From Prorocentrum cordatum (lineage: Eukaryota > Sar > Dinophyceae > Prorocentrales > Prorocentraceae), in contig CAUYUJ010022538.1 in assembly GCA_963575745.1 (NCBI GenBank), positions 58,210 through 122,209 of the forward strand: DNA of 64,000 nt, written 5' to 3'. A model generated the notes under the pieces. It saw only the letters and a program-made list of their open reading frames with translations. It ran no database searches and was not told the origin of the DNA. This document shows, in pieces, positions 1-64,000 of this stretch. Within the stretch, counting starts at the first letter, position 1; each line of letters starts with the position of its first letter. Position numbers and translations under genes: made by a program.

Positions 1-900
1 GTTGTGGTTCTCGTTGTATGTGACGTGTTGCTATGGTTTGTTATGTGACGTATGTTGTGCTCTGTTCTTTCAAGATATACATTGGTTTGTCATGGGCTGT
101 CATGTGCTGTTAGGTGATGTCGGATTATGTGTACTGTGTTGTGCATGATGTGTATGATATGTTATGTGATGGTATGTCATGGTCTGGTTTGTAAGTAGAC
201 TGAACATGTTATGCCATGCTCGCGTTATGCCAATTTACATTCTATGGTGACGTGTTGTGTTATGGCGTGGTCGTCGCTATGCTCCGCTGGCGTGTTATGA
301 CATGTTCTGAACGCTGTGTCGCTATATGTTATGTTCCGCCAAGGTGTGGTTTGGTTTGGTCGGTCATATTATGATATGGTGTGACATATTATGTTAGAGT
401 ATACAATGTTATGTCATGGTCTGCTTTGTGTTGTTATAGTATGATGTAGTGTGGCATGAGTTGCTATGTTATGTCATGTGTGGTGTGTGATGATATGCCG
501 TCTGGTGTTGTATCATGCTATGCATTGTGCTGTCATCATGATATGACATGATATACTATGGTATGTCGTGTTATGTATACTATGGTGTGCTATTATTATG
601 TCATGATGTGATAAGGCATATGCTGTGTTATTATGACATGACCTGTGTTGTAATAGTACTGCTATATGGTGTTCCGCCATGCTATGGCATGCTCGTGTTA
701 TGTTGCGATATGCTATAGTGTGACAGGTTGTGTCCTGTCGTGTTCGCCGCTATGCTCTGTGGGTGTGGTGTGACTCGGCCTGAGCGCTGTCATGGTCTGA
801 TATGGTCCGTCAATGAGTGGTATGACATGCTCTGGTATGTTATGTTATGGTGTGGTATGTCGTGTTATGCTCTGCCATGATGTGCTTCGTGTTGTTCTAC
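1..900. repeat. degenerate T/G-rich low-complexity tract
   Basis: About 900 bases built from variants of short words such as TATGTTATG, TATGTCATGG and TGCTATG. No fixed period and no believable ORF. The same vocabulary returns at 1080-1125 and 6525-6650. I see no gene in it. Confidence 0.75.
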
Positions 901-1127
901 TGCGCTGTGTTTGGCATGGTTTTGCTACAGTCGGACCCGATTGGACATAACACGCGAGAGGACACAAGACCCTTCCGAGGGCCACATTGCCATTGGAATG
1001 TCGGAGACATGGGTCGCGAGACACAGGACACAAGGGTACCCTTGATTTGGCAGGGTCGACCTACTAATCTGGGCCAACTGTATGTTATGTTCTGATATGT
1101 TTTGTTGTGTACTGCTGTGCTTTTCGC

Positions 1128-1390
1128 GTTTGTCGAAAGCGCGAGGCGGGACTCCCAGGGACTCGGGAACTCTCGGGACAACTTGGGGTCTGGCGGCCGC
1201 GGTATGCAATCGTGTTTGTCGAGGGCGCGAGGCGGGAGTCCCAGGGACTATCGGGGACTCTCGGGACAGCTTGGGGTCTGGCGGCCACGGTATGCAATCG
1301 TGTTTGTCGAGGGCGCGAGGCGGGAATCCCAGGGACTATCGGGGACTCTTGGGACAACTTGGGGTCTGGCGGCCGCGGTATGCGTGGGGT
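1128..1390. repeat. tandem repeat, three ~87-bp units
   Basis: The word GTTTGTCGA begins at 1128, 1214 and 1302, giving periods of 86 and 88. Units share 'GCGCGAGGCGGGA', 'GGGACTCTCGGGACA' and 'CTTGGGGTCTGGCGGCC' and differ by a few substitutions. ORFs through it on both strands are by-products. Confidence 0.85.
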
Positions 1391-1439
1391 TGGCCGGGGG
1401 GTCTGTTCTTGAAATCTAAAAACCCCAACCTGTCGGGTG

Positions 1440-2030
1440 GGGAACAACTCTCCAAGACGGCTCAAGATGGCTTTTAAGATGGTTACGTTGGCCCAAGATG
1501 GCCTCCAGGATTGCCCAAGATGGTCAACGTTGCCTCCAAGTCCGCCGAAGAAGCCACCACGACGGCCCAAGATGGCTCCAACATGCTTCCGAGTCCGCCC
1601 AAGAAGCCTCCAAGCTGGCCCAAGACGGCCCGCAACGCCCACAAGACGCCCCCGAAAGGTTCACCATGAGGGCCCGAAGAGGCCAAAATCACTTGTGTTC
1701 CCTAAATGTTTGAATGATTTTGGCATGTACTTCTTTTCGGCCTTCCGACAGCCCAAGACTGCCCAAGAGGCCTCCCAGAAGGCCCCAAGACGGCCGAGGA
1801 GGCCCCCAAGACGGCCCCAAGAGGGCCCAAAATCGGCCCAGAGAGGCCCCCAAGGCGGCTTCCAACGGCGTCAGACGGGCCATGAATCCCCTAAGACCGC
1901 CATAGAGGCCCCCGAGAAGCCCACAAAGGCCCCCAAGAGGCCAAAGGAGGCCCCCAAGATGCCTCGGAGAGGCGTCCAGGAAGCTCCCAGGAGGCCCCAA
2001 GAGTGCCCCCAGAAGCTCCCCAAATGCCCC
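1440..2030 (+). repeat. CCAAGACGGCC-type degenerate block with AT-rich core
   Basis: A block of irregular 10-13-bp words of the type CCCAAGACGGCC / GAGGCCCCCAAG. Near 1719-1765 lies a less GC-rich core ending TTCTTTTCGGCCTTCCGA that is shared with the other blocks of this family. Proline/arginine-rich ORFs in it follow from the repeat. Confidence 0.8.
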
Positions 2031-2062
2031 CTCCTCCTTCTCCTCCTCCTCCTCCTCCTCCT
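2030..2062. repeat. (CTC)n microsatellite
   Basis: CTCCTTCTCCTCCTC repeats directly at the end of the preceding CCAAGACGG block, as also happens at 41650-41815. Confidence 0.8.
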
Positions 2063-2229
2063 GATCTTCTCCGCCATCCTCCCCAAATTGTTTCCCGAAG
2101 GGTTCCCACAACGGCGGGGGGAACACATGGTCCGATAGCTTGGCAGAACTCTGGCCACAATGTTCGGCCACATAGGCGCTTCCAAAAAGGCAGGGGGCGG
2201 CGGTGATTCGCCGTAGGCGTCTTCGATAA

Positions 2230-2400
2230 CATGAGAGGTACGGCACGGTCCCCAGATTCCAGAACCTAGGCACGGCACGTCACGGCACGCGGGCGAGGCA
2301 CGGCACCTTTTATCGCGTTCTGGAACTTCGGCACGGCACGGCACGGCACACTTGTCCTCTTCTGGAAATTCAGGTACGGCACGGCACACGGTATGCGCCT
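2230..2400. repeat. GGCAC minisatellite
   Basis: Runs of GGCACGGCAC broken by related longer words such as 'TTCTGGAACTTC' and 'TTCTGGAAATTC'. No coding signal. Confidence 0.7.
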
Positions 2401-3501
2401 ACGGCGGCACATGAAGCATGCGTGGCTCCCAGGGTTCTAGATCAGTGGGGTCTCAAAACAAGTCTGACCTCTTGCAGCATTCGCTTCTAGCCAACAATGC
2501 ATCGAATCTCTGAGATGCGCGCTGATGTCCTCAACCCACCCCGCCAGGCCCCTCATCCGTGCTCCTGAGCTGAAAGAGGGTGCCAGGAGGAGGCAAGGGG
2601 AAGACCTCAGAATGCTCTATGGGCTTTGCAAGAGGCTCCCAGAAGTCTCCAAGTTGGGCATCGTCGGGAGCTTGTGTGCCGGTCGGTCTCATCCAAGCTT
2701 CGATTTGACTGGTGTTCACCCTCACTGTTTCACCGACGCTCTTCCACTTCCCTGCTCGCAACATCTCGTATGAAAATCGCGTTCGAACGTGACTATGCAG
2801 CCAAGATGGACAGCAAGGGTGCCGCGAGAGGATGCAAGACCCTTGGACGCCCATGCCGCAGCTTTTCGAGCGGGGCTGACGGCTGGCCATCGAAAGCGGT
2901 TAAGGATGGACCGAAGAGGCAAGGCTGCGAGGGCACCCTTGGGAGAGTGGCCCCTCCTGACCATCGATATCGACCAGTCGCCCAGACAGCATCAAGAACT
3001 GTATTCGCATCGCTGGACATGTGAGCCCCGATCGGGCCCTGCGCCAGCAGCGCCACCGACCAGCTCGTCTTCGAATCTCTGTCGACGGCGGGTGCAAACA
3101 AGCTGCATGGAGACTTGCACACTGGAACCACACCTGCCGGCATGGCATCTAGTCTACGCTTTCGCAAAAGGACGGTACAACCATGGGGGTGAAGCTGAAC
3201 GACGGAGGCGAAGCTGGCACAACGAGGCAATGGATGCAGCAACGTGACATCGCGGGCGACAACCAGAAGCTCAGACCTCCACGATGCGATCAAAGTCGGC
3301 ACCCGGGCCTCTCCACAGGCACAACACTGACGAGACCTGAGACCTACCGAGCCACGCCCTGTCCTGCCCCCCCAGGGCTGCACGCGAGAGAGGCCCTGGG
3401 CAAGAGTGACCTCTGGTGCGCAGCTTCGAGGCGCCGCGCCGCGGTGAGGCCAGATCCAGGCGCGCAGGTCGGTGCCTGGGGAGGGGGGAGGGGGGTGCAG
3501 C
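2400..3501. other. no recognisable gene
   Basis: Mixed-composition sequence with short overlapping ORFs on both strands, none with a recognisable motif. At 2507-2531 a stretch resembling GAGATGCGCGCTGATGTCCTC is similar to the end of the TIR elements described elsewhere in the window, but no partner end was found. Confidence 0.5.
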
Positions 3502-3960
3502 ACCGCACCAGGAGGTCACTCCGGCGAAGCACCTCTCTAGAGCGCAGTCGACCCTGCTGATTCTCCTCCTTGCCTCCACCTTGACGGCGCGCGCGAGGAG
3601 GTGGCGCCAGGGGGCGGGGGAGCACCCAAGAAGCAAGGGGGCACCTTAGAGTCAGAAGCCTTCTCAGAAACCTCTGGGCCCTTCTAAGGCCCCTGCCTTC
3701 TAAGAAGCCCCTGGGCCTTGTAAAGAGGCACTCTGATGTGTACCTAATCGATACCCTGGCGTCGAAAGATCCCCGGGGGGCGGGCATGGGGAACTTGGGA
3801 GTCCCAAACCGGTGCGGTGACAGATAGCGCGGAGACCTCGAAGTCCCCACAGACCTCACCGCACGACCCGTCACGGCACCGATTCCTGGGGCTGAATCTA
3901 CCCTGGGGCCCAAGGGATCGGCGGCCTCGTTTTCACAAGCCAAGACCAGTAGACGGGAAT

Positions 3961-4617
3961 CTACCTGGGACGGACCGTCAGCAGCTGGGGCTCCGTACCG
4001 GTGATGCTCAGAACGTGGGCATCCACATTAACATGAGCTTTCGGGATCCCTCGCTCAGATGTCTTCGGCCGGCGCTGGACCCCCCTGCCCCAGCGCGCGG
4101 AGCGCGCCTGTGGCGACGCAGAAGGCGCTGTCAAGGGGACACATCGCCGATCCACGAGATCCGCGCCGACATCCGAGTGTTTATGGTTGTGCATTGTGTA
4201 GTTCTCCATTCCTCGGAACCCACTGCCCGACATCCAACGACGAACCAGTTGTTTGCGAGCCACAGCCGCAGATAAGCCGTCCACTTCTCCAGGCTTCTCT
4301 GGGGGTAGCTTTTCGCCTCGAATCCATTTCTGATGGCCGATGGCCAAGTGCCCAAAGAACGGTTTCCCTTGGCGGGCGAAATGAAGGGCACAAACGTCCG
4401 GGATGTGGGGGGGTGGCATCCTCTGAAGCGGGGGACCAGCGGGACTTCTCCTGGGAGCCTCCCAAGTGAGGTTCTTATAGATGGTGTTGGACAATCGCGG
4501 GAGTCGGCGATGCATCGCCGATGCACCGGGGCCGTCGGCGTGAAGAAAGAAGATCGGGCTCCACCTCGAGCCACGTCCCCGATGCATTGGCGATGAGGCG
4601 CGATTCTCCGAACCCAT
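3961..4617 (-). CDS. unrecognised protein-like ORF in the duplication, probably part of a split gene
   Basis: A 218-residue frame on the minus strand. The middle part (roughly residues 65-145, rich in mixed polar and aromatic residues such as GKPFFGHLAIGHQKWIRG and FRGMENYTMHN) reads like protein rather than repeat. Just after that point the frame runs into an introner-like element (about 4030-4187), so the real exon probably stops near 4190. No family recognised. An alternative is that the whole frame is chance in GC-rich DNA. The identical frame occurs at 51546-52202 in the second copy. Confidence 0.25.
   Translation of the reverse strand: MGSENRASSPMHRGRGSRWSPIFFLHADGPGASAMHRRLPRLSNTIYKNLTWEAPRRSPAGPPLQRMPPPHIPDVCALHFARQGKPFFGHLAIGHQKWIRGEKLPPEKPGEVDGLSAAVARKQLVRRWMSGSGFRGMENYTMHNHKHSDVGADLVDRRCVPLTAPSASPQARSARWGRGVQRRPKTSERGIPKAHVNVDAHVLSITGTEPQLLTVRPR
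4030..4187 (-). mobile_element. introner-like TIR element
   Basis: The right end (4151-4187) reads 'GAGATCCGCGCCGACATC' then GTGTTTATGG, matching the ends of the elements at 5643-5815 and 38302-38484. The centre carries the hairpin GCGCGCGGAGCGCGC (4093-4107) in the context CCCTGCCCCAGCGCG, shared with the 5.7-kb element. The left end is diverged and I could not place a direct repeat, so the left boundary is approximate. Confidence 0.55.
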
Positions 4618-5642
4618 TTACTCGGATCCCATTTGGTAGGTACTTATGGCTGTCTCACCCGTCCAAAGTTCACTCAAAATCTGTCCCTGGACACCTGGCT
4701 GGGTCCATCCTGACCCGTTTCTCGAGGCGGATCCAGCCGTGGCGCGACGCGAAGCCTCCAGGCGGCCCACCAGAAAGGACCAAAAACGCCGGACTGAGGG
4801 GCCGCAGCTGTCTCGACTGGCCCTTCTCCGAATTAGAAAGGCCTGCCGTCGAAGAAGCCCCCGGCTCTCTATTACTAGACAGTAGGCTTCTCAGAATCTT
4901 AGGACGCCCTTGCTTTCTAAGCCTTAACCCCCTGCCCCCGCCACGGGCAACGACAAGCGGGAACTGGCCCAGGGTGGGAAACGTCGATCTGGGACTGGAC
5001 GTGCGACAGATCGGCGATAGACCCCGATGGCGAATCCGCACGTTGCTGTGCGGGGCGGGCCTTCGGGCGCTCGGGGCTCGATGCAACCCCCCCTTGCTTA
5101 GCGCTGCCCCTGCCCTGCGCACACCGCCATGCGACGGGGGAGCCAACGCAGCCTCTTCCCGAGCCGCCGCGCCGCCGCTTCGCCGGGTCACCCGCCCTGG
5201 CGCGCCGCCGCGTGGCGTGCGCGCAGCGAGGCCGGCACGGGCGGGCGGCGCCTGCGCGCCGACGAGGCCGGCGGGCCGACAGTGCCGGCCGACAATGCCG
5301 CTGGCAGCCGTCGGCGGCGGCGGCCCGCGGCGGCGGCGGCCGGCCGGCGACGGCTGGCTGCGGCGGCGGCAGCCGTCGGCAGCGGCAGGTCGCAGCGTGC
5401 GGCGGCGGGCGCGCACGGAGGCGTCGGCGCCCCGAGTTCTCGCGCGGGCGCGGGAGCACCGAGGCGTGGGGAGTACAAGACTCGGCGGCACGCCGAGGGG
5501 GGAATGCAGGTGGCTCGGAAGGCTCAGAGCCTCCAGCCTTCTGAGAGGCTGTCTGGGCTTCCTCCGAAGCCCCGCCGCGTTCTGAGAAGGCCTGCCCACT
5601 TTCACTTACTGCCCTCGGCGTGTCGCCGAAGTACGGCACAAA

Positions 5643-5815
5643 CGCGCACTTTTGGAGGTTCGCGCGGATTTCTTGGACCGCTGCTGAAACCCCTGCCACA
5701 GCGCGCGGAACGCGCCAGGGGGGTCACATAACCGTCAGGAGCGGCGCCTCAGGCGCCGCCAAGGAGATCCAGCGCCGATCGCCGATCTGAGAAATCCGCG
5801 CACACTATACACAAA
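5643..5815 (-). mobile_element. introner-like TIR element with 6-bp direct repeat
   Basis: GCGCGGATTTC at 5662-5672 is the exact reverse complement of GAAATCCGCGC at 5791-5801. A central hairpin, GCGCGCGGAACGCGCC, lies near 5701. The element is flanked by CACAAA at 5637-5642 and 5810-5815. Removing one repeat plus the element joins the minus-strand codons for MRYFV and PYFGDTPRA in frame, and that short exon is followed by a GTAAGTG donor-like site near 5610. This is what an intron created by transposon insertion should look like. Size about 173 bp. Confidence 0.7.
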
Positions 5816-6524
5816 ATATCTCATCGTGCCGATTTCTTGCTCGAGACAGCAGCCCGAGATCAGATTTTCACGCAGGCGCAACCGCAAACACGATGAAGAT
5901 CGCAGCTGCCAATCTGCTGTTGACCGGAGGCTCCGTCTGAAATAGACCTCTTCGGAGGTCGGCCAGAAGAACAACCAACAAGCGAGGAACCGGGTGACAA
6001 AAATGGTGAACCAACGACTGAACCAACCCATCAAGAAAACTATGCGACAAGACAACGGGGGGTGGGCTCCCGACTCGGCCGCCATCTCCCCTTGCGACCC
6101 AATTGTCCTGGTCGCCCGCCCCATACACAATTCCACAATATGAATACCGCTCTCCTCTCTCACCTGACTCTGTTCGGAGTGTGTCCCGTCCTCTCCACGT
6201 ACTGATTTTTACACACAAGATTTCATTACGTAGTTTTCCCGACGTGTTTTTTCAATCCGGTCATGTCTAGTTCCAACGTAGTGCTCCCGCTGCAGCGCCG
6301 ACCTCATTTCTACGCTGCGGTCATCCAAAAATCGTGCTACCGCTGCAACGCTGGCCTCGTTCCCGCGCCTCCGGACGGCACTTGGCATTCGAAAGCGCCC
6401 GCATCGGGCAAGCACGGTTGCGGAGGACATGGGGCCGGCATCCCGGACAGGCCCTGTCCTCTCGTAGACGGGCCGCTTACCCTCCAAGTCATCGGGGGCC
6501 ATGTCACGGCGTGCAATGCGACTC

Positions 6525-6650
6525 TATGTTGTGCACCGCTGTGCGATGCTATGATTTTGCGTTGCCGTGCTTTGTGATGCAATGCTTCACTACGCAATGC
6601 CACGCCATGCTATGACATGCTATGCTCTGCCGTGCTCTTTGACGCCATAC
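6525..6650. repeat. degenerate TGCTATG / CTGCCGTG tract
   Basis: Words such as ATGCTATGACATGC and CTGCCGTGCT, the same vocabulary as 1-900 and related to the CTGCCGTG minisatellites at 8420, 9510 and 14190. Confidence 0.6.
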
Positions 6651-6727
6651 TTCTCCATCCATCGCGTACCCTCTTCGGATCAGTGCCGTGCTCGACATCC
6701 GACTGTGCGAATATATAGGATATCTAC

Positions 6728-6790
6728 GTCATGGTAAGGGATGGGAGGGAGGTGCAGGACGTCAGATGTGACGCTAGCGCACTTAGCTCG
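6728..6790 (-). repeat. fragment of the retroelement 5' monomer
   Basis: ATGGTAAGGGATGGGAGGG followed by AGGACGTCAGATGTGACGC is the reverse complement, with few changes, of 34265-34322 and 35052-35110. A lone dispersed copy of the tandem monomer sequence found upstream of the six-ORF element. Confidence 0.75.
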
Positions 6791-7250
6791 TCCCTCCCGC
6801 CTCGCTCGTCATCCTCCTTCTTCTCGTCCTCCTTCTCCTGCATCCCTCTAAAGAACTAAACACGTGTACCCATACCGCTACTCTCCCTGACCTCTCCTGG
6901 GGTCCGTGCTGACCACTTCTCCGAGGCGAGTCCAGCCGTGGCGACCACGGAGGGATAGCGGCAGCGGTAGATCCTCCTCATCTGTCCCCTCCTTCCTCAT
7001 CAGACTCTGCACTCCTTCTCCTGATGCCACGTTCGCAGCAGGAATCGGACATCGCGGGCGGGGTGGAAACTGCAACTTCTTCGGCTGCGCGCAAGAGTGG
7101 ACCCAGGCATGAGTAACATGTGTGGTGCATGGCCCGACCATCAATGCGGCCCGATTGCTTGGGTTCGCCCCCCGCCCCCCCCCCTCCCTTCCCCCTCCCG
7201 AAAGCCTTGCACCAACGGTCACTACTACATGTGACCGACTGCCTCCGCCA
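6790..7250. other. no recognisable gene
   Basis: Unique-looking sequence with C-rich runs near 7170. The part at 6897-6945 resembles 4700-4745 of the duplication (both contain TCCAGCCGTGGCG). Confidence 0.5.
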
Positions 7251-7475
7251 AGCGCCCCAAGAGTCCCAAGGGCCTTCTTAGGATAGCCTCGAGAGGCCAA
7301 CATCTTTGCTTAGCCTCGGTTGTCTTTCCAATGTTTTGGGGGTTCTCTACTTCTCGAGCTTCCGAAGCCTCAAAACGGCCCAAGAGGCCCCCAAGACTGA
7401 CCGACGGCGGCCCAAGAGGCTCCCAAATGGGCCCCAAGACGGCCCAACGGGGCCCCCAGACGGCCTACGAATGCC
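7250..7475 (+). repeat. CCAAGACGGCC-type block with core
   Basis: Words CCCAAGAGGCCCCC and CCAAGACGGCCCAA. A core at 7331-7380 ends TCTCGAGCTTCCGAAGCC, matching the other family cores. It faces an inverted block at 7875-8225. Confidence 0.75.
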
Positions 7476-7559
7476 GAAACACGCCTGATCGGACAGGAAC
7501 GGGAAGCGCCGACTTTGTCAATTTGGCTCGAAGAGGGGGGGCAAGAAATGGATGATGGC

Positions 7560-7820
7560 GACGACAAGGCGGCGGATGCCGAAAATGGCAGCGTGGATCA
7601 CGGGGAGGGCAGCGAGGGGGGCAGAAGGACAACGAGTAGAAGACACACGCGATGACGAGGAAGAGATGGAGGAGGACGAGTACGGGGAGGAACGAAGCGG
7701 AGGAGGACGAAGAGGAGAAGGAAGAGGAGGAGAAATACTACTAAGAAAAAAGAAGAAGAGGAATATGACGAGTAAGAAGAATAAAAACAACAATAAGGAC
7801 GACGACAACGAAGAATGACG
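7560..7820. repeat. purine-rich GAGGA / AAGAA tract
   Basis: About 250 bases almost free of pyrimidines on the plus strand in long runs (GGAGGAGGACGAAGAGGAG type). It lies between two inverted repeat blocks. Confidence 0.7.
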
Positions 7821-7874
7821 TTCAGGAGCCCGACGAAAAAGACGTCGAAGAGGAGAGGGGTTCCCGTGATCTGT

Positions 7875-8225
7875 TGAGGCTACCCTGTGGACTGTTGAGG
7901 CCATCTGGGGCTATCTTGGGGCATCCTGGGGGCCTCTTGGGGGGCCTGTCGGGGTCCTCTTGGGAGCTAATTACTGGAGTTTTTTTTGGGATGTCTGGGC
8001 ATGGCTTAGGGTTCTGTGGGAGCTCTCTCAGGCCATGTTGGCGCCATCTTAAGCTGTCTTGGGCCGTCTTGGGGCCCTCCTGGGCAGTCCCAGGGCCTCT
8101 CTGGGCGCTCTTTGGGGCCTCTGGGTGGCTCTGGGGAAGTCTCTTCGGGGTCTCTTGGGGCGCTTTGGGGGTCCCGTGGGGGGCCGTCGGGGGCTCACTG
8201 GTGGCCCTCCAGCAGCCAGTTCAAG
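7875..8225 (-). repeat. CCAAGACGGCC-type block, inverted orientation
   Basis: Words GGCCGTCTTGGGG and CTTGGGGGGCC, the reverse complement of the block at 7250-7475. Confidence 0.75.
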
Positions 8226-8419
8226 AAGATGTTGGTTTGGAGACCGCTCGGGAGCCGACTGCTCGAAGATGTCCCGAGCGAAACGGACATGTTCCAGAAA
8301 CCTGACCGGACAAAAACGGGAAGTGCAGCTCAGTCAACGAAACTTGTCAGACAACGTCGGCCTCATAACCTCGAGGAAACTCAGAAACGTATTTCAAACG
8401 GACATCGCAAATCTAATCG

Positions 8420-8575
8420 GATCATTGTGTTGGTCAGCCGCGCTGTTCTGTCGCGTTGGTCTGCCGTGCTGCTATGGTCAGCCGCGCTGGTTCGCTGTGC
8501 TGCTGTGGTTTGTCGTGTTGGTCTGCCGCGTTCCCGGGGTCTACCGACTTGTCTGCGATGCCCCTGTGGTGCGCC
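8420..8575. repeat. CTGCCGTG minisatellite
   Basis: About ten irregular ~14-20-bp units such as TTGGTCTGCCGTGCTGCTA. Related arrays lie at 9510-9800 and 14190-14275, each next to retroposed sequence. Confidence 0.75.
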
Positions 8576-8584
8576 GTGATGTTA

Positions 8585-9005
8585 AAGTTAAAGACGGGGC
8601 CTTCAAGGCTAAAGGGGTGCCCAAGGCAAAAGGGATCCCCCGTCGAAACCAAAACGGGGCGGCCCCTTCGGGCCTGGGCAGGCGGAAGGGCCAAACCCAC
8701 TCAGACGCCCCCCCCCCCCCCGCCGAGGCGAGACCAGATCTACACGCAGAATGCAACTGCACGCCTCACTCAGCCTGGCCGAAGACCTGAGCCGCGTTGG
8801 TTGGTTAGTTGTGGGGTCTTAAAGGCAAAGAAAAAAACCGGTGGGGCCTCCAGGGGCACCAAGCGCCACCCGAGACACGCCCTCCCGAGAGGGGGCCGCC
8901 TAGGGCCGCCTCTCGCCGCGGGGGCCGCGCTGGGCCTCCACCGCGCGGCACCGCAGGCGAGAGCAGATCCACATACTATTGCAACTGCCCGCCTCACTCT
9001 TCACT
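8585..9005. repeat. two diverged ~225-bp tandem units
   Basis: Each unit starts with a GGGGCCTTCAAGG- or GGGGCCTCCAGG-like stretch and ends with a matching tail: GCGAGACCAGATCTACACGC at 8730 against GCGAGAGCAGATCCACATAC at 8959, both followed by GCAACTG then CGCCTCACTC. A third partial relative starts at 9800 (GTTAAAGTTAAAGACGGGG, also at 8582). Confidence 0.6.
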
Positions 9006-9151
9006 CGTGGGCCGCGTCGCGCAACGCGCACGGACCAGAAGATCATCGAGGAGCCGCTGGCGCTCCTCGGCACGTGGACAACCTGCGCTTCCGAGGCGGA
9101 AGCCGAGGGCGCGGGCCTCGGCCAAGTCCAGGAGTGACTCAACTCCCGACT

Positions 9152-9445
9152 TCAGCCCCTTGGCCGCACACGCCGCCGCCGCCGAGAAGCCGCCCAGGAA
9201 CGAAAGCCCGCACTGCACGGGCGCCAGCGGTGCCCGCGGACGCGCGCAACCAAGGCGGGCCGCGCGATGGCTTCGCGGCGGAGGGCCTCCGCCTCCGCGG
9301 CGTCGCCGCGCGATCCGCACTCCAGCTGCGCCTGGAGGCTGGCGATGACTTCCGTCGCCTCTCGCAGCTCCCTGCCAAGCCGTCTCGCCAGGTTGTTTGC
9401 CGCCCAGCGGGCCGCCGCGACACCGGTGACCACCTCCCGCACCAT
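9152..9445 (-). pseudogene. SL-headed retropseudogene, function unknown
   Basis: On the minus strand an ATG at 9445 follows a spliced-leader copy (9486-9507) by about 40 bases. The first frame encodes a helical, Ala/Arg/Glu-rich stretch (starts MVREVVTGVAAARWAANN; later REATEVIASLQAQLECGS). After about 70 residues the protein-like reading moves to another frame (8994-9320: CGLSFLGGFSAAAACAAKG, then ESLLDLAEARALGFRLG). This suggests a frameshifted cDNA copy. Leader plus coding start is the known signature of recycled processed cDNAs in dinoflagellates. No protein family recognised. Confidence 0.5.
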
Positions 9446-9485
9446 TCTGCCCAAGCGCCCGCGCGCGGCGCGCGCCCGAGCACGG

Positions 9486-9507
9486 CTTGAGCCAAAACGG
9501 CTACGGA
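9486..9507 (-). ncRNA. relict dinoflagellate spliced leader, one mismatch
   Basis: On the minus strand the 22 bases match the known dinoflagellate SL (DCCGUAGCCAUUUUGGCUCAAG in established literature) with D=T and one A-to-G change at the base before the T run. It is not an SL RNA gene: no donor GT or SL intron part follows. It is the 5' end of a retroposed mRNA. Confidence 0.8.
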
Positions 9508-9509
9508 TG

Positions 9510-9800
9510 TGATCCTGGTTGGTCTGCCGTGGTCTTGCGTAGTCTGCCGTGCTCCTGTGTGCTTTGCCGTGCCCCTGTGTGGTCAGCCTGCGTGGTGTGC
9601 CGCGCTCCAACAACATGCCATCTTCCTGTCGTCTGCCGTGCTTCTGTGCTCTGCCGTGCTCCTGTTAAATCTGCCAGGGTCCTGATCGGTCTGCTGTGCT
9701 CTTGTGTGGTCTGCCATGCTCCTGTGTGCTATGCTGTGTTCCTGCGAAGTCTGCCGTGCTCCGAGTGTTATTGTTTAACTTGCCGTGTTCCAGCGCTGTT
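9510..9800. repeat. CTGCCGTGCTCCTGTG minisatellite
   Basis: Around fifteen units of about 15-20 bp, consensus close to GTCTGCCGTGCTCCTGTG. It begins right at the outer edge of the spliced-leader copy. Confidence 0.85.
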
Positions 9801-9979
9801 GCAGTTAAAGTTAAAGACGGGGCCTTCAACGCAAGTGGCGGCCAGAACGCAGGCAGGCCCAGACGGGGCCCGCGTCCCCGAAAGAGGCCGCGCCAGGCGG
9901 GCACCGAGGGCGGCGGAAGCCTACTCACCTACGGGAGCAGCATGCGCAGCCACAACGATGCACTGGGCGACACACTCAC

Positions 9980-12900
9980 TCACTCACTCGCAGGCTGCGC
10001 GCCACGGCGGGCGATGCGGCGGCGTACCCTGCGGTCCTCCAGGGCACCGACCGCTGCCATGGCCGCGGCGGCGAACTCATCCTCCGCGACACCGAAGGCC
10101 CCAAGGAGGGCCGCCCTCGCTGCGGCTGGCCGCCGCAGAGGCAGGCTGGCGTCGGCGGCCGCCGCGGGCGCGACCGCGGGCGCCAACACAGGGCCCCGCA
10201 CCTCAGCGGGCGCCGCGGCTGCCGCGGAGGCGTTGCCTGCCGAGCTCGCAGCAGCCGAGGGGCCGATCTCTGGCTCCGCCACAATGCCGAGCCACTCCAG
10301 GCACTGCTCCTGCGCATGCTCTGGCAGCGGCCCCTGCGATCCCAGAGCAGGGATGCCTTCTCCTTTCACTCTGTGCCTGGCAGTTCGGAACCCTTCTTGC
10401 CTGCTGCCACCAGGATGGGGTCCCCGAAGCCACAGACTGCGCTGGTTCCTGCCGCCTTTGTCGGCCTTGTCGCCTGGGCAATGCTCCTTGAAGCGAGGCC
10501 TTACGCCAGAGCGACTGCGACATCCCTGCGTCATGTAGGCGCCGCACTTGGCGCACGCCACGAGCTCCTGGGTTCCGTCTCCCTCTCCCGAGCAGGCGTA
10601 GGCGAGGGCATGTCCCAGGATGCTGAAGGCTGCAGCGCTGGCCGGGAGGGCGGCAGTGCTGCTGCTAGCCGAGCGGGCGCTCTCCAGGCGCGGCCGCTTG
10701 GCGCTCGACGCAAGGCTAGCGGCCCCCTCTGCTGCCTGCGGCGCCTCCGCAGCGGCGAAGCGAACCTGGCGTCGCTCAGCCGCAGGCGGCAGCCCTTCAC
10801 AGTCATTGGCCGCGATGTCCTGCCAAAGGGTGGCCGCCCGACTGATCCAGCGCCCGAGCTCCAGCACGATCTCCGCCAGCGCGTGGTGCTCGCCGACCGT
10901 CTGCCTGTCCACTGCGTGCATCAGGGCCCCCATCTTGGCAAGGCGGTCAGCATGCTCGCTGCCGCGCCGCTTGGCCTCCGTCAAGCGCCCGTCGGGCACC
11001 GCCTGCCTTGAGCAGTGGGCTGGCGCCTGCCTCGCAGCGAAGGTCCCTGGCTCGAGGCACGCCAGGATCCCGCCCCACAGATGGGCATTGGCCCTGGTGG
11101 GTTTGGTCGCGCATGCGCGCCCCCTGCGCAGGCAGGTCACGGTGGAGCTGCAGTCGACCTTGACTTCCTCGACTGCTGGCCCAGCGAAGGTGGCGAGCAT
11201 CCACGCGGCGAAGTCCTCGCCGTCCTTGGCCGTCTGCTGCGGGCAGAGGTCTCGCCTGACGGCGCCGTAGACCCCTGCGACCAAGTTGCCGTCATCGTCG
11301 CACAGTGCAATGGACCACCCAGCGCGGCGGACGGCACTGAACTGCGGCTCGAGGGCAGGGCCGTCCAGGTACAGCTTGCCGTTGAGCTTCTCGTCGGCTG
11401 GCCTGCTGACACACTGCACCCACATGGCTTCAGTGCGGCGACCCTGGGGCGGCGCTGGGGCAGGCAACCAGCAGCGGGCGAAGTTCTCGCCAGCACACTC
11501 CCCGTGGGCCCTCGCTCTCTCCGCGCACCTCTTCAGCCGTGCGGGCACTCCGTCGCGGCGCTGGGGCTCAAGCACGGGGCACTCGAACAGGCGGTGCCAC
11601 AGGGTGCCTCGCTCGGCCCCACAGCGGCAGCAGCACGCGTGCCGCCGCTCTCCTGCGTCGAAGAGTCTGGCCTGCGTCCAGTGCGTTTTGGAGACGTAGG
11701 CCCCCTGCGCATTCTGCCCCCTCACGCTCAGCTCGCTGTCGGGCCCGAGCAGCCGCCCGATGGCGTCCCAGTGCAGGGGCCGCTGCAGGATGGGGTCGTG
11801 GCTGAGCTTCCGCATATCGCGGCGATCGGAGGCACGCCTGGCGCCGAGGCTAGCCTCCAGCCCTAGCTCCCGAGGCCGGAGGAGCACGAGGTCGAGTTCG
11901 TCGCCAAGGTCCGTGACGAGGTAGCGCTCGGACTTGAAGTGCCAGCCGATCCGAGCGAGGGTCAGCACCGCCGCGTCGACGGGGGAGGCGCAGTGCTTCC
12001 ACGGTGCGTCGGCAGCTGCGTGCCTGGCTGCTGCCGCCTCGAGCCCCCGCGCCATCATCCTGTGCGGCAGCTCGGCAGACTGCAGGAGGCTGGCTAGCAT
12101 CTGGACCGCATGGCCTGCCGCGAGGGCTGCGGGGTCCAGGTCGCGCCTCCTCCTGAGCTCGGCGCATCGCATGCGGAGCCCAAGCGCGGCGCCCATGGGG
12201 GGCGCCCCTGCACTGCGGCACGCTGCGAGCCTCCAGCTGTGCAGCTCACCGTCCGCGATGCCCGTGACCGTGCGCCCCCACGCCATGCTGGCTGTGGGCC
12301 CAGCCTTGTGGATGAGGTCCACCTCCACGCCCGCAGCTCGCAAGCAGCCCGGCCTGCGCGCACGGCAAAGCGCCCCAGCAGCACGGACACGGCCCTCATG
12401 CACCCCCCTCCTCGTGATGGTGGCGTCCGTGCCGAGGTTCCTGGCCTGCAAGGTCTTGCGGAGGGTCCAGCCCTGCGACTTCCAGAACTCACCCAGCTGG
12501 AGCCCCAGGCTGGGGCTCGAGGCGAGGAAGGTCGTCTTGGCGGCACTGATGGGCAGGTGCTGGCTACGGAAGATGCACGCCACTTCCAGCCCAGCCGTGC
12601 CCAGCTGCGCAGCGACCAGACGCTCCGTGCCGACGGCCTGCAGCGCGATATCGTCGACGACGCTGCGTGCCACCACCAGCGGCCTGCCTCCCGCCGAGGC
12701 CGCACGCAAGGCAGCAAGCACGGGCAGCTTGGCCACCGTGGTAGCGCACGCACACCCTGCGAGGACCGCCCCGCTGGTGGTGAAAGACCCGGCGGCCATG
12801 CCCACGAAACAGAGGAACCGCGGGCTCTGGTAGAGCACGAAGAGGCAGCGCAGCAACTTCAGGTTGAAGCCGTGCTCGACCTCGCACTGCCACAGGACGT

Positions 12901-14200
12901 CATGCCGCAAGTTCTCGTAGAAATTGGTGGTGTCCAGAAAGAGGCTGGCGGCGGCAAACCTGTGCTCCCGCGCATAGGCAGCGAAGGCGTTGTGCAGCCA
13001 GCCAGCCTTCTCGCAGCCGCGGTCAGCCTTGCCCCAGAAAAAGCGGTGGTCGTGCTCCGCCTCTCACAGCGCACAGATCGGCTGCCTCAGGCGGCTCCAG
13101 ATGCGCATGAGCAGCGGGATCAGAGCAATCGGTCGGACCCCTCCGTCAGCCTTGGGGATGAAGACCATCAAGGTGGCCTGGCCGCCCAAGGCCTGGGGTT
13201 GCTCCTCGTATGCCTCCAGGAGGTCCAGGCACCGCCGCTGCAGGGCTACTGGGAGCAGCAGCAGCTGCCGCGGGTGGAGCTGGTCTGCCCCCAGGCCTGC
13301 CGTAGGCGAGTAGCGCCTGCAGACAGCCTGCAGCATCTCCAGGCTGAGGGGAGGCAGGGTCGCTCCTCGGACGTCCCAGCTGCCGACTCCAGCACCCGCT
13401 TGGAAGCCCTCCTGCTGCCAGAGGGCCTGCCAGTTGGCCTCCAGCTGCCCGACTGCCAGCATGCCGGCCAAGGGCCTGCCAGTGTCAGGGTCAACCACCT
13501 GTGGGGGCGGCACCGCCTTGGCGAACCTATGGGCCAACCTGCCACCCTTCTGCACTGCTTCCTTGGCCCATGCTCGCCAGGAGGCCGAGTTCTTGCACCC
13601 ATCTCGCTTCTGGGAACATGCGAGGCGCCGCTGTAGCACTGCAATCGCCTCAGGGTCTCCGTGAAGGCCAGCCTGGCTAACTAGGTCGCCCCACTCACTG
13701 GTGTTGAACTCGAGGGCCTCGACCTCGTCCTCCTCACAGGCGGCGACCGTGGCAGCCTCCACATCGGCGAGGACCCGATCGACCTGCCGCACGTACCAGG
13801 CCTCGTGCGCGGGCTGCCATCGCTTCGTCTTGTCCGCAGTGAGCCTCTGGAGGGCGACGTCGAGGGCCTGGCGGATGACGTGGGTGAGGGCCGAGTGCCG
13901 GTGGCGGTACTCGCGCTTGACCACGGCACTGAGGGGCTTGAGGACAACCTCGGGCCCCGCAGCCCGTCCAAGGTACCTGGGCAGGTCGGTGTCGTCGATG
14001 CCGTGGATTCCCACCAAGGTGCTCTCGACGACTTGGATCCACTGCCGAGCGGCCTCGGCCTCGGAGGCGTCGCTCGGCTGGGAGCCTACCTCCCAGGTCC
14101 AGCTGCAGGGCTCCGCTTGCCAATGGGTGCGCCCCACGCGGCGGTGTACCTGCACTGCTGCATCCTCGTGTGGACGGCACTCAGCAGCGTCGTGTTCCAA
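9980..14200 (-). pseudogene. 5'-truncated LINE: RT, zinc knuckle, RNase H; one in-frame TGA
   Basis: One frame of about 1,407 codons, interrupted only by a TGA at 13066-13064. Order on the minus strand: an N-terminal helical part; RT start (ADQLHPRQLL, then FIPKADGGVRPIAL, about 13320-13130); motif A FLDTTNFYENL with intact Asp at 12934; motif C SVVDDIALQ with Asp pair at 12655-12650; a CCHC-like finger (CRCGAERGTLWHRLFEC, near 11640-11580); RNase H with LYLDG, EDFAAW, VKVDCSS and SEHADRLAK (about 11370-10940); and a C-terminal Cys-rich segment starting CAKCGAYMTQGC. No endonuclease domain is seen upstream, because the ORF runs into the CTGCCGTG minisatellite. That argues for 5' truncation on insertion. 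The TGA makes this copy inactive unless it is read through. Confidence 0.85.
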
Positions 14201-14275
14201 TGCTGTCTACCGTGTTCCTGTGTGGTCTGCCGTGTTCCTTCGGGTCTGCCGTGGTGATCTGCCGTGCTTTTGTAC
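14190..14275. repeat. CTGCCGTG minisatellite at the LINE 5' end
   Basis: TGTTCCTGTGTGGTCTGCCG-type units abut the 5' end of the LINE ORF on the minus strand. Confidence 0.75.
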
Positions 14276-14324
14276 ATTGACATCTATGGCGTCGGAAACA
14301 GCTCGTCCGAAGCTGCATGTCTTG

Positions 14325-14460
14325 AAGATGACCCACCCGCGACCCGCCCGTGACCCACCCGCGACCCATCCGCGACCCACCCGCGACCCCGCCCGCGACC
14401 CAGCCGCGACCCACCCGCGACCCATCCACGACCCACCCCGCGACCCTGCGGCGGGATTCC
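14325..14460. repeat. CCACCCGCGAC 10-11-bp minisatellite
   Basis: About twelve units of CGACCCACCCG / CGACCCATCCG. Open frames through it are by-products. Confidence 0.85.
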
Positions 14461-14469
14461 TCAGGAGCT

Positions 14470-15650
14470 TCGCAGACAGCCGACGTCACCGCCCGCTTCG
14501 CGCGCGCGCTGGGGCTCTAGCCGACTGCGCAATCGTTGTCAATAGACGTTGCGCTAATCCGTGAACCCCAAGATATTAAAGAGAGGTTCCCCAAGCAAGG
14601 GCCGCCCTTGGCGCGTGGACGTGTTGGGCCTTTTGGGGCGTAACTTCGGGTCCGGCGGGCAGTCGCGGAGACGTGCGAGATTCACGTGCGACATGTCGGA
14701 CGGCTTCCAAGTTTTCCCAAAGTACGCAGGCGACGTGAATGCCGCAGTGGCCGAGGAGGGCCCCAAAAGCTCAGGGCCACCATGCCGACGCCCTGCCAGG
14801 CCGCCCCCGCGGCCGCCGTCACTGCCGCCGCCGTCGTGGTCATCGTCGCGGCGATCGTTGTAGTAGTCGTGGCGGTGGTGATCGTCGTCTGTGGACGTGA
14901 TCGGACGACTGCACGTTCTGAGGCGCGTTGTGATTTTCTCGGGCCTCCGGAAGCTTCCAGATTCTGGAAATCTGTCGAAGCCGTCGGCTGCGTCGATCGT
15001 TCGTCATCGTTGTGGTCGTTGCCAAACTTTTGGAGGCCGCCAGGGCTCCTCGTCGTCGCCTTGGTTGTCGTGGTTGTTGTCGTGGACGTCGTTGTCGCCA
15101 CCAACGTCGTCGCTGTCGTCTACGAGAGTGGGGGGAGAAGGAGGGATCCAGGGTCGAGGATCGAGGGTTGTCAATGATGTTGGGCCTTTTTGGGTCTCGC
15201 GGGGTCGCTTTCGTCGCCGCGGTCGCCCAAGCCTTGGGCCCCCGCCAGCGCTCGTCCAGCGTGCGGGGTCTGGCCGCCGCCGCCCCTACATCCGCGGCCA
15301 GCGTCGTAATCGTCGTCGAATTTGCGCGGAATTGTGCGGATTTGAACGTGGTTGGCCTTTCCGTGGCCTCCCGTGCCAGAACTCGGGGGACACCCTGAGA
15401 CCTCTGGGGACAGTCGGGGGTCGTCGTCGTCCTCGTCGTCCTCGCCGTCCGCGACACCTCTCCTCCTCCTCTTGCTCCTGCGGTGTGATTCGGGACATCC
15501 GCTCGGATGGTCACGGGGGCTCCAGATATCGGTCTGAGAGTGCTTGAGGAGACAAGCGGCCCGAGCGAGCGAGCGAACGAGGTGGGAGGGAAGGAGGGGG
15601 GGAACGGGGAGCAGCGGGAGGCGGAAAGGAGGAGGAAGAGGAGAAGGAGG
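14470..15650. other. no firm gene; GTC-rich tracts and a possible first exon
   Basis: At 14694 an ATG opens a short protein-like plus-strand stretch (MSDGFQVFPKYAGDVNAA) that soon enters C/G-rich sequence. It could be a coding exon start, but nothing supports it further. 14810-14890 and 15050-15125 are degenerate GTC-rich runs (GTCGTGGTCATCGTCG). 14900-15060 and 15175-15290 show weak similarity to the ~160-bp dispersed element of the last 6 kb (TTTTCTCGGGCCTCCGGA; TTTTTGGGTCTCGCGGGG). Confidence 0.4.
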
Positions 15651-15659
15651 AGATGGCTG

Positions 15660-15660
15660 C

Positions 15661-15691
<31 letters not shown>

Positions 15692-15697
15692 TCTCTC
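15660..15697. repeat. (CT)n microsatellite
   Basis: Nearly pure CT dinucleotides with one GT interruption, directly after a purine-rich GGAGGAAGAGG tract (15590-15655). Confidence 0.95.
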
Positions 15698-15699
15698 CG

Positions 15700-16440
15700 C
15701 ACCCCTTCTTTTTTCCCCCTCCCCCTCGTCTTGATTCTCCGAAGCGGGGAATTATCCACAGCAGCCGCGGGGGCCTCGGCAGGCAGTGGATATGGATCTA
15801 TAGTCGGGCCCTGCGTCGTCATCATCTCCCCTAAACCCGGGCCCTCTCTGACGAGGGGGAGGGGGAGAGGGAAAGGCAGCGGAGCGCGGGGACCGGACCG
15901 GAGACACAGAAGAGAGGGAAGAGGGGGAGAACACGACGACACAATGTGTAGGAACACGAGCTGGTATACGAGGAGTGCGCCAGAGGTGCCAGAAGTGAGT
16001 AATGACGGGACGATGATGCGCAGGAGGATGAAGAGAGAAGGACGTGGTGCGACTTGGCTGCAGCGTCGAACAGCAAGCAACTGCGAAGGCATAAGCCACT
16101 GCGAAGGCATCTTTGGCACGGTCAGCAACACGAGTCGGCGTCGCGGTTGTCGCGAAAAGCCTTCTCGAGAAAAGTTCACAAGCTCATCACATTCGACTGT
16201 TGAGAAGTCTGTCGAAGAGAAGTGAAAAGCATGTGACAGCTCCACCAACACTCCCAAAACCAACGGGCGTATGCCGCCCTCCCGCCCATGGCGGTGCACC
16301 CCTGACCTCGACCGTGACGTCGGGGTGTTTTGGTTACTTCCCGTCGCCCCGCAGCATGCTTCTGTGGATCCTCTGGAATCCCTGCACTGGATGTTGCAGG
16401 ACGTAGACACGAGACCACCCATACGCTTATGAGGGCCTAA
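15700..16440. other. no recognisable gene
   Basis: Mixed sequence; overlapping ORFs on both strands without family motifs. 16270-16300 contains CCCGCCCATGGCGGTGCACC, a word also found in the 18.2-18.9-kb tandem repeat. Confidence 0.45.
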
Positions 16441-16444
16441 TGGA

Positions 16445-17110
16445 GCGCCTCCCGGGAGCCTGTTGGAAGCATTGTGGGAGTCTCTGGGACTCTCCGGGCC
16501 TTCCTTGGGAATCCTTTTGGGCCGTCCTGGGTCCCTTTTCGGCCGTCCTGGGTCCCTTTTGGCCCGTCATGGGGGGCTGAGGCCGTCTTGGGGCCCTCTT
16601 GGGGCCCTCTCCGACCATGCAGAGATCCTCCCGTGGTCCCCTCGGGGCTCCCTGGGGACTCTTTTGGGCCGTCTTGGAGCTCTCTTGTGCTGCTTGAAGC
16701 TCTCTTCAGGCCGTCATGATGCCCTCAGAGGGGCCTCTTGGGCCGTCTGGGGCCAATTTGGGGGGCCTTTGGGGCCGTCGTGGCCGCTGTTCGGACTGAA
16801 AAGGCGAATATCCAGAACATATTTTTTTCCCTTCGGACATGCTTGATTTTCGCCATTGGCGGGCCCTCTCGGCGGCTTCTTGGACCGTCTTGAAAGCATT
16901 TGTGGCCGTCTAAGATCAGTCTTGGGCTGTCTTGGAGCGCTCGTAGGCCGTCTGAAGGCCATCTCAGTGCGCTCTTCAGCCATCTTCCAGGCAACCTGGG
17001 GCGCTCTGGGAGCCTCTCGGGCCAGCTCGGGGACTTCTGGGGGGGGTCTGGCGCCCCTTCTGGGCCCTCTTGGAGCCCTCAAGGCCGCCCCCGGGCCCCC
17101 CATGCAAACC
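16445..17110 (-). repeat. CCAAGACGGCC-type block, inverted, with core
   Basis: Words GGCCGTCTTGGGGC and GGGCCTCTTGGG. The core at 16778-16860 contains GTTCGGACTGAAAAGGCGAA, the reverse complement of the family core. Confidence 0.8.
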
Positions 17111-17259
17111 AGGGGTCGTGGTTCCAGGACGTCCACCAGCCCACTCCGATAAATATCTATATGTATGTATACTACGAATACACACACCTATACGACCACC
17201 CTTCGGGTGATAAGAGGTTGTGGGGGGGGAGAGAGAGGGGGGACCAACATCTGACTCAA

Positions 17260-17873
17260 TCGATCTCACTAGTTATCGATCTCACTCAACGGAACACCAC
17301 GGGACACCACGGGACACCTGTCGATCTCACTATCGATCTCAACATCGATCTCACTCAACGGGATATCACGGCCCACCACGGGCCACCACGGGACACCACG
17401 GAACACCGCGGAACACCTCTCGATCTCACTATCGGTCTCACTATCGATCTCACTATCAATCTCATTCAACGGGACACCATAGGACACCATACGACACCAC
17501 GGGACACCACATCGATCTCACTATCGATCTCACTATCGATCTCACTCAACGGGACACCACGGGACACCACGGAACACCTCTCGATCTCACTATCGGTCTC
17601 ACTATCGATCTCACTTTTTGGGACACCACGGGACACCTCGGGACACCACATCGATCTCACTATCGATCTCACAATCGATTTCACTCAACGGGACACCACG
17701 GGATACCTGTCGATCTCACTATCGATCTCACTTTTTGGGATAACACGGGACACCTCGGGGCACCACATCGATCTCAGTATCGATCTGAGTATCGATCTCA
17801 CTATCGATCTCACTCAACGGGACACCACGAGGCACCACGGGACACCAGCGGGACACTGGCGGGACACCGCGCG
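17260..17873. repeat. composite minisatellite of two alternating motifs
   Basis: Two different units alternate: TATCGATCTCAC (12 bp) in runs of two to four and GGGACACCACG (11 bp) in runs of one to four, linked by TCAACG or TTTTT. The pattern persists for about 610 bp. All three plus frames and minus frames stay partly open because neither unit encodes many stops. Confidence 0.9.
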
Positions 17874-18063
17874 GCACTGGCCGCCGGAGGAGTTACATTT
17901 GGTCTGGCCGCGGCCCAGCCACAGGAGGATTTCCTCTCGCGCGCCCACGCAGCTTCGCCTCGCCCGCACGCACGCACGGCACACACGACACGAACCCGAA
18001 ACCGAAATCGATTTCCCGGTAGGGGAGGTCGCCGTTTCACGTCTGACTCACCCCCCAACCTCC

Positions 18064-18147
18064 GATATACATATATGTATATATATATGTATATATGTAT
18101 GTGTATACTAGAACCACGCACGCGCTTCGCGCGCGCGTAGGTTCCAG
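18064..18147. repeat. TA/TATG microsatellite followed by a GC hairpin
   Basis: ATATATGTATATATATATG-type run to 18107, then CTAGAACC (18108-18115) paired with GGTTCCAG (18140-18147; one mismatch), enclosing GCGCTTCGCGCGCGCG. The same arrangement is found at 40355-40539. Confidence 0.8.
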
Positions 18148-18202
18148 CGAGCCCCAGTTGTAGTCTAATGTATTCGGCATCGGGGGACATTGCTTATCAC
18201 AA

Positions 18203-18890
18203 GGATCGTGCACCTCAGGGGGCTCCACCTGCGCCCCATCAGACAGGCTTGGGCCCCCTGCGCCCCATGCAGGCACACCCTTCACAGGCATCGCGTCCCA
18301 CAGGGAGACCCACGCGATTCCATCCCCAGAGACGAGGTTCGCACAGTGGCACGCCCCTCACGAGGACCGTGCCCCGCGACTAAATGCATCTGGGGCAAAA
18401 GAGAGGAGCTTCATAACATCGGGCCGCTCACTTCGGTGCACCTCTCATACGGATCGTGGCCCGCAAGGACATCCACGGACGGCCCCAAAGACAAGGTTCG
18501 CATCCCGCCGTCCCGCCTACATCGGCACACCTCGCACACGGATCGTGATCGTGGCCCACAGGGATCCCCACCCACGCCCCCCGAAGCAAGGTTCGCACTG
18601 CGCCTCCCCCCCCGGCCATGGCGGTACACCTCCTCACGTGGATCATGCCCACAAGGAGCACCACCGAATTAAAGGCCCAGAAGGTTCGAACAACGCCCCC
18701 CCCGCCCATGTCGGCACACCTGTCACGCGAGAGTCATGCTCCAGAACGGGCATCTTTGCATGGTGCCCCCGCGCCCATTTCGGAACATGCTTGGCACGGG
18801 GCGTGCCTGGAGGAGGTCCACCTGCGGCCTCAATGGGCGTGTTCACGCGACCATTCACGAAAATCGTGCCCCACAAGCGCTTCAGCGCAC
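18203..18890. repeat. tandem repeat, ~90-100-bp units
   Basis: GGATCGTG-like anchors occur near 18203, 18364, 18451, 18540, 18640, 18730 and 18865. Units share AAGGTTCGCA, CCCATGTCGGCACACCT and CCCACAAGG. About six or seven diverged copies. Confidence 0.8.
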
Positions 18891-18939
18891 CCGTGCACGC
18901 GTGCCCCGCGGCAGCCATCTTTCCGCATTGCCCCGGCCT

Positions 18940-19440
18940 CTTTGGCTGTCTAAAAGCCTGGCCCGTCGGACGCTCCCGGAAGTCGTTTGTGAGGCCTGTC
19001 TACGCCGTCTTCGAGCCCGCTTGGAGCGCTTCTTGGCTGTCTTGGAGGCAATCTCAGGCGTGTTGAGTCCTCTTGGCCGTCTTGGGGCCCTCCTGGGGCC
19101 GTCTTTGGTGCGTCTTGGGCCGTCACGGGGCTATCGTGGAGGCCTCTTGGGTGCTCTGGGAGCGATCTTGGGAGCCCATTGGGCCATCTGGACCGTCAGC
19201 AGGCCGAACAAAAAAATGCAACAAATCTTCAAAAACCAACGGGAAATCTATGAATTTAGCTTATTTAGGATTTCTCAACGGATGTCTTTTAGAGGCGTCT
19301 TGGCCGCCTCGGAGGCTATGTGGAGTTATCTGGACCCCATATTGGGCCGTGTAGGGTGCATCTTGGGGCCATCGTCTTGAAGCCATCTGAGCGTTCTTGC
19401 AGGCATTTCTGAAGCCATCATGGGCCATCTTGGCCGTCTT
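18940..19440 (-). repeat. CCAAGACGGCC-type block, inverted, with core
   Basis: CTTGGCCGTCTTGGGGCC words. The core at 19185-19260 (GTCAGCAGGCCGAACAAAAA) is AT-rich and matches the family core in reverse. Confidence 0.75.
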
Positions 19441-19449
19441 GGAAGCACA

Positions 19450-19608
19450 TATATATACATATATGTATGTATGTATGTGTGTATGTATGTATGTATGCAT
19501 GTATGTATGTATGTATGTATGTATGTATGTATGTATGTGTGTATGTATGTATGTATGTATGTATGTATGTATGTATGTATGTATGTATGTATATGTATAT
19601 GTATGTAA
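19450..19608. repeat. (ATGT)n microsatellite
   Basis: About 40 units of TATG with rare GTGTG and GCATG variants. ORFs of Tyr-Val-Cys-Met repeats on one strand and Ile-His-Thr-Tyr on the other are by-products. Confidence 0.95.
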
Positions 19609-19684
19609 ACATCAGCCGATCCGGCATGTGTTTAAGAAGTCTACGCTGAAGCTCGGCTTCAGCATGAGCTTTAGCTCTGCTTGG

Positions 19685-19925
19685 GAGGGGGGGGGGGGGG
19701 CGAAATTACCTGACTAATTAAGTGCTCGCCACCCCCCACCCCTGCCAGCCCTCAGGAGAGAGGGGGTGGGGACAGGAGAGAGGGGGGGGGAGAGGGGGGG
19801 GGACAGGAGAGAAAAGGGGGGACAGGAGAGAGGAGGGGGAGGGGGAAGAAGAGAGGGGGGGGGACAGGAGAGAGGGGGGAGGGGGGACAGGAGAGAGGAG
19901 GGGGGGGGAGAGGAAAGAGGAGGGT
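19685..19925 (-). repeat. pyrimidine minisatellite at the 3' end of the retroelement
   Basis: On the minus strand, units of CTCTCCTGTCCCCCC with variable C runs, about ten copies. The same unit recurs at 34875-35050 and 35617-35660 on the other side of the six-ORF element. The plus strand is G-run rich and could fold as G-quadruplex. Confidence 0.85.
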
Positions 19926-20379
19926 TTTTGTTTGACTGCACTTGGCTCGTTGCAAGTAGCTTGAGCTGGGTGGCCGAGGTCGGCCAGGCGGCAGACAGAG
20001 CCCGCCTAGCGGGCACAGCACAGGTTCTCCGCTCCTGGTCCGTCCGCAGGCAAAAGCGATTCTTCGCCATTGGACCTGCATGATGGGCGGGGGAGGTATT
20101 GGCACCGAGGGGGAGGGAGAAGGAATGATAAGAAGAGAGGGGATCGGTGCCGTGCGAGATACACTGAGCGCGCCATCTAGGCGTTGCCCTATGCGGGCAG
20201 CTCTGAAAGACCGGGAGCAGCAGAGCTGGCCTCAGGGACGGCCATCTGGGAGCATGGCTTAGCCATGAAAATGAGCGGGATGAGTAGGAGGAGGGCCAAA
20301 ATGGCCTTGCCGCGCTGTGTGGCGGCCGTGGCGGAGCGGACTAGGAGGGAGAGGCCGGCGTTGCCGCCAAGAGTCTAGG

Positions 20380-22145
20380 AAGCCCCATCGGTAACGCACG
20401 TGACCGGAAAAGGGGGCAGGTGAGAGAGCGCCTGTGCTGTGCTGGGCGTCATGGAGTAAACGGGGTATGAGGGGAGGGATCAACATATGGGAGGGAGAGG
20501 GACTATCTTGTCCAGCCAAGCAACGCTAGGGCGCAGTAGCTGTCAGTAGAGGTACGCACCTCTGACAGCCAGCATTAGCCGAGAATTGCTCGGCAGGTGG
20601 GATGTACTAGGGCGGCGTTTTTGCTTGCCGCAATATCGACTCAGCCGTGGCGAGTCTGCGAATTGCGCTGTGAGCATTGAGCCGACCGCTCTTCTGGTAG
20701 CGTGGCTGCTTAAAAGTGTCGCTATGGCCTGGCCGCAATGCAGCGGCAAGAATGTGTGAAGCTAGAAACTGGTGCTGGCTACGGCAGTTGAAGCTGGCCC
20801 TCGGGATGGGGCAAAAGAAATGAACTGAAGGGCCCGCTGCGACGAGACTGCAGGACGGCTCGGCCGACCTTAAATTGGAGCTGCATAGCTCCTCAGCTGG
20901 TGAGATACGGCTCGTGTGGCTGGCTAGGGCTATCTAGGTGGTGGGCTGCCGATGTAAGCAAAGACTAGGGTATTATGCTAGCCCACCACCTATGAAGACC
21001 CAGCCGTGGCGAGTCTGCGAATTGAGCTGTGAGCATTAGCCGTCCGCCTTTCTGATAGCGTGGCTATTTAAAGTGTCGCGTTAGCTGCACTAGTGCGGCA
21101 CAGAGGTGAGCCGATAATTGCTCGGCAGGTGGGATGTACTGAGGCGGCATCTTTGCTTGCCGCAAGCCAGGAGACTAGCAAGCCCCATCGGTTACGAGTG
21201 TGACCGGAAAGGGGGCAGGTGAGAGAGCGCCTGTGCTGCGCTTGGCGTCTTGGTGTAAACGTGGTAAGAGGGGAGGGAAGAACAAATGGAGGCAGAGGGA
21301 TTATCTTGCCAAGCCAAGCAACACTAGGGCGCGATAGCTGTCCGTAGAGGTACGCACCTCTGATGGGCAGCCTTAGCCGAGAGTTACTCGGCGGGTGGGA
21401 TGTGCTGCGGCGGCAATTTTGCTTGCCGCAGTATCGACTCAGCCGTGGCGAGTCTGCGAATTGCGCTGTGAGCATTGCTCTGACCGCTCTGCCGGTAGCG
21501 AGGCTGCTCAAAAGTGTCGCTTTGGCCTGGCCGCACTGCTGCGGCAAGAATGTGTGAAACTAGAGACTGGTGCTGGCTACAGCTCTTGCAGCTGGCCCGC
21601 CTCTGGATGGGGCCGAAGAAAAGATCTGAAGGGCCCGCTGCGACGAGACTATAGGACAGCTCGGCCGGCCTTAGATTGGAGCAGCATAGCTCCTCGCTGG
21701 TGAATTTACGGTACGTGTGGCTGGCTAGGACTATCTAGGTGGTGGGCTGCCGATATAAGCAGAGACTAGGGTATTAGGCTAGCCCACCACCTATGAAGAC
21801 TCAGCCGTGGCGAGTCTGCGAATTGAGCTGTGAGCATTAGCTGTCCGCTCTTCTGGTAGCGGGGCCAACTAAAAGTGTCGCGTTGGCTGCACTAGTGCGG
21901 CAGAAAGGTGTGAAGCTGGAGACTGGTGCTGACTACGACTTTGCAGCGGGCCTTTGGCGTGGGGCTAAATGAAAGAATAGCTGGGCCCACTGCGACGGGA
22001 TTGCAGGTCGGCTCAGCCGATCTTAAATTGGAGCAGCACGGCTCTCCAGCTGTAAACATTTGGCTCGTGTGGCTGGCTGGGGCTGTCTAGGTGGTGGGCT
22101 GCCGTGGTGAACCGAGACTAGAGTATTAGGCTAGCCCACCACCTA
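20380..22145. repeat. ~800-bp tandem repeat with perfect inverted repeats
   Basis: CCCCATCGGTAACG at 20383 and CCCCATCGGTTACG at 21183 mark units 800 bp apart. Each unit holds two copies of CAGCCGTGGCGAGTCTGCG (near 20644, 21001, 21440, 21803). A perfect 13-bp inverted repeat, TAGGTGGTGGGCT / AGCCCACCACCTA, with a 30-35-nt loop occurs at 20935-20992, 21736-21793 and 22088-22145. It lies directly 3' of the last ORF of the minus-strand element, so it may be a 3' UTR or terminal repeat region. No coding signal. Confidence 0.85.
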
Positions 22146-22215
22146 TTATTTGCGCCAAGGTCGCCCTTGTCGACCTTGGATGTCGCCGGCTGGGAGGTAG
22201 CACACTAGGGCCCGC

Positions 22216-22605
22216 TCATGCACCGCGCGGCTGCCGCGCGGCCGCCGCCGCCGCCGCTCGCGCCCGGGCCTCCAGCAGCATGGACTCGACCTCTGAGATG
22301 GTCGCCAGGCCTGGAGCCTCTATCCATTCCCAGTCCCAAGTTTCGACGACCTGGCCGTTGATGACGTCGAGGGACTTGAGCTTCCACACGAACGGGTAGA
22401 GCATGCCGTTTGGCATCTTCCATTCGCCAGGGTACGTAGCTGGCCACCATTTCTTGAACTCCCTGTTGGCGGCAATGTACTGGGAGCCCTGCCATGCCGA
22501 GCCCGAGTACGCGTCGCCTGATAGGCCGACGAACTCGGCCGCGGCCTCCTGCGGGGGCGTGGCCCCCTCAGCCGCCGCCGAAGCGCGCCCGACCGCAGGA
22601 ACCAT
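22216..22605 (-). CDS. accessory ORF6 of the minus-strand element
   Basis: 129 residues from ATG at 22605. The middle is protein-like with several aromatic residues (FKKWWPATYPGEWKMPNG, then YPFVWKLKSLDVINGQ), and the C-terminus is Ala/Arg-rich. No family recognised. On the minus strand the ATG is preceded by a CCCCCTCCTCTC tract ending in CAG at 22624-22622, the same arrangement as for ORF3, ORF4 and ORF5. The start chosen is the first ATG after that site; an upstream in-frame extension exists but crosses the pyrimidine tract. Stop at 22216 is followed at once by the tandem 3' repeats. Confidence 0.45.
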   Translation of the reverse strand: MVPAVGRASAAAEGATPPQEAAAEFVGLSGDAYSGSAWQGSQYIAANREFKKWWPATYPGEWKMPNGMLYPFVWKLKSLDVINGQVVETWDWEWIEAPGLATISEVESMLLEARARAAAAAAARQPRGA

Positions 22606-22702
22606 GGCTGCGCTGCGCGCTCTGAGAGGAGGGGGAGTGCGGAAGGAGCGAAAAGAAGTAGCCCATAAGCCAACGGCCATATATGAGTGAAACCTAGCTG
22701 GC

Positions 22703-23125
22703 CTATGCGTGCGCCTGAGTGAGGAGGACCCTCCTGATGGGCCGACTGATGCATGCTTGGCCCGGTGCTGAGTCGATAGGGATGAGGATGGTTCCGCTGC
22801 GCATGTTGACTCGCGGCGAAAGGCCGGTGCGAAAAGGTATGCCCGTGCCGAATAAAATGGACCGCGCATCGGTCTCCTGAAGAATGGGGAGGTGGAAAAA
22901 GCGTGGCCTCTCCACTGAAGATGGCAGCCGGGTTTCCTGCCCGTGGAATTGCTCCATTAGGAGTCCTACATTGATGGGCAGCGGAGACCAGAGCGGAATG
23001 TGACCTGCCGTGATCACTACCAGCCACTGTACGACTGTAGGCTGCGGTGGCACGGCCTCAGCGGGTGCGCAGCGGACGTCGCCGTGCTCGAATTGCGGCA
23101 GGTGCTGCGCCTCTGGGGTCGGCAT
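22703..23125 (-). CDS. accessory ORF5 of the minus-strand element
   Basis: 140 residues from ATG at 23125. It contains hydrophobic and proline-rich stretches (VVQWLVVITAGHIPLWSP) and no motif I can name. The ATG sits four bases after a CAG (AG at 23130-23129) that ends a C/T-rich run. Spacing to ORF4 is about 310 bp, with no other coding signal between them. Could be an exon instead of an independent ORF, but it has its own ATG and stop. Confidence 0.45.
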   Translation of the reverse strand: MPTPEAQHLPQFEHGDVRCAPAEAVPPQPTVVQWLVVITAGHIPLWSPLPINVGLLMEQFHGQETRLPSSVERPRFFHLPILQETDARSILFGTGIPFRTGLSPRVNMRSGTILIPIDSAPGQACISRPIRRVLLTQAHA

Positions 23126-23437
23126 GGCCTGAGGGGCTAAGGTTCAGGGAGGCGGAGGATTCGAGAGAGGTAGGACAACGGAAGGCAAAATGGCCGCACC
23201 AGGATCATGGCCTGGAAGTCAATTAGGATGGGGCTGCCAGCAGCTGCCTCCTCCACAAGACGCTGAGGGATGAGAGCAGGCTGTTCCCATGCCCCCGTGT
23301 GGAGGAGGGTCCAGAAAAATCTGGTCGGGCATGTAGACAGTGACCAAACTTATAGCGGGTGAGAAACGGGCAGCGTAGGGGCCTTCACCCGCTGCGCGCT
23401 GAGGGTAAATGTGGAGTAAGTTGGGAGAGTTGGCCTC

Positions 23438-23839
23438 TTACCAACGCCCATACCACCGCTCGACTGTGTGATTGGCGACATCGGGCAAGTCCATATAGAG
23501 CTCTGGGCCTACGGTAGCACGGGCGTGCGGCAGAGCAGGCGGCCCGCTCTCGAGCTGCCATGTAGCTTGCCATTGGGGTACCGAGGCAGGCTGGTACACA
23601 GCGGTAGGAGATAGCAAAAAAGCGCGGCGCCTCGAGCCGCCGCTGAGAAAGCGGAAGACCTGCCGGTGGGCCAGGAGAAGCCCCTCCGCCAGGCACTCCC
23701 AAAAGGGCCATGCGCTGCGAAAGTCTGGGGGCAGCCGCTCCATAATGCGGAGCAAATCTAGGTGCCTCCCCGGGGCCGCTTCAGCAGCGGGCATGTCCTC
23801 GTCTGCGTCGGCGTTGCCCAAGGTGCTGAGCTCGCGCAT
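23438..23839 (-). CDS. accessory ORF4 of the minus-strand element
   Basis: 133 residues from ATG at 23839. Protein-like composition (ERLPPDFRSAWPFWECLAEG; PELYMDLPDVANHTVERW), no family recognised. It is preceded by a long pyrimidine tract ending CCCCCCACAG with AG at 23847-23846, seven bases before the ATG. The terminal TGG TAA looks like a GTAAG splice donor at first glance but is the stop codon. Confidence 0.5.
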   Translation of the reverse strand: MRELSTLGNADADEDMPAAEAAPGRHLDLLRIMERLPPDFRSAWPFWECLAEGLLLAHRQVFRFLSGGSRRRAFLLSPTAVYQPASVPQWQATWQLESGPPALPHARATVGPELYMDLPDVANHTVERWYGRW

Positions 23840-23935
23840 CGTGGCCTGTGGGGGGAGAAACGAGGGAAAGGAAGCTGAGAGAGGTAAGGAGGGAAGGGGT
23901 AGGCCTGGGCTGAATTACAGCTGCATGGCGTAGGC

Positions 23936-25018
23936 TTAACGCCTGGCGGCATCGCCTCCTTCATGAGGCTTGCGCGGCCGCCTGGGAGAGAGGCGCTGAC
24001 CGCAGTGCGAGAGGCTTTCGCCTTCTCTTAACTGAAGTTTGAGGCGCTCCCTGTGTATCCTGTCGATACGGAGCTGGTCCTGCCTATGCTCCTCTTTGAG
24101 CTGGGCAATCCTATTCTCGTGCGCCTTGAGGACTGTACTGCGCTGCTCGTCCGATGCTGCGTCTGGCGCTTCGGCAGGCGAGTGCGAGTGCGGAGCAGCA
24201 TGGGCAGCACGGCGAGACTTGCGAGCCTTATGGTGCCTTGGAGGAGGAGAGGCTGGAGGCGAGGCCGTGCCGCGGAATGCCTGCGAGCTGCTTTGAGCCT
24301 CGGCTGGTCCGCGGCGCTGTGGCGCCGGCTGCTTGAGTGCACTCTTGCGCGGCTCCGTGCTTCGGCGCGAATTGTATGGCACCCTAGGGGCTTTGGCCGT
24401 GAATTCGTCTGTAAATGAGACCTGCTTGCGCTTGCGGGTGGCAGAGGCGCGGGGCACTGCTGGCTGTTCAGCTGGCTCAGGAGAATCCTGCGGGGGAAAA
24501 GGGGAAGAGACAAAGGAATATGAGGCATCGTCTACCTGCGCAAGCCTCCTAGGAAACGCAGGCGAACTGGAGGCCCTGCGCGGCTGACGCCTGTGGGGGG
24601 CTGCAACTTTGCGGGATTCGCGCGGAAGTGGAGGTGAGGGACGCGCAGCATGGGGTGGAGAAAAAGGAGAGGCGGCCTGGCCGATCCAGCCTTCCGGGAT
24701 GGCGGCTTTGGCCTTCGCTGTGGGATGATCAGGGGGAGGCATGGGGGGCATGGCGCGCGGAGGTGGCGGAGGATGAAAAGTGGCTCCATAGATGTGCCTG
24801 CCGCGTCCCACGGGGGGGCCGTTGAAATCGCCAGGTGGGCGTGTGGGACCTGAGGCTGAGGGAGTGCTAGACAAGGAGAGCTGCACTGCCTTGGCTACCT
24901 GGGCGAACTGGGCAGGTGAGAGCAGGGGGGGAGGAGCTGAGGCTGAGCGAAATTGGCCCGGTGGCGGATGCCTGGGTCTGGCCTCGCGAGGCACCAGCAC
25001 CCGCGGCCTTCTGGACAT
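23936..25018 (-). CDS. accessory ORF3: proline-rich protein with basic C-terminal helix
   Basis: 360 residues from ATG at 25018. Long Pro/Ser/Arg-rich region, a basic cluster (TRKRKQVSFTDEFTAKAPR) that could be a nuclear signal, and near the C-terminus a charged helical segment (LKAHENRIAQLKEEHRQD) likely to be a short coiled coil. No catalytic domain. A CCCCCGCCCCGCAG acceptor-like site (AG at 25061-25060) precedes the start. Function unknown; the composition resembles structural or nucleic-acid-binding retroelement proteins, which is inference only. Confidence 0.5.
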   Translation of the reverse strand: MSRRPRVLVPREARPRHPPPGQFRSASAPPPLLSPAQFAQVAKAVQLSLSSTPSASGPTRPPGDFNGPPVGRGRHIYGATFHPPPPPRAMPPMPPPDHPTAKAKAAIPEGWIGQAASPFSPPHAARPSPPLPRESRKVAAPHRRQPRRASSSPAFPRRLAQVDDASYSFVSSPFPPQDSPEPAEQPAVPRASATRKRKQVSFTDEFTAKAPRVPYNSRRSTEPRKSALKQPAPQRRGPAEAQSSSQAFRGTASPPASPPPRHHKARKSRRAAHAAPHSHSPAEAPDAASDEQRSTVLKAHENRIAQLKEEHRQDQLRIDRIHRERLKLQLREGESLSHCGQRLSPRRPRKPHEGGDAARR

Positions 25019-25083
25019 GTGCCGCCTGCCTATATGTCGAAGATGCCGGCGTTGAAGTCCTGCGGGGCGGGGGAAGCAGGATG

Positions 25084-28000
25084 CTACATGTGAGCGAAGG
25101 TAAGGCCAGTGAGCGGGACGGGGCGCGCCGCTTGGCGGGCACGCTCGGCCCTGATTTGTCTGGCCCGGTCCCGATTGCACTGGATGCGCCTTTTCTGATC
25201 CAGAGTTAGGGAAGGAGGGGGCGGCGGCGGAGGGAGAGTGGAGGGAAAAATGGGGGCTGTGCCCAAAAAATGCGCGGCCTCTTGTTCCGCCTCCGAGTCC
25301 TGATCGGCAGGGCCAGGCGTCTCGGGAGCCTCCGATGGGAGGTCGCTATGGCGGCGCCACGGCTCGGAGGGCCTGGTCGGAGCCAAAAGCCTGCGGAAGC
25401 GATCCAGCTCCCCATCCACTTTAGCTCGGGTGCGAGGGGCAGAGGGGTCAGCGAAGTCAGGACCTAGCCAAAAATCGCTAGTCATAGATGCAGAGAAACG
25501 GAGGAGTGGGGCCAGAATGGCAGGGCCCGCCTGGGGGGGAAGGTCCTGTGGGTCTTCGGCAAATGGCAAAATGACGTCTTGGCATATGGCCTGGGCGAGG
25601 CATTCACAAAGGGCAGAGGGATAGGTCTTTTTTGTCTGCCGTGAAAAAGCGGTCATTCTCGTCCTTGCCTAATAATGTGCGATGCGCCCCCCGTGGGTGC
25701 GTGCACTTGGCCCCTTGGGGGCGGTTGAGTAGGAGCAAGGGGAGGGAAGGGAGGCGGAGCGATAGCAAGCGCGTGGGGGCCTTGCCAAATTCGCTAGGAG
25801 GACGGCAAGGCGGTTGAAACATGCATTGGTCGAAGTCAGTGGTGCGGACAGCCGGGGCAGCAGCCAAGGCCATTAGGGGCCTCCACATACAGCTAGGCTG
25901 TGCTCTGGGCTCCCAGTGCGCGGGGCATGGGTGTTCCATCCAGGCCGAGGTACCCATGTCTAGGTGTGCGGCAAATAATAGGACCAACGAGGCGAGAAGC
26001 AGGTTGGCTATCTGCAATTGGCGAGATTGCTTGGGCGTAGCGTTGGGGATGCCCCAGTAATGTTCGATAGTGCGTAACGGCGGGGGCCCGTTGGGCTTCC
26101 AACGGGCCGCGCAAAAAGTTTCGCAAGGCGGTCCTCCGCCTGAAACAACCACTCTGCCAGCATAAATATGATGCTGCCATAGCTTGATGGTCTCCGACTT
26201 GGTGAGATCGCCCGTGTCAGGGTCGATGGCAATGTCGACCGACAGTATGTAAACCTCAAGCGAGGGAGTGGGCGCGAATGATTCCAGGTGGTGCTGGATA
26301 TCACCTTCGCGCCTGCGGCCAGAAAAAAGGTTGAGAATAAAGATCTCCTTGCGCCTGATGCGCGCTGGAATGTCATTAGTCGCTAGACCGGTGTAGTCTT
26401 GCGGTTGAAATGGCCATTCGGGCAGCGCAGGGAGAGGAGGAGGCTGCGGCGGAGGCACGTCGGCAGGAAAAAGCAGTGTAACGGCTGCTGGGTCTAGGGC
26501 GTAGTCGGTGACTGCCATTATGGCGCGGGCGTCCGCTTGCGATAGGTGCTTGGCAAAGTCTCGAAAGTGCTGGGTGGTAGCGCGCTTGGCACGATGTGCC
26601 GGTAATGCCACCCGCCAACGCCCTACTCCTGATTTCACTTGGAGCTTGGCATTTTCGCAACGCTGCATGGCCAGCGAGGCGATTTGCTCCTGAGGCAGGC
26701 GTTGAGAGTGACAAAGAAGGTAGAGAGCACAGATGAAGGAGCCAAAACAGAGATGTTGCATGAGACTGGCACGGGAGCCAAAAGGGAGGCTGCAGGCAGG
26801 GCAAACCGCGGTGTCGGGTACCAGGCCCTTGACCCGATGGGACAAGGTCCAGTGCATCTGGGCCACATGCTGCTTTAGCCCCCGAAATTTGAGAAATGTG
26901 CGTGGGCACCATGGGCAGGTGAGCACAGATGGGTAGCGTGCTGCCAGGCGTTGCTGCTCGATCGGATGCTGTACATGGTCCGTCGGCAGGGGGATCCCGC
27001 AGGGCACGGAGATGGCAAAGAAGTGCTTAGCGGCGGCCTCGGCGAGTGCTGCGCGTGCGAAGTGCTGGGCCCCCGCTGTAAGGGCATTGCGAACTCGGCG
27101 CTTCCATCCGGTGTGGGATTGGAGGGCAAGGGCCCCCCATTGGTCCAGGTGAGAAACTGGCGAGGGCATTTGCGCGAGATTGGCGGAAAAATCGCCCAGC
27201 CATTGTAAGTCCTTCTGTACCAAAGCGAGCCATGAGTCTGGGACGTCCGCGGCTAGCGTGGCAAGGAGGGAGATGAGGTGGGGAGGTCCCGTGCGGAGGA
27301 GGCGGCCAAAGAGGCGCAGCCGCATTGCACTAAATACCTGCGGTAGGGGGGGTCTGCCGACTTTGGCCAAAACAAAGGAGTCGCGCTCTGCTGTGCTGTC
27401 GCACCTTGGGAGGTGGAGCAAGCGCCTGTACATGCGCATGAACTCTCCCTGGAGGGTGACGATTTGCGGTCCAGTGAGCAACGGCCAGACTGCGGCATTG
27501 AAAAGACGGGAGGAGAGGATAAGGGAGTCCAGTAAATGCAGGTGCTCGTGCAGCCACGTACTGGAGGAGTGGCGCAAAAATTGACGAGCAAGATTGCGCC
27601 AGCTGGGGGCCGCCTCCGGTCGCCTGTGGGCGAGCTCGGGGCCTATACTGCCCTTTTCGTCCAAATGTGTGCCTAGGTATGTGTAGATTCTGGCGAAGTG
27701 AAGGGAGAATGGCTTATGCCCGAGGGCAGGTGAAACTAACATTTGCCCATTGAGCCCTTGGGGGTCCCAGAGCTTGCGGCGAAGGGATATGGAAGCTTCC
27801 CCTCTAAACTGAAAAAGGCACATAGTTTTGTTAACTTGAAAGTTGAGCTTGATACCGGAGAGTGCGTAGGCCTCGACTATGATGGCCATTAGCACGGGCA
27901 TGGCGTCGAAAAGCTCTTTAGTGGGCCCGAGGAAGGCATAGGCACCATCGTCGAAAAAGCACGACTCCAGGTAGTGGTGCACATCCGTATCGGAGGAGTC

Positions 28001-31000
28001 CAAGCTGTCCTTGTGGTGAGCGTAAAAAGATCGTGGAGCAGCTTTGTCCACCTGGACCTTGAGGATAAGATGGGCAAGCGGCAAGTCTGTGAGCTGTTTA
28101 ACAGCTTCGTTATTAGCTCGGGCCATGAGGAAGTTGAAAAGAACGTCCCCGAGCTGCTGCCCTGGAATGGTACCTCGGAGCGTGAGAGCTACCCCCGAGG
28201 CGCCAGGGTAAAAGGCCCAGGTGCGCTCGTATGCAACCGAGATTTGGGCATGGAGGTGCGAGGGGAGGCCAGCCTCCTGCAGTATGGGAGGGGCAGAGAG
28301 CAAATGTCGCATTAGCTCCTCGCCTGTCTCTTGGGCAAGGTCAAGGGAAGAAACAAGGTAATATAAGTCAGCTTGTTGCGAGTCGCAATAAAATATGAGC
28401 TGTCGGAGGGCCCTGTAAAAGGCTGAAACTGCATTCATAAATATGTACGCGGAGGAAGTACGCTGGCTGGTCGCATAGGCCTGGTGCGCTAGGACCGTGA
28501 GCGTGGCAAAGTCGGTGCCTCGCCCAGCAATGCCGCCAGACTGGGCGGCGCCTGCCATGGGAGGGAGATATTCTACCAGTTCTTTTCGCAAGAGGGCTCG
28601 ATGCCGCTTGGAAAAGTGAGGGGGCGCCATTACTGAGCGGGAGTTGGCCATGATGGCTGGGTTGCCTTTACCTTTAAAAATGTCGAAATTATACCCTCCC
28701 CGCCATGCCAGCGGTTCCTCAAGGCGCAACTGCGCCTTAAGGTGGACCGGGTAATACTGCTTTGCTAGTAGGCGGTGAAACGACTTGACAAAGGCTCCTT
28801 TGAAGCCGTCTACGCTGGCTGCAGAGTCAGGGGTCCTGGCATAGGCGCGCTCAATTTGCGCTAGGGTAAAGAGTGAGTAGGGGGGGGGGGGAACATTCAC
28901 AGTGAGATCGGCGGGCAGATACGATGCACTAGCATCGTAGGCCTTGGCTTGCTTGAGCGGGATGACTGCACCGTGCTCTTGTCGGGCAAAGTGGGAGAGC
29001 CAGGTGTCGGCGGCCTGAGTGGCGTCGACGACGAAGGTGCCCGCTGCTGTGGAGAGTATAGGTAGGGGTGAGGTGCGTAGCTTCTTTTTAGAGCCAACGC
29101 CGAGCGTGCGGAGGCGCGCAAAGGCAGTGCGCTGTTGTGAGGTCTGCCATGCTTCGTGCACTTCGGCGGCAATACCTTGCAGGTGAAAAGAGGCGTCCAA
29201 GTCGACGGAGCATCGGACTGCCTGCGTGAATTGAGCTAGGATGATAGCCCTTAGGGCGCTTGCGCGCGCTCGTAGGTGAAGGGCGGCTGCATATGCGGTA
29301 CCTATGGTAGGGGCGGAGCAGCCGTGAGGAAAGCGGGTTTGAGCAACGCGTATGGGAGAGACCGCCAAAAACTGGTGCAAGCAGGCCATGCGCATCCGGG
29401 GCTTCCATGTAATGGAGGCGTTAGGGCCCGCCATGCTAGCTCGCATGCTGCGTAGGGCAGCACCGAGCTCCGCAAGCGTGGCGAATGCGTTATTGACTGC
29501 GGGCATCAGCGAGCGCTCGTCGTGGTGGAGCAAGGCGGCTTGGGGACGGGTAAAGGCTTGCCTGGAACGCAAATATCGCTTCCAAGCCGCGATAGCTACC
29601 CGCAATAAAAGGTTGCACGCCTCTCGTTGCAGGGTGTTGGCCTTGCTTATGGTCAAGGCTCTGGCATCCATAAGCACGAGGGTGGCCATGGAAATGCGGG
29701 AGTTGGTAGGTGCGCGGCCTGTTGCCGTGCGGGGTTGGGGGAATGCCTGTAGCATGGCGTTACGCGCCTCCCGGTCAAGGATGAGCGCGTGGTCAGAGGC
29801 ATGTAAGTCGAAGGTTAAAAGTTCGGGAGGGGGCTTAAATGTGTCTTCAAAAAGCTGCCTGGCCGTCGGGTCGAGGTACGCTGTAGGGTCGTGCGGGATA
29901 CGCATGACCTGGCATCCCTGATCCTCGGTCGGGCGCAGCTGAAGCTTGAAGCGGCAAGATAGGCACGGAGCAGCGTGGTCTAGTACAGCGAGTGCCAAGG
30001 TAAGGGAGTACTTGACCTCGCACTCAGTGGCTGAGGCGCCTACTGGGATAGCTATGTAATCCCTGCGCTTCCAATGTTGTTTGAAGGCGGGGTCGCGAGC
30101 TGGCGCAATCCACGTGCCCGATCCCATAGGGTGGGGCACAAAGGTGGCTGGAAGCCAGAGATTTGAGGCGAGTAGGAAGCGATGAAAAAAGGAGCCAGCA
30201 GTGTTGACCTGCTCCGCATGCTGTGGGCCGATGGCCGCTGATGTTTGTGTGCCTACTGCAGCATTGGAGTCCATGAGGACCAGAGTGGGAGTGGGCTGCG
30301 GCAAAATATGGTCATGCACATGTCGAAGGTGCTGCCACCATGCGGCCTGCTCATGGAGAGGACGACCGGAATGGTGAGCATGCGCCACTAGGATGCTGAA
30401 GCGTAGGCCGTTCTGACTTATGACGGCCGCGATGATTCGCGGGTCTTGGTGTACAATGCGCACATTATGCGACTTTATAGGAAAAGTGGGGATGCCTTTG
30501 GCATTAGGAAATACGGGCGTGCTAAGGTTGACCCAGAGCGCGCAGCCGCAAGCATGAGTACCCGCTTGCGACTCGGACAGAAAAACTATGTACGGGGGGA
30601 CTTGGCGTTTGCCAGAGCCCTTGGCGTTGACTCGCGTTTCTTGCATACCTATAACATCGAGCCCATTGCGTTGAAAGGCGGCGGCCAGCTGATGTAGGCG
30701 TCCTTTGACGGCCACACCCGTGAGTCTGGCTCTTTGGGAGATGCGCGATGCAGGCGTGAGAGAAAGAATGTTGGCTGAGGCTAGCCTGAGGCAGCAGGAT
30801 GCGGTGGCGTCTGCGATAGGGGTTGCCTCCTCGGAGAGACCTGGAAAAACATCAGCGAGCGAGGTGCGGGGGGGGAGAGGAGGATTAAGGCTGACCTGAT
30901 GGTTAGGCGGGTAAAGGGCGCGCTGTTGCTGGGGAAGGCATTCCAGCCAGAGCCATTCCAGGATGCGCGCATTGTCCTGGAGAAAACTCATGAGGGGTGG

Positions 31001-31658
31001 GGGCGAGGGAGGAGGGAGCACTGCGAGGGAATAAAGTCTGGCTACCGTGTCAACAATTTCGTTGAGTGGGTCTGCCTGGTGACCGTGCACGTGCTGCCAT
31101 GTAAAGCGACGTTTCAGACCCAGGACCTTGCACAGACTGTCAAGGCGACTTCTGTGCTCTATGAGTGGCTCGGCCACAGTACCGCCTTGGGCGGTAGAGA
31201 CCACGCCCATGTTGTCTGAGTGAAAGGTGAGAGGAACGGTGGGAGGAAGCGGGGACTGAAGGGCCCATAGCGCCGCCCAGGTGGCGGCATCGAATTCTGC
31301 TTTGGCAGAGACTCTCGTTGCTCCTGTCATCTCCGGTGTGGGACACCCGAGGAAGCCGAGGAAGTGACGAGTGCCGTTGCCTTGCAAAGACCAAAAAAGC
31401 CCATGCTGGCGGGCCAGCGAGATCTCCTTTGGAGGCCCCTCCACTGGCGTCGGTGTATATATCCGCGGAGTCGAAAGCCGCGTAGGGTGTGTCAAAGGCG
31501 AGGCTGTGCCATGTAGGGAGTGAGGAGGAGTGGAGGGCGGGAAAAATGGCATCAAAATCCCTGACCAGCTGGATGGAGGTAGCCGTGAGAACCGGTAGCA
31601 TCCATCCCATGGGCGGGAGCGGGCTGCGACGTATGCCTTGTCGTCTGCCCAGGTTCAC
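25084..31658 (-). pseudogene. ORF2 polyprotein: RNase H, endonuclease, RT, C2H2 fingers, methyltransferase-like
   Basis: About 2,190 codons, minus strand. Domains in order: RNase H (IYTDASGG at 31457-31434; AEFDAATW; TFHSDNMG; HGHQADPLNEIVDTVA, to about 31030); endonuclease/exonuclease/phosphatase fold (SANILSL; GMQETR; LVLMDSNA; RRDYIAIP; LDHAAPC; about 30790-29950); reverse transcriptase (about 28900-27700) with motif C CFFDDGAYAF (Asp pair 27953-27948) and GTIPGQQLGD; two C2H2 fingers (CPWCPRTFLKFRGLKQHV; CPACSLPFGSRASLMQHL; about 26920-26750); then a Rossmann/C5-methyltransferase-like domain (FILNLFSG near 26335; SGGGPPCETFCAAR near 26130; MEHP near 25930). Defects: RT motif A reads FMNAVSAFY, with Asn (AAT, 28435-28433) where Asp is expected; frameshifts near 31378 (inside RNase H) and at the A6 run 25637-25642 (TADKK then TYPSALCECLAQ in the next frame). 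Its GTG start overlaps the ORF1 stop (GTGA, 31658-31655). Confidence 0.85.
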
Positions 31659-34021
31659 CCGTGGGCAGTGTCCAGGGGGGCGACCTGAAAAACCGTGCCG
31701 TCGCGCGCTGCCTGGGCCAGGTCGTCCTGAGCAGCCTGTGCTGCGTGGGCCTCGGCTTCGGCTCGAAGGTCCGCTGCCTCTGCGTCTGCCATTGCATCGG
31801 CGAGACAGCGGGAGGCAGCTGTGGCGGGGTCCCCTGCACGGGACGTCAGCTCGGCCTCGGCTGGCGCTCGCCTGGGGCGGCGGGAGCCGCGAGGGCTCTT
31901 GCTGCGTGCCGCCTGCTTGCCTTCAAAATCTTCCTCGCTGATGCCTGAAAGCGTGCGCTCGTCGGCCTGACCCGCGCGCGCAGATCTGCCCCTGGCCTGG
32001 GCGCTTGCGCTGCGGCGTGAGGATGCCATGGTGACTGGCTCCCCTTTATCATCAGAGAGGTCCCATCCGAGCTGGCTGGCAGAACGGGTAGGCGGGGGCA
32101 GTTCGTTAGGCTCCCCTACGGAAGCTGCTGCTGGGCTCGACTGGTTGGTAGTGGCCTCTCCTGGTGGCGCAGTGGTGGACGCCTCCCCTGTCGGCGTCTC
32201 GGGCACTGGCGCTGGCCCAGGTTTAGGCACAAAACCTAGACGGAAAAGCGGGCCCGCTTTGACGGGAGCGCGGGCTTGTTCAGAACCTGACGGTGCGGTG
32301 GCCCCCCCCCGGGGCGTGGCACCGTGGCTAGAGACGGCGGCTGGCACTAGTTGCCCGGCCTTGATCTGTGAGGCTAGGGTGTCTACTGCATTGCGCATGG
32401 CCTGGGCCTGGGAGTCAAAACTTGCCTTGATGGTCGCTACCTCCCTGGCCATGGCCTCGGCGTTGCTCTGCATGGCCGCGGCGAGTGAAGTGATGCAAGG
32501 CTGTTCCAACCCTTGGAAGCCTGGGAGGGGCGCGGGGCATTGGAGGAGCGGAGGGGAGGGCGGCGCGGCAGTGAGGGGCGTGGCCGTTCCTAGGTCGGGC
32601 GTGCCGTCTCGATCTTCGCCCGCGTGCGATGCAGAGAGTGCCGCAGAGCGCTGCACTGCTCCAGGCTCGACCGCCGCCTCCCCCATCATGGGCGAATCAG
32701 TGATGGCAGCGATTGGCGGCGCCTGCGATTTGAAATAAGCTAGTAATGCAGATGCCTGGCTGAGGTCCGCTTGCGCGGTTTGAAGGGCCAGGGCGAGGTT
32801 GCGCACGTGCTCCTCTGCCTGAGCTTGCTTAGCAGCCAATTGCTCACAATCGGCATGCAGAGAGGCGACCACGTGCTCTTGCTCGCTAATCTTGGCTAGC
32901 GGATCCCTCGCATTGGCCAATTGAAAATTAACTAATGAAATCTCCTTACGGATCTCGGTGATACGCATATCGGAGTGTCCTAGGAGGGTTGAGGCCCTGA
33001 GCTGCAGGATCAGCGCATCCTTGCCCATGGCAAGGGCCTTGCGGTGCTCCAGCAGGCGGTCGGGCTCTAGCGGGGGATAAATCCAGGCTGAATGAGAGTG
33101 CGCCTCGTCTGGGGTGAGGATAAGGCATTGCGCTGTGAGCTCTGCTACTGAGAGCTCAGTGGCAGGATCCAACGCGCCGAGAGAGGAGAAGGCTTGGTCG
33201 GCCATGAGGAACGGAGACTGCTGCACAGAGGCAGGGCCGAAGAGTGCGGGGGAGGTGGCCTCGCCTTCGGGAGGAGGCGCAAAAGGCGAAGGCTGCGAGC
33301 GGGGAGACTGCCCGATGACTCCCGTGTCCTTGGCGCCGTGCGGGGTGCCAGGGGCCTTTGAGGCGGGCTGCCCCCCTTCGCTGCGCTGGGCCTCACGGGC
33401 CCTGCGAGCCTCGTCCTTCCCCCGCTTCTTGCGCTCCTTGCTGGAGAACACTTCTGGCTGGACCGTGTGGTCTCCTGGGGGTGCGGGGAGTAAGCCGTAC
33501 TCCGCTGCCCATGCAGCCACCTGGTCGAAAGATGGCGGATTTGACGGAGCATGGCCTTTGCCCATGTGTGCCCCACCCGTGCTTCCAGAAAAGGAGCGTG
33601 GGCCCTTGTGGCCCGGCCATGGGCCCGCACCTTGCAGGGGCTTGTGCTGCTCCTGACCTTTGGCGGGGCCGGGTGTCGCCTGCTGGGGTCCTGCCGCCCG
33701 AGTCGGAAAACAGGTGGGGCATGAAACGTCAAAAGTGGTATTGGCCCGGCCGCACTGCAGGCAATACCAAAGCTCGGGAGGGGCGCTGCCTTTCTGGTGC
33801 ACTGGCTGCTGGGGGGGAGGAAAAAAGTCAGCAGGCAGGCGCGTGGCATATAGGGACGGAGAGGGAGGAGCAGCCATACGCTGCGTGGGGGAGGTAGCCA
33901 TACCGTGCTGCTGCAGCCCTGACGTTGGCGAGAGAGGCGACGCGCGAGGCGGGGGCAAGGTCGTGGGGACAGCGCCTTGCTGCGGGAGGCCCTGGAAAGA
34001 GTGGTGGTGAGAGAGCATCAT
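31655..34021 (-). CDS. ORF1 of the retroelement: zinc-ribbon and coiled-coil protein
   Basis: 788 residues from the first ATG (34021) after a strong acceptor-like site. Visible parts: Pro/Ser/Ala-rich N-terminus; a RanBP2-type zinc ribbon (WYCLQCGRANTTFDVSCPTC, Cys-X2-Cys-X10-Cys-X2-Cys); Lys/Glu-rich middle; a long helical segment likely to be a coiled coil (EIRKEISLVNFQLANARD, then EQEHVVASLHADCEQLAA); and an acidic/basic C-terminus. ORF1 proteins of LINEs are usually RNA-binding with coiled coils, which fits. It ends in TGA overlapping the ORF2 start. An in-frame extension to 34312 exists but crosses the polypyrimidine tract (34225-34260) and is unlikely to be translated. Confidence 0.7.
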   Translation of the reverse strand: MMLSHHHSFQGLPQQGAVPTTLPPPRASPLSPTSGLQQHGMATSPTQRMAAPPSPSLYATRLPADFFPPPQQPVHQKGSAPPELWYCLQCGRANTTFDVSCPTCFPTRAAGPQQATPGPAKGQEQHKPLQGAGPWPGHKGPRSFSGSTGGAHMGKGHAPSNPPSFDQVAAWAAEYGLLPAPPGDHTVQPEVFSSKERKKRGKDEARRAREAQRSEGGQPASKAPGTPHGAKDTGVIGQSPRSQPSPFAPPPEGEATSPALFGPASVQQSPFLMADQAFSSLGALDPATELSVAELTAQCLILTPDEAHSHSAWIYPPLEPDRLLEHRKALAMGKDALILQLRASTLLGHSDMRITEIRKEISLVNFQLANARDPLAKISEQEHVVASLHADCEQLAAKQAQAEEHVRNLALALQTAQADLSQASALLAYFKSQAPPIAAITDSPMMGEAAVEPGAVQRSAALSASHAGEDRDGTPDLGTATPLTAAPPSPPLLQCPAPLPGFQGLEQPCITSLAAAMQSNAEAMAREVATIKASFDSQAQAMRNAVDTLASQIKAGQLVPAAVSSHGATPRGGATAPSGSEQARAPVKAGPLFRLGFVPKPGPAPVPETPTGEASTTAPPGEATTNQSSPAAASVGEPNELPPPTRSASQLGWDLSDDKGEPVTMASSRRSASAQARGRSARAGQADERTLSGISEEDFEGKQAARSKSPRGSRRPRRAPAEAELTSRAGDPATAASRCLADAMADAEAADLRAEAEAHAAQAAQDDLAQAARDGTVFQVAPLDTAHG

Positions 34022-34221
34022 TGCGGCTTTATGCACTCTTAAAAGTGTGCGGGCGTTTGCGCGCTGTTTGCGCGCTCTGCGATGATGAGCGGGCTCGTCG
34101 CGAGGCCGCTGGGGGTAGGAGGGAAGAGAGTAAGCAGGCGTCGCGCCTGGCGGGTGGCGGCCCTTTCGGGCGTCGCGGCGGGGATCGGCGCGGAACCGGT
34201 TTGCTAACCGCTCGAGCCAAA

Positions 34222-34262
34222 CCTGAAAGAGGAGGGGGGGGAGGGGGAGAGGGGGGGGGGGG
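34222..34262 (-). promoter_or_regulatory. polypyrimidine tract plus CAG, likely trans-splice acceptor for ORF1
   Basis: On the minus strand an almost pure C/T run of about 35 bases ends CTCCTCTTTCAG with AG at 34224-34223. It lies about 200 bases before the ORF1 ATG. Similar tracts with CAG precede ORF3, ORF4, ORF5 and ORF6. Confidence 0.6.
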
Positions 34263-34389
34263 CAAGCTAGCTGCGCTCGCGTCATATCTGACGTCCTACC
34301 CCTCCCTCCCATCCCTTACCATGGCGCTGATTTTCTCTATCCGCGGACGCGTGTCGTAGCGGACTTGTGGCTCCGCGCGCGCGTGCGTA

Positions 34390-34562
34390 GTGGGTGGTGG
34401 TGCGCGTGCGTGCGTGCGTGCGTGCGTGTGTGGTTGTGGTTGTGGTTGTGGTGGTGGTGGTGGTGGTGGTGGTGGTGGTGGTGGTGGTGGTGATGGTGGT
34501 GGGTGGTGGTGCTGGTGGTGGTGGTGGTGTGGTGGTGGTGGTGGTGGTGGTGGTGGTGGTGC
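34390..34562. repeat. (GGT)n microsatellite
   Basis: GTGCGTGCG run followed by more than 40 GGT units with rare TGT and GAT variants. A shorter allele is at 35178-35302 in the second monomer. Confidence 0.95.
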
Positions 34563-34874
34563 GGCGCGGTGGTGGCGGGCGGATGGGCGCGCGAGAAAGA
34601 GGCCCGCGCTGGGGCGAGAACGCCATCCTGAACGACGGAGGCCAAACACCGATCCGAAAATGAGGCCCACGCTGCAGCGGGAGCACGATTCGGAACGATT
34701 CGGGAGCAGAAATGAGGCCGGCGCCTCAGCGAGAGCAGCATTTTAGAAAAAAAACACAAGCGAAAACCCAACTCCGGGGAATCCTGTGTGTAAAAAAACA
34801 GTACGCGGGGGGGTGCCGAACATCTTCCGGACGCCATCAGGGGAAGTGGGAGAGTAGTATTCATATTGTGTAAT

Positions 34875-35050
34875 TGTACAGGAGAGAGGGGGGGGGGCAG
34901 GAGAGAGGGGGGAGGGTGGGGGAAAGGAGAGAGGGGGGACAGGAGAGGGGGGGGGAGAGGGGGGGAGAGGGGGGGGTAGAGGGAGGGACAGGAGAGGGGG
35001 GGGGGGGGGAGAGAGGGGGGGGGAGGGGGGGAAAGGAGAGAGGGGGGGGG
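34875..35050 (-). repeat. pyrimidine minisatellite at the 5' side of the retroelement
   Basis: Minus-strand units CTCTCCTGTCCCCCC / CTCTCCTTTCCCCC with long C runs. Same unit as at 19685-19925. Confidence 0.85.
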
Positions 35051-35664
35051 CAAGCTAGGTGCGCTCGCGTCATATCTGACGTCCTACCCCTCCCTCCCAT
35101 CCCTTACCATGGCGCTGATTTTCTCTATCCGCGGACGCGTGTCGTAGCGGACCTGTGGCTCCGCGCGCGCGTGCGTAGTGGGTGGTGGTGCGCGTGCGTG
35201 CGTGCGTGCGTGTGTGGTGGGTGGTGTTGGTGGTGGTGGTGGTGGTGGTGGTGGTGGTGGTGGTGTGGTGGTGGTGTGGTGGTGGTGGTGGTGGTGGTGG
35301 TGCGGCGCGGTGGTGGCGGGCGGATGGGCGCGCGAGAAAGAGGCCCGCGCTGGGGCGAGAACGCCATCCTGAACGACGGAGGCCAAACACCGATCCGAAA
35401 ATGAGGCCCACGCTGCAGCGGGAGCACAATTCGGAACGATTCGGGCGCAGAAATGAGGCCGGCGCCTCAGCGAGAGCAGCATTTTGAAAAAAAACGCAGG
35501 CGAAAACCCAACTCCCGGGAATCCTGTGTAAAAAACAGTACGCGGGGGGGGGTCGGCTACTTTCAGGCCGCCATCGGGGGAAGAGGGAGAGTAGAATTCA
35601 TATTGAGTAATTGCACAGGAGAGAGGGGGGAGGCAAGAGAAAGGAGAGGGGGTGAGGGGAGCGG

Positions 35665-35960
35665 GGATCATCACCATCACCATCACCATCACCATCACTT
35701 TCGTCACATCACCACCATCATCATCACCATCACCATCACCATCACCATCACCATCATCATCATCATCAACATCATCATCATCATCATCCGCATCATCATC
35801 AGCAATATCATCATCATCGTCATCATCATCATCAGCATCAGCATCAGCATCAGCATCATCCTCATCCTCGTCCTCATCCTCATCCTCATCCTCATCCTCA
35901 TCCTCAGCATCATCAACATCAGCATCAGCATCAGCATCAGCATCAGCATCATCATCATCA
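35665..35960. repeat. compound ATC / ATCAGC / ATCCTC microsatellite
   Basis: ATCACC, CATCATCAT, ATCAGC and ATCCTC hexamer runs in succession. Confidence 0.95.
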
Positions 35961-36006
35961 TCCGGAGCGCCCCGGATCGGCGGCACTGGCCGGAGGCCAC
36001 TACAAT
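35958..36006 (-). repeat. dispersed ~48-bp word shared with 58374-58425
   Basis: The reverse complement contains TGGCCTCCGGCCAGTGCC followed by GCCGATCCGGGG and CTCCGGAT, matching 58374-58425 with only about three differences. Confidence 0.8.
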
Positions 36007-36104
36007 ATACTGGTAGAGACGCATCGCTAGGCGCACACTCGCCTGGTAAGTAATCCAATGGCGCGCACGCAAAACTTAGCGAAATTCCTCGCTGCCCCTG
36101 GATT

Positions 36105-36245
36105 CTAAGCCTCAGCCTAACCGAACCCTCAGCCTAAGCCTGAGCCTCAGCCTGACATAAGGTTCAACCTCAGCCTAAGCCTCAGCCTAGCCTCGTCCCC
36201 AGCCTCAGCCTCAGCCATAGCCTAGTCTGAGCCTCAGCCCTAGTA
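36105..36245. repeat. (AGCCTC / AGCCTA) minisatellite
   Basis: Six-base units AGCCTC, AGCCTA and AGCCTG repeated about twenty times. Confidence 0.85.
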
Positions 36246-36539
36246 TTGCTGATACAATATTCGGTCTTACTATTACCACAGTACTGCAGCAATGCTACAC
36301 ATGAGCTACTTTAGTACTACTGCCCCGACAACGTCATTACAGCTACAGAAGTACGCCCGTACTAGAATACTGCTACACGATTGAAGTATTGCAATACTGT
36401 ACTGCTCCCCCAGGCAACACTACAATGCTACCCCTACTGCTGCACCATAGTATTACTTCGGCGTCAACCGAATTTTACTGATGCAATGCAACGACGGCGT
36501 TGCAGTACTAGGGTACTTCTTCCATTCTTGAATTCTCCA

Positions 36540-37037
36540 ATGCTAGAGATCCAATGGTACTACTAGTACTACAACAACAACAACTACTACTACTACTACT
36601 ACTACTACTGCTACTACTAAATACTACTACTACTACTACTACTAGTACTAGTACTAGTACTAGTACTAGTACTAGTACTAGTACTAGTACTAGTACTAGT
36701 ACTAGTACTAGTACTAGTACACTAGTACTACTACTCTGCTACTACTACCACTACCACTACCACTACCACTACCACTACCACTACCACTACCACTACCACT
36801 ACCACTACCACTACCACTACCACTACCACTACCACTACCACTACCACTACTACCACTACCACTACCACTACCACTACCACTACCACTACCACTACCACTA
36901 CCACCTACTACACTACTACACTACTACACTACTACACTACCACTACCACTACCACTACCACTACTACACTACTACCACTACCACTACCACTACCACTACC
37001 ACTACCACTACCACTACCACTACCACTACCACTACCA

Positions 37038-37091
<54 letters not shown>

Positions 37092-37092
37092 G
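36540..37092. repeat. compound TAC / CTAGTA / CTACCA microsatellite
   Basis: (TAC)n, then (CTAGTA)n 36640-36726, (CTACCA)n 36744-36905, short TACACTAC runs, (CTACCA)n again and (TAC)n. The interval 36245-36540 before it is A/T/C-rich with frequent TACT words and no gene. Confidence 0.95.
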
Positions 37093-37479
37093 CACCGAAC
37101 ACCTCGATGCCTCGAGGGGGCCGCTACCATGACCTTCCAGGAAGGCTAAAATAGCACCGGGACGTCGACGTCCTCATTCCTGTCGAGGGGTGAGGCAATA
37201 CCTCGGACCTCGGCGCCGCGCACTGCCCCCCTGAGCCTCACTCGGCGGCGTCCGCCCGGACGCCCTCCTGTGCCAGGGCCAAGGGGAGGGGTCACCACTA
37301 TTTCGGGGGGTCGCCACTTCCTCGACGCCCCCTTGAAAAATGAACCCGCCGGAGCCGCCCAGAGCGCCGAGGCGCCCAGAAGCGCCCAACAACCTTCTCG
37401 ACCCTCGGTCCTGGAATCTCGATTTCCGGGACAGGTTGGCGACCCCCCTCAGCGGCGACCCCCCCTTGAGGCGGTGCCT

Positions 37480-37662
37480 GACCTCCATCAGCGGCCCGGC
37501 GTCGTGACCGCGGGCGCCCTGCGAGCGGCGGCGCCGCGCGAACGCCGCGAGCAGCACGAGCAGCGCGAGCGCGGGGGCGACCAGGAGCGCCCAGGCCAGG
37601 GCCACGGCACCCGCGGCGGCACGCTCCTCGCCGGGCGCCGCGCCACGGAGGGGAGCGCGGCG
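37480..37662 (-). CDS. CD39-like phosphatase, exon 3 (C-terminal membrane anchor)
   Basis: A CTCCCTGGACCCTCCCAG acceptor (AG at 37664-37663) opens a phase-0 exon encoding RRAPLRG..EERAAAG and then a strong transmembrane helix (ALAWALLVAPALALLVLLAA) followed by a basic stop-transfer cluster (FARRRRSQ). Many E-NTPDases end with such an anchor, so this fits the apyrase gene upstream. The donor of exon 2 (38196) is also phase 0. The 3' end of this exon is uncertain: the frame stays open to a stop at 37174 through repeat-like sequence, so the last codons are not settled. Confidence 0.55.
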
Positions 37663-38196
37663 CTGGGAGGGTCCAGGGAGGATCGAGCCTCGAGGCTCGA
37701 AGCTGCCTGGCCAGGAAGACTGGTACGTTAGGACCCCAGGGGGGTCCAGGGACCCATTTTGAGCGGAGTTTGGGTCGGGCCCTGGCGACGCAAAAAGCAT
37801 GCAACGGGCGCTTTTGTCGACGTACTCGGCCTCCTGAGGAAAAGCCGGCTCTGGGAAATTGTCGAGGCATCCGGGGGCCCACACGTGCGAAGCAACTTGC
37901 GACGTCGGAAGAGACGGTCTCGTGCCCCGGGCTCGTCTCTGCGAGCCCCGCGGCGCGAGGACGGGCCCCCCGGGGCGACGAGCCTCGAGCGATGTCTCGT
38001 CGATGTCTCGTCGTCGATCTGTCGCCTATGTTTCGGGGGGTCGCGAACGCGACCCGTGACCCCACCGCGATCGCGGCCGCGGGGCGCCGCGCCGACTCCG
38101 CCGCCGCCGACGTCGCCGCCGCCGTCTCCGCCGCCGTTGCCGTCGTCGCTCCTCGGCCTCGGGCGCCGCGCAGTCCTTGTTGCCGCCGGGCCCGAC
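37663..38196 (-). other. intron 2 of the CD39-like gene
   Basis: On the minus strand runs from CAG|GTCGGG (38199-38194) to CCCTCCCAG (ending 37663), 534 bp, keeping phase 0. It contains GC-rich CGG/CCG runs near 38100-38160 and, near 37740-37890, sequence that weakly resembles the dispersed ~160-bp element (FPRAGFSS-type reading shared in translation). Confidence 0.5.
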
Positions 38197-38301
38197 CTGC
38201 CGCGTCATGAGGTGGACGGGCATGTACTGCGTCTCGAAGAGGGCAGCACCCATGCTCCAGTCGGCGGTCTTGCCGTCGAGCTTCCGCGCAAAAACGATGT
38301 T
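38197..38301 (-). CDS. CD39-like phosphatase, exon 2 (ACR5)
   Basis: 35 codons, phase 0 at both ends: NIVFARKLDG then TADWSMGAALFETQY. The W-S-M-G-A core matches the fifth apyrase conserved region. The exon begins at one copy of the AACATC direct repeat that flanks the introner-like intron, and ends at CGGCAG followed by GT. Confidence 0.7.
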
Positions 38302-38484
38302 CGAAGAGGGAAAACCGGCGTGAACATAAACTGTCGGAGATCAGCACTGGACCAACTGGCGGCGCAAAATACGCCGCCCCCGACGCGCTCCAAGCTCCAG
38401 GGAGGGGCATCCGCGCCGATCCAAGAAATCCGCGCGGACCTCAGAGAGTTTATGTTTGCGTCGTTTTTTCTTCCCCGTGATGTT
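38302..38484 (-). mobile_element. introner-like TIR element forming intron 1 of the CD39-like gene
   Basis: Flanked by GATGTT at 38296-38301 and 38479-38484 (AACATC on the gene strand). Near-terminal inverted repeats at 38323-38345 and 38434-38456 match at 19 of 23 positions (AACATAAACT core). A central hairpin GGCGGCG / CGCCGCC lies near 38358-38378. Exact removal of 183 bp restores an uninterrupted apyrase frame (ADDADNI then VFARKL). No GT, GC or GA to AG pair gives that same junction, so the splice sites are unusual or slightly displaced. Confidence 0.7.
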
Positions 38485-39672
38485 GTCGGCGTCGTCCGCG
38501 AAGCCGTACGCCGTGAGGATGTGGAACATGTAGAGGCCCCCGAAACAATGATTCTTCTTGTATTTCCACGGCGCCGCGGAAGCCGCCTCCGCGTCTGCGA
38601 GCGGCATCTGGCAGAAGCTCTTGGCCTTCTCCAGAATAGCCGAGGGACTCAGACTCTTCGATTCGCTCCAGCCGATCAGGTCCAAGCCATTGGCGATGTA
38701 GAAAAAGTTCGCGATGGCGTAGTATGTCTTCGACTTGATGACCTTTGGCATGTGCACGCCCATGAGCGCGCACGGTTCAAGCAAACACTCATACTCCAAA
38801 TGGAGGAGCCCTTGGACAATGGCATCGCAAGCAGTAGGGTCGCCGGACCCAACGAATGATACTTGTTTCCCGTCGATCTCCGCCGATTCGTTGTACCCCT
38901 TGTTGTAGCAAGGATACACCACCTCGGTCTTGCCAGCGCCCGCTTGCTTTGCCGCCGCCACCATGGCACGCTGCACAGCCGTCGCGAGGCCGAATTTGAT
39001 GAAGCTCTTCGCATACACGGACATCCGCTTCTCGTTCACGTAGAAGGAGAACTCGTTAGACATGATGTCCTTACCAGGGTTGAAGGCCACCTGCATCGAC
39101 GCCCCGCCCATATCTAAGATTCCGGAGGTCTTAGTGTACCCCTGGAAGATAGTCCCAAGAATGAAATTCATACTGATCCACGCAAAGACTGCCTCTTCTT
39201 CACCACCCAGTACCTCGGATCCCATGTATTTGAAAGGATTCACCGAAACTGTTTCAGAGAGGTACTGGTCCAACGACGTAAACATTCCCCCCAACTGCTC
39301 CTCTGGAACAAGGCGCATGCCGGCCGTCGCTTTGATCCACAGAGGCGTTGTGGACCGGTAAGATTCAGGGACGTATTTCGCTGCCGCTTGGAGCAAAGCA
39401 GTCAAAGAAGGCCCCGCGTCATCGGGATTTCCTGCGTAAGATGACAGACCAGGCTCCGTCTCAAAGCTGTCCTCGTCCTCCTCGTGTGGTTTGATCTCTT
39501 CCACGCCATCTTCCGTCTTGTTGTACATCCGCAGACGGCTGCCCGAGGAGCCTGCGTCGACGACGAGGGAATACTGGGGTGAATCAACGAAAGTGTCCAA
39601 CACGGGCGCACCGAAAACTGGCCTGAGCACGTACGAGATGACAAGAAGGCCCGACGGGGACAGGGCCGGCAT
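38485..39672 (-). CDS. CD39-like ecto-nucleoside triphosphate diphosphohydrolase, exon 1
   Basis: 396 codons from ATG at 39672, chosen because it gives a signal-like hydrophobic N-terminus (GLLVISYVLRPVFGA) before the first domain. GDA1/CD39 apyrase conserved regions are clear: ACR1 VVDAGSSGSRLRMY, ACR2 IKATAGMRLVPEE, ACR3 GGEEEAVFAWISMNFILG, ACR4 GILDMGGASMQVAF. ACR5 is in exon 2, and exon 3 adds a membrane helix. The family hydrolyses nucleoside tri- and diphosphates to monophosphates, usually on the cell surface or in the endomembrane lumen; with a signal peptide and a C-terminal anchor this one is probably secretory or surface. Paired cysteines (e.g. VVYPCYNKGY, LEYECLLEPC) fit a lumenal protein. 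Intact in this window. The upstream in-frame extension to 40269 is not supported. Confidence 0.9.
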
Positions 39673-40200
39673 CGGGCCCGACGCGGCGCGAGTCTGGAGC
39701 GGGTGGTGACAAGATGATCGGTCCCGGCGAAGTGGGAGGGGCAACAAAAACAGAGCTCGCGCCAAACCTGGGCCAAACTCGGGCCAAAACGGCAACGGAG
39801 GCCGCCGCAGGTCCGCCCGAGAGGCCCCCGCCGGGAGCCGCCCAGGAGCGGCGAGGGGCCCGAGGGTCTCTCGGCGGGCGCGCACGGGCAGCCGGGGCAG
39901 GGGGGGGCGCAGATGGGACGCGGGTGGGGGCACGGATGGGACGCGGATGGGCAAAACAAAACAAAAAGAAAGGAAAACAGTAAACAATATGCCACATATG
40001 GGACGGTCGTCGCGCAGGCTGGCCAGAGGAGGCGATGGAGGGCCCCCCGCTCTCTGTGGCCGTGGCTCAGCCATGCGCTGCCACGGGCAGAAGCACGCTT
40101 CTACCCGCGTCCTGGGCGTTTGTTTTGTATTCCTTCGCCACCCGCTCCTTCTTTCTGTTTCTTCCTTTCTTTCTGACGCCTCTAACCACGCCGTGGCCCT
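39673..40200. other. upstream region of the CD39-like gene, no further gene
   Basis: Contains C/T-rich stretches on the gene strand and a CGCTCCAG site about 30 bases before the ATG that could act as a trans-splice acceptor. No coding family recognised. Confidence 0.4.
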
Positions 40201-40330
40201 AAGTTTTTGGAGAATGCTTGTATTGGCTTGTTCGGCCTTCCGACGGCCCCGACGGCAAGGTCGCCCCAAGATCGCCCCAGATGCCTCCTAGACGGCCCTA
40301 AACGGCCAGAAAACAATTCAGTGCACTTTG
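40200..40330 (+). repeat. short CCAAGACGG-type block with core
   Basis: Core GGCTTGTTCGGCCTTCCGAC at 40225-40244 followed by GCCCCAAGATCGCCCC words. Confidence 0.65.
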
Positions 40331-40354
40331 GGGACCCTGGGACCCCCCTACCCA

Positions 40355-40363
40355 TAGACATAT

Positions 40364-40398
<35 letters not shown>

Positions 40399-40539
40399 GA
40401 TATATATATGTGTATACACATGTATGTGTACACACACATATATATATATATATATATACGTGTATGTATTCAGCTATATATATGTGTATATATAAATACA
40501 CTAGAACCATCGCGCGCTTCGCGCGCGCTCAGGTTCTAG
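40355..40539. repeat. TA microsatellite followed by a GC hairpin
   Basis: TATATA run with ACACAC and GTGTATG interruptions to 40500, then CTAGAACC (40501-40508) paired perfectly with GGTTCTAG (40532-40539), enclosing GCGCGCTTCGCGCGC. The 40 bases after it (CTACGCTGTA..GTTAACGCATGGA) recur at 42239-42270. Confidence 0.85.
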
Positions 40540-40984
40540 CTACGCTGTATAGGTTAACGCATGGAATATCATGTTTGACGCTCCTTGCACCCAGTGGCTT
40601 TGTTGGAGGCCCTGCGCAAGCCTCGGAAGCGTATAGAATGGAACATGCGAAAACGCACAAATCATAAATTTCCTTCAGGTATTCGACGATTAGGGGCCCT
40701 GAAAGGCTTCCTGGGATCTTTCTTGGGTGGTGACGGAGGCCTTAATTGGGGTATGTTGTTAAATATTCGCAGGCCCAACAGGCGAAGGGCGTGCTACGAT
40801 CTCTGGTGACTGGTCAACAATAGTCTAGTTCGCGCGCGCGGGGCAGCCCCTGGGGGTCCCCGGACGAAAAATACCCCGGGACACCCCCGGGACACCCGGG
40901 GGACACTCGGATCAGAGATGCCAGACCGGGCAATTTTTCGACACCACTCACGAGGATCGTGGACTCCGAGGGGAGGGGCGCAAT

Positions 40985-41610
40985 CGACTACCCCCCCTCC
41001 TGACCCAAGAGGTCCCCAAGACTGTCCAAGAGGCCCCCGAGACGCCCAAAGAGCGCTCCAAGACGCCGATGATGACAACAAGACAGCCCAAAAAGGCCTC
41101 CAAGTGGCCTCCAAGAGGCCTCACAAGAAGGCCCGAGAGGCCAGAATCCTCAATTTCACTATGGCTTTGGAGGGATTTTGGCCTTGTCGCCTTTTCGGCC
41201 ATCCGATGCTCCAAGACGGCCCAAGAGGCCCCCAAGAGCGCCCCAAGACGGGCCAAGAGGCTTCCAAGAGGGCCCCAAGAGGGCCCAAGAGGGCTCCGAG
41301 ACGGCCCAAGAGGCGCCCAAGACGGCCCAAGACGGCTCAAAGACGGCCCCAGGAGGGGCCCAAGAGGGGGACCACGAACCGAAAACTCCAGCCGTCCGCC
41401 CCAAGAGAGCCCCAGGAGGCCCCGAGAGGCCCCCAAGAGGCCCCCAAGAGGCCCCAAGATGCCGCCAAGAGGCCCCAAGAGGCCCCAGGAGGACCCCAGG
41501 AGGCCCAAAAGAGGCCCCAAAAGAGGCCCCAGAAGTTCAAAAATGTCTCCCAGGCGCCCCCGAACGGCTTCTCAAAAGACCCCAAGAGACCTCCCAAAGA
41601 AGCATCTTGA
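40985..41610 (+). repeat. CCAAGAGGCC-type block with core
   Basis: Long run of CCCAAGAGGCCCCCAAGAG words. Core at 41179-41221 (GGCCTTGTCGCCTTTTCGGC). Long proline/arginine-rich and glycine/leucine-rich ORFs on the two strands are by-products. Confidence 0.85.
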
Positions 41611-41649
41611 CGACGACCCTGTTTGGCCCCAAGAGCAACACAAAATGCC

Positions 41650-41815
41650 AACGAGAGTCTTCCTCCTCCGCCCCGTCCCCTTTCTCCTCCTCCTGCTCCT
41701 CCTCCTCCTCCTCCTCTACCTCCTCCTCCTCCTCCTACTTATCTTCATCCTCCTCCTCTCCTTCTCATTCCTCCTTCCCCCCTCCCCTCCCCCATCCTCA
41801 TCTTCCTCCTCCTCC
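41650..41815. repeat. (CTC)n-rich pyrimidine tract
   Basis: CTCCTCCTGCTCCTCC and TCCTCCTCC runs immediately after the repeat block. Confidence 0.85.
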
Positions 41816-41984
41816 TCGCCGGCGCCACAATGGCCCCGGGCCCACGGCGAAGCAGTAGCGATCATGTAACATGGGCCGGCGGAATGAGCGAAACGATTGA
41901 ATAATACACCAGGGGCGACCTTGAAAAAAATGGAATTGTGGACATTCATTTGTTTGAAAATTCCCGTGCCAAGGGTGTGGGTCA

Positions 41985-43560
41985 GAAGTCTCCTGGATGC
42001 ATGCCATTGTCTGTTGGGATGCCTTTCGGAGCCTTCTTGGCGGCGTCTTGGGAGATTGTTCGGGGCCTGTTAGGGGGCTTGTGGTACCTCCTTGGAGCCT
42101 ACAGGGAGTGTCTGAAGGCATATTGGAGGCGCCTCGAGAGCCTTTGGGAGAACCCTGGGGCCATCTTAGGGTAAAGCGCTCGAAAGGCTTGGGCAGGTCC
42201 CCTCTTGTGGCTCCCTCCTGGCGCGCGCGCTCAACTTCTAGCTATGCTGGACAGTTTAACTCATGGGATCTCGAGTCTGGCCGCCTTCTCCCCAAGAGAG
42301 CACGAAGACGGCCCAAGAGAGTTCCAAGACAGCGTCAGAGAGTTCAACAGCATGCCCGACAAATCTTCGAATTGTGACCCCGAAGTCTTGATGGGGCTCG
42401 GGGTGAAGTTCAAAAAAGGGAATCGCTGGAATTCCCTAGTTTCAAGTCGGGTCTCCTACCATGTAGTGCGCAGGAATAAGGGAGGCTAAGAGGCAGGGGG
42501 TTCCTTGCGGGCTGTTTTTTGGCCTCGTGGGTTTGTTTCTTGGGCCTATCAAAGGTCTGGGGTTTGTTGGGGGCCTCTGGTGGACCCTGCAGGCCTCTCG
42601 TGAGCCTCTTGGGGCATCCTGCTCCGCCCTCGGGCCATTCTTGGGCCTGTCCTGCGGCCCTCCTGGGCCGTCTTGGGCGCCCCTTGGGCAGTCTTGAGCT
42701 ATCTGGGGCCGTCTTGGGCCCTCTTGGGGGTTTCTTCTTGGGCCGTCTTGGGGTGGTCTTGGGAGGCCTCTTCGGCTGCCTTGGAGCGTTGGAAGCTTGA
42801 AAACGCGAGAAGGCCAACCACCTTGGAACCAAACAATGCAAATCAACGATTCGGGTATCGGTCGGGCTCTCTCGGGACGTCACTTGGAGCTCTCTTGGGT
42901 GAGTTTTCGGGCCTCGTAGGGCCTTTTTGGGTGACTCTCATGGGTCTGGGGTTTGTTGGAGGCCTCTGGCGGGTCCTGGATGCTTCTCGGGGGCCTCTGG
43001 GGGCCTCCTGCTCCCGCCCTCGGGCCCATTTTGAGCGGTCCTGGGGCGCTCTTGAGCCGTCTTGGGCGCCTCTTGGGCAATTTTGAAGGTCTCTGCGACC
43101 GTTTTGGGCTTGGAGCGGTTGTGGGGGCCTCTTCGGCTGCCTTGGAGCGTTGGAAGCTCGACAACGCGAGAAGGCTAAACGCTTCAAAAAGCAAACGACA
43201 ATGTAACGATGTTACCCTCTTCGGGCTCTCTCGGGATGGCTCTCGGAGCTATCGTGGGCTAGTTGTCGGGCCTCGTGGGGCCTTTTGGGTGACTCTCATG
43301 GGTCTGGGGTCTGTTGGAGGCCTCTGGGGGATCCTGGAGGCCTCTCGGGGGCCTCTTGGGGCCTCCTGCTTCGCCCTCGACCCTCTTTTGAGCGGTCCTA
43401 GGGCGCTCGTGGCCCGGCCCGTCTTGTGCGCCTCTTGGGCAGTCTTGAGGCTCTCTGGGGCCGTCTTGGGCTCTCTTGGGGGCCTCTTCGGCCGTCTTGG
43501 GGCGGTCTTGGGAGCATCTTCGGCTGTCTTGGTTGGAAGCTCCAAAAGGGAGAAGGCCAA
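41985..43560 (-). repeat. CCAAGACGGCC-type blocks, inverted, three with conserved core
   Basis: GGCCGTCTTGGG and GGGGGCCTCTTGGG words in successive blocks (41985-42180, 42495-42770, 42880-43135, 43205-43515). Cores at 42775-42818, 43136-43178 and 43515-43562 contain GAAGCTTGAAAACGCGAGAA or close variants. Together with 40985-41610 this makes a large inverted arrangement around the CTC tract. 42180-42490 is a non-repeat interval with no gene. Confidence 0.8.
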
Positions 43561-43639
43561 CAACTCCTTAGAAATTAACCTGGCGAAGGACCCAACCACA
43601 TGTAGTTGTGAGTACCGCAATTCTGCATATCTTCTTTGG

Positions 43640-45312
43640 TGTTCCTTATGGGGCCACGAAGCGTTGTACTGGGTGTGTGATACGCAGGGAACAAGGGCTG
43701 TGCTGGGTGGTGGCTGACGCATGCGGGCGGTGCCACTGGGGCCTTCGGTGGAGCTCCCTATGGGGCCACGAAACGCTGTACTGGGTGGGCGAAACGGAGG
43801 GAGCAAAGGCTGTGCTGGGTGGTGGCGGACGCATGCGGGCGGTGCCATTGGGACCTTCGGTGGAGTTCCCTATGGGGCCACGAAACGCTCTACTGGATGG
43901 GTGAAACGCAGAGAGCAAGGGCTGTGCTGGGTGGTGGCTGACGCATGCGGGCGGTGCCACGGGGACCTTCGGTGGAAATCCTTATGGAACAACGAAGCGC
44001 TCTACTGGGAGTGCGAAACGCAAGGAGCAAGGGCTGTGCTGGGCGGTGGCCGGCGCATGCGGGCGGTGCCACTGGGACCTTCGGTGGAGCTCCCTATGGG
44101 GCCACGAATCGCTGTAATGGATGGGTGAAGCGCAGGGAGGAGGGGGAGGAGGGCCACGAAACGCTGTACTGGGTGGGGGGGACGCATACGGACGGTAGAC
44201 CTGGAACCTTCGGTGGAGCTCCCTATGGGGCCACGAAGCGCTGCACTGGGTGAGTGAAACGCAGGGAGGAGAGGGAGGACGGCCACGAAACGCTGTACTG
44301 GGTGGGGGGGGACGCATGCGAGCGGTAGACCTGGAACCTTCGGTGGAGCTCCCTATGGGGCCACGAAGCGCTGTACTGGGTGGGTGAAACGCCAAGAGGA
44401 GAGGGAGGAGGGCCACAAAACGCTGTACTGGGTGGGGGGGACGCATGCGAACGGTAAACCGGGAAGCTTCGGCGGAGCTCCCTATGGGGCCACGAAAACA
44501 TGTATTGGGTGGGTGAAGCGCAGGGAGGAGGGAGAGGAGGGCCACGAAACGTTGTAGTGGGCGGGGGGGACGCATGCGAGCGGTAGACCTAAAACCTTCG
44601 GTGGAGCTCCCTATGGGGCCACGAAGCGCTGTACTGGGTGGGTGAAACCAGGGAGGAGGGGGAGGAGGGCCACGAAACATTGTACTGTGCGGGAGAGAGG
44701 GACGCATGCAGACGGTAGACCTGGAACCTTCGGTGGAGCTCCCTATGGGGCCACGGAGCGCTGTCTTCGGCGTGGGGGACGCATGCGGGCACCCCCACTG
44801 GGGCCTTTTGTGGAATTCCGGATGGGGCCACGAAACTCTGTGCTGGGCGTGGGGGACGCATGCGCCTCCCCCCATTGGGGCCTTCGGTGGAGCTCCCAAT
44901 GGGGCCACAAAGCGCTGTGCTGGGCGTGAGGGCGCATGCGCCCCCCACTGGGGCCTTCGGTGGAGCTCCCAATGGGGCCCCGAAGCGCTGTGCTGGGCGA
45001 GGGGGACGCATGCGCCCCCCCCCCTTGGGGCCTTCGGTGGAGCTCCCGATGGGGCAACAAAACGCTGTGCTGGGCGTGGGGGGCGCGTGCGCCCCCCACC
45101 ACTGGGGCCGTTGGTGGAGCGCCCTATGGGGCCACGAAGCGTTGTCCTGAGCGTGGGGGACGCATGCGCCCCCCCCTCCCCCCCCACCCCACTGGGGCCT
45201 TCGGTGGAGCTCCCTATGGGGCCACGAAACGAATCAGCCATGTCGATGCCGATGATGCCGATGAGAATCATGATGGTGATTGTGATGGTGATGGTGATGG
45301 TGATGGTGATGG

Positions 45313-45353
<41 letters not shown>

Positions 45354-47850
45354 GGAGGAGGGGGCGAGATGAGACGTGCGGAGAGCAAAGGCAAGGATGG
45401 GGGAGGAGGGAGGAGGAGAAGAGGAGGAGGAAGGAGGAGGTGGGACGGGGGGCGCTGTCTCTTCAAAAAGAGGACCCAACACCACAGGATGGTTGGGAAT
45501 TCGCCTGGCTAAGGACCCAGTCATATGCTGTTGTGAATACCGTCGTTGTGAGCACCGCATTCGGTGGCACTCTCTATGGGCCAGAACACGCTGTCCTGGG
45601 TGGGGGAGACGCATGCGAACTGTGCCACTGGGACTTCGGTGGGGCTCCCTATGGAGCTACGAAGCACTGTCCTGTGTGGGGGGGGGCGCAATGCGCCCCC
45701 CCCCCACTCGGGCCTTCGGTGGGGCTCCCTCTGAAGCTGCGAAGCGCTGTCGTGGGCGGGGGAGACGCACGCGCCCCCCCCCCGTCCCCCGCCCCACCCC
45801 ACCCCACCCCACACTGGGGCCTCAGGTGGAGCTCCCGATGGGGCCCCGAAGCGCTGCCCTGGGCGTGGGCCACTGGGGCCTTCGGTGGAGCTCCTGGCGG
45901 GGCCACGAAACGCTGTGGGGGACGCATGTGCCCCCCCCCCTCTGGGGCCTTCGGTGGAGCTCCCAATGGGGCCACGAAGCGCTGTCCTGGGCGTGGGGGA
46001 CGCATGTGGCCCCCTCCCCACTGCGGCCTTCGGTTGAGCTCCCCGTGGGGCCACGAAACGCTGTGCTGGGCGTGGGGGGCGCATGTGCCCCCCCCACTGG
46101 GGCCTTCTGTGGGGTTCCCTACGGGACCGCGAAACGCTGTCCTGGGCGTGGGGTGCGATGCTCACCCCCCCCCCCCCCCCCCCCCGCACGGGGGCCTTCG
46201 GTGGAGCTCCCGATGGGGCCATGAAAGCTGTCCTGGGCGGGGGGGGCGCATGTGCCCCCCCCCCCCCCCACTGGGGCCTTCGGTGGAGCTCCCTATGGGG
46301 CCACGAAACGAATCAGCCATGGCGACGCCGACGCTGACAATGATGGTGGTGATTATGGTGGTGATGATGATGCTGATGATGATGATGATGATGATGATGA
46401 GGAGGAGGAGGGGGTGAGCTGAGACATGCGCAGAGCAAAGGCAAGGATGGGGCAGGAGGGAGGACCATATGGTGCCTTCGGTGGAGCTCCCTATGGGGCC
46501 CCGAAGCGCTGCGCTGGGCGTGGGGGGCGCATGCGGCCCCCTCCACTTGGGCCGCCGGGCCCCCTATGGGGCCGCGAAGCGTTGCCCTGGGCGTGAGGGG
46601 CGCATGCGCCCCCCCCCCCCCCGGGGGCCTTCGGTTAGCTCTTCGTGGGGCAACGAAACATTATGCTGGGCGTGGGGGGCGCATGCGCCCCCCCCCTGGG
46701 GCCTTCGGTGGAGCTCCCTATGGGGCTATGAAGCGCGGTCCTGGGCATGGGGGCCGCGCCCCCCCCCCCCCCCCACCCCACACTGGGGCCTTCTGTAGGG
46801 CTCCCTTCTGGGGCCACGAAACGAATCAGCCATGGCGATGCCGGTGATGACGATGATGGTGATGGCGATGGCGATGGTGATGGTGATGATGGTGATGGTG
46901 ATGAAGATGATGATGATGGCGATGGGAGGAGGGGGTGAGCCGAGACACGCGGAGAGCAAAGGCAAGGATGGGGGAGGAGGGAGGAGGGGGAGAGGAGGAA
47001 GGAGGAGGTGGGACGCGGGGCGCTGTCTCTTCAAAACGAGGACCCAACGCCACAGGATGGTTGGGACAAAAATTTGCCTGGCGAAGGACCCAACCATATG
47101 CAGTTGTGAATACCGTCGTTGGGAGTGTCGCATTTGAGGGTACTCTAGAAAACGCTGCCCTGGGTCGGGGAGGCGCATGCAAACACCCCCTCTGGGGCCT
47201 TCGGTGGGGCCCCCTATGGGGCTACAAAGCGCTGTCTTGGGTGGGGGAGACGCCCCCCCCCCCACTGGGGCCTTCGGTGGAGCTCCCTATGGGGCCGCGA
47301 AACGCTGTCCTGGGCGTGGGGGGCGCATGCGCCCCCCCCCCACTGGGGCCTTCGGTGGGGCTCCCTAGGGCGCTACGAAACGCCGCCCTAGGCGCGGGGG
47401 GCGCATGTGCCCCCCCCCCCCGCCGGGGCCTTCGGTAGAGCTCCCTATGGGGCAACGAAACATTGTCCTGGGCGTGGGGGGCGCATGTGCCCTCCCCCGC
47501 TGGGGCCTTCGGTGGAGCTCCCTATGGGGCAACGAAACGCTGTGCTGGGCGTGGGGGCGCATGCGCCCCCCCCCCCCACTGGGGCCTTCGGTGGAGCTCC
47601 CTGTTGGGCCACGAAACGCTGTCCTGGGCGTGGGGGGAACATGTGCCCCCCCCCACTGGGGCCTTCGGTGGAGCTCCCTATGGGGCCATGAAACGCTGTC
47701 CTGGGCGTGGGGGACGCAGGTGCCCCCCCACTGGGGCCTTCGGTTGAGCTCCCTATGGGGCCATGAAGCGCTGTCCTGGGCGTGGGGGGCGCATGTCCCC
47801 CCCCCGCACTGGGGCCTTCGTTGGAGCTCCCTATGGAACCACGAAGCGAA
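43640..47850. repeat. ~4.2-kb megasatellite with higher-order structure
   Basis: Units built on CCTTCGGTGGAGCTCCCTAT, GGGGCCACGAAACGCTGT and GGGGGACGCATGCG. Spacing between CCTTCGG anchors is about 112 bp (43741-44076), then about 130 bp (44206-44727), then about 75-90 bp (from 44800). A spacer with a (GAT)n tract, GGAGAGCAAAGGCAAGGATG and GGACCCAACNCCACAGGATG recurs, fully or in part, near 45240-45590, 46310-46470 and 46830-47150, giving higher-order repeats. C runs are long and variable. Open frames of nearly 500 codons occur on both strands, but they simply translate the unit. Confidence 0.9.
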
Positions 47851-47985
47851 TCAGCCATGGCGATGCCGATGATGTAGAAGATGGCGATGATGACGATGAT
47901 AATGATGATGATGATGGTGATGATGAGGGTGATGAAAATGATGATGAAGATGGTGATGATGACGATGATGATGATGATGATCGCA
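47850..47985. repeat. (GAT)n microsatellite
   Basis: GATGATGATAATGATG-type run ending the megasatellite. Confidence 0.9.
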
Positions 47986-47989
47986 CAGC

Positions 47990-48484
47990 CCCATCACGCG
48001 CCGAGGTCCGCGTCAGCTGGTGCGGCTACATGATGCATTGGCGACGGGCAGACGATTCAATTGAATGTCAGCAAATTGGGTGGCAATGATAATCGGTCTC
48101 CTCATATATGAGGCCAGCGCCGCCGAGTGCGAAGAAGGGGTGGCCAGGGAAGTGAGAGCGAAGAAGCTCAATCCTTCGAACACTGGCCGTGTGACAGCAC
48201 GGGCATTCCCAGTCTAGGCGCCAGGGGTCTCCAGTCCTACATTTTGGGCAAACGGCCAATTCAGGATGTGGCAGTGCGAATAATTTACTAATGTCGGCCG
48301 TTATGGAAGAGGCTTCGTCCGCGAAGTGCACGGACGCAGTAGCATGATGCACATCAGTGCTATAAATTCTACATGGGCGCCCTTCCCGATCAACCGCAAA
48401 GTGTCCAACTGCGTCGACGCAAGAAGCGTAATAATCAAGAAACTTATTATGTGCAATCTCCGCTGCAATAGAGACGGCGCGCGC
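47990..48484. other. no firm gene
   Basis: On the minus strand, 48352-48068 reads as a short frame with a possible zinc ribbon (CPKCRTGDPWRLDWECPCC, two CX2C pairs). It could be a small exon or part of the retroposed sequence next to it; not enough evidence to call a gene. Confidence 0.35.
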
Positions 48485-49486
48485 TCAAGCACAACGAACG
48501 CGACACTTATAGAAAGCTGGAAATCTACCATACACGCGATCCCAGCAACGGGAGGGAAGCGAGAGCCAAGAGGAGGCGAGTGCGTCAGCAACGAAATCAG
48601 CAGCACATGGCGGCTCAGGGCATTCACTCACTGCAGCAGCGTCTCCAGCATCATCTTGAGGCCGAGCGTGAGCGCCGACCTCACCGCGATCATGGCCTGC
48701 GGACATGATGTTCAAAGTCTTGAGGACTTCGCTCATGGCTTGGCTAAGCATGCGCTCCACGTTGTCCACAGTGACGATCTCCTGCGTGTTGACCGCTGGC
48801 GCCAGTGATTCAACCCGCTGAGGTTCACGAAAAACCCGCCGTGCCGGAAAGCCGGAAGGCCACGAGGCTGTTGGGCATGGCCAGCGAGTTGGAGTGAGCG
48901 TACACGCCAGTGAGATGCTGGGAAATGGCGGCACCACAGGCAGGGCAGGACAAAGTTGGTCTCTCCAGGGCGAACTGGCGGCACCACAGGAAGGGCATGA
49001 CATAGCCGTTGATCTTCAGGGCGAACAGGAACCCGAGAACACGACGGCAGTGCAGCACGCTCTTCAAACACTGGTAAGCAGGTGCGGCTGGCCCAGTTGT
49101 GCCGCGCGCGATCTCCTTGACGACGACAACGTAGAGCTTCCCGGAATACATGAGGTGGCAGGTGAGGCCGCGCGGCGCGCGCCGCCTGCTTCGCGAAGTG
49201 GAAGGGGGCACCGGCGATGCGCGAGTGATCGAAATGCAGCTGCATTGACTTGGCTTGAGCCTTCGCCCTGTCGGCAAAGTCGGCACGGGCCGCGATGAAG
49301 ACCTGGTCACTGCGAGGTCGTGGCGCGAGGAAGCCTCGCAGGGCTGCACGCTCGCGCCGCTCGTGGAGCTCGGGGAGAGAATGCTTGCCGACCATGCGAT
49401 ACTATGTGGGCATGTGCGCAACTCGAGGTTGTGGCGCACCCAGGGAGCAGAAAAAACAAACAAACGAATGCGCGCCTCCTGTCGGC
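48485..49486 (-). pseudogene. SL-headed retropseudogene, function unknown
   Basis: Directly after the spliced-leader copy on the minus strand, an ATG at 49395 opens a protein-like frame (MVGKHSLPELHERRERAAL; ADFADRAKAQAKSMQLHFDH). The protein-like reading then shifts to another frame near 49190 (LMYSGKLYVVVVKEIARG; CLKSVLHCRRVLGFLFALK) and, around 48800, to a third (TQEIVTVDNVERMLSQAM). A GGCGGCACCACAGG-containing segment is locally duplicated (48930-48990). Leader, 5' UTR-like stretch and frameshifted body indicate a decayed cDNA insertion. CPACGAAI-type cysteines suggest a zinc-binding piece, but no family is recognised. Confidence 0.6.
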
Positions 49487-49508
49487 CTTGAGCCAAAATG
49501 GCTACGGC
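49487..49508 (-). ncRNA. relict dinoflagellate spliced leader, perfect 22-nt match
   Basis: On the minus strand the sequence matches the full 22-nt dinoflagellate spliced leader with D=G, ending in TTTTGGCTCAAG. It is followed by a non-SL sequence and then the retropseudogene ATG 90 bases downstream, so it is the fossil cap of a reverse-transcribed mRNA, not an SL RNA gene. Confidence 0.9.
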
Positions 49509-49509
49509 T

Positions 49510-50358
49510 TGATGATGAAGATGATTTTTTCCAACGGGACCGATGGCAATGAGGGATGACAATCGGTGCAGTGAGTCCAGTCCTGGCAACGGGCGCATTC
49601 GAAGCCGAACCAACTCAGAGGTTGGGCGCCTTAAAGGTCGCTCTGCAAAAAGTTAGGCCCAGTAAGAAATGAATACCAAGAAATAAAATTAGCACAACAA
49701 AATAAATTAAAAGCCCAAAGAGTGCATACCCTGAGAGAGGGGGAGGGTCGATCAGAAGCTAAACCCGTGGCCAGGCGACGACCAAGGAAAACGGACCCTG
49801 CCCAATCAAAATCTCTCTCAAGAGAGCACGCGGGGCCTTGCGGTACTTCATCGGGAACCTGGCGGCAACAAAAATAAAAAAGAGTTATCGGCGGCCAATG
49901 CAGCTGAAGCAAGGCTTGCCACTTGCAACAGCCAGTGGACGCCGTCAGAAGCACTGAATGGGAAACACCGGGCAGAGCGTAGGACCCCGAGAGGAGCACA
50001 GAGAGCGGCTGTCGGGGAACCCCAACAAGGGCTTCAGCAGAGAGCGATGCAAAGTCCGCTGCCCCCAGAGGGGCACGATGAAGAGAGCAGCACCGAGACG
50101 GCAGAAAGGCACATGTACAGCATAAAACTCCGCTGGCCCCGAGAAGGGCGGTGGGCCGCTGGCCCCAGGGGGGCAAAGGTTATATGAGACAGCTAACAGG
50201 AAGACGCAGCCCAGGCACGGGCAACCTCCGGATGCCGCAGGGTGCGCAAGCGAATGCGGCCTTTGAGAAAATCCTTCGGCGGCTGCCTTGCCCCCTCACG
50301 AAAACTGGCCTGGGCGAAAATGAATCCGTCCAGAAGGCTCGCACACATTAAACGCTGC
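49510..50358. other. no recognisable gene
   Basis: Mixed sequence with overlapping minus-strand frames, none with a family motif; an A-rich stretch (AGAAATAAAATTAGCACAAC) near 49680. It lies between the retropseudogene and the LINE fragment and could be the LINE 3' UTR. Confidence 0.4.
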
Positions 50359-51086
50359 TCAAAGAACGGGGGGGGGGGGGGCGATTAAAGTTAAACGTCG
50401 GAACCAGGACACTTCGCTAAAAAAAGGCTGGGGGCAGGGGGCGGGAGCTAAACTCAGGCGTCGAAATTCAGGACATACGGCATAGTGCCCCATTGAGTCA
50501 TTGGCCCCAGGGGCTCCACAGTTCCCGCAGCATCCTTCAGGCCCACGATGAAATCTGGCACTGGTGCAGACACCCCTGGCCAGGACACGTGAGACAGCGA
50601 GTCCCAGGTAGAGAGAACTTTCCTTGCATACCTTGCGGACAACCTGAACAGCAGCCGAGACCTGGGCGACAGAGACCCCAGGGACCCATCGGACCACCCG
50701 GGCGCGGAGACAGCGGATCGGAGAGATCGGAGGAGCACGGGCCCGAAGGATTCGCGTGAGCTTCTTTTGAAACCCCGAAGCCTGAAGGAAGCCAGTGCAC
50801 AGATGGATGTGCTCATTCCACGTGTCAATGAGAGACCGACAGAACGTGTGCTGCCACCACGGGCGCCGCATCCGAGCAGGGTGCAATTCGTCTTCCTGGG
50901 AAAGACCAAGAATCAGACCACGGATCTTCGGGAATGCAGCACTGTTGTGGGCAAGACGAACCTGTGTAGCAATGCCAGTCTGCGCCAGATCAGGGAACTC
51001 CAACGATAGGCCGAGGTCGCGCATCCAGGTCCTGGTACACATCAGTCTGTTGAAGGCAAACCGAGGACCCGCCATAGGCTTCCCGG
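50359..51086 (-). pseudogene. 3' fragment of a LINE-type reverse transcriptase
   Basis: Minus-strand frame of about 240 codons reading FNRLMCTRTWMRDLG at its start and ending with a zinc-knuckle-like CCGNCGAPGANDSMGHYAVC (CX2C..HX3C). This is the layout of the region after the RT palm in dinoflagellate LINEs. The RT catalytic part is missing: the homology stops abruptly at 51086, where duplication copy 2 begins. The zinc motif is similar in form to that in the LINE at 9980-14200, but the protein is not a close copy. Confidence 0.65.
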
Positions 51087-51614
51087 ACCGCACCAGGAGG
51101 TCACTCCGGCGAAACACCTCTCTAGAGCGCAGTCGACCCTGCTGATTCTCCTCCTTGCCTCCACCTTGACGGCGCGCGCGAGGAGGTGGCGCCAGGGGGC
51201 GGGGGAGCACCCAAGAAGCAAGGGGGCACCTTAGAGTCAGAAGCCTTCTCAGAAACCTCTGGGCCCTTCTAAGGCCCCTGCCTTCTAAGAAGCCCCTGGG
51301 CCTTGTAAAGAGGCACTCTGATGTGTACCTAATCGATACCCTGGCGTCGAAAGATCCCCGGGGGGCGGGCATGGGGAACTTGGGAGTCCCAAACCGGTGC
51401 GGTGACAGATAGCGCGGAGACCTCGAAGTCCCCACAGACCTCACCGCACGACCCGTCACGGCACCGATTCCTGGGGCTGGATCTACCCTGGGGCCCAAGG
51501 GATCGGCGGCCTCGTTTTCACAAGCCAAGACCTGTAGACGGGAATCTACCTGGGACGGACCGTCAGCAGCTGGGGCTCCGTACCGGTGATGCTCAGAACG
51601 TGGGCATCCACATT

Positions 51615-51772
51615 AACATGAGCTTTCGGGATCCCTCGCTCAGATGTCTTCGGCCGGCGCTGGACCCCCCTGCCCCAGCGCGCGGAGCGCGCCTGTGGCG
51701 ACGCAGAAGGCGCTGTCAAGGGGACACATCGCCGATCCACGAGATCCGCGCCGACATCCGAGTGTTTATGGT
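51615..51772 (-). mobile_element. introner-like TIR element (copy in duplication 2)
   Basis: Same sequence as 4030-4187, including the GCGCGCGGAGCGCGC hairpin and the right end GAGATCCGCGCCGACATC. Left boundary approximate. Confidence 0.5.
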
Positions 51773-53232
51773 TGTGCATTGTGTAGTTCTCCATTCCTCG
51801 GAACCCACTGCCCGACATCCAACGACGAACCAGTTGTTTGCGAGCCACAGCCGCAGATAAGCCGTCCACTTCTCCAGGCTTCTCTGGGGGTAGCTTTTCG
51901 CCTCGAATCCATTTCTGATGGCCGATGGCCAAGTGCCCAAAGAACGGTTTCCCTTGGCGGGCGAAATGAAGGGCACAAACGTCCGGGATGTGGGGGGGTG
52001 GCATCCTCTGAAGCGGGGGACCAGCGGGACTTCTCCTGGGAGCCTCCCAAGTGAGGTTCTTATAGATGGTGTTGGAGAATCGCGGGAGTCGGCGATGCAT
52101 CGCCGATGCACCGGGGCCGTCGGCGTGAAGAAAGAAGATCGGGCTCCACCTCGAGCCACGTCCCCGATGCATTGGCGATGAGGCGCGATTCTCCGAACCC
52201 ATTTACTCGGATCCCATTTGGTAGGTACTTATGGCTGTCTCACCCGTCCAAAGTTCACTCAAAATCTGTCCCTGGACACCTGGCTGGGTCCATCCTGACC
52301 CGTTTCTCGAGGCGGATCCAGCCGTGGCGCGACGCGAAACCTCCAGGCGGCCCACCAGAAAGGACCAAAAACGCCGGACTGAGGGGCCGCAGCTGTCTCG
52401 ACTGGCCCTTCTCCGAATTAGAAAAGCCTGCCGTCGAAGAAGCCCCCGGCTCTCTATTACTAGACAGTAGGCTTCTCAGAATCTTAGGACGCCCTTGCTT
52501 TCTAAGCCTTAACCCCCTGCCCCCGCCACGGGCAACGACAAGCGGGAACTGGCCCAGGGTGGGAAACGTCGATCTGGGACTGGACGTGCGACAGATCGGC
52601 GATAGACCCCGATGGCGAATCCGCACGTTGCTGTGCGGGGCGGGCCTTCGGGCGCTCGGGGCTCGATGCAACCCCCCCTTGCTTAGCGCTGCCCCTGCCC
52701 TGCGCACACCGCCATGCGACGGGGGAGCCAACGCAGCCTCTTCCCGAGCCGCCGCGCCGCCGCTTCGCCGGGTCACCCGCCCTGGCGCGCCGCCGCGTGG
52801 CGTGCGCGCAGCGAGGCCGGCACGGGCGGGCGGCGCCTGCGCGCCGACGAGGCCGGCGGGCCGACAGTGCCGGCCGACAATGCCGCTGGCAGCCGTCGGC
52901 GGCGGCGGCCCGCGGCGGCGGCGGCCGGCCGGCGACGGCTGGCTGCGGCGGCGGCAGCCGTCGGCAGCGGCAGGTCGCAGCGTGCGGCGGCGGGCGCGCA
53001 CGGAGGCGTCGGCGCCCCGAGTTCTCGCGCGGGCGCGGCGTCGGAACACCGAGGCGTGGGGAGTACAAGACTCGGCGGCACGCCGAGGGGGGAATGCAGG
53101 TGGCTCGGAAGGCTCAGAGCCTCCAGCCTTCTGAGAGGCTGTCTGGGCTTCCTCCGAAGCCCCGCCGCGTTCTGAGAAGGCCTGCCCACTTTCACTTACT
53201 GCCCTCGGCGTGTCGCCGAAGTACGGCACAAA

Positions 53233-53405
53233 CGCGCACTTTTGGAGGTTCGCGCGGATTTCTTGGACCGCTGCTGAAACCCCTGCCACAGCACGCGGAA
53301 CGCGCCAGGGGGGTCACATAACCGTCAGGAGCGGCGCCTCAGGCGCCGCCAAGGAGATCCAGCGCCGATCGCCGATCTGAGAAATCCGCGCACACTATAC
53401 ACAAA
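53233..53405 (-). mobile_element. introner-like TIR element (copy in duplication 2)
   Basis: Same structure as 5643-5815: GCGCGGATTTC and GAAATCCGCGC arms and flanking CACAAA repeats. The central hairpin has one change (CAGCACGCGG), consistent with mutation after duplication. Confidence 0.65.
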
Positions 53406-54210
53406 ATATCTCATCGTGCCGATTTCTTGCTCGAGACAGCAGCCCGAAATCAGATTTTCACGCAGGCGCAACCGCAAACACGATGAAGATCGCAGCTGCC
53501 AATCTGCTGTTGACCGGAGGCTCCGTCTGAAATAGACCTCTTCGGAGGTCGGCCAGAAGAACAACCAACAAGCGAGGAACCGGGTGACAAAAATGGTGAA
53601 CCAACGACTGAACCAACCCATCAAGAAAACTATGCGACAAGACAACGGGGGGTGGGCTCCCGACTCGGCCGCCATCTCCCCTTGCGACCCAATTGTCCTG
53701 GTCGCCCGCCCCATACACAATTACACAATATGAATACCGCTCTCCTCTCTCACCTGACTCTGTTCGGAGTGTGTCCCGTCCTCTCCACGTACTGATTTTT
53801 ACACACAAGATTTCATTACGTAGTTTTCCCGACGTGTTTTTTCAATCCGGTCATGTCTAGTTCCAACGCAGTGCTCCCGCTGCAGCGCCGACCTCATTTC
53901 TACGCTGCGGTCATCCAATTACTCCGACGGAAGAACCCCACATAAGAATCCTCTGGGCGAATCTGGAAAAAGCCATCACCGTCGTCCTCGTGGTTGGTGA
54001 GGCGTCCTGGCTGTCTCTTCTGCGTATATTTCCTCTCGCCTTGGCGCGGGCCCCCCTTCCACTCCTTACGTTGTCCCCATCCTCGCCCCCCTGTTTGTTC
54101 CGCGCCCCGCCACCTCCTCCCCTTCCTGTTGCATGAGCGCGCATGTCGATGTTCCTCGGCGCCGTCGCCGCCACGGCCAGCACAGGCGCGTTCTCTACTG
54201 GTCACGTCGC

Positions 54211-54311
54211 GCAGCCGTTGGGACAACCCCGCGGGCCAGGCTGTCGGGACAACCCCGCGAGCCGCTGGCGCACAAGACCAAGCCGTTGGGACAACCCCGC
54301 GGGTTTCGAGC
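54211..54311. repeat. CCGTTGGGACAACCCCGCG tandem words
   Basis: GGGACAACCCCGCG occurs three times (near 54220, 54255, 54295) with linking CCGTT or CTGTC. The interval 53919-54210 has no gene. Confidence 0.7.
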
Positions 54312-54326
54312 GAGGCGCAGCCGCGC

Positions 54327-55142
54327 TCAGGCGGAAGGCAGCACGAAGCCTAGCTCTGCCGCGAGCTGCTTCGCCTCCGCCCTGGACAAAACCGCTCTCT
54401 TGTCGAACTCCAGGAGCGCCTTCCGCAGGGACGCCGGCGGCCCGCACTCCAGGAACTCTCGCGGCGGCGGCCGCAGGATCAGCATGTTCCGCGTGCACGT
54501 GGCGCGGGAGAACATGACGTAGAGGTGCAGCCACCACTGCTCGTCCGACATCCCGTGCGGCCAGCGTCCTCGTCTCTCGCGCAGTCGATGGTGACGCCCT
54601 TGCGCAGCGTCTGGCCCTGCGACAGCGTGGAGGTCAGGTAGGACGCGTGCGTCAGGGTGAACCCCGAGCGGCGCACGCTGTGCGCCCCCGAGCTCTGCCA
54701 TGTGAGTTCCTTTTCGCTGGGCCTGAACATCAGCAAGCTCCGCGCTCGCGCCTCGGCCTGGCCGTCGTCGTCGGCGCCTTCGGCGCCCTGTCGCAACACC
54801 TCGGCGACCTCCTGGTAGATCGGGGACTCCTTGAGGCCGTGCACCTGCAGCCAGATTCCCTGCGGTAGGAAGCGGGGGCGAAAGAGCTGGCCTGCCGAGC
54901 ACTCCTCGTAGCGCTGCTCGTCCTCGTGGTGGAACTCGAAGGACACGATGGTGGCCCGCTGCTCCTGCACGAGCCCCAACATCTTCTTCAGCTCCTCCTG
55001 CGCTGCCGTGAACCGCACCTCCATGCCGACGTGGGCCGGCAAAACGCCGTGGATGTCCCCCGTCTTGTGCATGTTCGGGACGTTCAGGAACGCCGACCCG
55101 CGTCGGGCTCGCCTTGAATCGTGCCGCACTCGTCAACGGCCT
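54327..55142 (-). pseudogene. PIF1/RecD-like SF1 helicase C-terminal exon with two frameshifts
   Basis: On the minus strand a CCCCTTGTTTTCCTGCAG acceptor (ending 55143) opens an exon reading AVDECGTIQGEPDA; the frame then shifts near 55100 (SAFLNVPNMHKTGDIHGVLP; VGMEVRFTAAQEELKKMLG) and again near 54570 (GMSDEQWWLHLYVMFSRATC; LILRPPPREFLECGPP) to a stop at 54327. The motifs GFTLTHASYLTSTLSQGQTL and LYVMFSRAT match helicase motifs V and VI of PIF1/RecD-type SF1B enzymes. The N-terminal Walker A part is not in this window. Two indels suggest a pseudogene or sequence errors. Such domains are common both as host genes and in Helitron-type elements; no Helitron Rep is seen. Confidence 0.65.
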
Positions 55143-55165
55143 GCAGGAAAACAAGGGGCACGCCC

Positions 55166-56362
55166 AGACGAGGCTCCCGCCTGAGACTTCCTCCATATTC
55201 CGGCTTGAGGAGCCCAAAATTGACGACAGTTACAGGATTCCGATGACCCGCTCGGATTACCAACATGATCTGCGGGCCCCATAGGGAGGGGGCTCCCGCC
55301 TGAGCCTTCCTCACAATTCACTCAGAGACGAGGCTCCCGCCTGAGACTTCCTCCAAATTCAGGCTTGACGAGCCCAAAAGCGACGACAGCTACAGGTTTC
55401 CGATGACCCGCTCGGATTACCAACATGATCTGCGGGCCCCATAGGGAGGGGGCTCCCGCATGAGCCATCCTCAGAATTCACTCACATACGAGGCTCCCCC
55501 CGCCTGAGACTTCCTTCCAACTTTCAGGCTGTTTGAGGAGCCCAAAAAGTGACGACAGTTCTTACAGTGGTTTCCGATAAACAGTAAATATACAATCGAC
55601 CGCTCGGATTACCCAACATGATCTGGAGGCGCCCCATAGGGAGGGATAGAGCTCCGGCCTGTCTGAGACTTCTCCCCAATTCACTCACAGCACGCAGACG
55701 AGGAGGCTCCGCCTGATTGAGGACGTCCTCAAAATTCACGCTTGAGGAGGCAAAAAGTGAGAACAGTTACAAGTTTCAGTTTCCGATTCTGACCCGCGTT
55801 TTGGATATTTAACCAACAGATCTGCGGGCCCCATAGGGAGGGGGCTCCCGCCTGAGACTTCCTCGCAGTTCACTCACAGACGAGGCTCCCGCCTGAGACT
55901 TCCTCCATATTCAGGCTTGAGGAGCCCAAAAGTGACGACAGCTACAGGGTTCCGATGACCCGCTCGGATTACCAACATGATCTGCGGGCCCCATAGGGAG
56001 GGGGCTCCCGCCTGAGACTTCCTCGCAGTTAACTCACAGACGAGGCTCCCGCCTGAGACTTCCTCCATATTCAGGCTTGAGGAACCCAAAAGTGACGACA
56101 GTTACAGGGTTCCGATGACCCGCTCGGATTACAAACATAATCTGCGGGCCCCATAGGGAGGGAGCTCCCGCCTGAGACTTCCTCCCAATTCACTCACAGA
56201 ACGAGGCTCCGCCGAGACCTCCTTCCTCCATATTTCATGCTTTGACGAGCCCAAAAAAAATGACGACAGTTACAGGTTTCCGATGACCCGCTCGGATTAC
56301 CAACATGATCTGCGGGCCCCATATGGAGGGGGCTCCCGCCTGAGACTTCCTCACAATTTACT
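55166..56362. repeat. 159-bp tandem repeat, about seven copies, upstream of the helicase exon
   Basis: Units start GACGAGGCTCCCGCCTGAGA at 55166, 55325, 55881 and 56040, with more diverged copies near 55487, 55693 and 56200. Shared words: GAGCCCAAAAGTGACGACAG, TTCCGATGACCCGCTCGGAT, ACCAACATGATCTGCGGGCC. The array ends about 20 bases before the helicase acceptor, so it probably fills the preceding intron. Confidence 0.9.
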
Positions 56363-56364
56363 CA

Positions 56365-56640
56365 ACGATGATGAGGATGAGGATGATGAGTGGTGGTGAA
56401 GATGAGTGGTGAAGAGGATGATGATTGATTGTGAGTGGTGGTGGCGATGATGATGTGTGAATGAGGATGATGCCGATGATGATGATGATGTTCGTGAGCG
56501 TGTGAGAGAGTGCGAGTGATGATGATGATGAGTATGTGAGTGACTAAGCATGTGAGAGAGCATCATCGATGATGCTGATGAGGTTGGTGATGAGAGAGTG
56601 TGAGTGAGTGTGAGTGGGTGTTGTTGATGATGTGGTTGTG
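56365..56640. repeat. GATGAT / GTGAGTGA low-complexity tract
   Basis: GATGATGATGATG and GTGAGTGAGTGTGAG runs. It is followed by an A-rich AATAAGAATAAGAAT tract (56770-56850) and, at 57085-57215, a GTTGTTGGTGTTG tract. No gene seen in 56640-57288 apart from short frames. Confidence 0.8.
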
Positions 56641-57287
56641 TTGCTTTCCTGTCCAGTTCCTTGCGCGCGGGTTGGATTTCCAGAGAAAGGAAAACAAAAA
56701 AAAGGAAACTCCCAAAGCTTTGTATGTGGGGGAAAAAAAAGACATACTAACAAAAAGCATACTAACAATATGAATGATTATAAGAATAAGAATAAGAATC
56801 ATCATTCACATAATAATAAGAATATGAATAATAATATTAAGAATGAGAACGAGAGCTTGGTCTCATTATTTTCATCGTCCTTGTCCTACACGATTTGTAT
56901 TGCCACCCCTGTTGGAACATTGTTTTTTCGCGGCCGCCGTGTGGGGTAGTGCATCCGAGGACATCGCCCTCGCCACGCACGGCGCGTTATCTCAGCACCC
57001 GCACCGCCAAAATTATTCGCCCCCCATCGTAAGCACGGACGGTTCCTTTTCACAGTTGGGCTCTCCCTTGCGCGGGACTTGATGTTGTCATTGTTGGGGT
57101 TGGCGGCGTTGTTGGTGTTTTTGATGTTGATATGGTTGTTGGTGTTGTTATTGGCCTTGTTGTTTTAGATATTAGTCTTATTGCTGGCATTATTGTCGTT
57201 GTTCGTGTTGGTGCCGTGCCGTACGGGAATCTTCAGGAGGAGGAGGAGGAGGAGGAGGACAACGACGAGGATTTGTTCTGTTTAGCT

Positions 57288-57319
57288 GGGCCAAGGCCTC
57301 TTGACTGAGGCCTTGGCCC
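57288..57319. other. perfect 13-bp inverted repeat (hairpin)
   Basis: GGGCCAAGGCCTC, a TTGACT loop, then GAGGCCTTGGCCC. It lies 15 bases before a short plus-strand frame starting ATGGCGAATAAGAGCC (57334). Confidence 0.85.
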
Positions 57320-57940
57320 TCGGCTTGATCCGCCATGGCGAATAAGAGCCAAACTATTGAGAGAATGTCTCAGGCGGTGTGCTTGTTTCGGCGAGCAGAC
57401 TCGTCTGCGTTCACATAAAGGTGCGAGGTGCCAGGGTAACGTTTCTGGTGTGCCGGGTGCGCTATACTTTCGCCGGATAGGGAGGAGGTTCTGAATTTCT
57501 TCTCCTGGTTATACACACAATATTTATATGTAGATCCTATGTAACATGCGAATGCAATCGATCGTTTTCCTGTGTCCTCTGTCACCTTCCGTGGCACGCA
57601 CCCGAGGAGGCCCCAAGAGAACTGGGCGGACTGCCACGGGGGGAACATACGCGCGGGGGGGGGAGTCGAGGACTGCAGGAAGTTAGCGGCCCCAAAGAGT
57701 AAGCCAGCGAGGTGCACGAAGGGCGCCCGTGTCTTCGCACCACGCGTCCTGTCCTCCCCGTCCCACGAACACGCGCGAGAGCGGGCGAACGACCTCGAGA
57801 CCTCCTCCGTGGGCGCATGGCATGCGCGCCCTCTGTCGGCAACTGCGCTATCGCCGCTTTGGCCCACGCACTCAACAAAAAAACGCCCCGAACAGCTCGA
57901 TGTATAGATGCACGCTTCCCAAAGGAATCAAGAATGGCGG
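57320..57940. other. no recognisable gene
   Basis: Overlapping short frames on both strands; nothing with a family motif. Confidence 0.4.
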
Positions 57941-58092
57941 CCGGATGTTCCGTATTCTCGACCTCTGGAGGCCCTCACCGGCCTTCGGGACCGACAGAGA
58001 ACGGCTCGGGACGAAGAGTCGGTCCCAGGGAATCGGTGGAGACCTTGGCGGGTCGACATCATGACAAAAAACTCCTGACGTCGGGGGTCTGG
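57940..58092 (+). repeat. dispersed ~160-bp element, diverged copy
   Basis: GAGGCCCTCACCGGCCTTCG, CTCGGGACGAAGAGTCGGTC and GACGTCGGGGGTCTGGG match the copies at 59025, 60300 and 63595 in order. Confidence 0.65.
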
Positions 58093-58544
58093 GCAAGGAG
58101 CGACAGAAGGAACCTGGTCCGTCTTCTCCGACACTGGCGCGTAAGGTGCCCGCGTAAGGTCGCGTGTCAGCGCCCTCGTTTCCAACGGAGCGTGCCGGCG
58201 CAAGGTTGCTATGGCATCTCGAGAGACTTCTTTCTGATCGTCGCTTGTATGAGCATCGATGGCACACTGCCGCTGGTAGCCCATCAGCGAGCTGCTCTGT
58301 CGCTTTTGTGTATGAGCCCTCCTGCTACTACTCCGGCAGTCACACGATGGGTTCCCCTCGGATTCGTGCCATTTGTATTGTAATGGCCTCCGGCCAGTGC
58401 CACCGATCCGGGGGGCTCCGGATTCGGTGGTCTTCGTGGCTCTGTGGCCTCCTCCCTCCTCGATTATTCCGGTCCGCTTTCTTCTCCTCTGGGGGGGTGC
58501 CTGGAGCGGTCCCGGGGGGGGGTCCGAGCCCTCCTGCTAGTTGC

Positions 58545-58577
58545 TTCTCCGGCAGTCACAGTGTGACTGCCGGAGAA
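58545..58577. other. perfect 15-bp inverted repeat (hairpin)
   Basis: TTCTCCGGCAGTCAC, a three-base AGT loop, then GTGACTGCCGGAGAA. The arm word CTCCGGCAGTCACA also occurs singly at 58341. 58374-58425 matches 35958-36006. No gene recognised in 58095-58955; (CTC)n lies at 58608-58645. Confidence 0.85.
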
Positions 58578-58954
58578 ACGCGAGGAGCCACAACCACAGA
58601 TGGCCCCTCCTCCTTCTCCTCCTCCTCCTCATCCTCCTCCTCCTCCGCCTCCTCGCGATCCGTCTGGCCCCTATGGGCCGCCAGGCATATCAGAAAACCG
58701 AACCCCCGACACAAACTGACCACCATAGTTTCTCTGATCACGCTGATGGGGTTCCCCTCGGCTGCGTGCCAGTTGTGCTTTGGGCTTCCTGCCCCTGGCA
58801 GCTTCGCTCCTCGCGCGGCGCCGGGCGCGGAGTTATATATAGTGGCCTGGCGCCTCTCCGGGGCCCCTCCCTGGATGCCATTCCTTCGGAGCCCCGCGTG
58901 CGTCAGGGCCGGGGGTGGCCAGGGGTAGCTGCTGGCTCGTGCCCCTGAGACCCG

Positions 58955-59185
58955 ATCGCCCCCCAAAATTGTAGCGGGCGGTTTTTGGCGGTTTTCGGCC
59001 TCCAGGGGATCGCCCCCCAAAAAGTGTAGCGGGCGGTTTTGGACGGTTTTCGGCCTCCAGGGGCCCTCGCCGGGCCTCGGGAGCGCCAAAACGCGACCCA
59101 GGACGAAAAACCGGTCCCGGGGAAGTGGTCCGGACCTCCTGGGTCCACGCCCCCCAAAAATTGGAGCAGCCGGATGTCTGGGGCT
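58955..59185 (+). repeat. dispersed ~160-bp element with locally repeated head
   Basis: Head AGCGGGCGGTTTTTGGCGGT is repeated at 58974 and 59026; body GGGGCCCTCGCCGGGCCTCG, GGACGAAAAACCGGTCCCGG, GGAAGTGGTCCGGACCTCCT; tail CCCCCCAAAAATTGGAGCAG. Nearly identical to 60295-60465. Confidence 0.85.
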
Positions 59186-59860
59186 TCGCGGAGCCCCAGT
59201 CCGGAGTTGCCCCGGAGCGACTTCTCCCAGATAACGCTGGCGTCCAACCCATTCCGAGGCATCGGTGCCGGAGGCGCGGTCAGGTGTAACTACTCATCGG
59301 TCGTTGAAAGTAGGGAATTTTTGGTCTCCCCAAACGCCATCTTCTTCAAGCGCCTTCCTTCTTCCAGGATCGATCTGATTCGGCTGTTGCTTGTCGTTCT
59401 TCGGGAAGGCCCGAGCTCAACCTGCTTTCTGCGCTTCCCTACTTCGTGTTGTTGCCTGCTTCATCCAGCCGGTGTGTGCTGGTTCGTGCGTGGGCGGCCC
59501 GAGCTGCAGGTAATGGAGGATGACGATTAATAAATGACCGGGGGTCGTGTTCACGCGGCGGCGCCCGGGATGACGATTAGAAAAAATTGGCCGCGGGCTG
59601 GAAAACTATTTCTTTTCATCGTTCTCCTCCAGTCCGAAAATTGTGCAGAAATCGCAGAAAAACACGTTTGTAATCGTTCCCCCCATTTTTTTATTCATCG
59701 TCCTCCCGCAGGTACCCCGGGCCAGAAGCACCCCGGATACTTCGGGCGTCCACGTCCCGCGGCCAGTCCTGCGAGCTGCGCCCAGCCGTGGGCCGCGGGG
59801 GCTCTCTCTCTCTCTCTCTCTCTCTCGGGACAGGTCCAGGGGTGGCGAGGCGCGTGACCG
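59185..59860. other. no firm gene; (CT)n at 59802-59827
   Basis: Mixed sequence. A pure CT microsatellite precedes the acidic frame that follows. Confidence 0.4.
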
Positions 59861-59863
59861 TCC

Positions 59864-60225
59864 TGCTCCGCCTCGTGCGCTCCCCTCCCAGCGAGGGCCA
59901 CGACGCCGACGGCGCTGACCTCAACCACGAGCTCGACGGCGTTGACGTCGACGACGGTGGCGACGATGACGACGACGTCGCCGACGACGTGGATCACGAC
60001 GACAGCGACGACGACAGCGACGACGACGGCGACGACGACGGCGGCGACGACGACGGCGACGACGACGGCGACGGCGGCGACGGCGAGGGCGACGGCCAGG
60101 TGCCGACGGGGCAGCCGAGTCAGCAGCAGGTCAGGGATTCGTTCCTGCAGACGCACGGCGACCGCGTCGCGTCCCTGCGGCCCGGGGCGCGCGTGCAGCT
60201 CGGCGGCATCCAGGCGGACGTGTAG
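59864..60225 (+). CDS. acidic Asp-rich coding-like exon
   Basis: A plus-strand frame reading VTVLLRLVRSPPSEGHDADG, then about 60 residues that are mostly Asp/Gly (DDDSDDDGDDDGG type), then GQPSQQQVRDSFLQTHGDR and SLRPGARVQLGGIQADV before a TAG. The ends look protein-like; the middle is a GAC-type trinucleotide expansion in frame. No family recognised. It could be an exon whose true end is a splice donor just before the stop. Confidence 0.35.
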
Positions 60226-60294
60226 CCCTCGTCGCCGCCACCGGCCAGTTGTCGCCGTCGTTGTCCTGGGTTCCTTGGGATCCGACGGTCCCCA

Positions 60295-60465
60295 AAAAAT
60301 GTTGGGCAGGCGGTTTTTGGCAGTTTTCGGCCTCTGGGGGCCCTCGCCGGGCCTCGGGAGCGTCAAAACTCGACCCAGGACGAAAAACCGGTCCTGGGGA
60401 AGTGGTCCGGACTTCCTGGGTCCATGCCCCCAAAAAATTGGAGCAGCCGGATGCCTGGGTTGCCC
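60295..60465 (+). repeat. dispersed ~160-bp element
   Basis: Over about 160 bases nearly identical to 59026-59180, with GGGGCCCTCGCCGGGCCTCG, CCAGGACGAAAAACCGGTCC and CCCCCAAAAAATTGGAGCAG. A handful of substitutions. Confidence 0.85.
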
Positions 60466-60474
60466 GTTGCCCGC

Positions 60475-60710
60475 CGTCTGCGTCGCCGCCGCCGCCGTCG
60501 TCGTTGCCCATCGTCCGTGGCCCCCGCCGCCGTCGTCGCCGTCATCCGTCGTCGTCATCCGTCGCCGTGTCCATTGCTGTTGCCGCCGTCGTCGTCGTCG
60601 TCGTCGTCGCCTTCTTCTTTGTCTTCGGCGCCGTCATCCGTCGTCGTCGCCGCTGTCTTCCGTCATTGTCGTCGTCGGCGCCTCCGTCATTCGTTGTCGT
60701 CGAGCTGCGC
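60475..60710. repeat. degenerate GTC / CGC trinucleotide tract
   Basis: GCCGCCGTCGTCGTTGCCC and GTCGTCGTCGTCGTCG words. Confidence 0.7.
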
Positions 60711-60846
60711 CTGCTCATGTCGAGTAGGAGATCGGCTACATAATTGATTCACCCTAGAATTCACAGTGCCGCAGGATCCACGAATCATACATACGTAGGA
60801 CGTTTGTAGATCCACGAACATTCGACGTACTTGTTTTGCAGATTCG

Positions 60847-61188
60847 ATGAGCAAGTTGATTTCTGGGGCAAATCAATTCTGTAGTCGATCCCCTTTTCGA
60901 GTATGTGAAAAGAGGCACGGCCCTACGCCGTGCATCGCAGGCGATTTTTCGCCCCCAGCCCCCGACATCTCCACGACAAATGGAGCCGCTCAGAAATGGA
61001 GGGAAACTCTGGGATACACCCCAGGGAGGCTAATCGGACGCACCCCTATCGAGGAAAGACGCCCCCCCCAGCGTATACACCAGGGTTGGGCCCAGAATTT
61101 CGGGTCCATTCGAAAACCCCGCGAGTGCAGATGTCACGGCAGCTCGTGCCGCCGATGGACACCATGTGCACCAGTGGACGTCACGTAG
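60847..61188 (+). CDS. small hypothetical ORF after an acceptor-like site
   Basis: 113 residues from ATG 60847, six bases after TACTTGTTTTGCAG. Cys-rich near both ends (QFCSRSPFRVCEKRHG; RECRCHGSSCRRW). No family recognised. Could be chance; the acceptor-like site and a non-repetitive sequence are the only support. Confidence 0.2.
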   Translation: MSKLISGANQFCSRSPFRVCEKRHGPTPCIAGDFSPPAPDISTTNGAAQKWRETLGYTPGRLIGRTPIEERRPPQRIHQGWAQNFGSIRKPRECRCHGSSCRRWTPCAPVDVT

Positions 61189-61419
61189 CCGAAAGTTTGC
61201 CCAAATGCAAACGGCCTGGCCAGCTGGCACCGACTCCCGAGCGAGCATCCTCTGGGCCGCCCTCCCGTCAAGGAGGGCCGCGGAGGAACGGGTGCGGCAG
61301 ACCTGAGCTGAGACGGCGCGCGTCTTCCCAGGCGGCGCCGCCGGGCCGAGGCCACCGCGAGAAGCATACGGCTTGCGTTCGTCGGCGGCGCGCCCTGGGG
61401 GGGAAGCGAGAAGGGGCGG

Positions 61420-61560
61420 GCCTTCTCAGAAGGCTCGGAAGCCCCCCGGCCTTCTGAGATGTTCTCCAAGCCCTTCCCCAAGACGGAGGGAGCCTCCCAG
61501 AGGGCGCGAGGGCTTCTGAGAAGTCCCGCCGCATTCTGAGAAGGCCTTCTCCGTTGCCTT
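61420..61560. repeat. TTCTGAGAAGGCC-type words shared with the duplication
   Basis: GCCTTCTCAGAAGGCTCGGA and GCATTCTGAGAAGGCCTTC resemble 5535-5600 (CGCGTTCTGAGAAGGCCTG). 61190-61420 has no recognised gene. Confidence 0.6.
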
Positions 61561-61734
61561 TCCCCCCCCCCCTCGCTTGCCGCCGAGTGCTCTTCCGCGA
61601 TCTCGGACCCTGGTTGGCAGTTTCCCAGCCTCGGACCCATCGATGCACCATCCGATAAGACAAGCCCGCCACGGGGGTGGGCTTGAGAGTTGTGGGGGTC
61701 GACGTCGTGAAGATGACTTCGGGGCTCCTGGGTC

Positions 61735-61970
61735 GTCGTCGTCGTTGTCGTCGTCATCGTTACCGTCGTCGTCATCGTTATCGTCGTCGTCATCGTTACA
61801 GTCGTCGTCGTCGTCGTCGCCGCCGCCGCCGCCGTCGCAGTCGATGTCGATTTCGTTGTCGTCGCTACCGTTGTAGTCGTCGCTATCGTAGCCGTCGTAG
61901 GTGTTGTCGTCGCTATCGTAGCCGTCGTCGGTGTCGGCGTCGTCAGCACCGTCGTCGCTATCGCCATCGT
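61735..61970. repeat. GTC/ATC trinucleotide tract
   Basis: GTCGTCGTCATCGTTACCGT and related runs. Confidence 0.85.
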
Positions 61971-62015
61971 CAACCATTGGCGTCAATGTTATCGTCGCTG
62001 TGATCGCTGTGTAAA

Positions 62016-62149
62016 GTTGTCCTCGCCATCGTTGCCGCTCGCTCCTCGCCGGCCAGTCCGCGCCCCAACTCAACGGCGCGACGGGCACGGTCCAGCAGTG
62101 GGACATCGCCGGCGGCCGCGTGCGCGTGCGGCTCGACGCGGGGCAGGCG
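62016..62149 (+). CDS. coding-like exon with an NGxxG..GRVRVRLD motif
   Basis: A plus-strand frame reads LLAGQSAPQLNGATGTVQQW and then DIAGGRVRVRLDAGQ. The pattern L-N-G-x-x-G-x-V, W-D, G-R-x-x-V-R-L-D-x-G is a common small beta-barrel-like module in dinoflagellate proteins in my experience. If so, this and the Asp-rich stretch at 59864 may be exons of one gene, with repeat-filled introns between. Ends are not defined. Confidence 0.35.
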
Positions 62150-62154
62150 AGGGA

Positions 62155-62305
62155 TGGGGAGGGAGGGAGGGAGGGAGGACTCGAGGGGGAGGGGGATGAG
62201 GAGTGAGCAGAGAATAGGAAAGAGGAGGATGAGGAGAAGGAGGAGGAGGAGAAAGAGGAGGAGAAGGAGGAGAAGGAGGAGGAGGAGACGAAGACGAAGA
62301 AGGTG

Positions 62306-62367
<62 letters not shown>

Positions 62368-62880
62368 CGACGATGCCGCATTGTTATGATGATGATGATG
62401 AGTTTGTATGATGATGATTGATGATGATGATGTGATGATGAATGTGCTTGATGATGATGTTGATGATGATGGGACGGAGGAGGAGGAATAAGAATAAGCA
62501 GGGGATCATAATAATAATACGAAGAAGAGGACTTAGAGCAGGCAGGGCATTCGAAAGGGACGGCAGGAGGAACAGGAGGAGGAGGTAGCAGGAAGGGGAG
62601 GGGGCCGGGGCTGGCGAGGAGGAGGAGGAAGGAGGAGGGAGGAGGAGGAGGAGAGGAGGAGGAGGAGGAGGAGGAGGAGGAGGAGGAGGAGGAGGAGGAG
62701 GAGGGGGAGGAGGAGGAGAAGGAAGGAGCTGCAGCAGGAGAACAGAAGGCACCTGCCCCTCCTCTCCTTTTTCCTTTCTCCGTCCTCATCATCAGTCCTT
62801 CTTCCCCTTCGTCTCCTTCTCCTCCTCCCCCTCTTCCTCCTTCCCTTCTCCTTCCCCTTCTCCTTCTCCTCTTCCTCCCC
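62155..62880. repeat. compound GGA / GAT / pyrimidine microsatellites
   Basis: GAGGGAGGGAGGGAGG, (GGA)n 62215-62300, (GCT)n, (GAT)n 62330-62480, (GGA)n 62600-62735, then C/T-rich 62755-62880. Confidence 0.9.
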
Positions 62881-63590
62881 CCTGCTCCACCTGGGGGGAC
62901 CGCGAGGAGGGGCCACAGGCTGCAAAGGGGGCCAAGCAAGGCAGCATGTGCTCTCATCCCCTGATTCGGCTGGAACTCTTTCGCGCGCTGTGCCTTCCTC
63001 CTCTTCCCTCCCCTGGTTTCTCCCCCCCCCCCTCCCCCGCCCAACGACGCCGACGACGACGACGGAGGCGGCGGCAGCGACGGCGAAGACGAGGACGACG
63101 GCGGCGTTGGCGTTGTTGGGATGGCCCCCGGGTTGCCCCGATCCGCTCGGAGCGGGTCCCTGGCTTTCTCCTGGCCGGTGCTGGCCTGACTGCTCGAGCT
63201 GCGCCCAGCCGCTTCCGCGAGGGCGCCCCTCGGAGGCCCGAGCGAGGGCATGAGCACCTCCAAGATCAGGAGGGAAAGAAACACACAGACACAATTAATC
63301 CTCGATTTCCCAGAAAATATGGGAAAATATGGGAAATGGGGGGGAATACAAAAACCCAGAAAATATGGGAAAATATGGTGGATCCTTTTATTTGTGTGTA
63401 TTTATTTGTGTGTCCCAGTTCCCCTTCACAAGAGCCCGCCCCCCGATCCCGCCCCCGCCGCCCTCTGCACGCGACGAGCAGAGGAGGCGGCGGGGCGGCG
63501 AGGCGAAAAGGGCTTCCAAAAGACTGCCCTCGATCCCCAACCCCCGCCACCGCCACCTCCCCAGACCCCCTCGAGTAATGAAAAAATCAT
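62881..63590. other. no firm gene; local GAAAATATGGG duplication
   Basis: CCAGAAAATATGGGAAAATA occurs at about 63310 and 63357. A GACGACGGAGGCGG tract is near 63050. Overlapping frames only. Confidence 0.4.
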
Positions 63591-63750
63591 GACGGGAGGT
63601 TTTTCCTAATTTTCGGCCTCCGGGGGCCCTCACCGGGCCTCGGGAGCCTCAAAAAAACGACTCAGGATGCAAAGCCGGTCATGGGGAAAGGGTCGGGACC
63701 TCTGGGGGTCGACGTAATGAAAAAATCATTACGTCGGGGGTCTGGGTCGG
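63590..63750 (+). repeat. dispersed ~160-bp element with palindromic junction
   Basis: GGGGCCCTCACCGGGCCTCG and GCAAAGCCGGTCATGGGGAA match the family. The element is bounded by TAATGAAAAAATCAT at 63575 and by GACGTAATGA-AAAAA-TCATTACGTC at 63712-63736. 63750-64000 holds no recognised gene. Confidence 0.75.
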
Positions 63751-64000
63751 CCGCCTTTACCCCCAAATCAAGACCGAGCAACCCCAGGAGCCCGTCACCG
63801 ATCCCTGCCCCGCCGCCCTTCTTGCGCGCGACGACGAGCAGAGGAGGCGGCGGGGCCTGCGGGCCAGCAGCCGTCAGGGATTCAGGGTCAACGTTCGGGG
63901 GGAATCTGCTCAGGGGGTGGCGGCGTCGACCCCAATCGTCCCTTCATCGCCGACAGGGGCCCGACAGCCCACCACGCCCAGGAGCGTGCGGATTCGCTGT

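Follow-up and report, generated by a model that had tools for sequence, protein, structure and literature searches.

The window analysed here, a stretch of 64,000 nucleotides from Prorocentrum cordatum, contains a copy of what is, on the best explanation of the data and with high probability, a 14.3-kb, six-gene family of dinoflagellate LINEs that builds a splice-acceptor-like YAG site on landing and that, in some copies, has used templates trans-spliced to the host spliced leader (SL). The window copy occupies 14,300 nt of the minus strand (19925..34224), the strand to which all features below belong, and its six co-directional open reading frames (ORFs), running from 34021 to 22216, were all found in the ORF list where the first-pass annotation had placed them. 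By its LINE-type reverse transcriptase (RT), APE-type endonuclease, target-site duplications, 5' truncation and A-rich tail, the element is a non-LTR (LINE) retrotransposon.

Copies, boundaries and insertion of the element

In the 4.13-Gb dinoflagellate assembly that contains the window, an ORF2 probe detected 40 scored copies with 94-100% identity, and 74 exact element 5' ends were found, compared with none for the reversed-pattern control, so the element recurs beyond chance. The mapping of copy boundaries, recommended in the first-pass annotation, relies on the junctions of many copies and on the target-site duplication; it puts the ends of the window copy at 34224 and 19925 (5' end AGGTTTGGCTCGAG; 3' end ...GTGCAGTCAAACAAAAA), between two 12-bp copies of CCCTCCTCTTTC, the 5' one at 34225..34236 and the 3' one at 19913..19924. 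The outer bounds proposed earlier were too wide, given that the junctions and target-site duplications assign 34.24-35.62 kb and 19.69-19.91 kb to the flanks. The tandem repeats at 34.24-35.66 kb were considered as a LINE promoter array and rejected, since copy comparison and junctions place them in the flank. Other tandem repeats, with units of about 350 and 800 bp, lie inside the element, in its 3' untranslated part (20366..22146); one unit apparently is missing in some copies. Of 21 direct-repeat families, 20 were listed, and none of these is common to both ends of the element. The 3' junctions that were read show a short A-rich tail after CAGTC.

Where definable, the duplications at insertions are 10-12 bp long, and an exact repeat of at least 10 bases flanks 13 of 17 copies compared with 20 of 272 mismatched flank pairs. 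The four copies that have no exact 10-base repeat include two of the six leader-bearing copies discussed below; the 3' flank was read for the duplication test in three of these six, with an imperfect duplication in C13407, none in C15533 and a repeat consisting of pyrimidines only in C16473. In many copies, the target duplication sits in low-complexity sequence. The insertion pattern, with target-site duplications and pyrimidine-rich DNA, is that expected of target-primed reverse transcription.

The 5' junction and the spliced leader

Copies of the element begin with AG|GTTTGGCTCGAG and adjoin pyrimidine-rich targets: the pyrimidine content is at least 80% in 50 of 58 junctions, against a background of 1.9%. 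The terminal AG (34223..34224) is not part of the target because the 3' flank continues differently. Given that the inserted unit itself begins with AG, insertion beside a pyrimidine tract makes a YAG site resembling a splice acceptor at the 5' edge, and landing there may rebuild such an acceptor. Of 60 junctions, five have all 21 nt of the spliced leader placed between target and element, exactly at the AG; one further junction carries a mutated leader, and the remaining 54 have AG only. Within the 5' end of the element, TTTGGCTCGAG (34211..34221) is identical in 10 of 11 positions to the end of the dinoflagellate spliced leader (TTTGGCTCAAG) and is, judging from this similarity, probably an old leader relic. 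The 3' part of the dinoflagellate leader is printed in PMC12014239.

The full leader fused at the AG in 5 of 60 junctions implies that SL-trans-spliced element RNA served as the template for some copies; with AG only at 54, trans-spliced templates are a minority or else the AG has another origin. The presence of the leader at the tip suggests that the element exploits host RNA splicing for expression and copying. In the mechanism that we propose, read-through host transcription followed by SL trans-splicing at the AG would yield a capped element mRNA, and acceptors ahead of ORF4-ORF6, possibly also ORF3, could provide these genes with mRNAs of their own, whereas the AG-only copies would most likely stem from RNA starting at that A, through either a start site or a cut. 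ORF4 is preceded by pyrimidine tracts with a terminal CAG (23846..23907, AG at 23875 and 23846), and ORF6 by one such tract (22622..22654, AG at 22622). The shared upstream signals invoked in the first-pass annotation correspond to such tracts with a following AG; if those with a pyrimidine content of 80% or more that lie no farther than 100 nt away are counted as strong, three of the six ORFs are preceded by one compared with 11% of random positions, an enrichment that is suggestive only. A genome search for retrocopies with the leader joined to the start of ORF4 or ORF5 returned a single pattern match, which is unrelated.

Taken to its full extent, this mechanism would make the element a promoter-poor retrotransposon built on host trans-splicing, in which landing in pyrimidine tracts lets the terminal AG restore an SL acceptor with each insertion, one polycistronic RNA is cut by SL addition into mRNAs for ORF1-2, ORF3, ORF4, ORF5 and ORF6, and the SL-capped RNA becomes the next template; we put forward this extended version tentatively, as one that falls just short of being probable. 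Rather unlikely is the reading in which splicing is incidental: the pyrimidine preference could reflect the specificity of the endonuclease, without any role in splicing, an internal promoter at the first A would make the normal RNA, and SL-bearing copies would be rare accidents akin to host retrogenes. Position-specific transcription starts are usual for LINEs, and the 54 of 60 junctions with AG only, together with the lack of partial leaders, fit this reading. Host retrogenes with leader relics are, moreover, common in dinoflagellates according to PMC12014239 and PMC6050394. Incidental splicing accounts less readily for the completion of an acceptor by the element's own AG beside the target tract in most copies, for the further pyrimidine-AG sites ahead of ORF4 and ORF6, and for the older leader-like relic within the 5' end. 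It is improbable that the AG of the AG-only copies represents the last two bases of a leader left after incomplete reverse transcription, such that nearly all copies would derive from trans-spliced RNA: the leader does end in AAG, and the leader-element junction lies exactly there in five copies, but a range of partial leaders would then be expected, and none was found among the 58 pattern-exact junctions. Nothing pointed to an HDV-like ribozyme at this end of the element: none of the three weak Rfam matches (E <=5), in a database of described families only, is to a ribozyme family, and the folding energy is not unusual.

Proteins encoded by the element

ORF1 (788 codons; 31655..34021) is open and shows codon-position-3 bias among copies; the predicted protein contains a motif resembling a RanBP-type zinc finger and a weak match to SKA1 under the cut-off. 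The domain order in ORF2 is RNase H, APE-type endonuclease, LINE-type RT, C2H2 finger and C5-methyltransferase-fold domain; Pfam and profile searches confirmed all these domains as annotated in the first pass, and added the finger. ORF2 is broken in the window copy: its start, with the N-terminal half of RNase H (DIYTDASGG; 31290..31610), is out of frame with the remainder, the main open stretch comprises 1982 codons (25604..31552), and, after a second frame change near 25.64 kb, the C-terminal tail, recognized through the relative P0118, lies in another frame with one in-frame stop (25030..25656); a close relative runs on to about 25.03 kb. The first part of ORF2 shows no codon-position-3 bias (5/22). 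The endonuclease domain (30275..30778) matches PF03372 above the cut-off (E 4.9e-6). The RT core (approximately 27800..28770, with the FFDD motif near 27.95 kb) was identified by profile matches, a profile of the window ORF2 and four relatives matching the R2 RT at 8.1e-16 and L1 ORF2p at 2.6e-8; in Pfam, RVT_1 was matched at 2e-6, just under the cut-off, in the relatives P0001 and P0002, with no match in the window ORF2 or the relative P0003. The C2H2-type finger (26849..26926) is weak, below the Pfam cut-offs in the window, and is supported by the profile of relatives; a C2H2 regular expression missed known fingers, and its count was set aside.

The C-terminal domain of ORF2 (25607..26380; motifs LFSGRRREGD, GPPCETF and EHP) shows the C5-cytosine methyltransferase fold. 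The catalytic Cys (motif IV) is present in 99 of 99 and the Glu (motif VI) in 99 of 100 aligned sequences, the window having both; the G-G of the classical motif I is R-R in this domain. The curated cut-off of PF00145 was not reached: 16 of 100 sequences match at E <=1 (best, 0.004), and the window domain not at all. By sequence, this is a diverged family below the PF00145 cut-off, and the domain might modify the element's own nucleic acid. Pattern matches to this domain in viral_contigs yielded no confirmed relatives.

ORF3 (360 codons; 23936..25018) encodes a proline- and serine-rich protein without a known family. ORF4 (23137..23839) has about 230 codons in relatives and in most copies read; here a stop (23438) and a shift of frame break it, and its 133-codon open stretch in the window (23839-23438) is a truncated form, so that, of the lengths given in the first-pass annotation, those of ORF3, ORF5 (140 codons; 22703..23125) and ORF6 (129 codons; 22216..22605) stand and that of ORF4 does not. 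ORF6 lies inside a 217-codon open stretch, the upstream part of which does not score as coding. Codon-position-3 bias is seen in ORF3-ORF5 and is absent from ORF6 (9/28); the count for the short ORF3-ORF4 spacer is 6/13. In a codon model, the ORF frames are the best-scoring of the three sense frames, and ORF3 and ORF5 do not rise above unrelated open stretches (77/129 and 38/129 score as high). Homologues of ORF4-ORF6 are present in other sequence sets. None of ORF3-ORF6 matches Pfam, nothing significant was found in PHROGs (three matches at E 0.06-0.5), and ORF4 and ORF6 have no significant match in PDB; pattern matches for ORF6 in viral_contigs, and those of the genome_contigs search (A4), gave no confirmed relatives. 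A structure prediction for ORF4 from three sequences (mean pLDDT 40) was set aside, as were the tblastn piece count for ORF3, since the intact window ORF3 itself appears as three pieces, and the tag search for ORF3 and ORF5, where changed start letters caused most copies to be missed.

Unrelated open stretches 100-236 codons long are numerous in the region, and ORF length alone therefore could not prove the element. Homology extends from ORF2 through ORF3-ORF6, in the same order, in all ten copies read through the region, at different loci, and none ends before ORF3, although these copies were taken from the top matches of a single ORF2 probe and divergent or ORF3-less copies may be under-sampled; 5' truncation occurs among them, homology ending at window position 29073 in C17941 and at 27140 in C21136. 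Because all ten copies carry the block, with target-site duplications around copies, ORF3-ORF6 are integral parts of the retroelement, as the first-pass annotation had supposed; they may be expected to serve it. A virus-like or virus-derived element with ORF3-ORF6 as structural proteins is very improbable: several small novel ORFs downstream of a polymerase gene are in keeping with it, but the PHROGs, Pfam, PDB and viral_contigs results and the insertion in LINE fashion, with duplicated targets and truncation of some copies, speak against it, points that do not address the folds of these proteins. That ORF3-ORF6 form a distinct cluster of host genes, with a two-ORF LINE merely lying upstream, as the unidirectional clustering of dinoflagellate genes and the lack of significant matches of ORF3-ORF6 to known families might suggest, is rejected by the same ten copies, which hold the block in one unit bracketed by target-site duplications, and is almost certainly wrong.

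Relationship to known elements and implications

One or two ORFs are the rule in LINEs; R2 and L1 share the LINE-type RT (profile matches to solved RTs) and are not known to have an N-terminal RNase H, a methyltransferase domain or ORF3-ORF6. The single-ORF relatives P0001-P0003 (2362-3343 aa), known from protein alone, share the order RNase H, endonuclease, RT, C2H2 (two of them with a Pfam match to the RT domain, two with one to RNase H) and the C-terminal methyltransferase-like domain, although P0001 stops after the beginning of this domain; they differ in that a long N-terminal region in the one ORF replaces the separate ORF1. Trypanosomatids, like the host of the present element, transcribe polycistronically. 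The L1Tc/ingi elements, marked by the 5' Pr77 signature, are likewise LINEs in an SL trans-splicing host and, according to PMC8190864 and PMC4035085, rely at the 5' end on a promoter and an HDV-like ribozyme, whereas the Rfam matches here include no ribozyme family. Dinoflagellate leader-relic retrogenes also arise when reverse-transcribed trans-spliced RNA leaves the leader in DNA but, according to PMC12014239 and PMC6050394, are host mRNAs copied in trans, in contrast to an autonomous element in which the leader occupies a fixed position where pyrimidine-rich targets meet the element and its own AG. SymbioLINE-Dnmt of Symbiodinium (de Mendoza et al. 2018, PMC5890265) is a dinoflagellate LINE with endonuclease, RT, cytosine-methyltransferase domain and target duplications; its methyltransferase, found with PF00145, usually resides in ORF1, which precedes the RT ORF, whereas the present element has a diverged domain at the ORF2 C-terminus, an N-terminal RNase H, four further ORFs and, in some copies, a spliced leader at the 5' end. 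Among the titles and abstract openings listed in searches of the mainly open-access literature, neither ORF3-ORF6 nor autonomous LINE copies that bear a leader are described.

Four additional conserved proteins without a known family travel with a LINE, and the C5-methyltransferase-fold domain in ORF2 has another position, and belongs to another sequence family, than the one published in ORF1. As physical evidence, the junctions show that an autonomous element can have its own trans-spliced RNA as template, and they suggest a way for a parasite to remain expressed where the genes of a genome lie in unidirectional arrays. The retroelement that makes leader-tagged dinoflagellate retrogenes is called unknown in PMC6050394; the family described here is a candidate for the machinery behind these numerous retrogenes.

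Copies, limits and state of the element

The window is dinoflagellate nuclear DNA, as shown by an exact dinoflagellate spliced-leader sequence outside the element, and belongs to an assembly that totals 4.128 Gb in 21,875 contigs. A search of this assembly with a 1-kb ORF2 probe yielded 181 candidate copies; 40 of these were scored, at 94-100% identity, and 10 of the 40 were read across about 20 kb where the contig permitted. An ORF scan of the window recovered all six ORFs in the places where the first-pass annotation had put them. The assignment of ORF3-ORF6 to the element, proposed there as well, is borne out by the other copies: in all ten, homology extends from ORF2 through ORF3, ORF4, ORF5 and ORF6, in this order, and into the 3' repeats. 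The common 5' end is reached by eight of the ten, and in the other two (C17941 and C21136) homology ends at window positions 29073 and 27140, respectively, in a manner that resembles LINE truncations. The 3' terminus was located in eight of the ten copies, the remaining two entering N or meeting the contig end, and in all ten of a further set. Mapping of the boundaries from 5' and 3' junctions of several copies (nine 5' junctions and eight readable 3' junctions beyond the window's own) places the limits of the element at 34224-19925, on the minus strand.

The window copy is flanked on both sides by the duplicated target CCCTCCTCTTTC. Among 17 copies with both flanks, nine have an exact repeat of 10-12 bp and four more a repeat of 14-21 bases, the latter because the target site is a TC repeat; one repeat is 7 bases long, and three copies have no exact repeat beyond 4 bases. 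With 5' flanks paired with 3' flanks from other copies as the control, repeats of at least 10 bases occur in 13 of the 17 true pairs versus 20 of the 272 mismatched pairs, and those that also contain at least one purine in 5 of 17 versus none of 272. The flank directly upstream of the element consists of a two-unit tandem repeat (34225-35658; units of about 740-790 bp, 87% identical), and the element adjoins its pyrimidine-rich edge.

In the window copy, ORF2 is interrupted by frame changes near 31.29 kb and 25.64 kb and by an in-frame stop near 25.08 kb, and ORF4 by a stop at 23438 and another frame change. Given that ORF2 is open along its entire length in at least one other copy, and that ORF4 forms one open piece in nine of ten others (eight under a stricter scan), the window copy belongs to a family that was active recently and is itself slightly decayed. 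The alignment breaks across the 3' repeats (20366-22146) in several copies, as if one unit were missing, so this part of the element may recombine or slip; at the gathering cut-off, Rfam gave no match to these repeats. Elsewhere in the window, a 2.8-kb direct repeat (3502-6328 and 51087-53918; 99.4% identity, 47.6 kb apart) represents a recent duplication.

The 5' junction and the spliced leader

The first junction sample comprised 28 5' stretches (8 + 20) besides the window; eight lacked the 5' anchor and one ran off the contig, leaving 20 readable junctions including the window's own. The pattern AGGTTTGGCTCGAGCGGTT has 74 exact matches in the genome, and its reversed form has none. Among the 58 of these 74 loci that were read, four carry the complete 21-nt dinoflagellate spliced leader (SL) directly ahead of the element and 54 carry AG only, none of the latter matching more than one additional leader base. 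Two additional copies lie outside the exact pattern, one with the complete leader and the other with a mutated one. The 3' flank was read for three of these six leader-bearing copies: the repeat is pyrimidine-only in C16473 and imperfect in C13407, and there is none in C15533, the copy with the mutated leader.

The last 30 nt of flank are common to the locus pairs L067/L092, L071/L091 and L070/L094 (the last a simple repeat), and independent insertion events may therefore be fewer than the junctions counted. In each of the first two pairs, the copies share their 5' flanks exactly and come from different contigs; they represent duplicated loci or redundant contigs.

In 50 of the 58 junctions (two of the 58 being partly N), pyrimidines make up at least 80% of the 40 nt ahead of the insertion; the same is true of 1.9% of random window positions. 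The AG belongs to the inserted unit rather than to the target, because the 3' flank after the duplication, where this can be defined, does not continue with AG. The 5' end of the element is fixed, and its first two bases complete a YAG beside the pyrimidine tract.

Leader sequences also occur outside the element, on the minus strand of the window, one exact and one with a single mismatch (49487-49507 and 9486-9506); their flanks are, by eye, not pyrimidine-rich, and they are probably retrogene relics. At another locus (L099:1-45), two leader-like copies in tandem precede unrelated sequence, a known sign of repeated retroposition.

Coding content and the methyltransferase-fold domain

Substitutions among copies fall at codon position 3 above expectation in ORF1 (86/179), the two main parts of ORF2 (195/381), ORF3 (43/97), ORF4 (30/65) and ORF5 (15/30). 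No such excess was found in ORF6 (9/28), the short first part of ORF2 (5/22) or the 3' repeats (25/93, four copies), and the spacers (6/13 and 2/5) are both too short for judgement. The counts include every distinct change a single time; their P values are simple binomial ones that ignore relatedness. A protein search that covered ORF4, ORF5 and ORF6 detected relatives of them (two, one and two, respectively) in other sequence sets, at about 72-91% identity.

In Pfam, the main frame of ORF2 matches the APE-type endonuclease PF03372, weakly C2H2 fingers, and, at E 0.046, the C-terminal half of RNase H, whose N-terminal half is in a different frame immediately upstream. A profile of ORF2 and four relatives retrieved R2 RT, L1 ORF2p, RNase H and zinc fingers among solved structures. 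Three single-ORF relatives (P0001-P0003, 2362-3343 aa) show, in alignment, the succession RNase H, endonuclease, RT, C2H2, methyltransferase-like domain; two of them match RNase H and two RVT_1 in Pfam, and P0001 has no more than the beginning of that last domain. In P0001 and P0002, the RNase H/RT ORF also has a long N-terminal region in which a domain around WYLHH is repeated several times; this region occupies the position where the window element has a separate ORF1.

Of 7994 candidates scored, 138 are relatives of the C-terminal domain at E <= 0.001; the 120 of them that were listed (P0005-P0124) form a large C5-methyltransferase-fold family, mostly unnamed and nearly all without Pfam assignment. 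A simple pattern found the Cys motif in 117 of the 120, and the motif Cys and Glu are almost invariant in the family alignment. Pfam's own methyltransferase model scored weakly, in 16 of 100 family members, and a PDB sequence search found no match to the domain or to its profile. One relative, P0006, has a confident core in its predicted fold, and in each comparison of this model with known structures all of the best 50 matches listed were C5-methyltransferases or their complexes. The N-terminal RNase H and C-terminal C5-methyltransferase-like domain that had been read from the sequence of ORF2 are confirmed.

Copying, expression and relation to known elements

All features tested assign the element to the non-LTR class; it is copied in LINE fashion, duplicating its target, and inserts at pyrimidine-rich sites. 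Compared with the methyltransferase-carrying LINE already published for a dinoflagellate, its methyltransferase domain has another position and comes from another sequence family, RNase H is N-terminal, and additional ORFs are present. Host retrogenes with relics of the leader are known; among the papers that literature searches listed, none describes, in its title or the beginning of its abstract, an autonomous LINE with leaders at a fixed junction, or the ORF3-ORF6 set.

The leader-bearing copies demonstrate that trans-spliced RNA served, at least sometimes, as the template for copying. In a read-through RNA, the AG of the element would act as an SL acceptor, yielding a capped ORF1-ORF2 mRNA. 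Internal pyrimidine tracts may play the same role for the downstream ORFs: for three of the six ORFs, a tract with 80% pyrimidine or more is found no farther than 100 nt from the start, compared with 11% of random positions. These tracts are 96-99% conserved between copies, no higher than the surrounding ORFs, and a genome search for the leader joined to the start of ORF4 or ORF5 gave one match, which is unrelated.

The CpG observed/expected ratio is 0.84 in ORF2 versus 0.89-0.90 in the flanks, a gap too small to argue from. PMC5890265 proposes self-methylation of the new copy for Symbiodinium elements, and by analogy it is a reasonable guess that the methyltransferase-fold domain of the present element would likewise methylate its own new copy.
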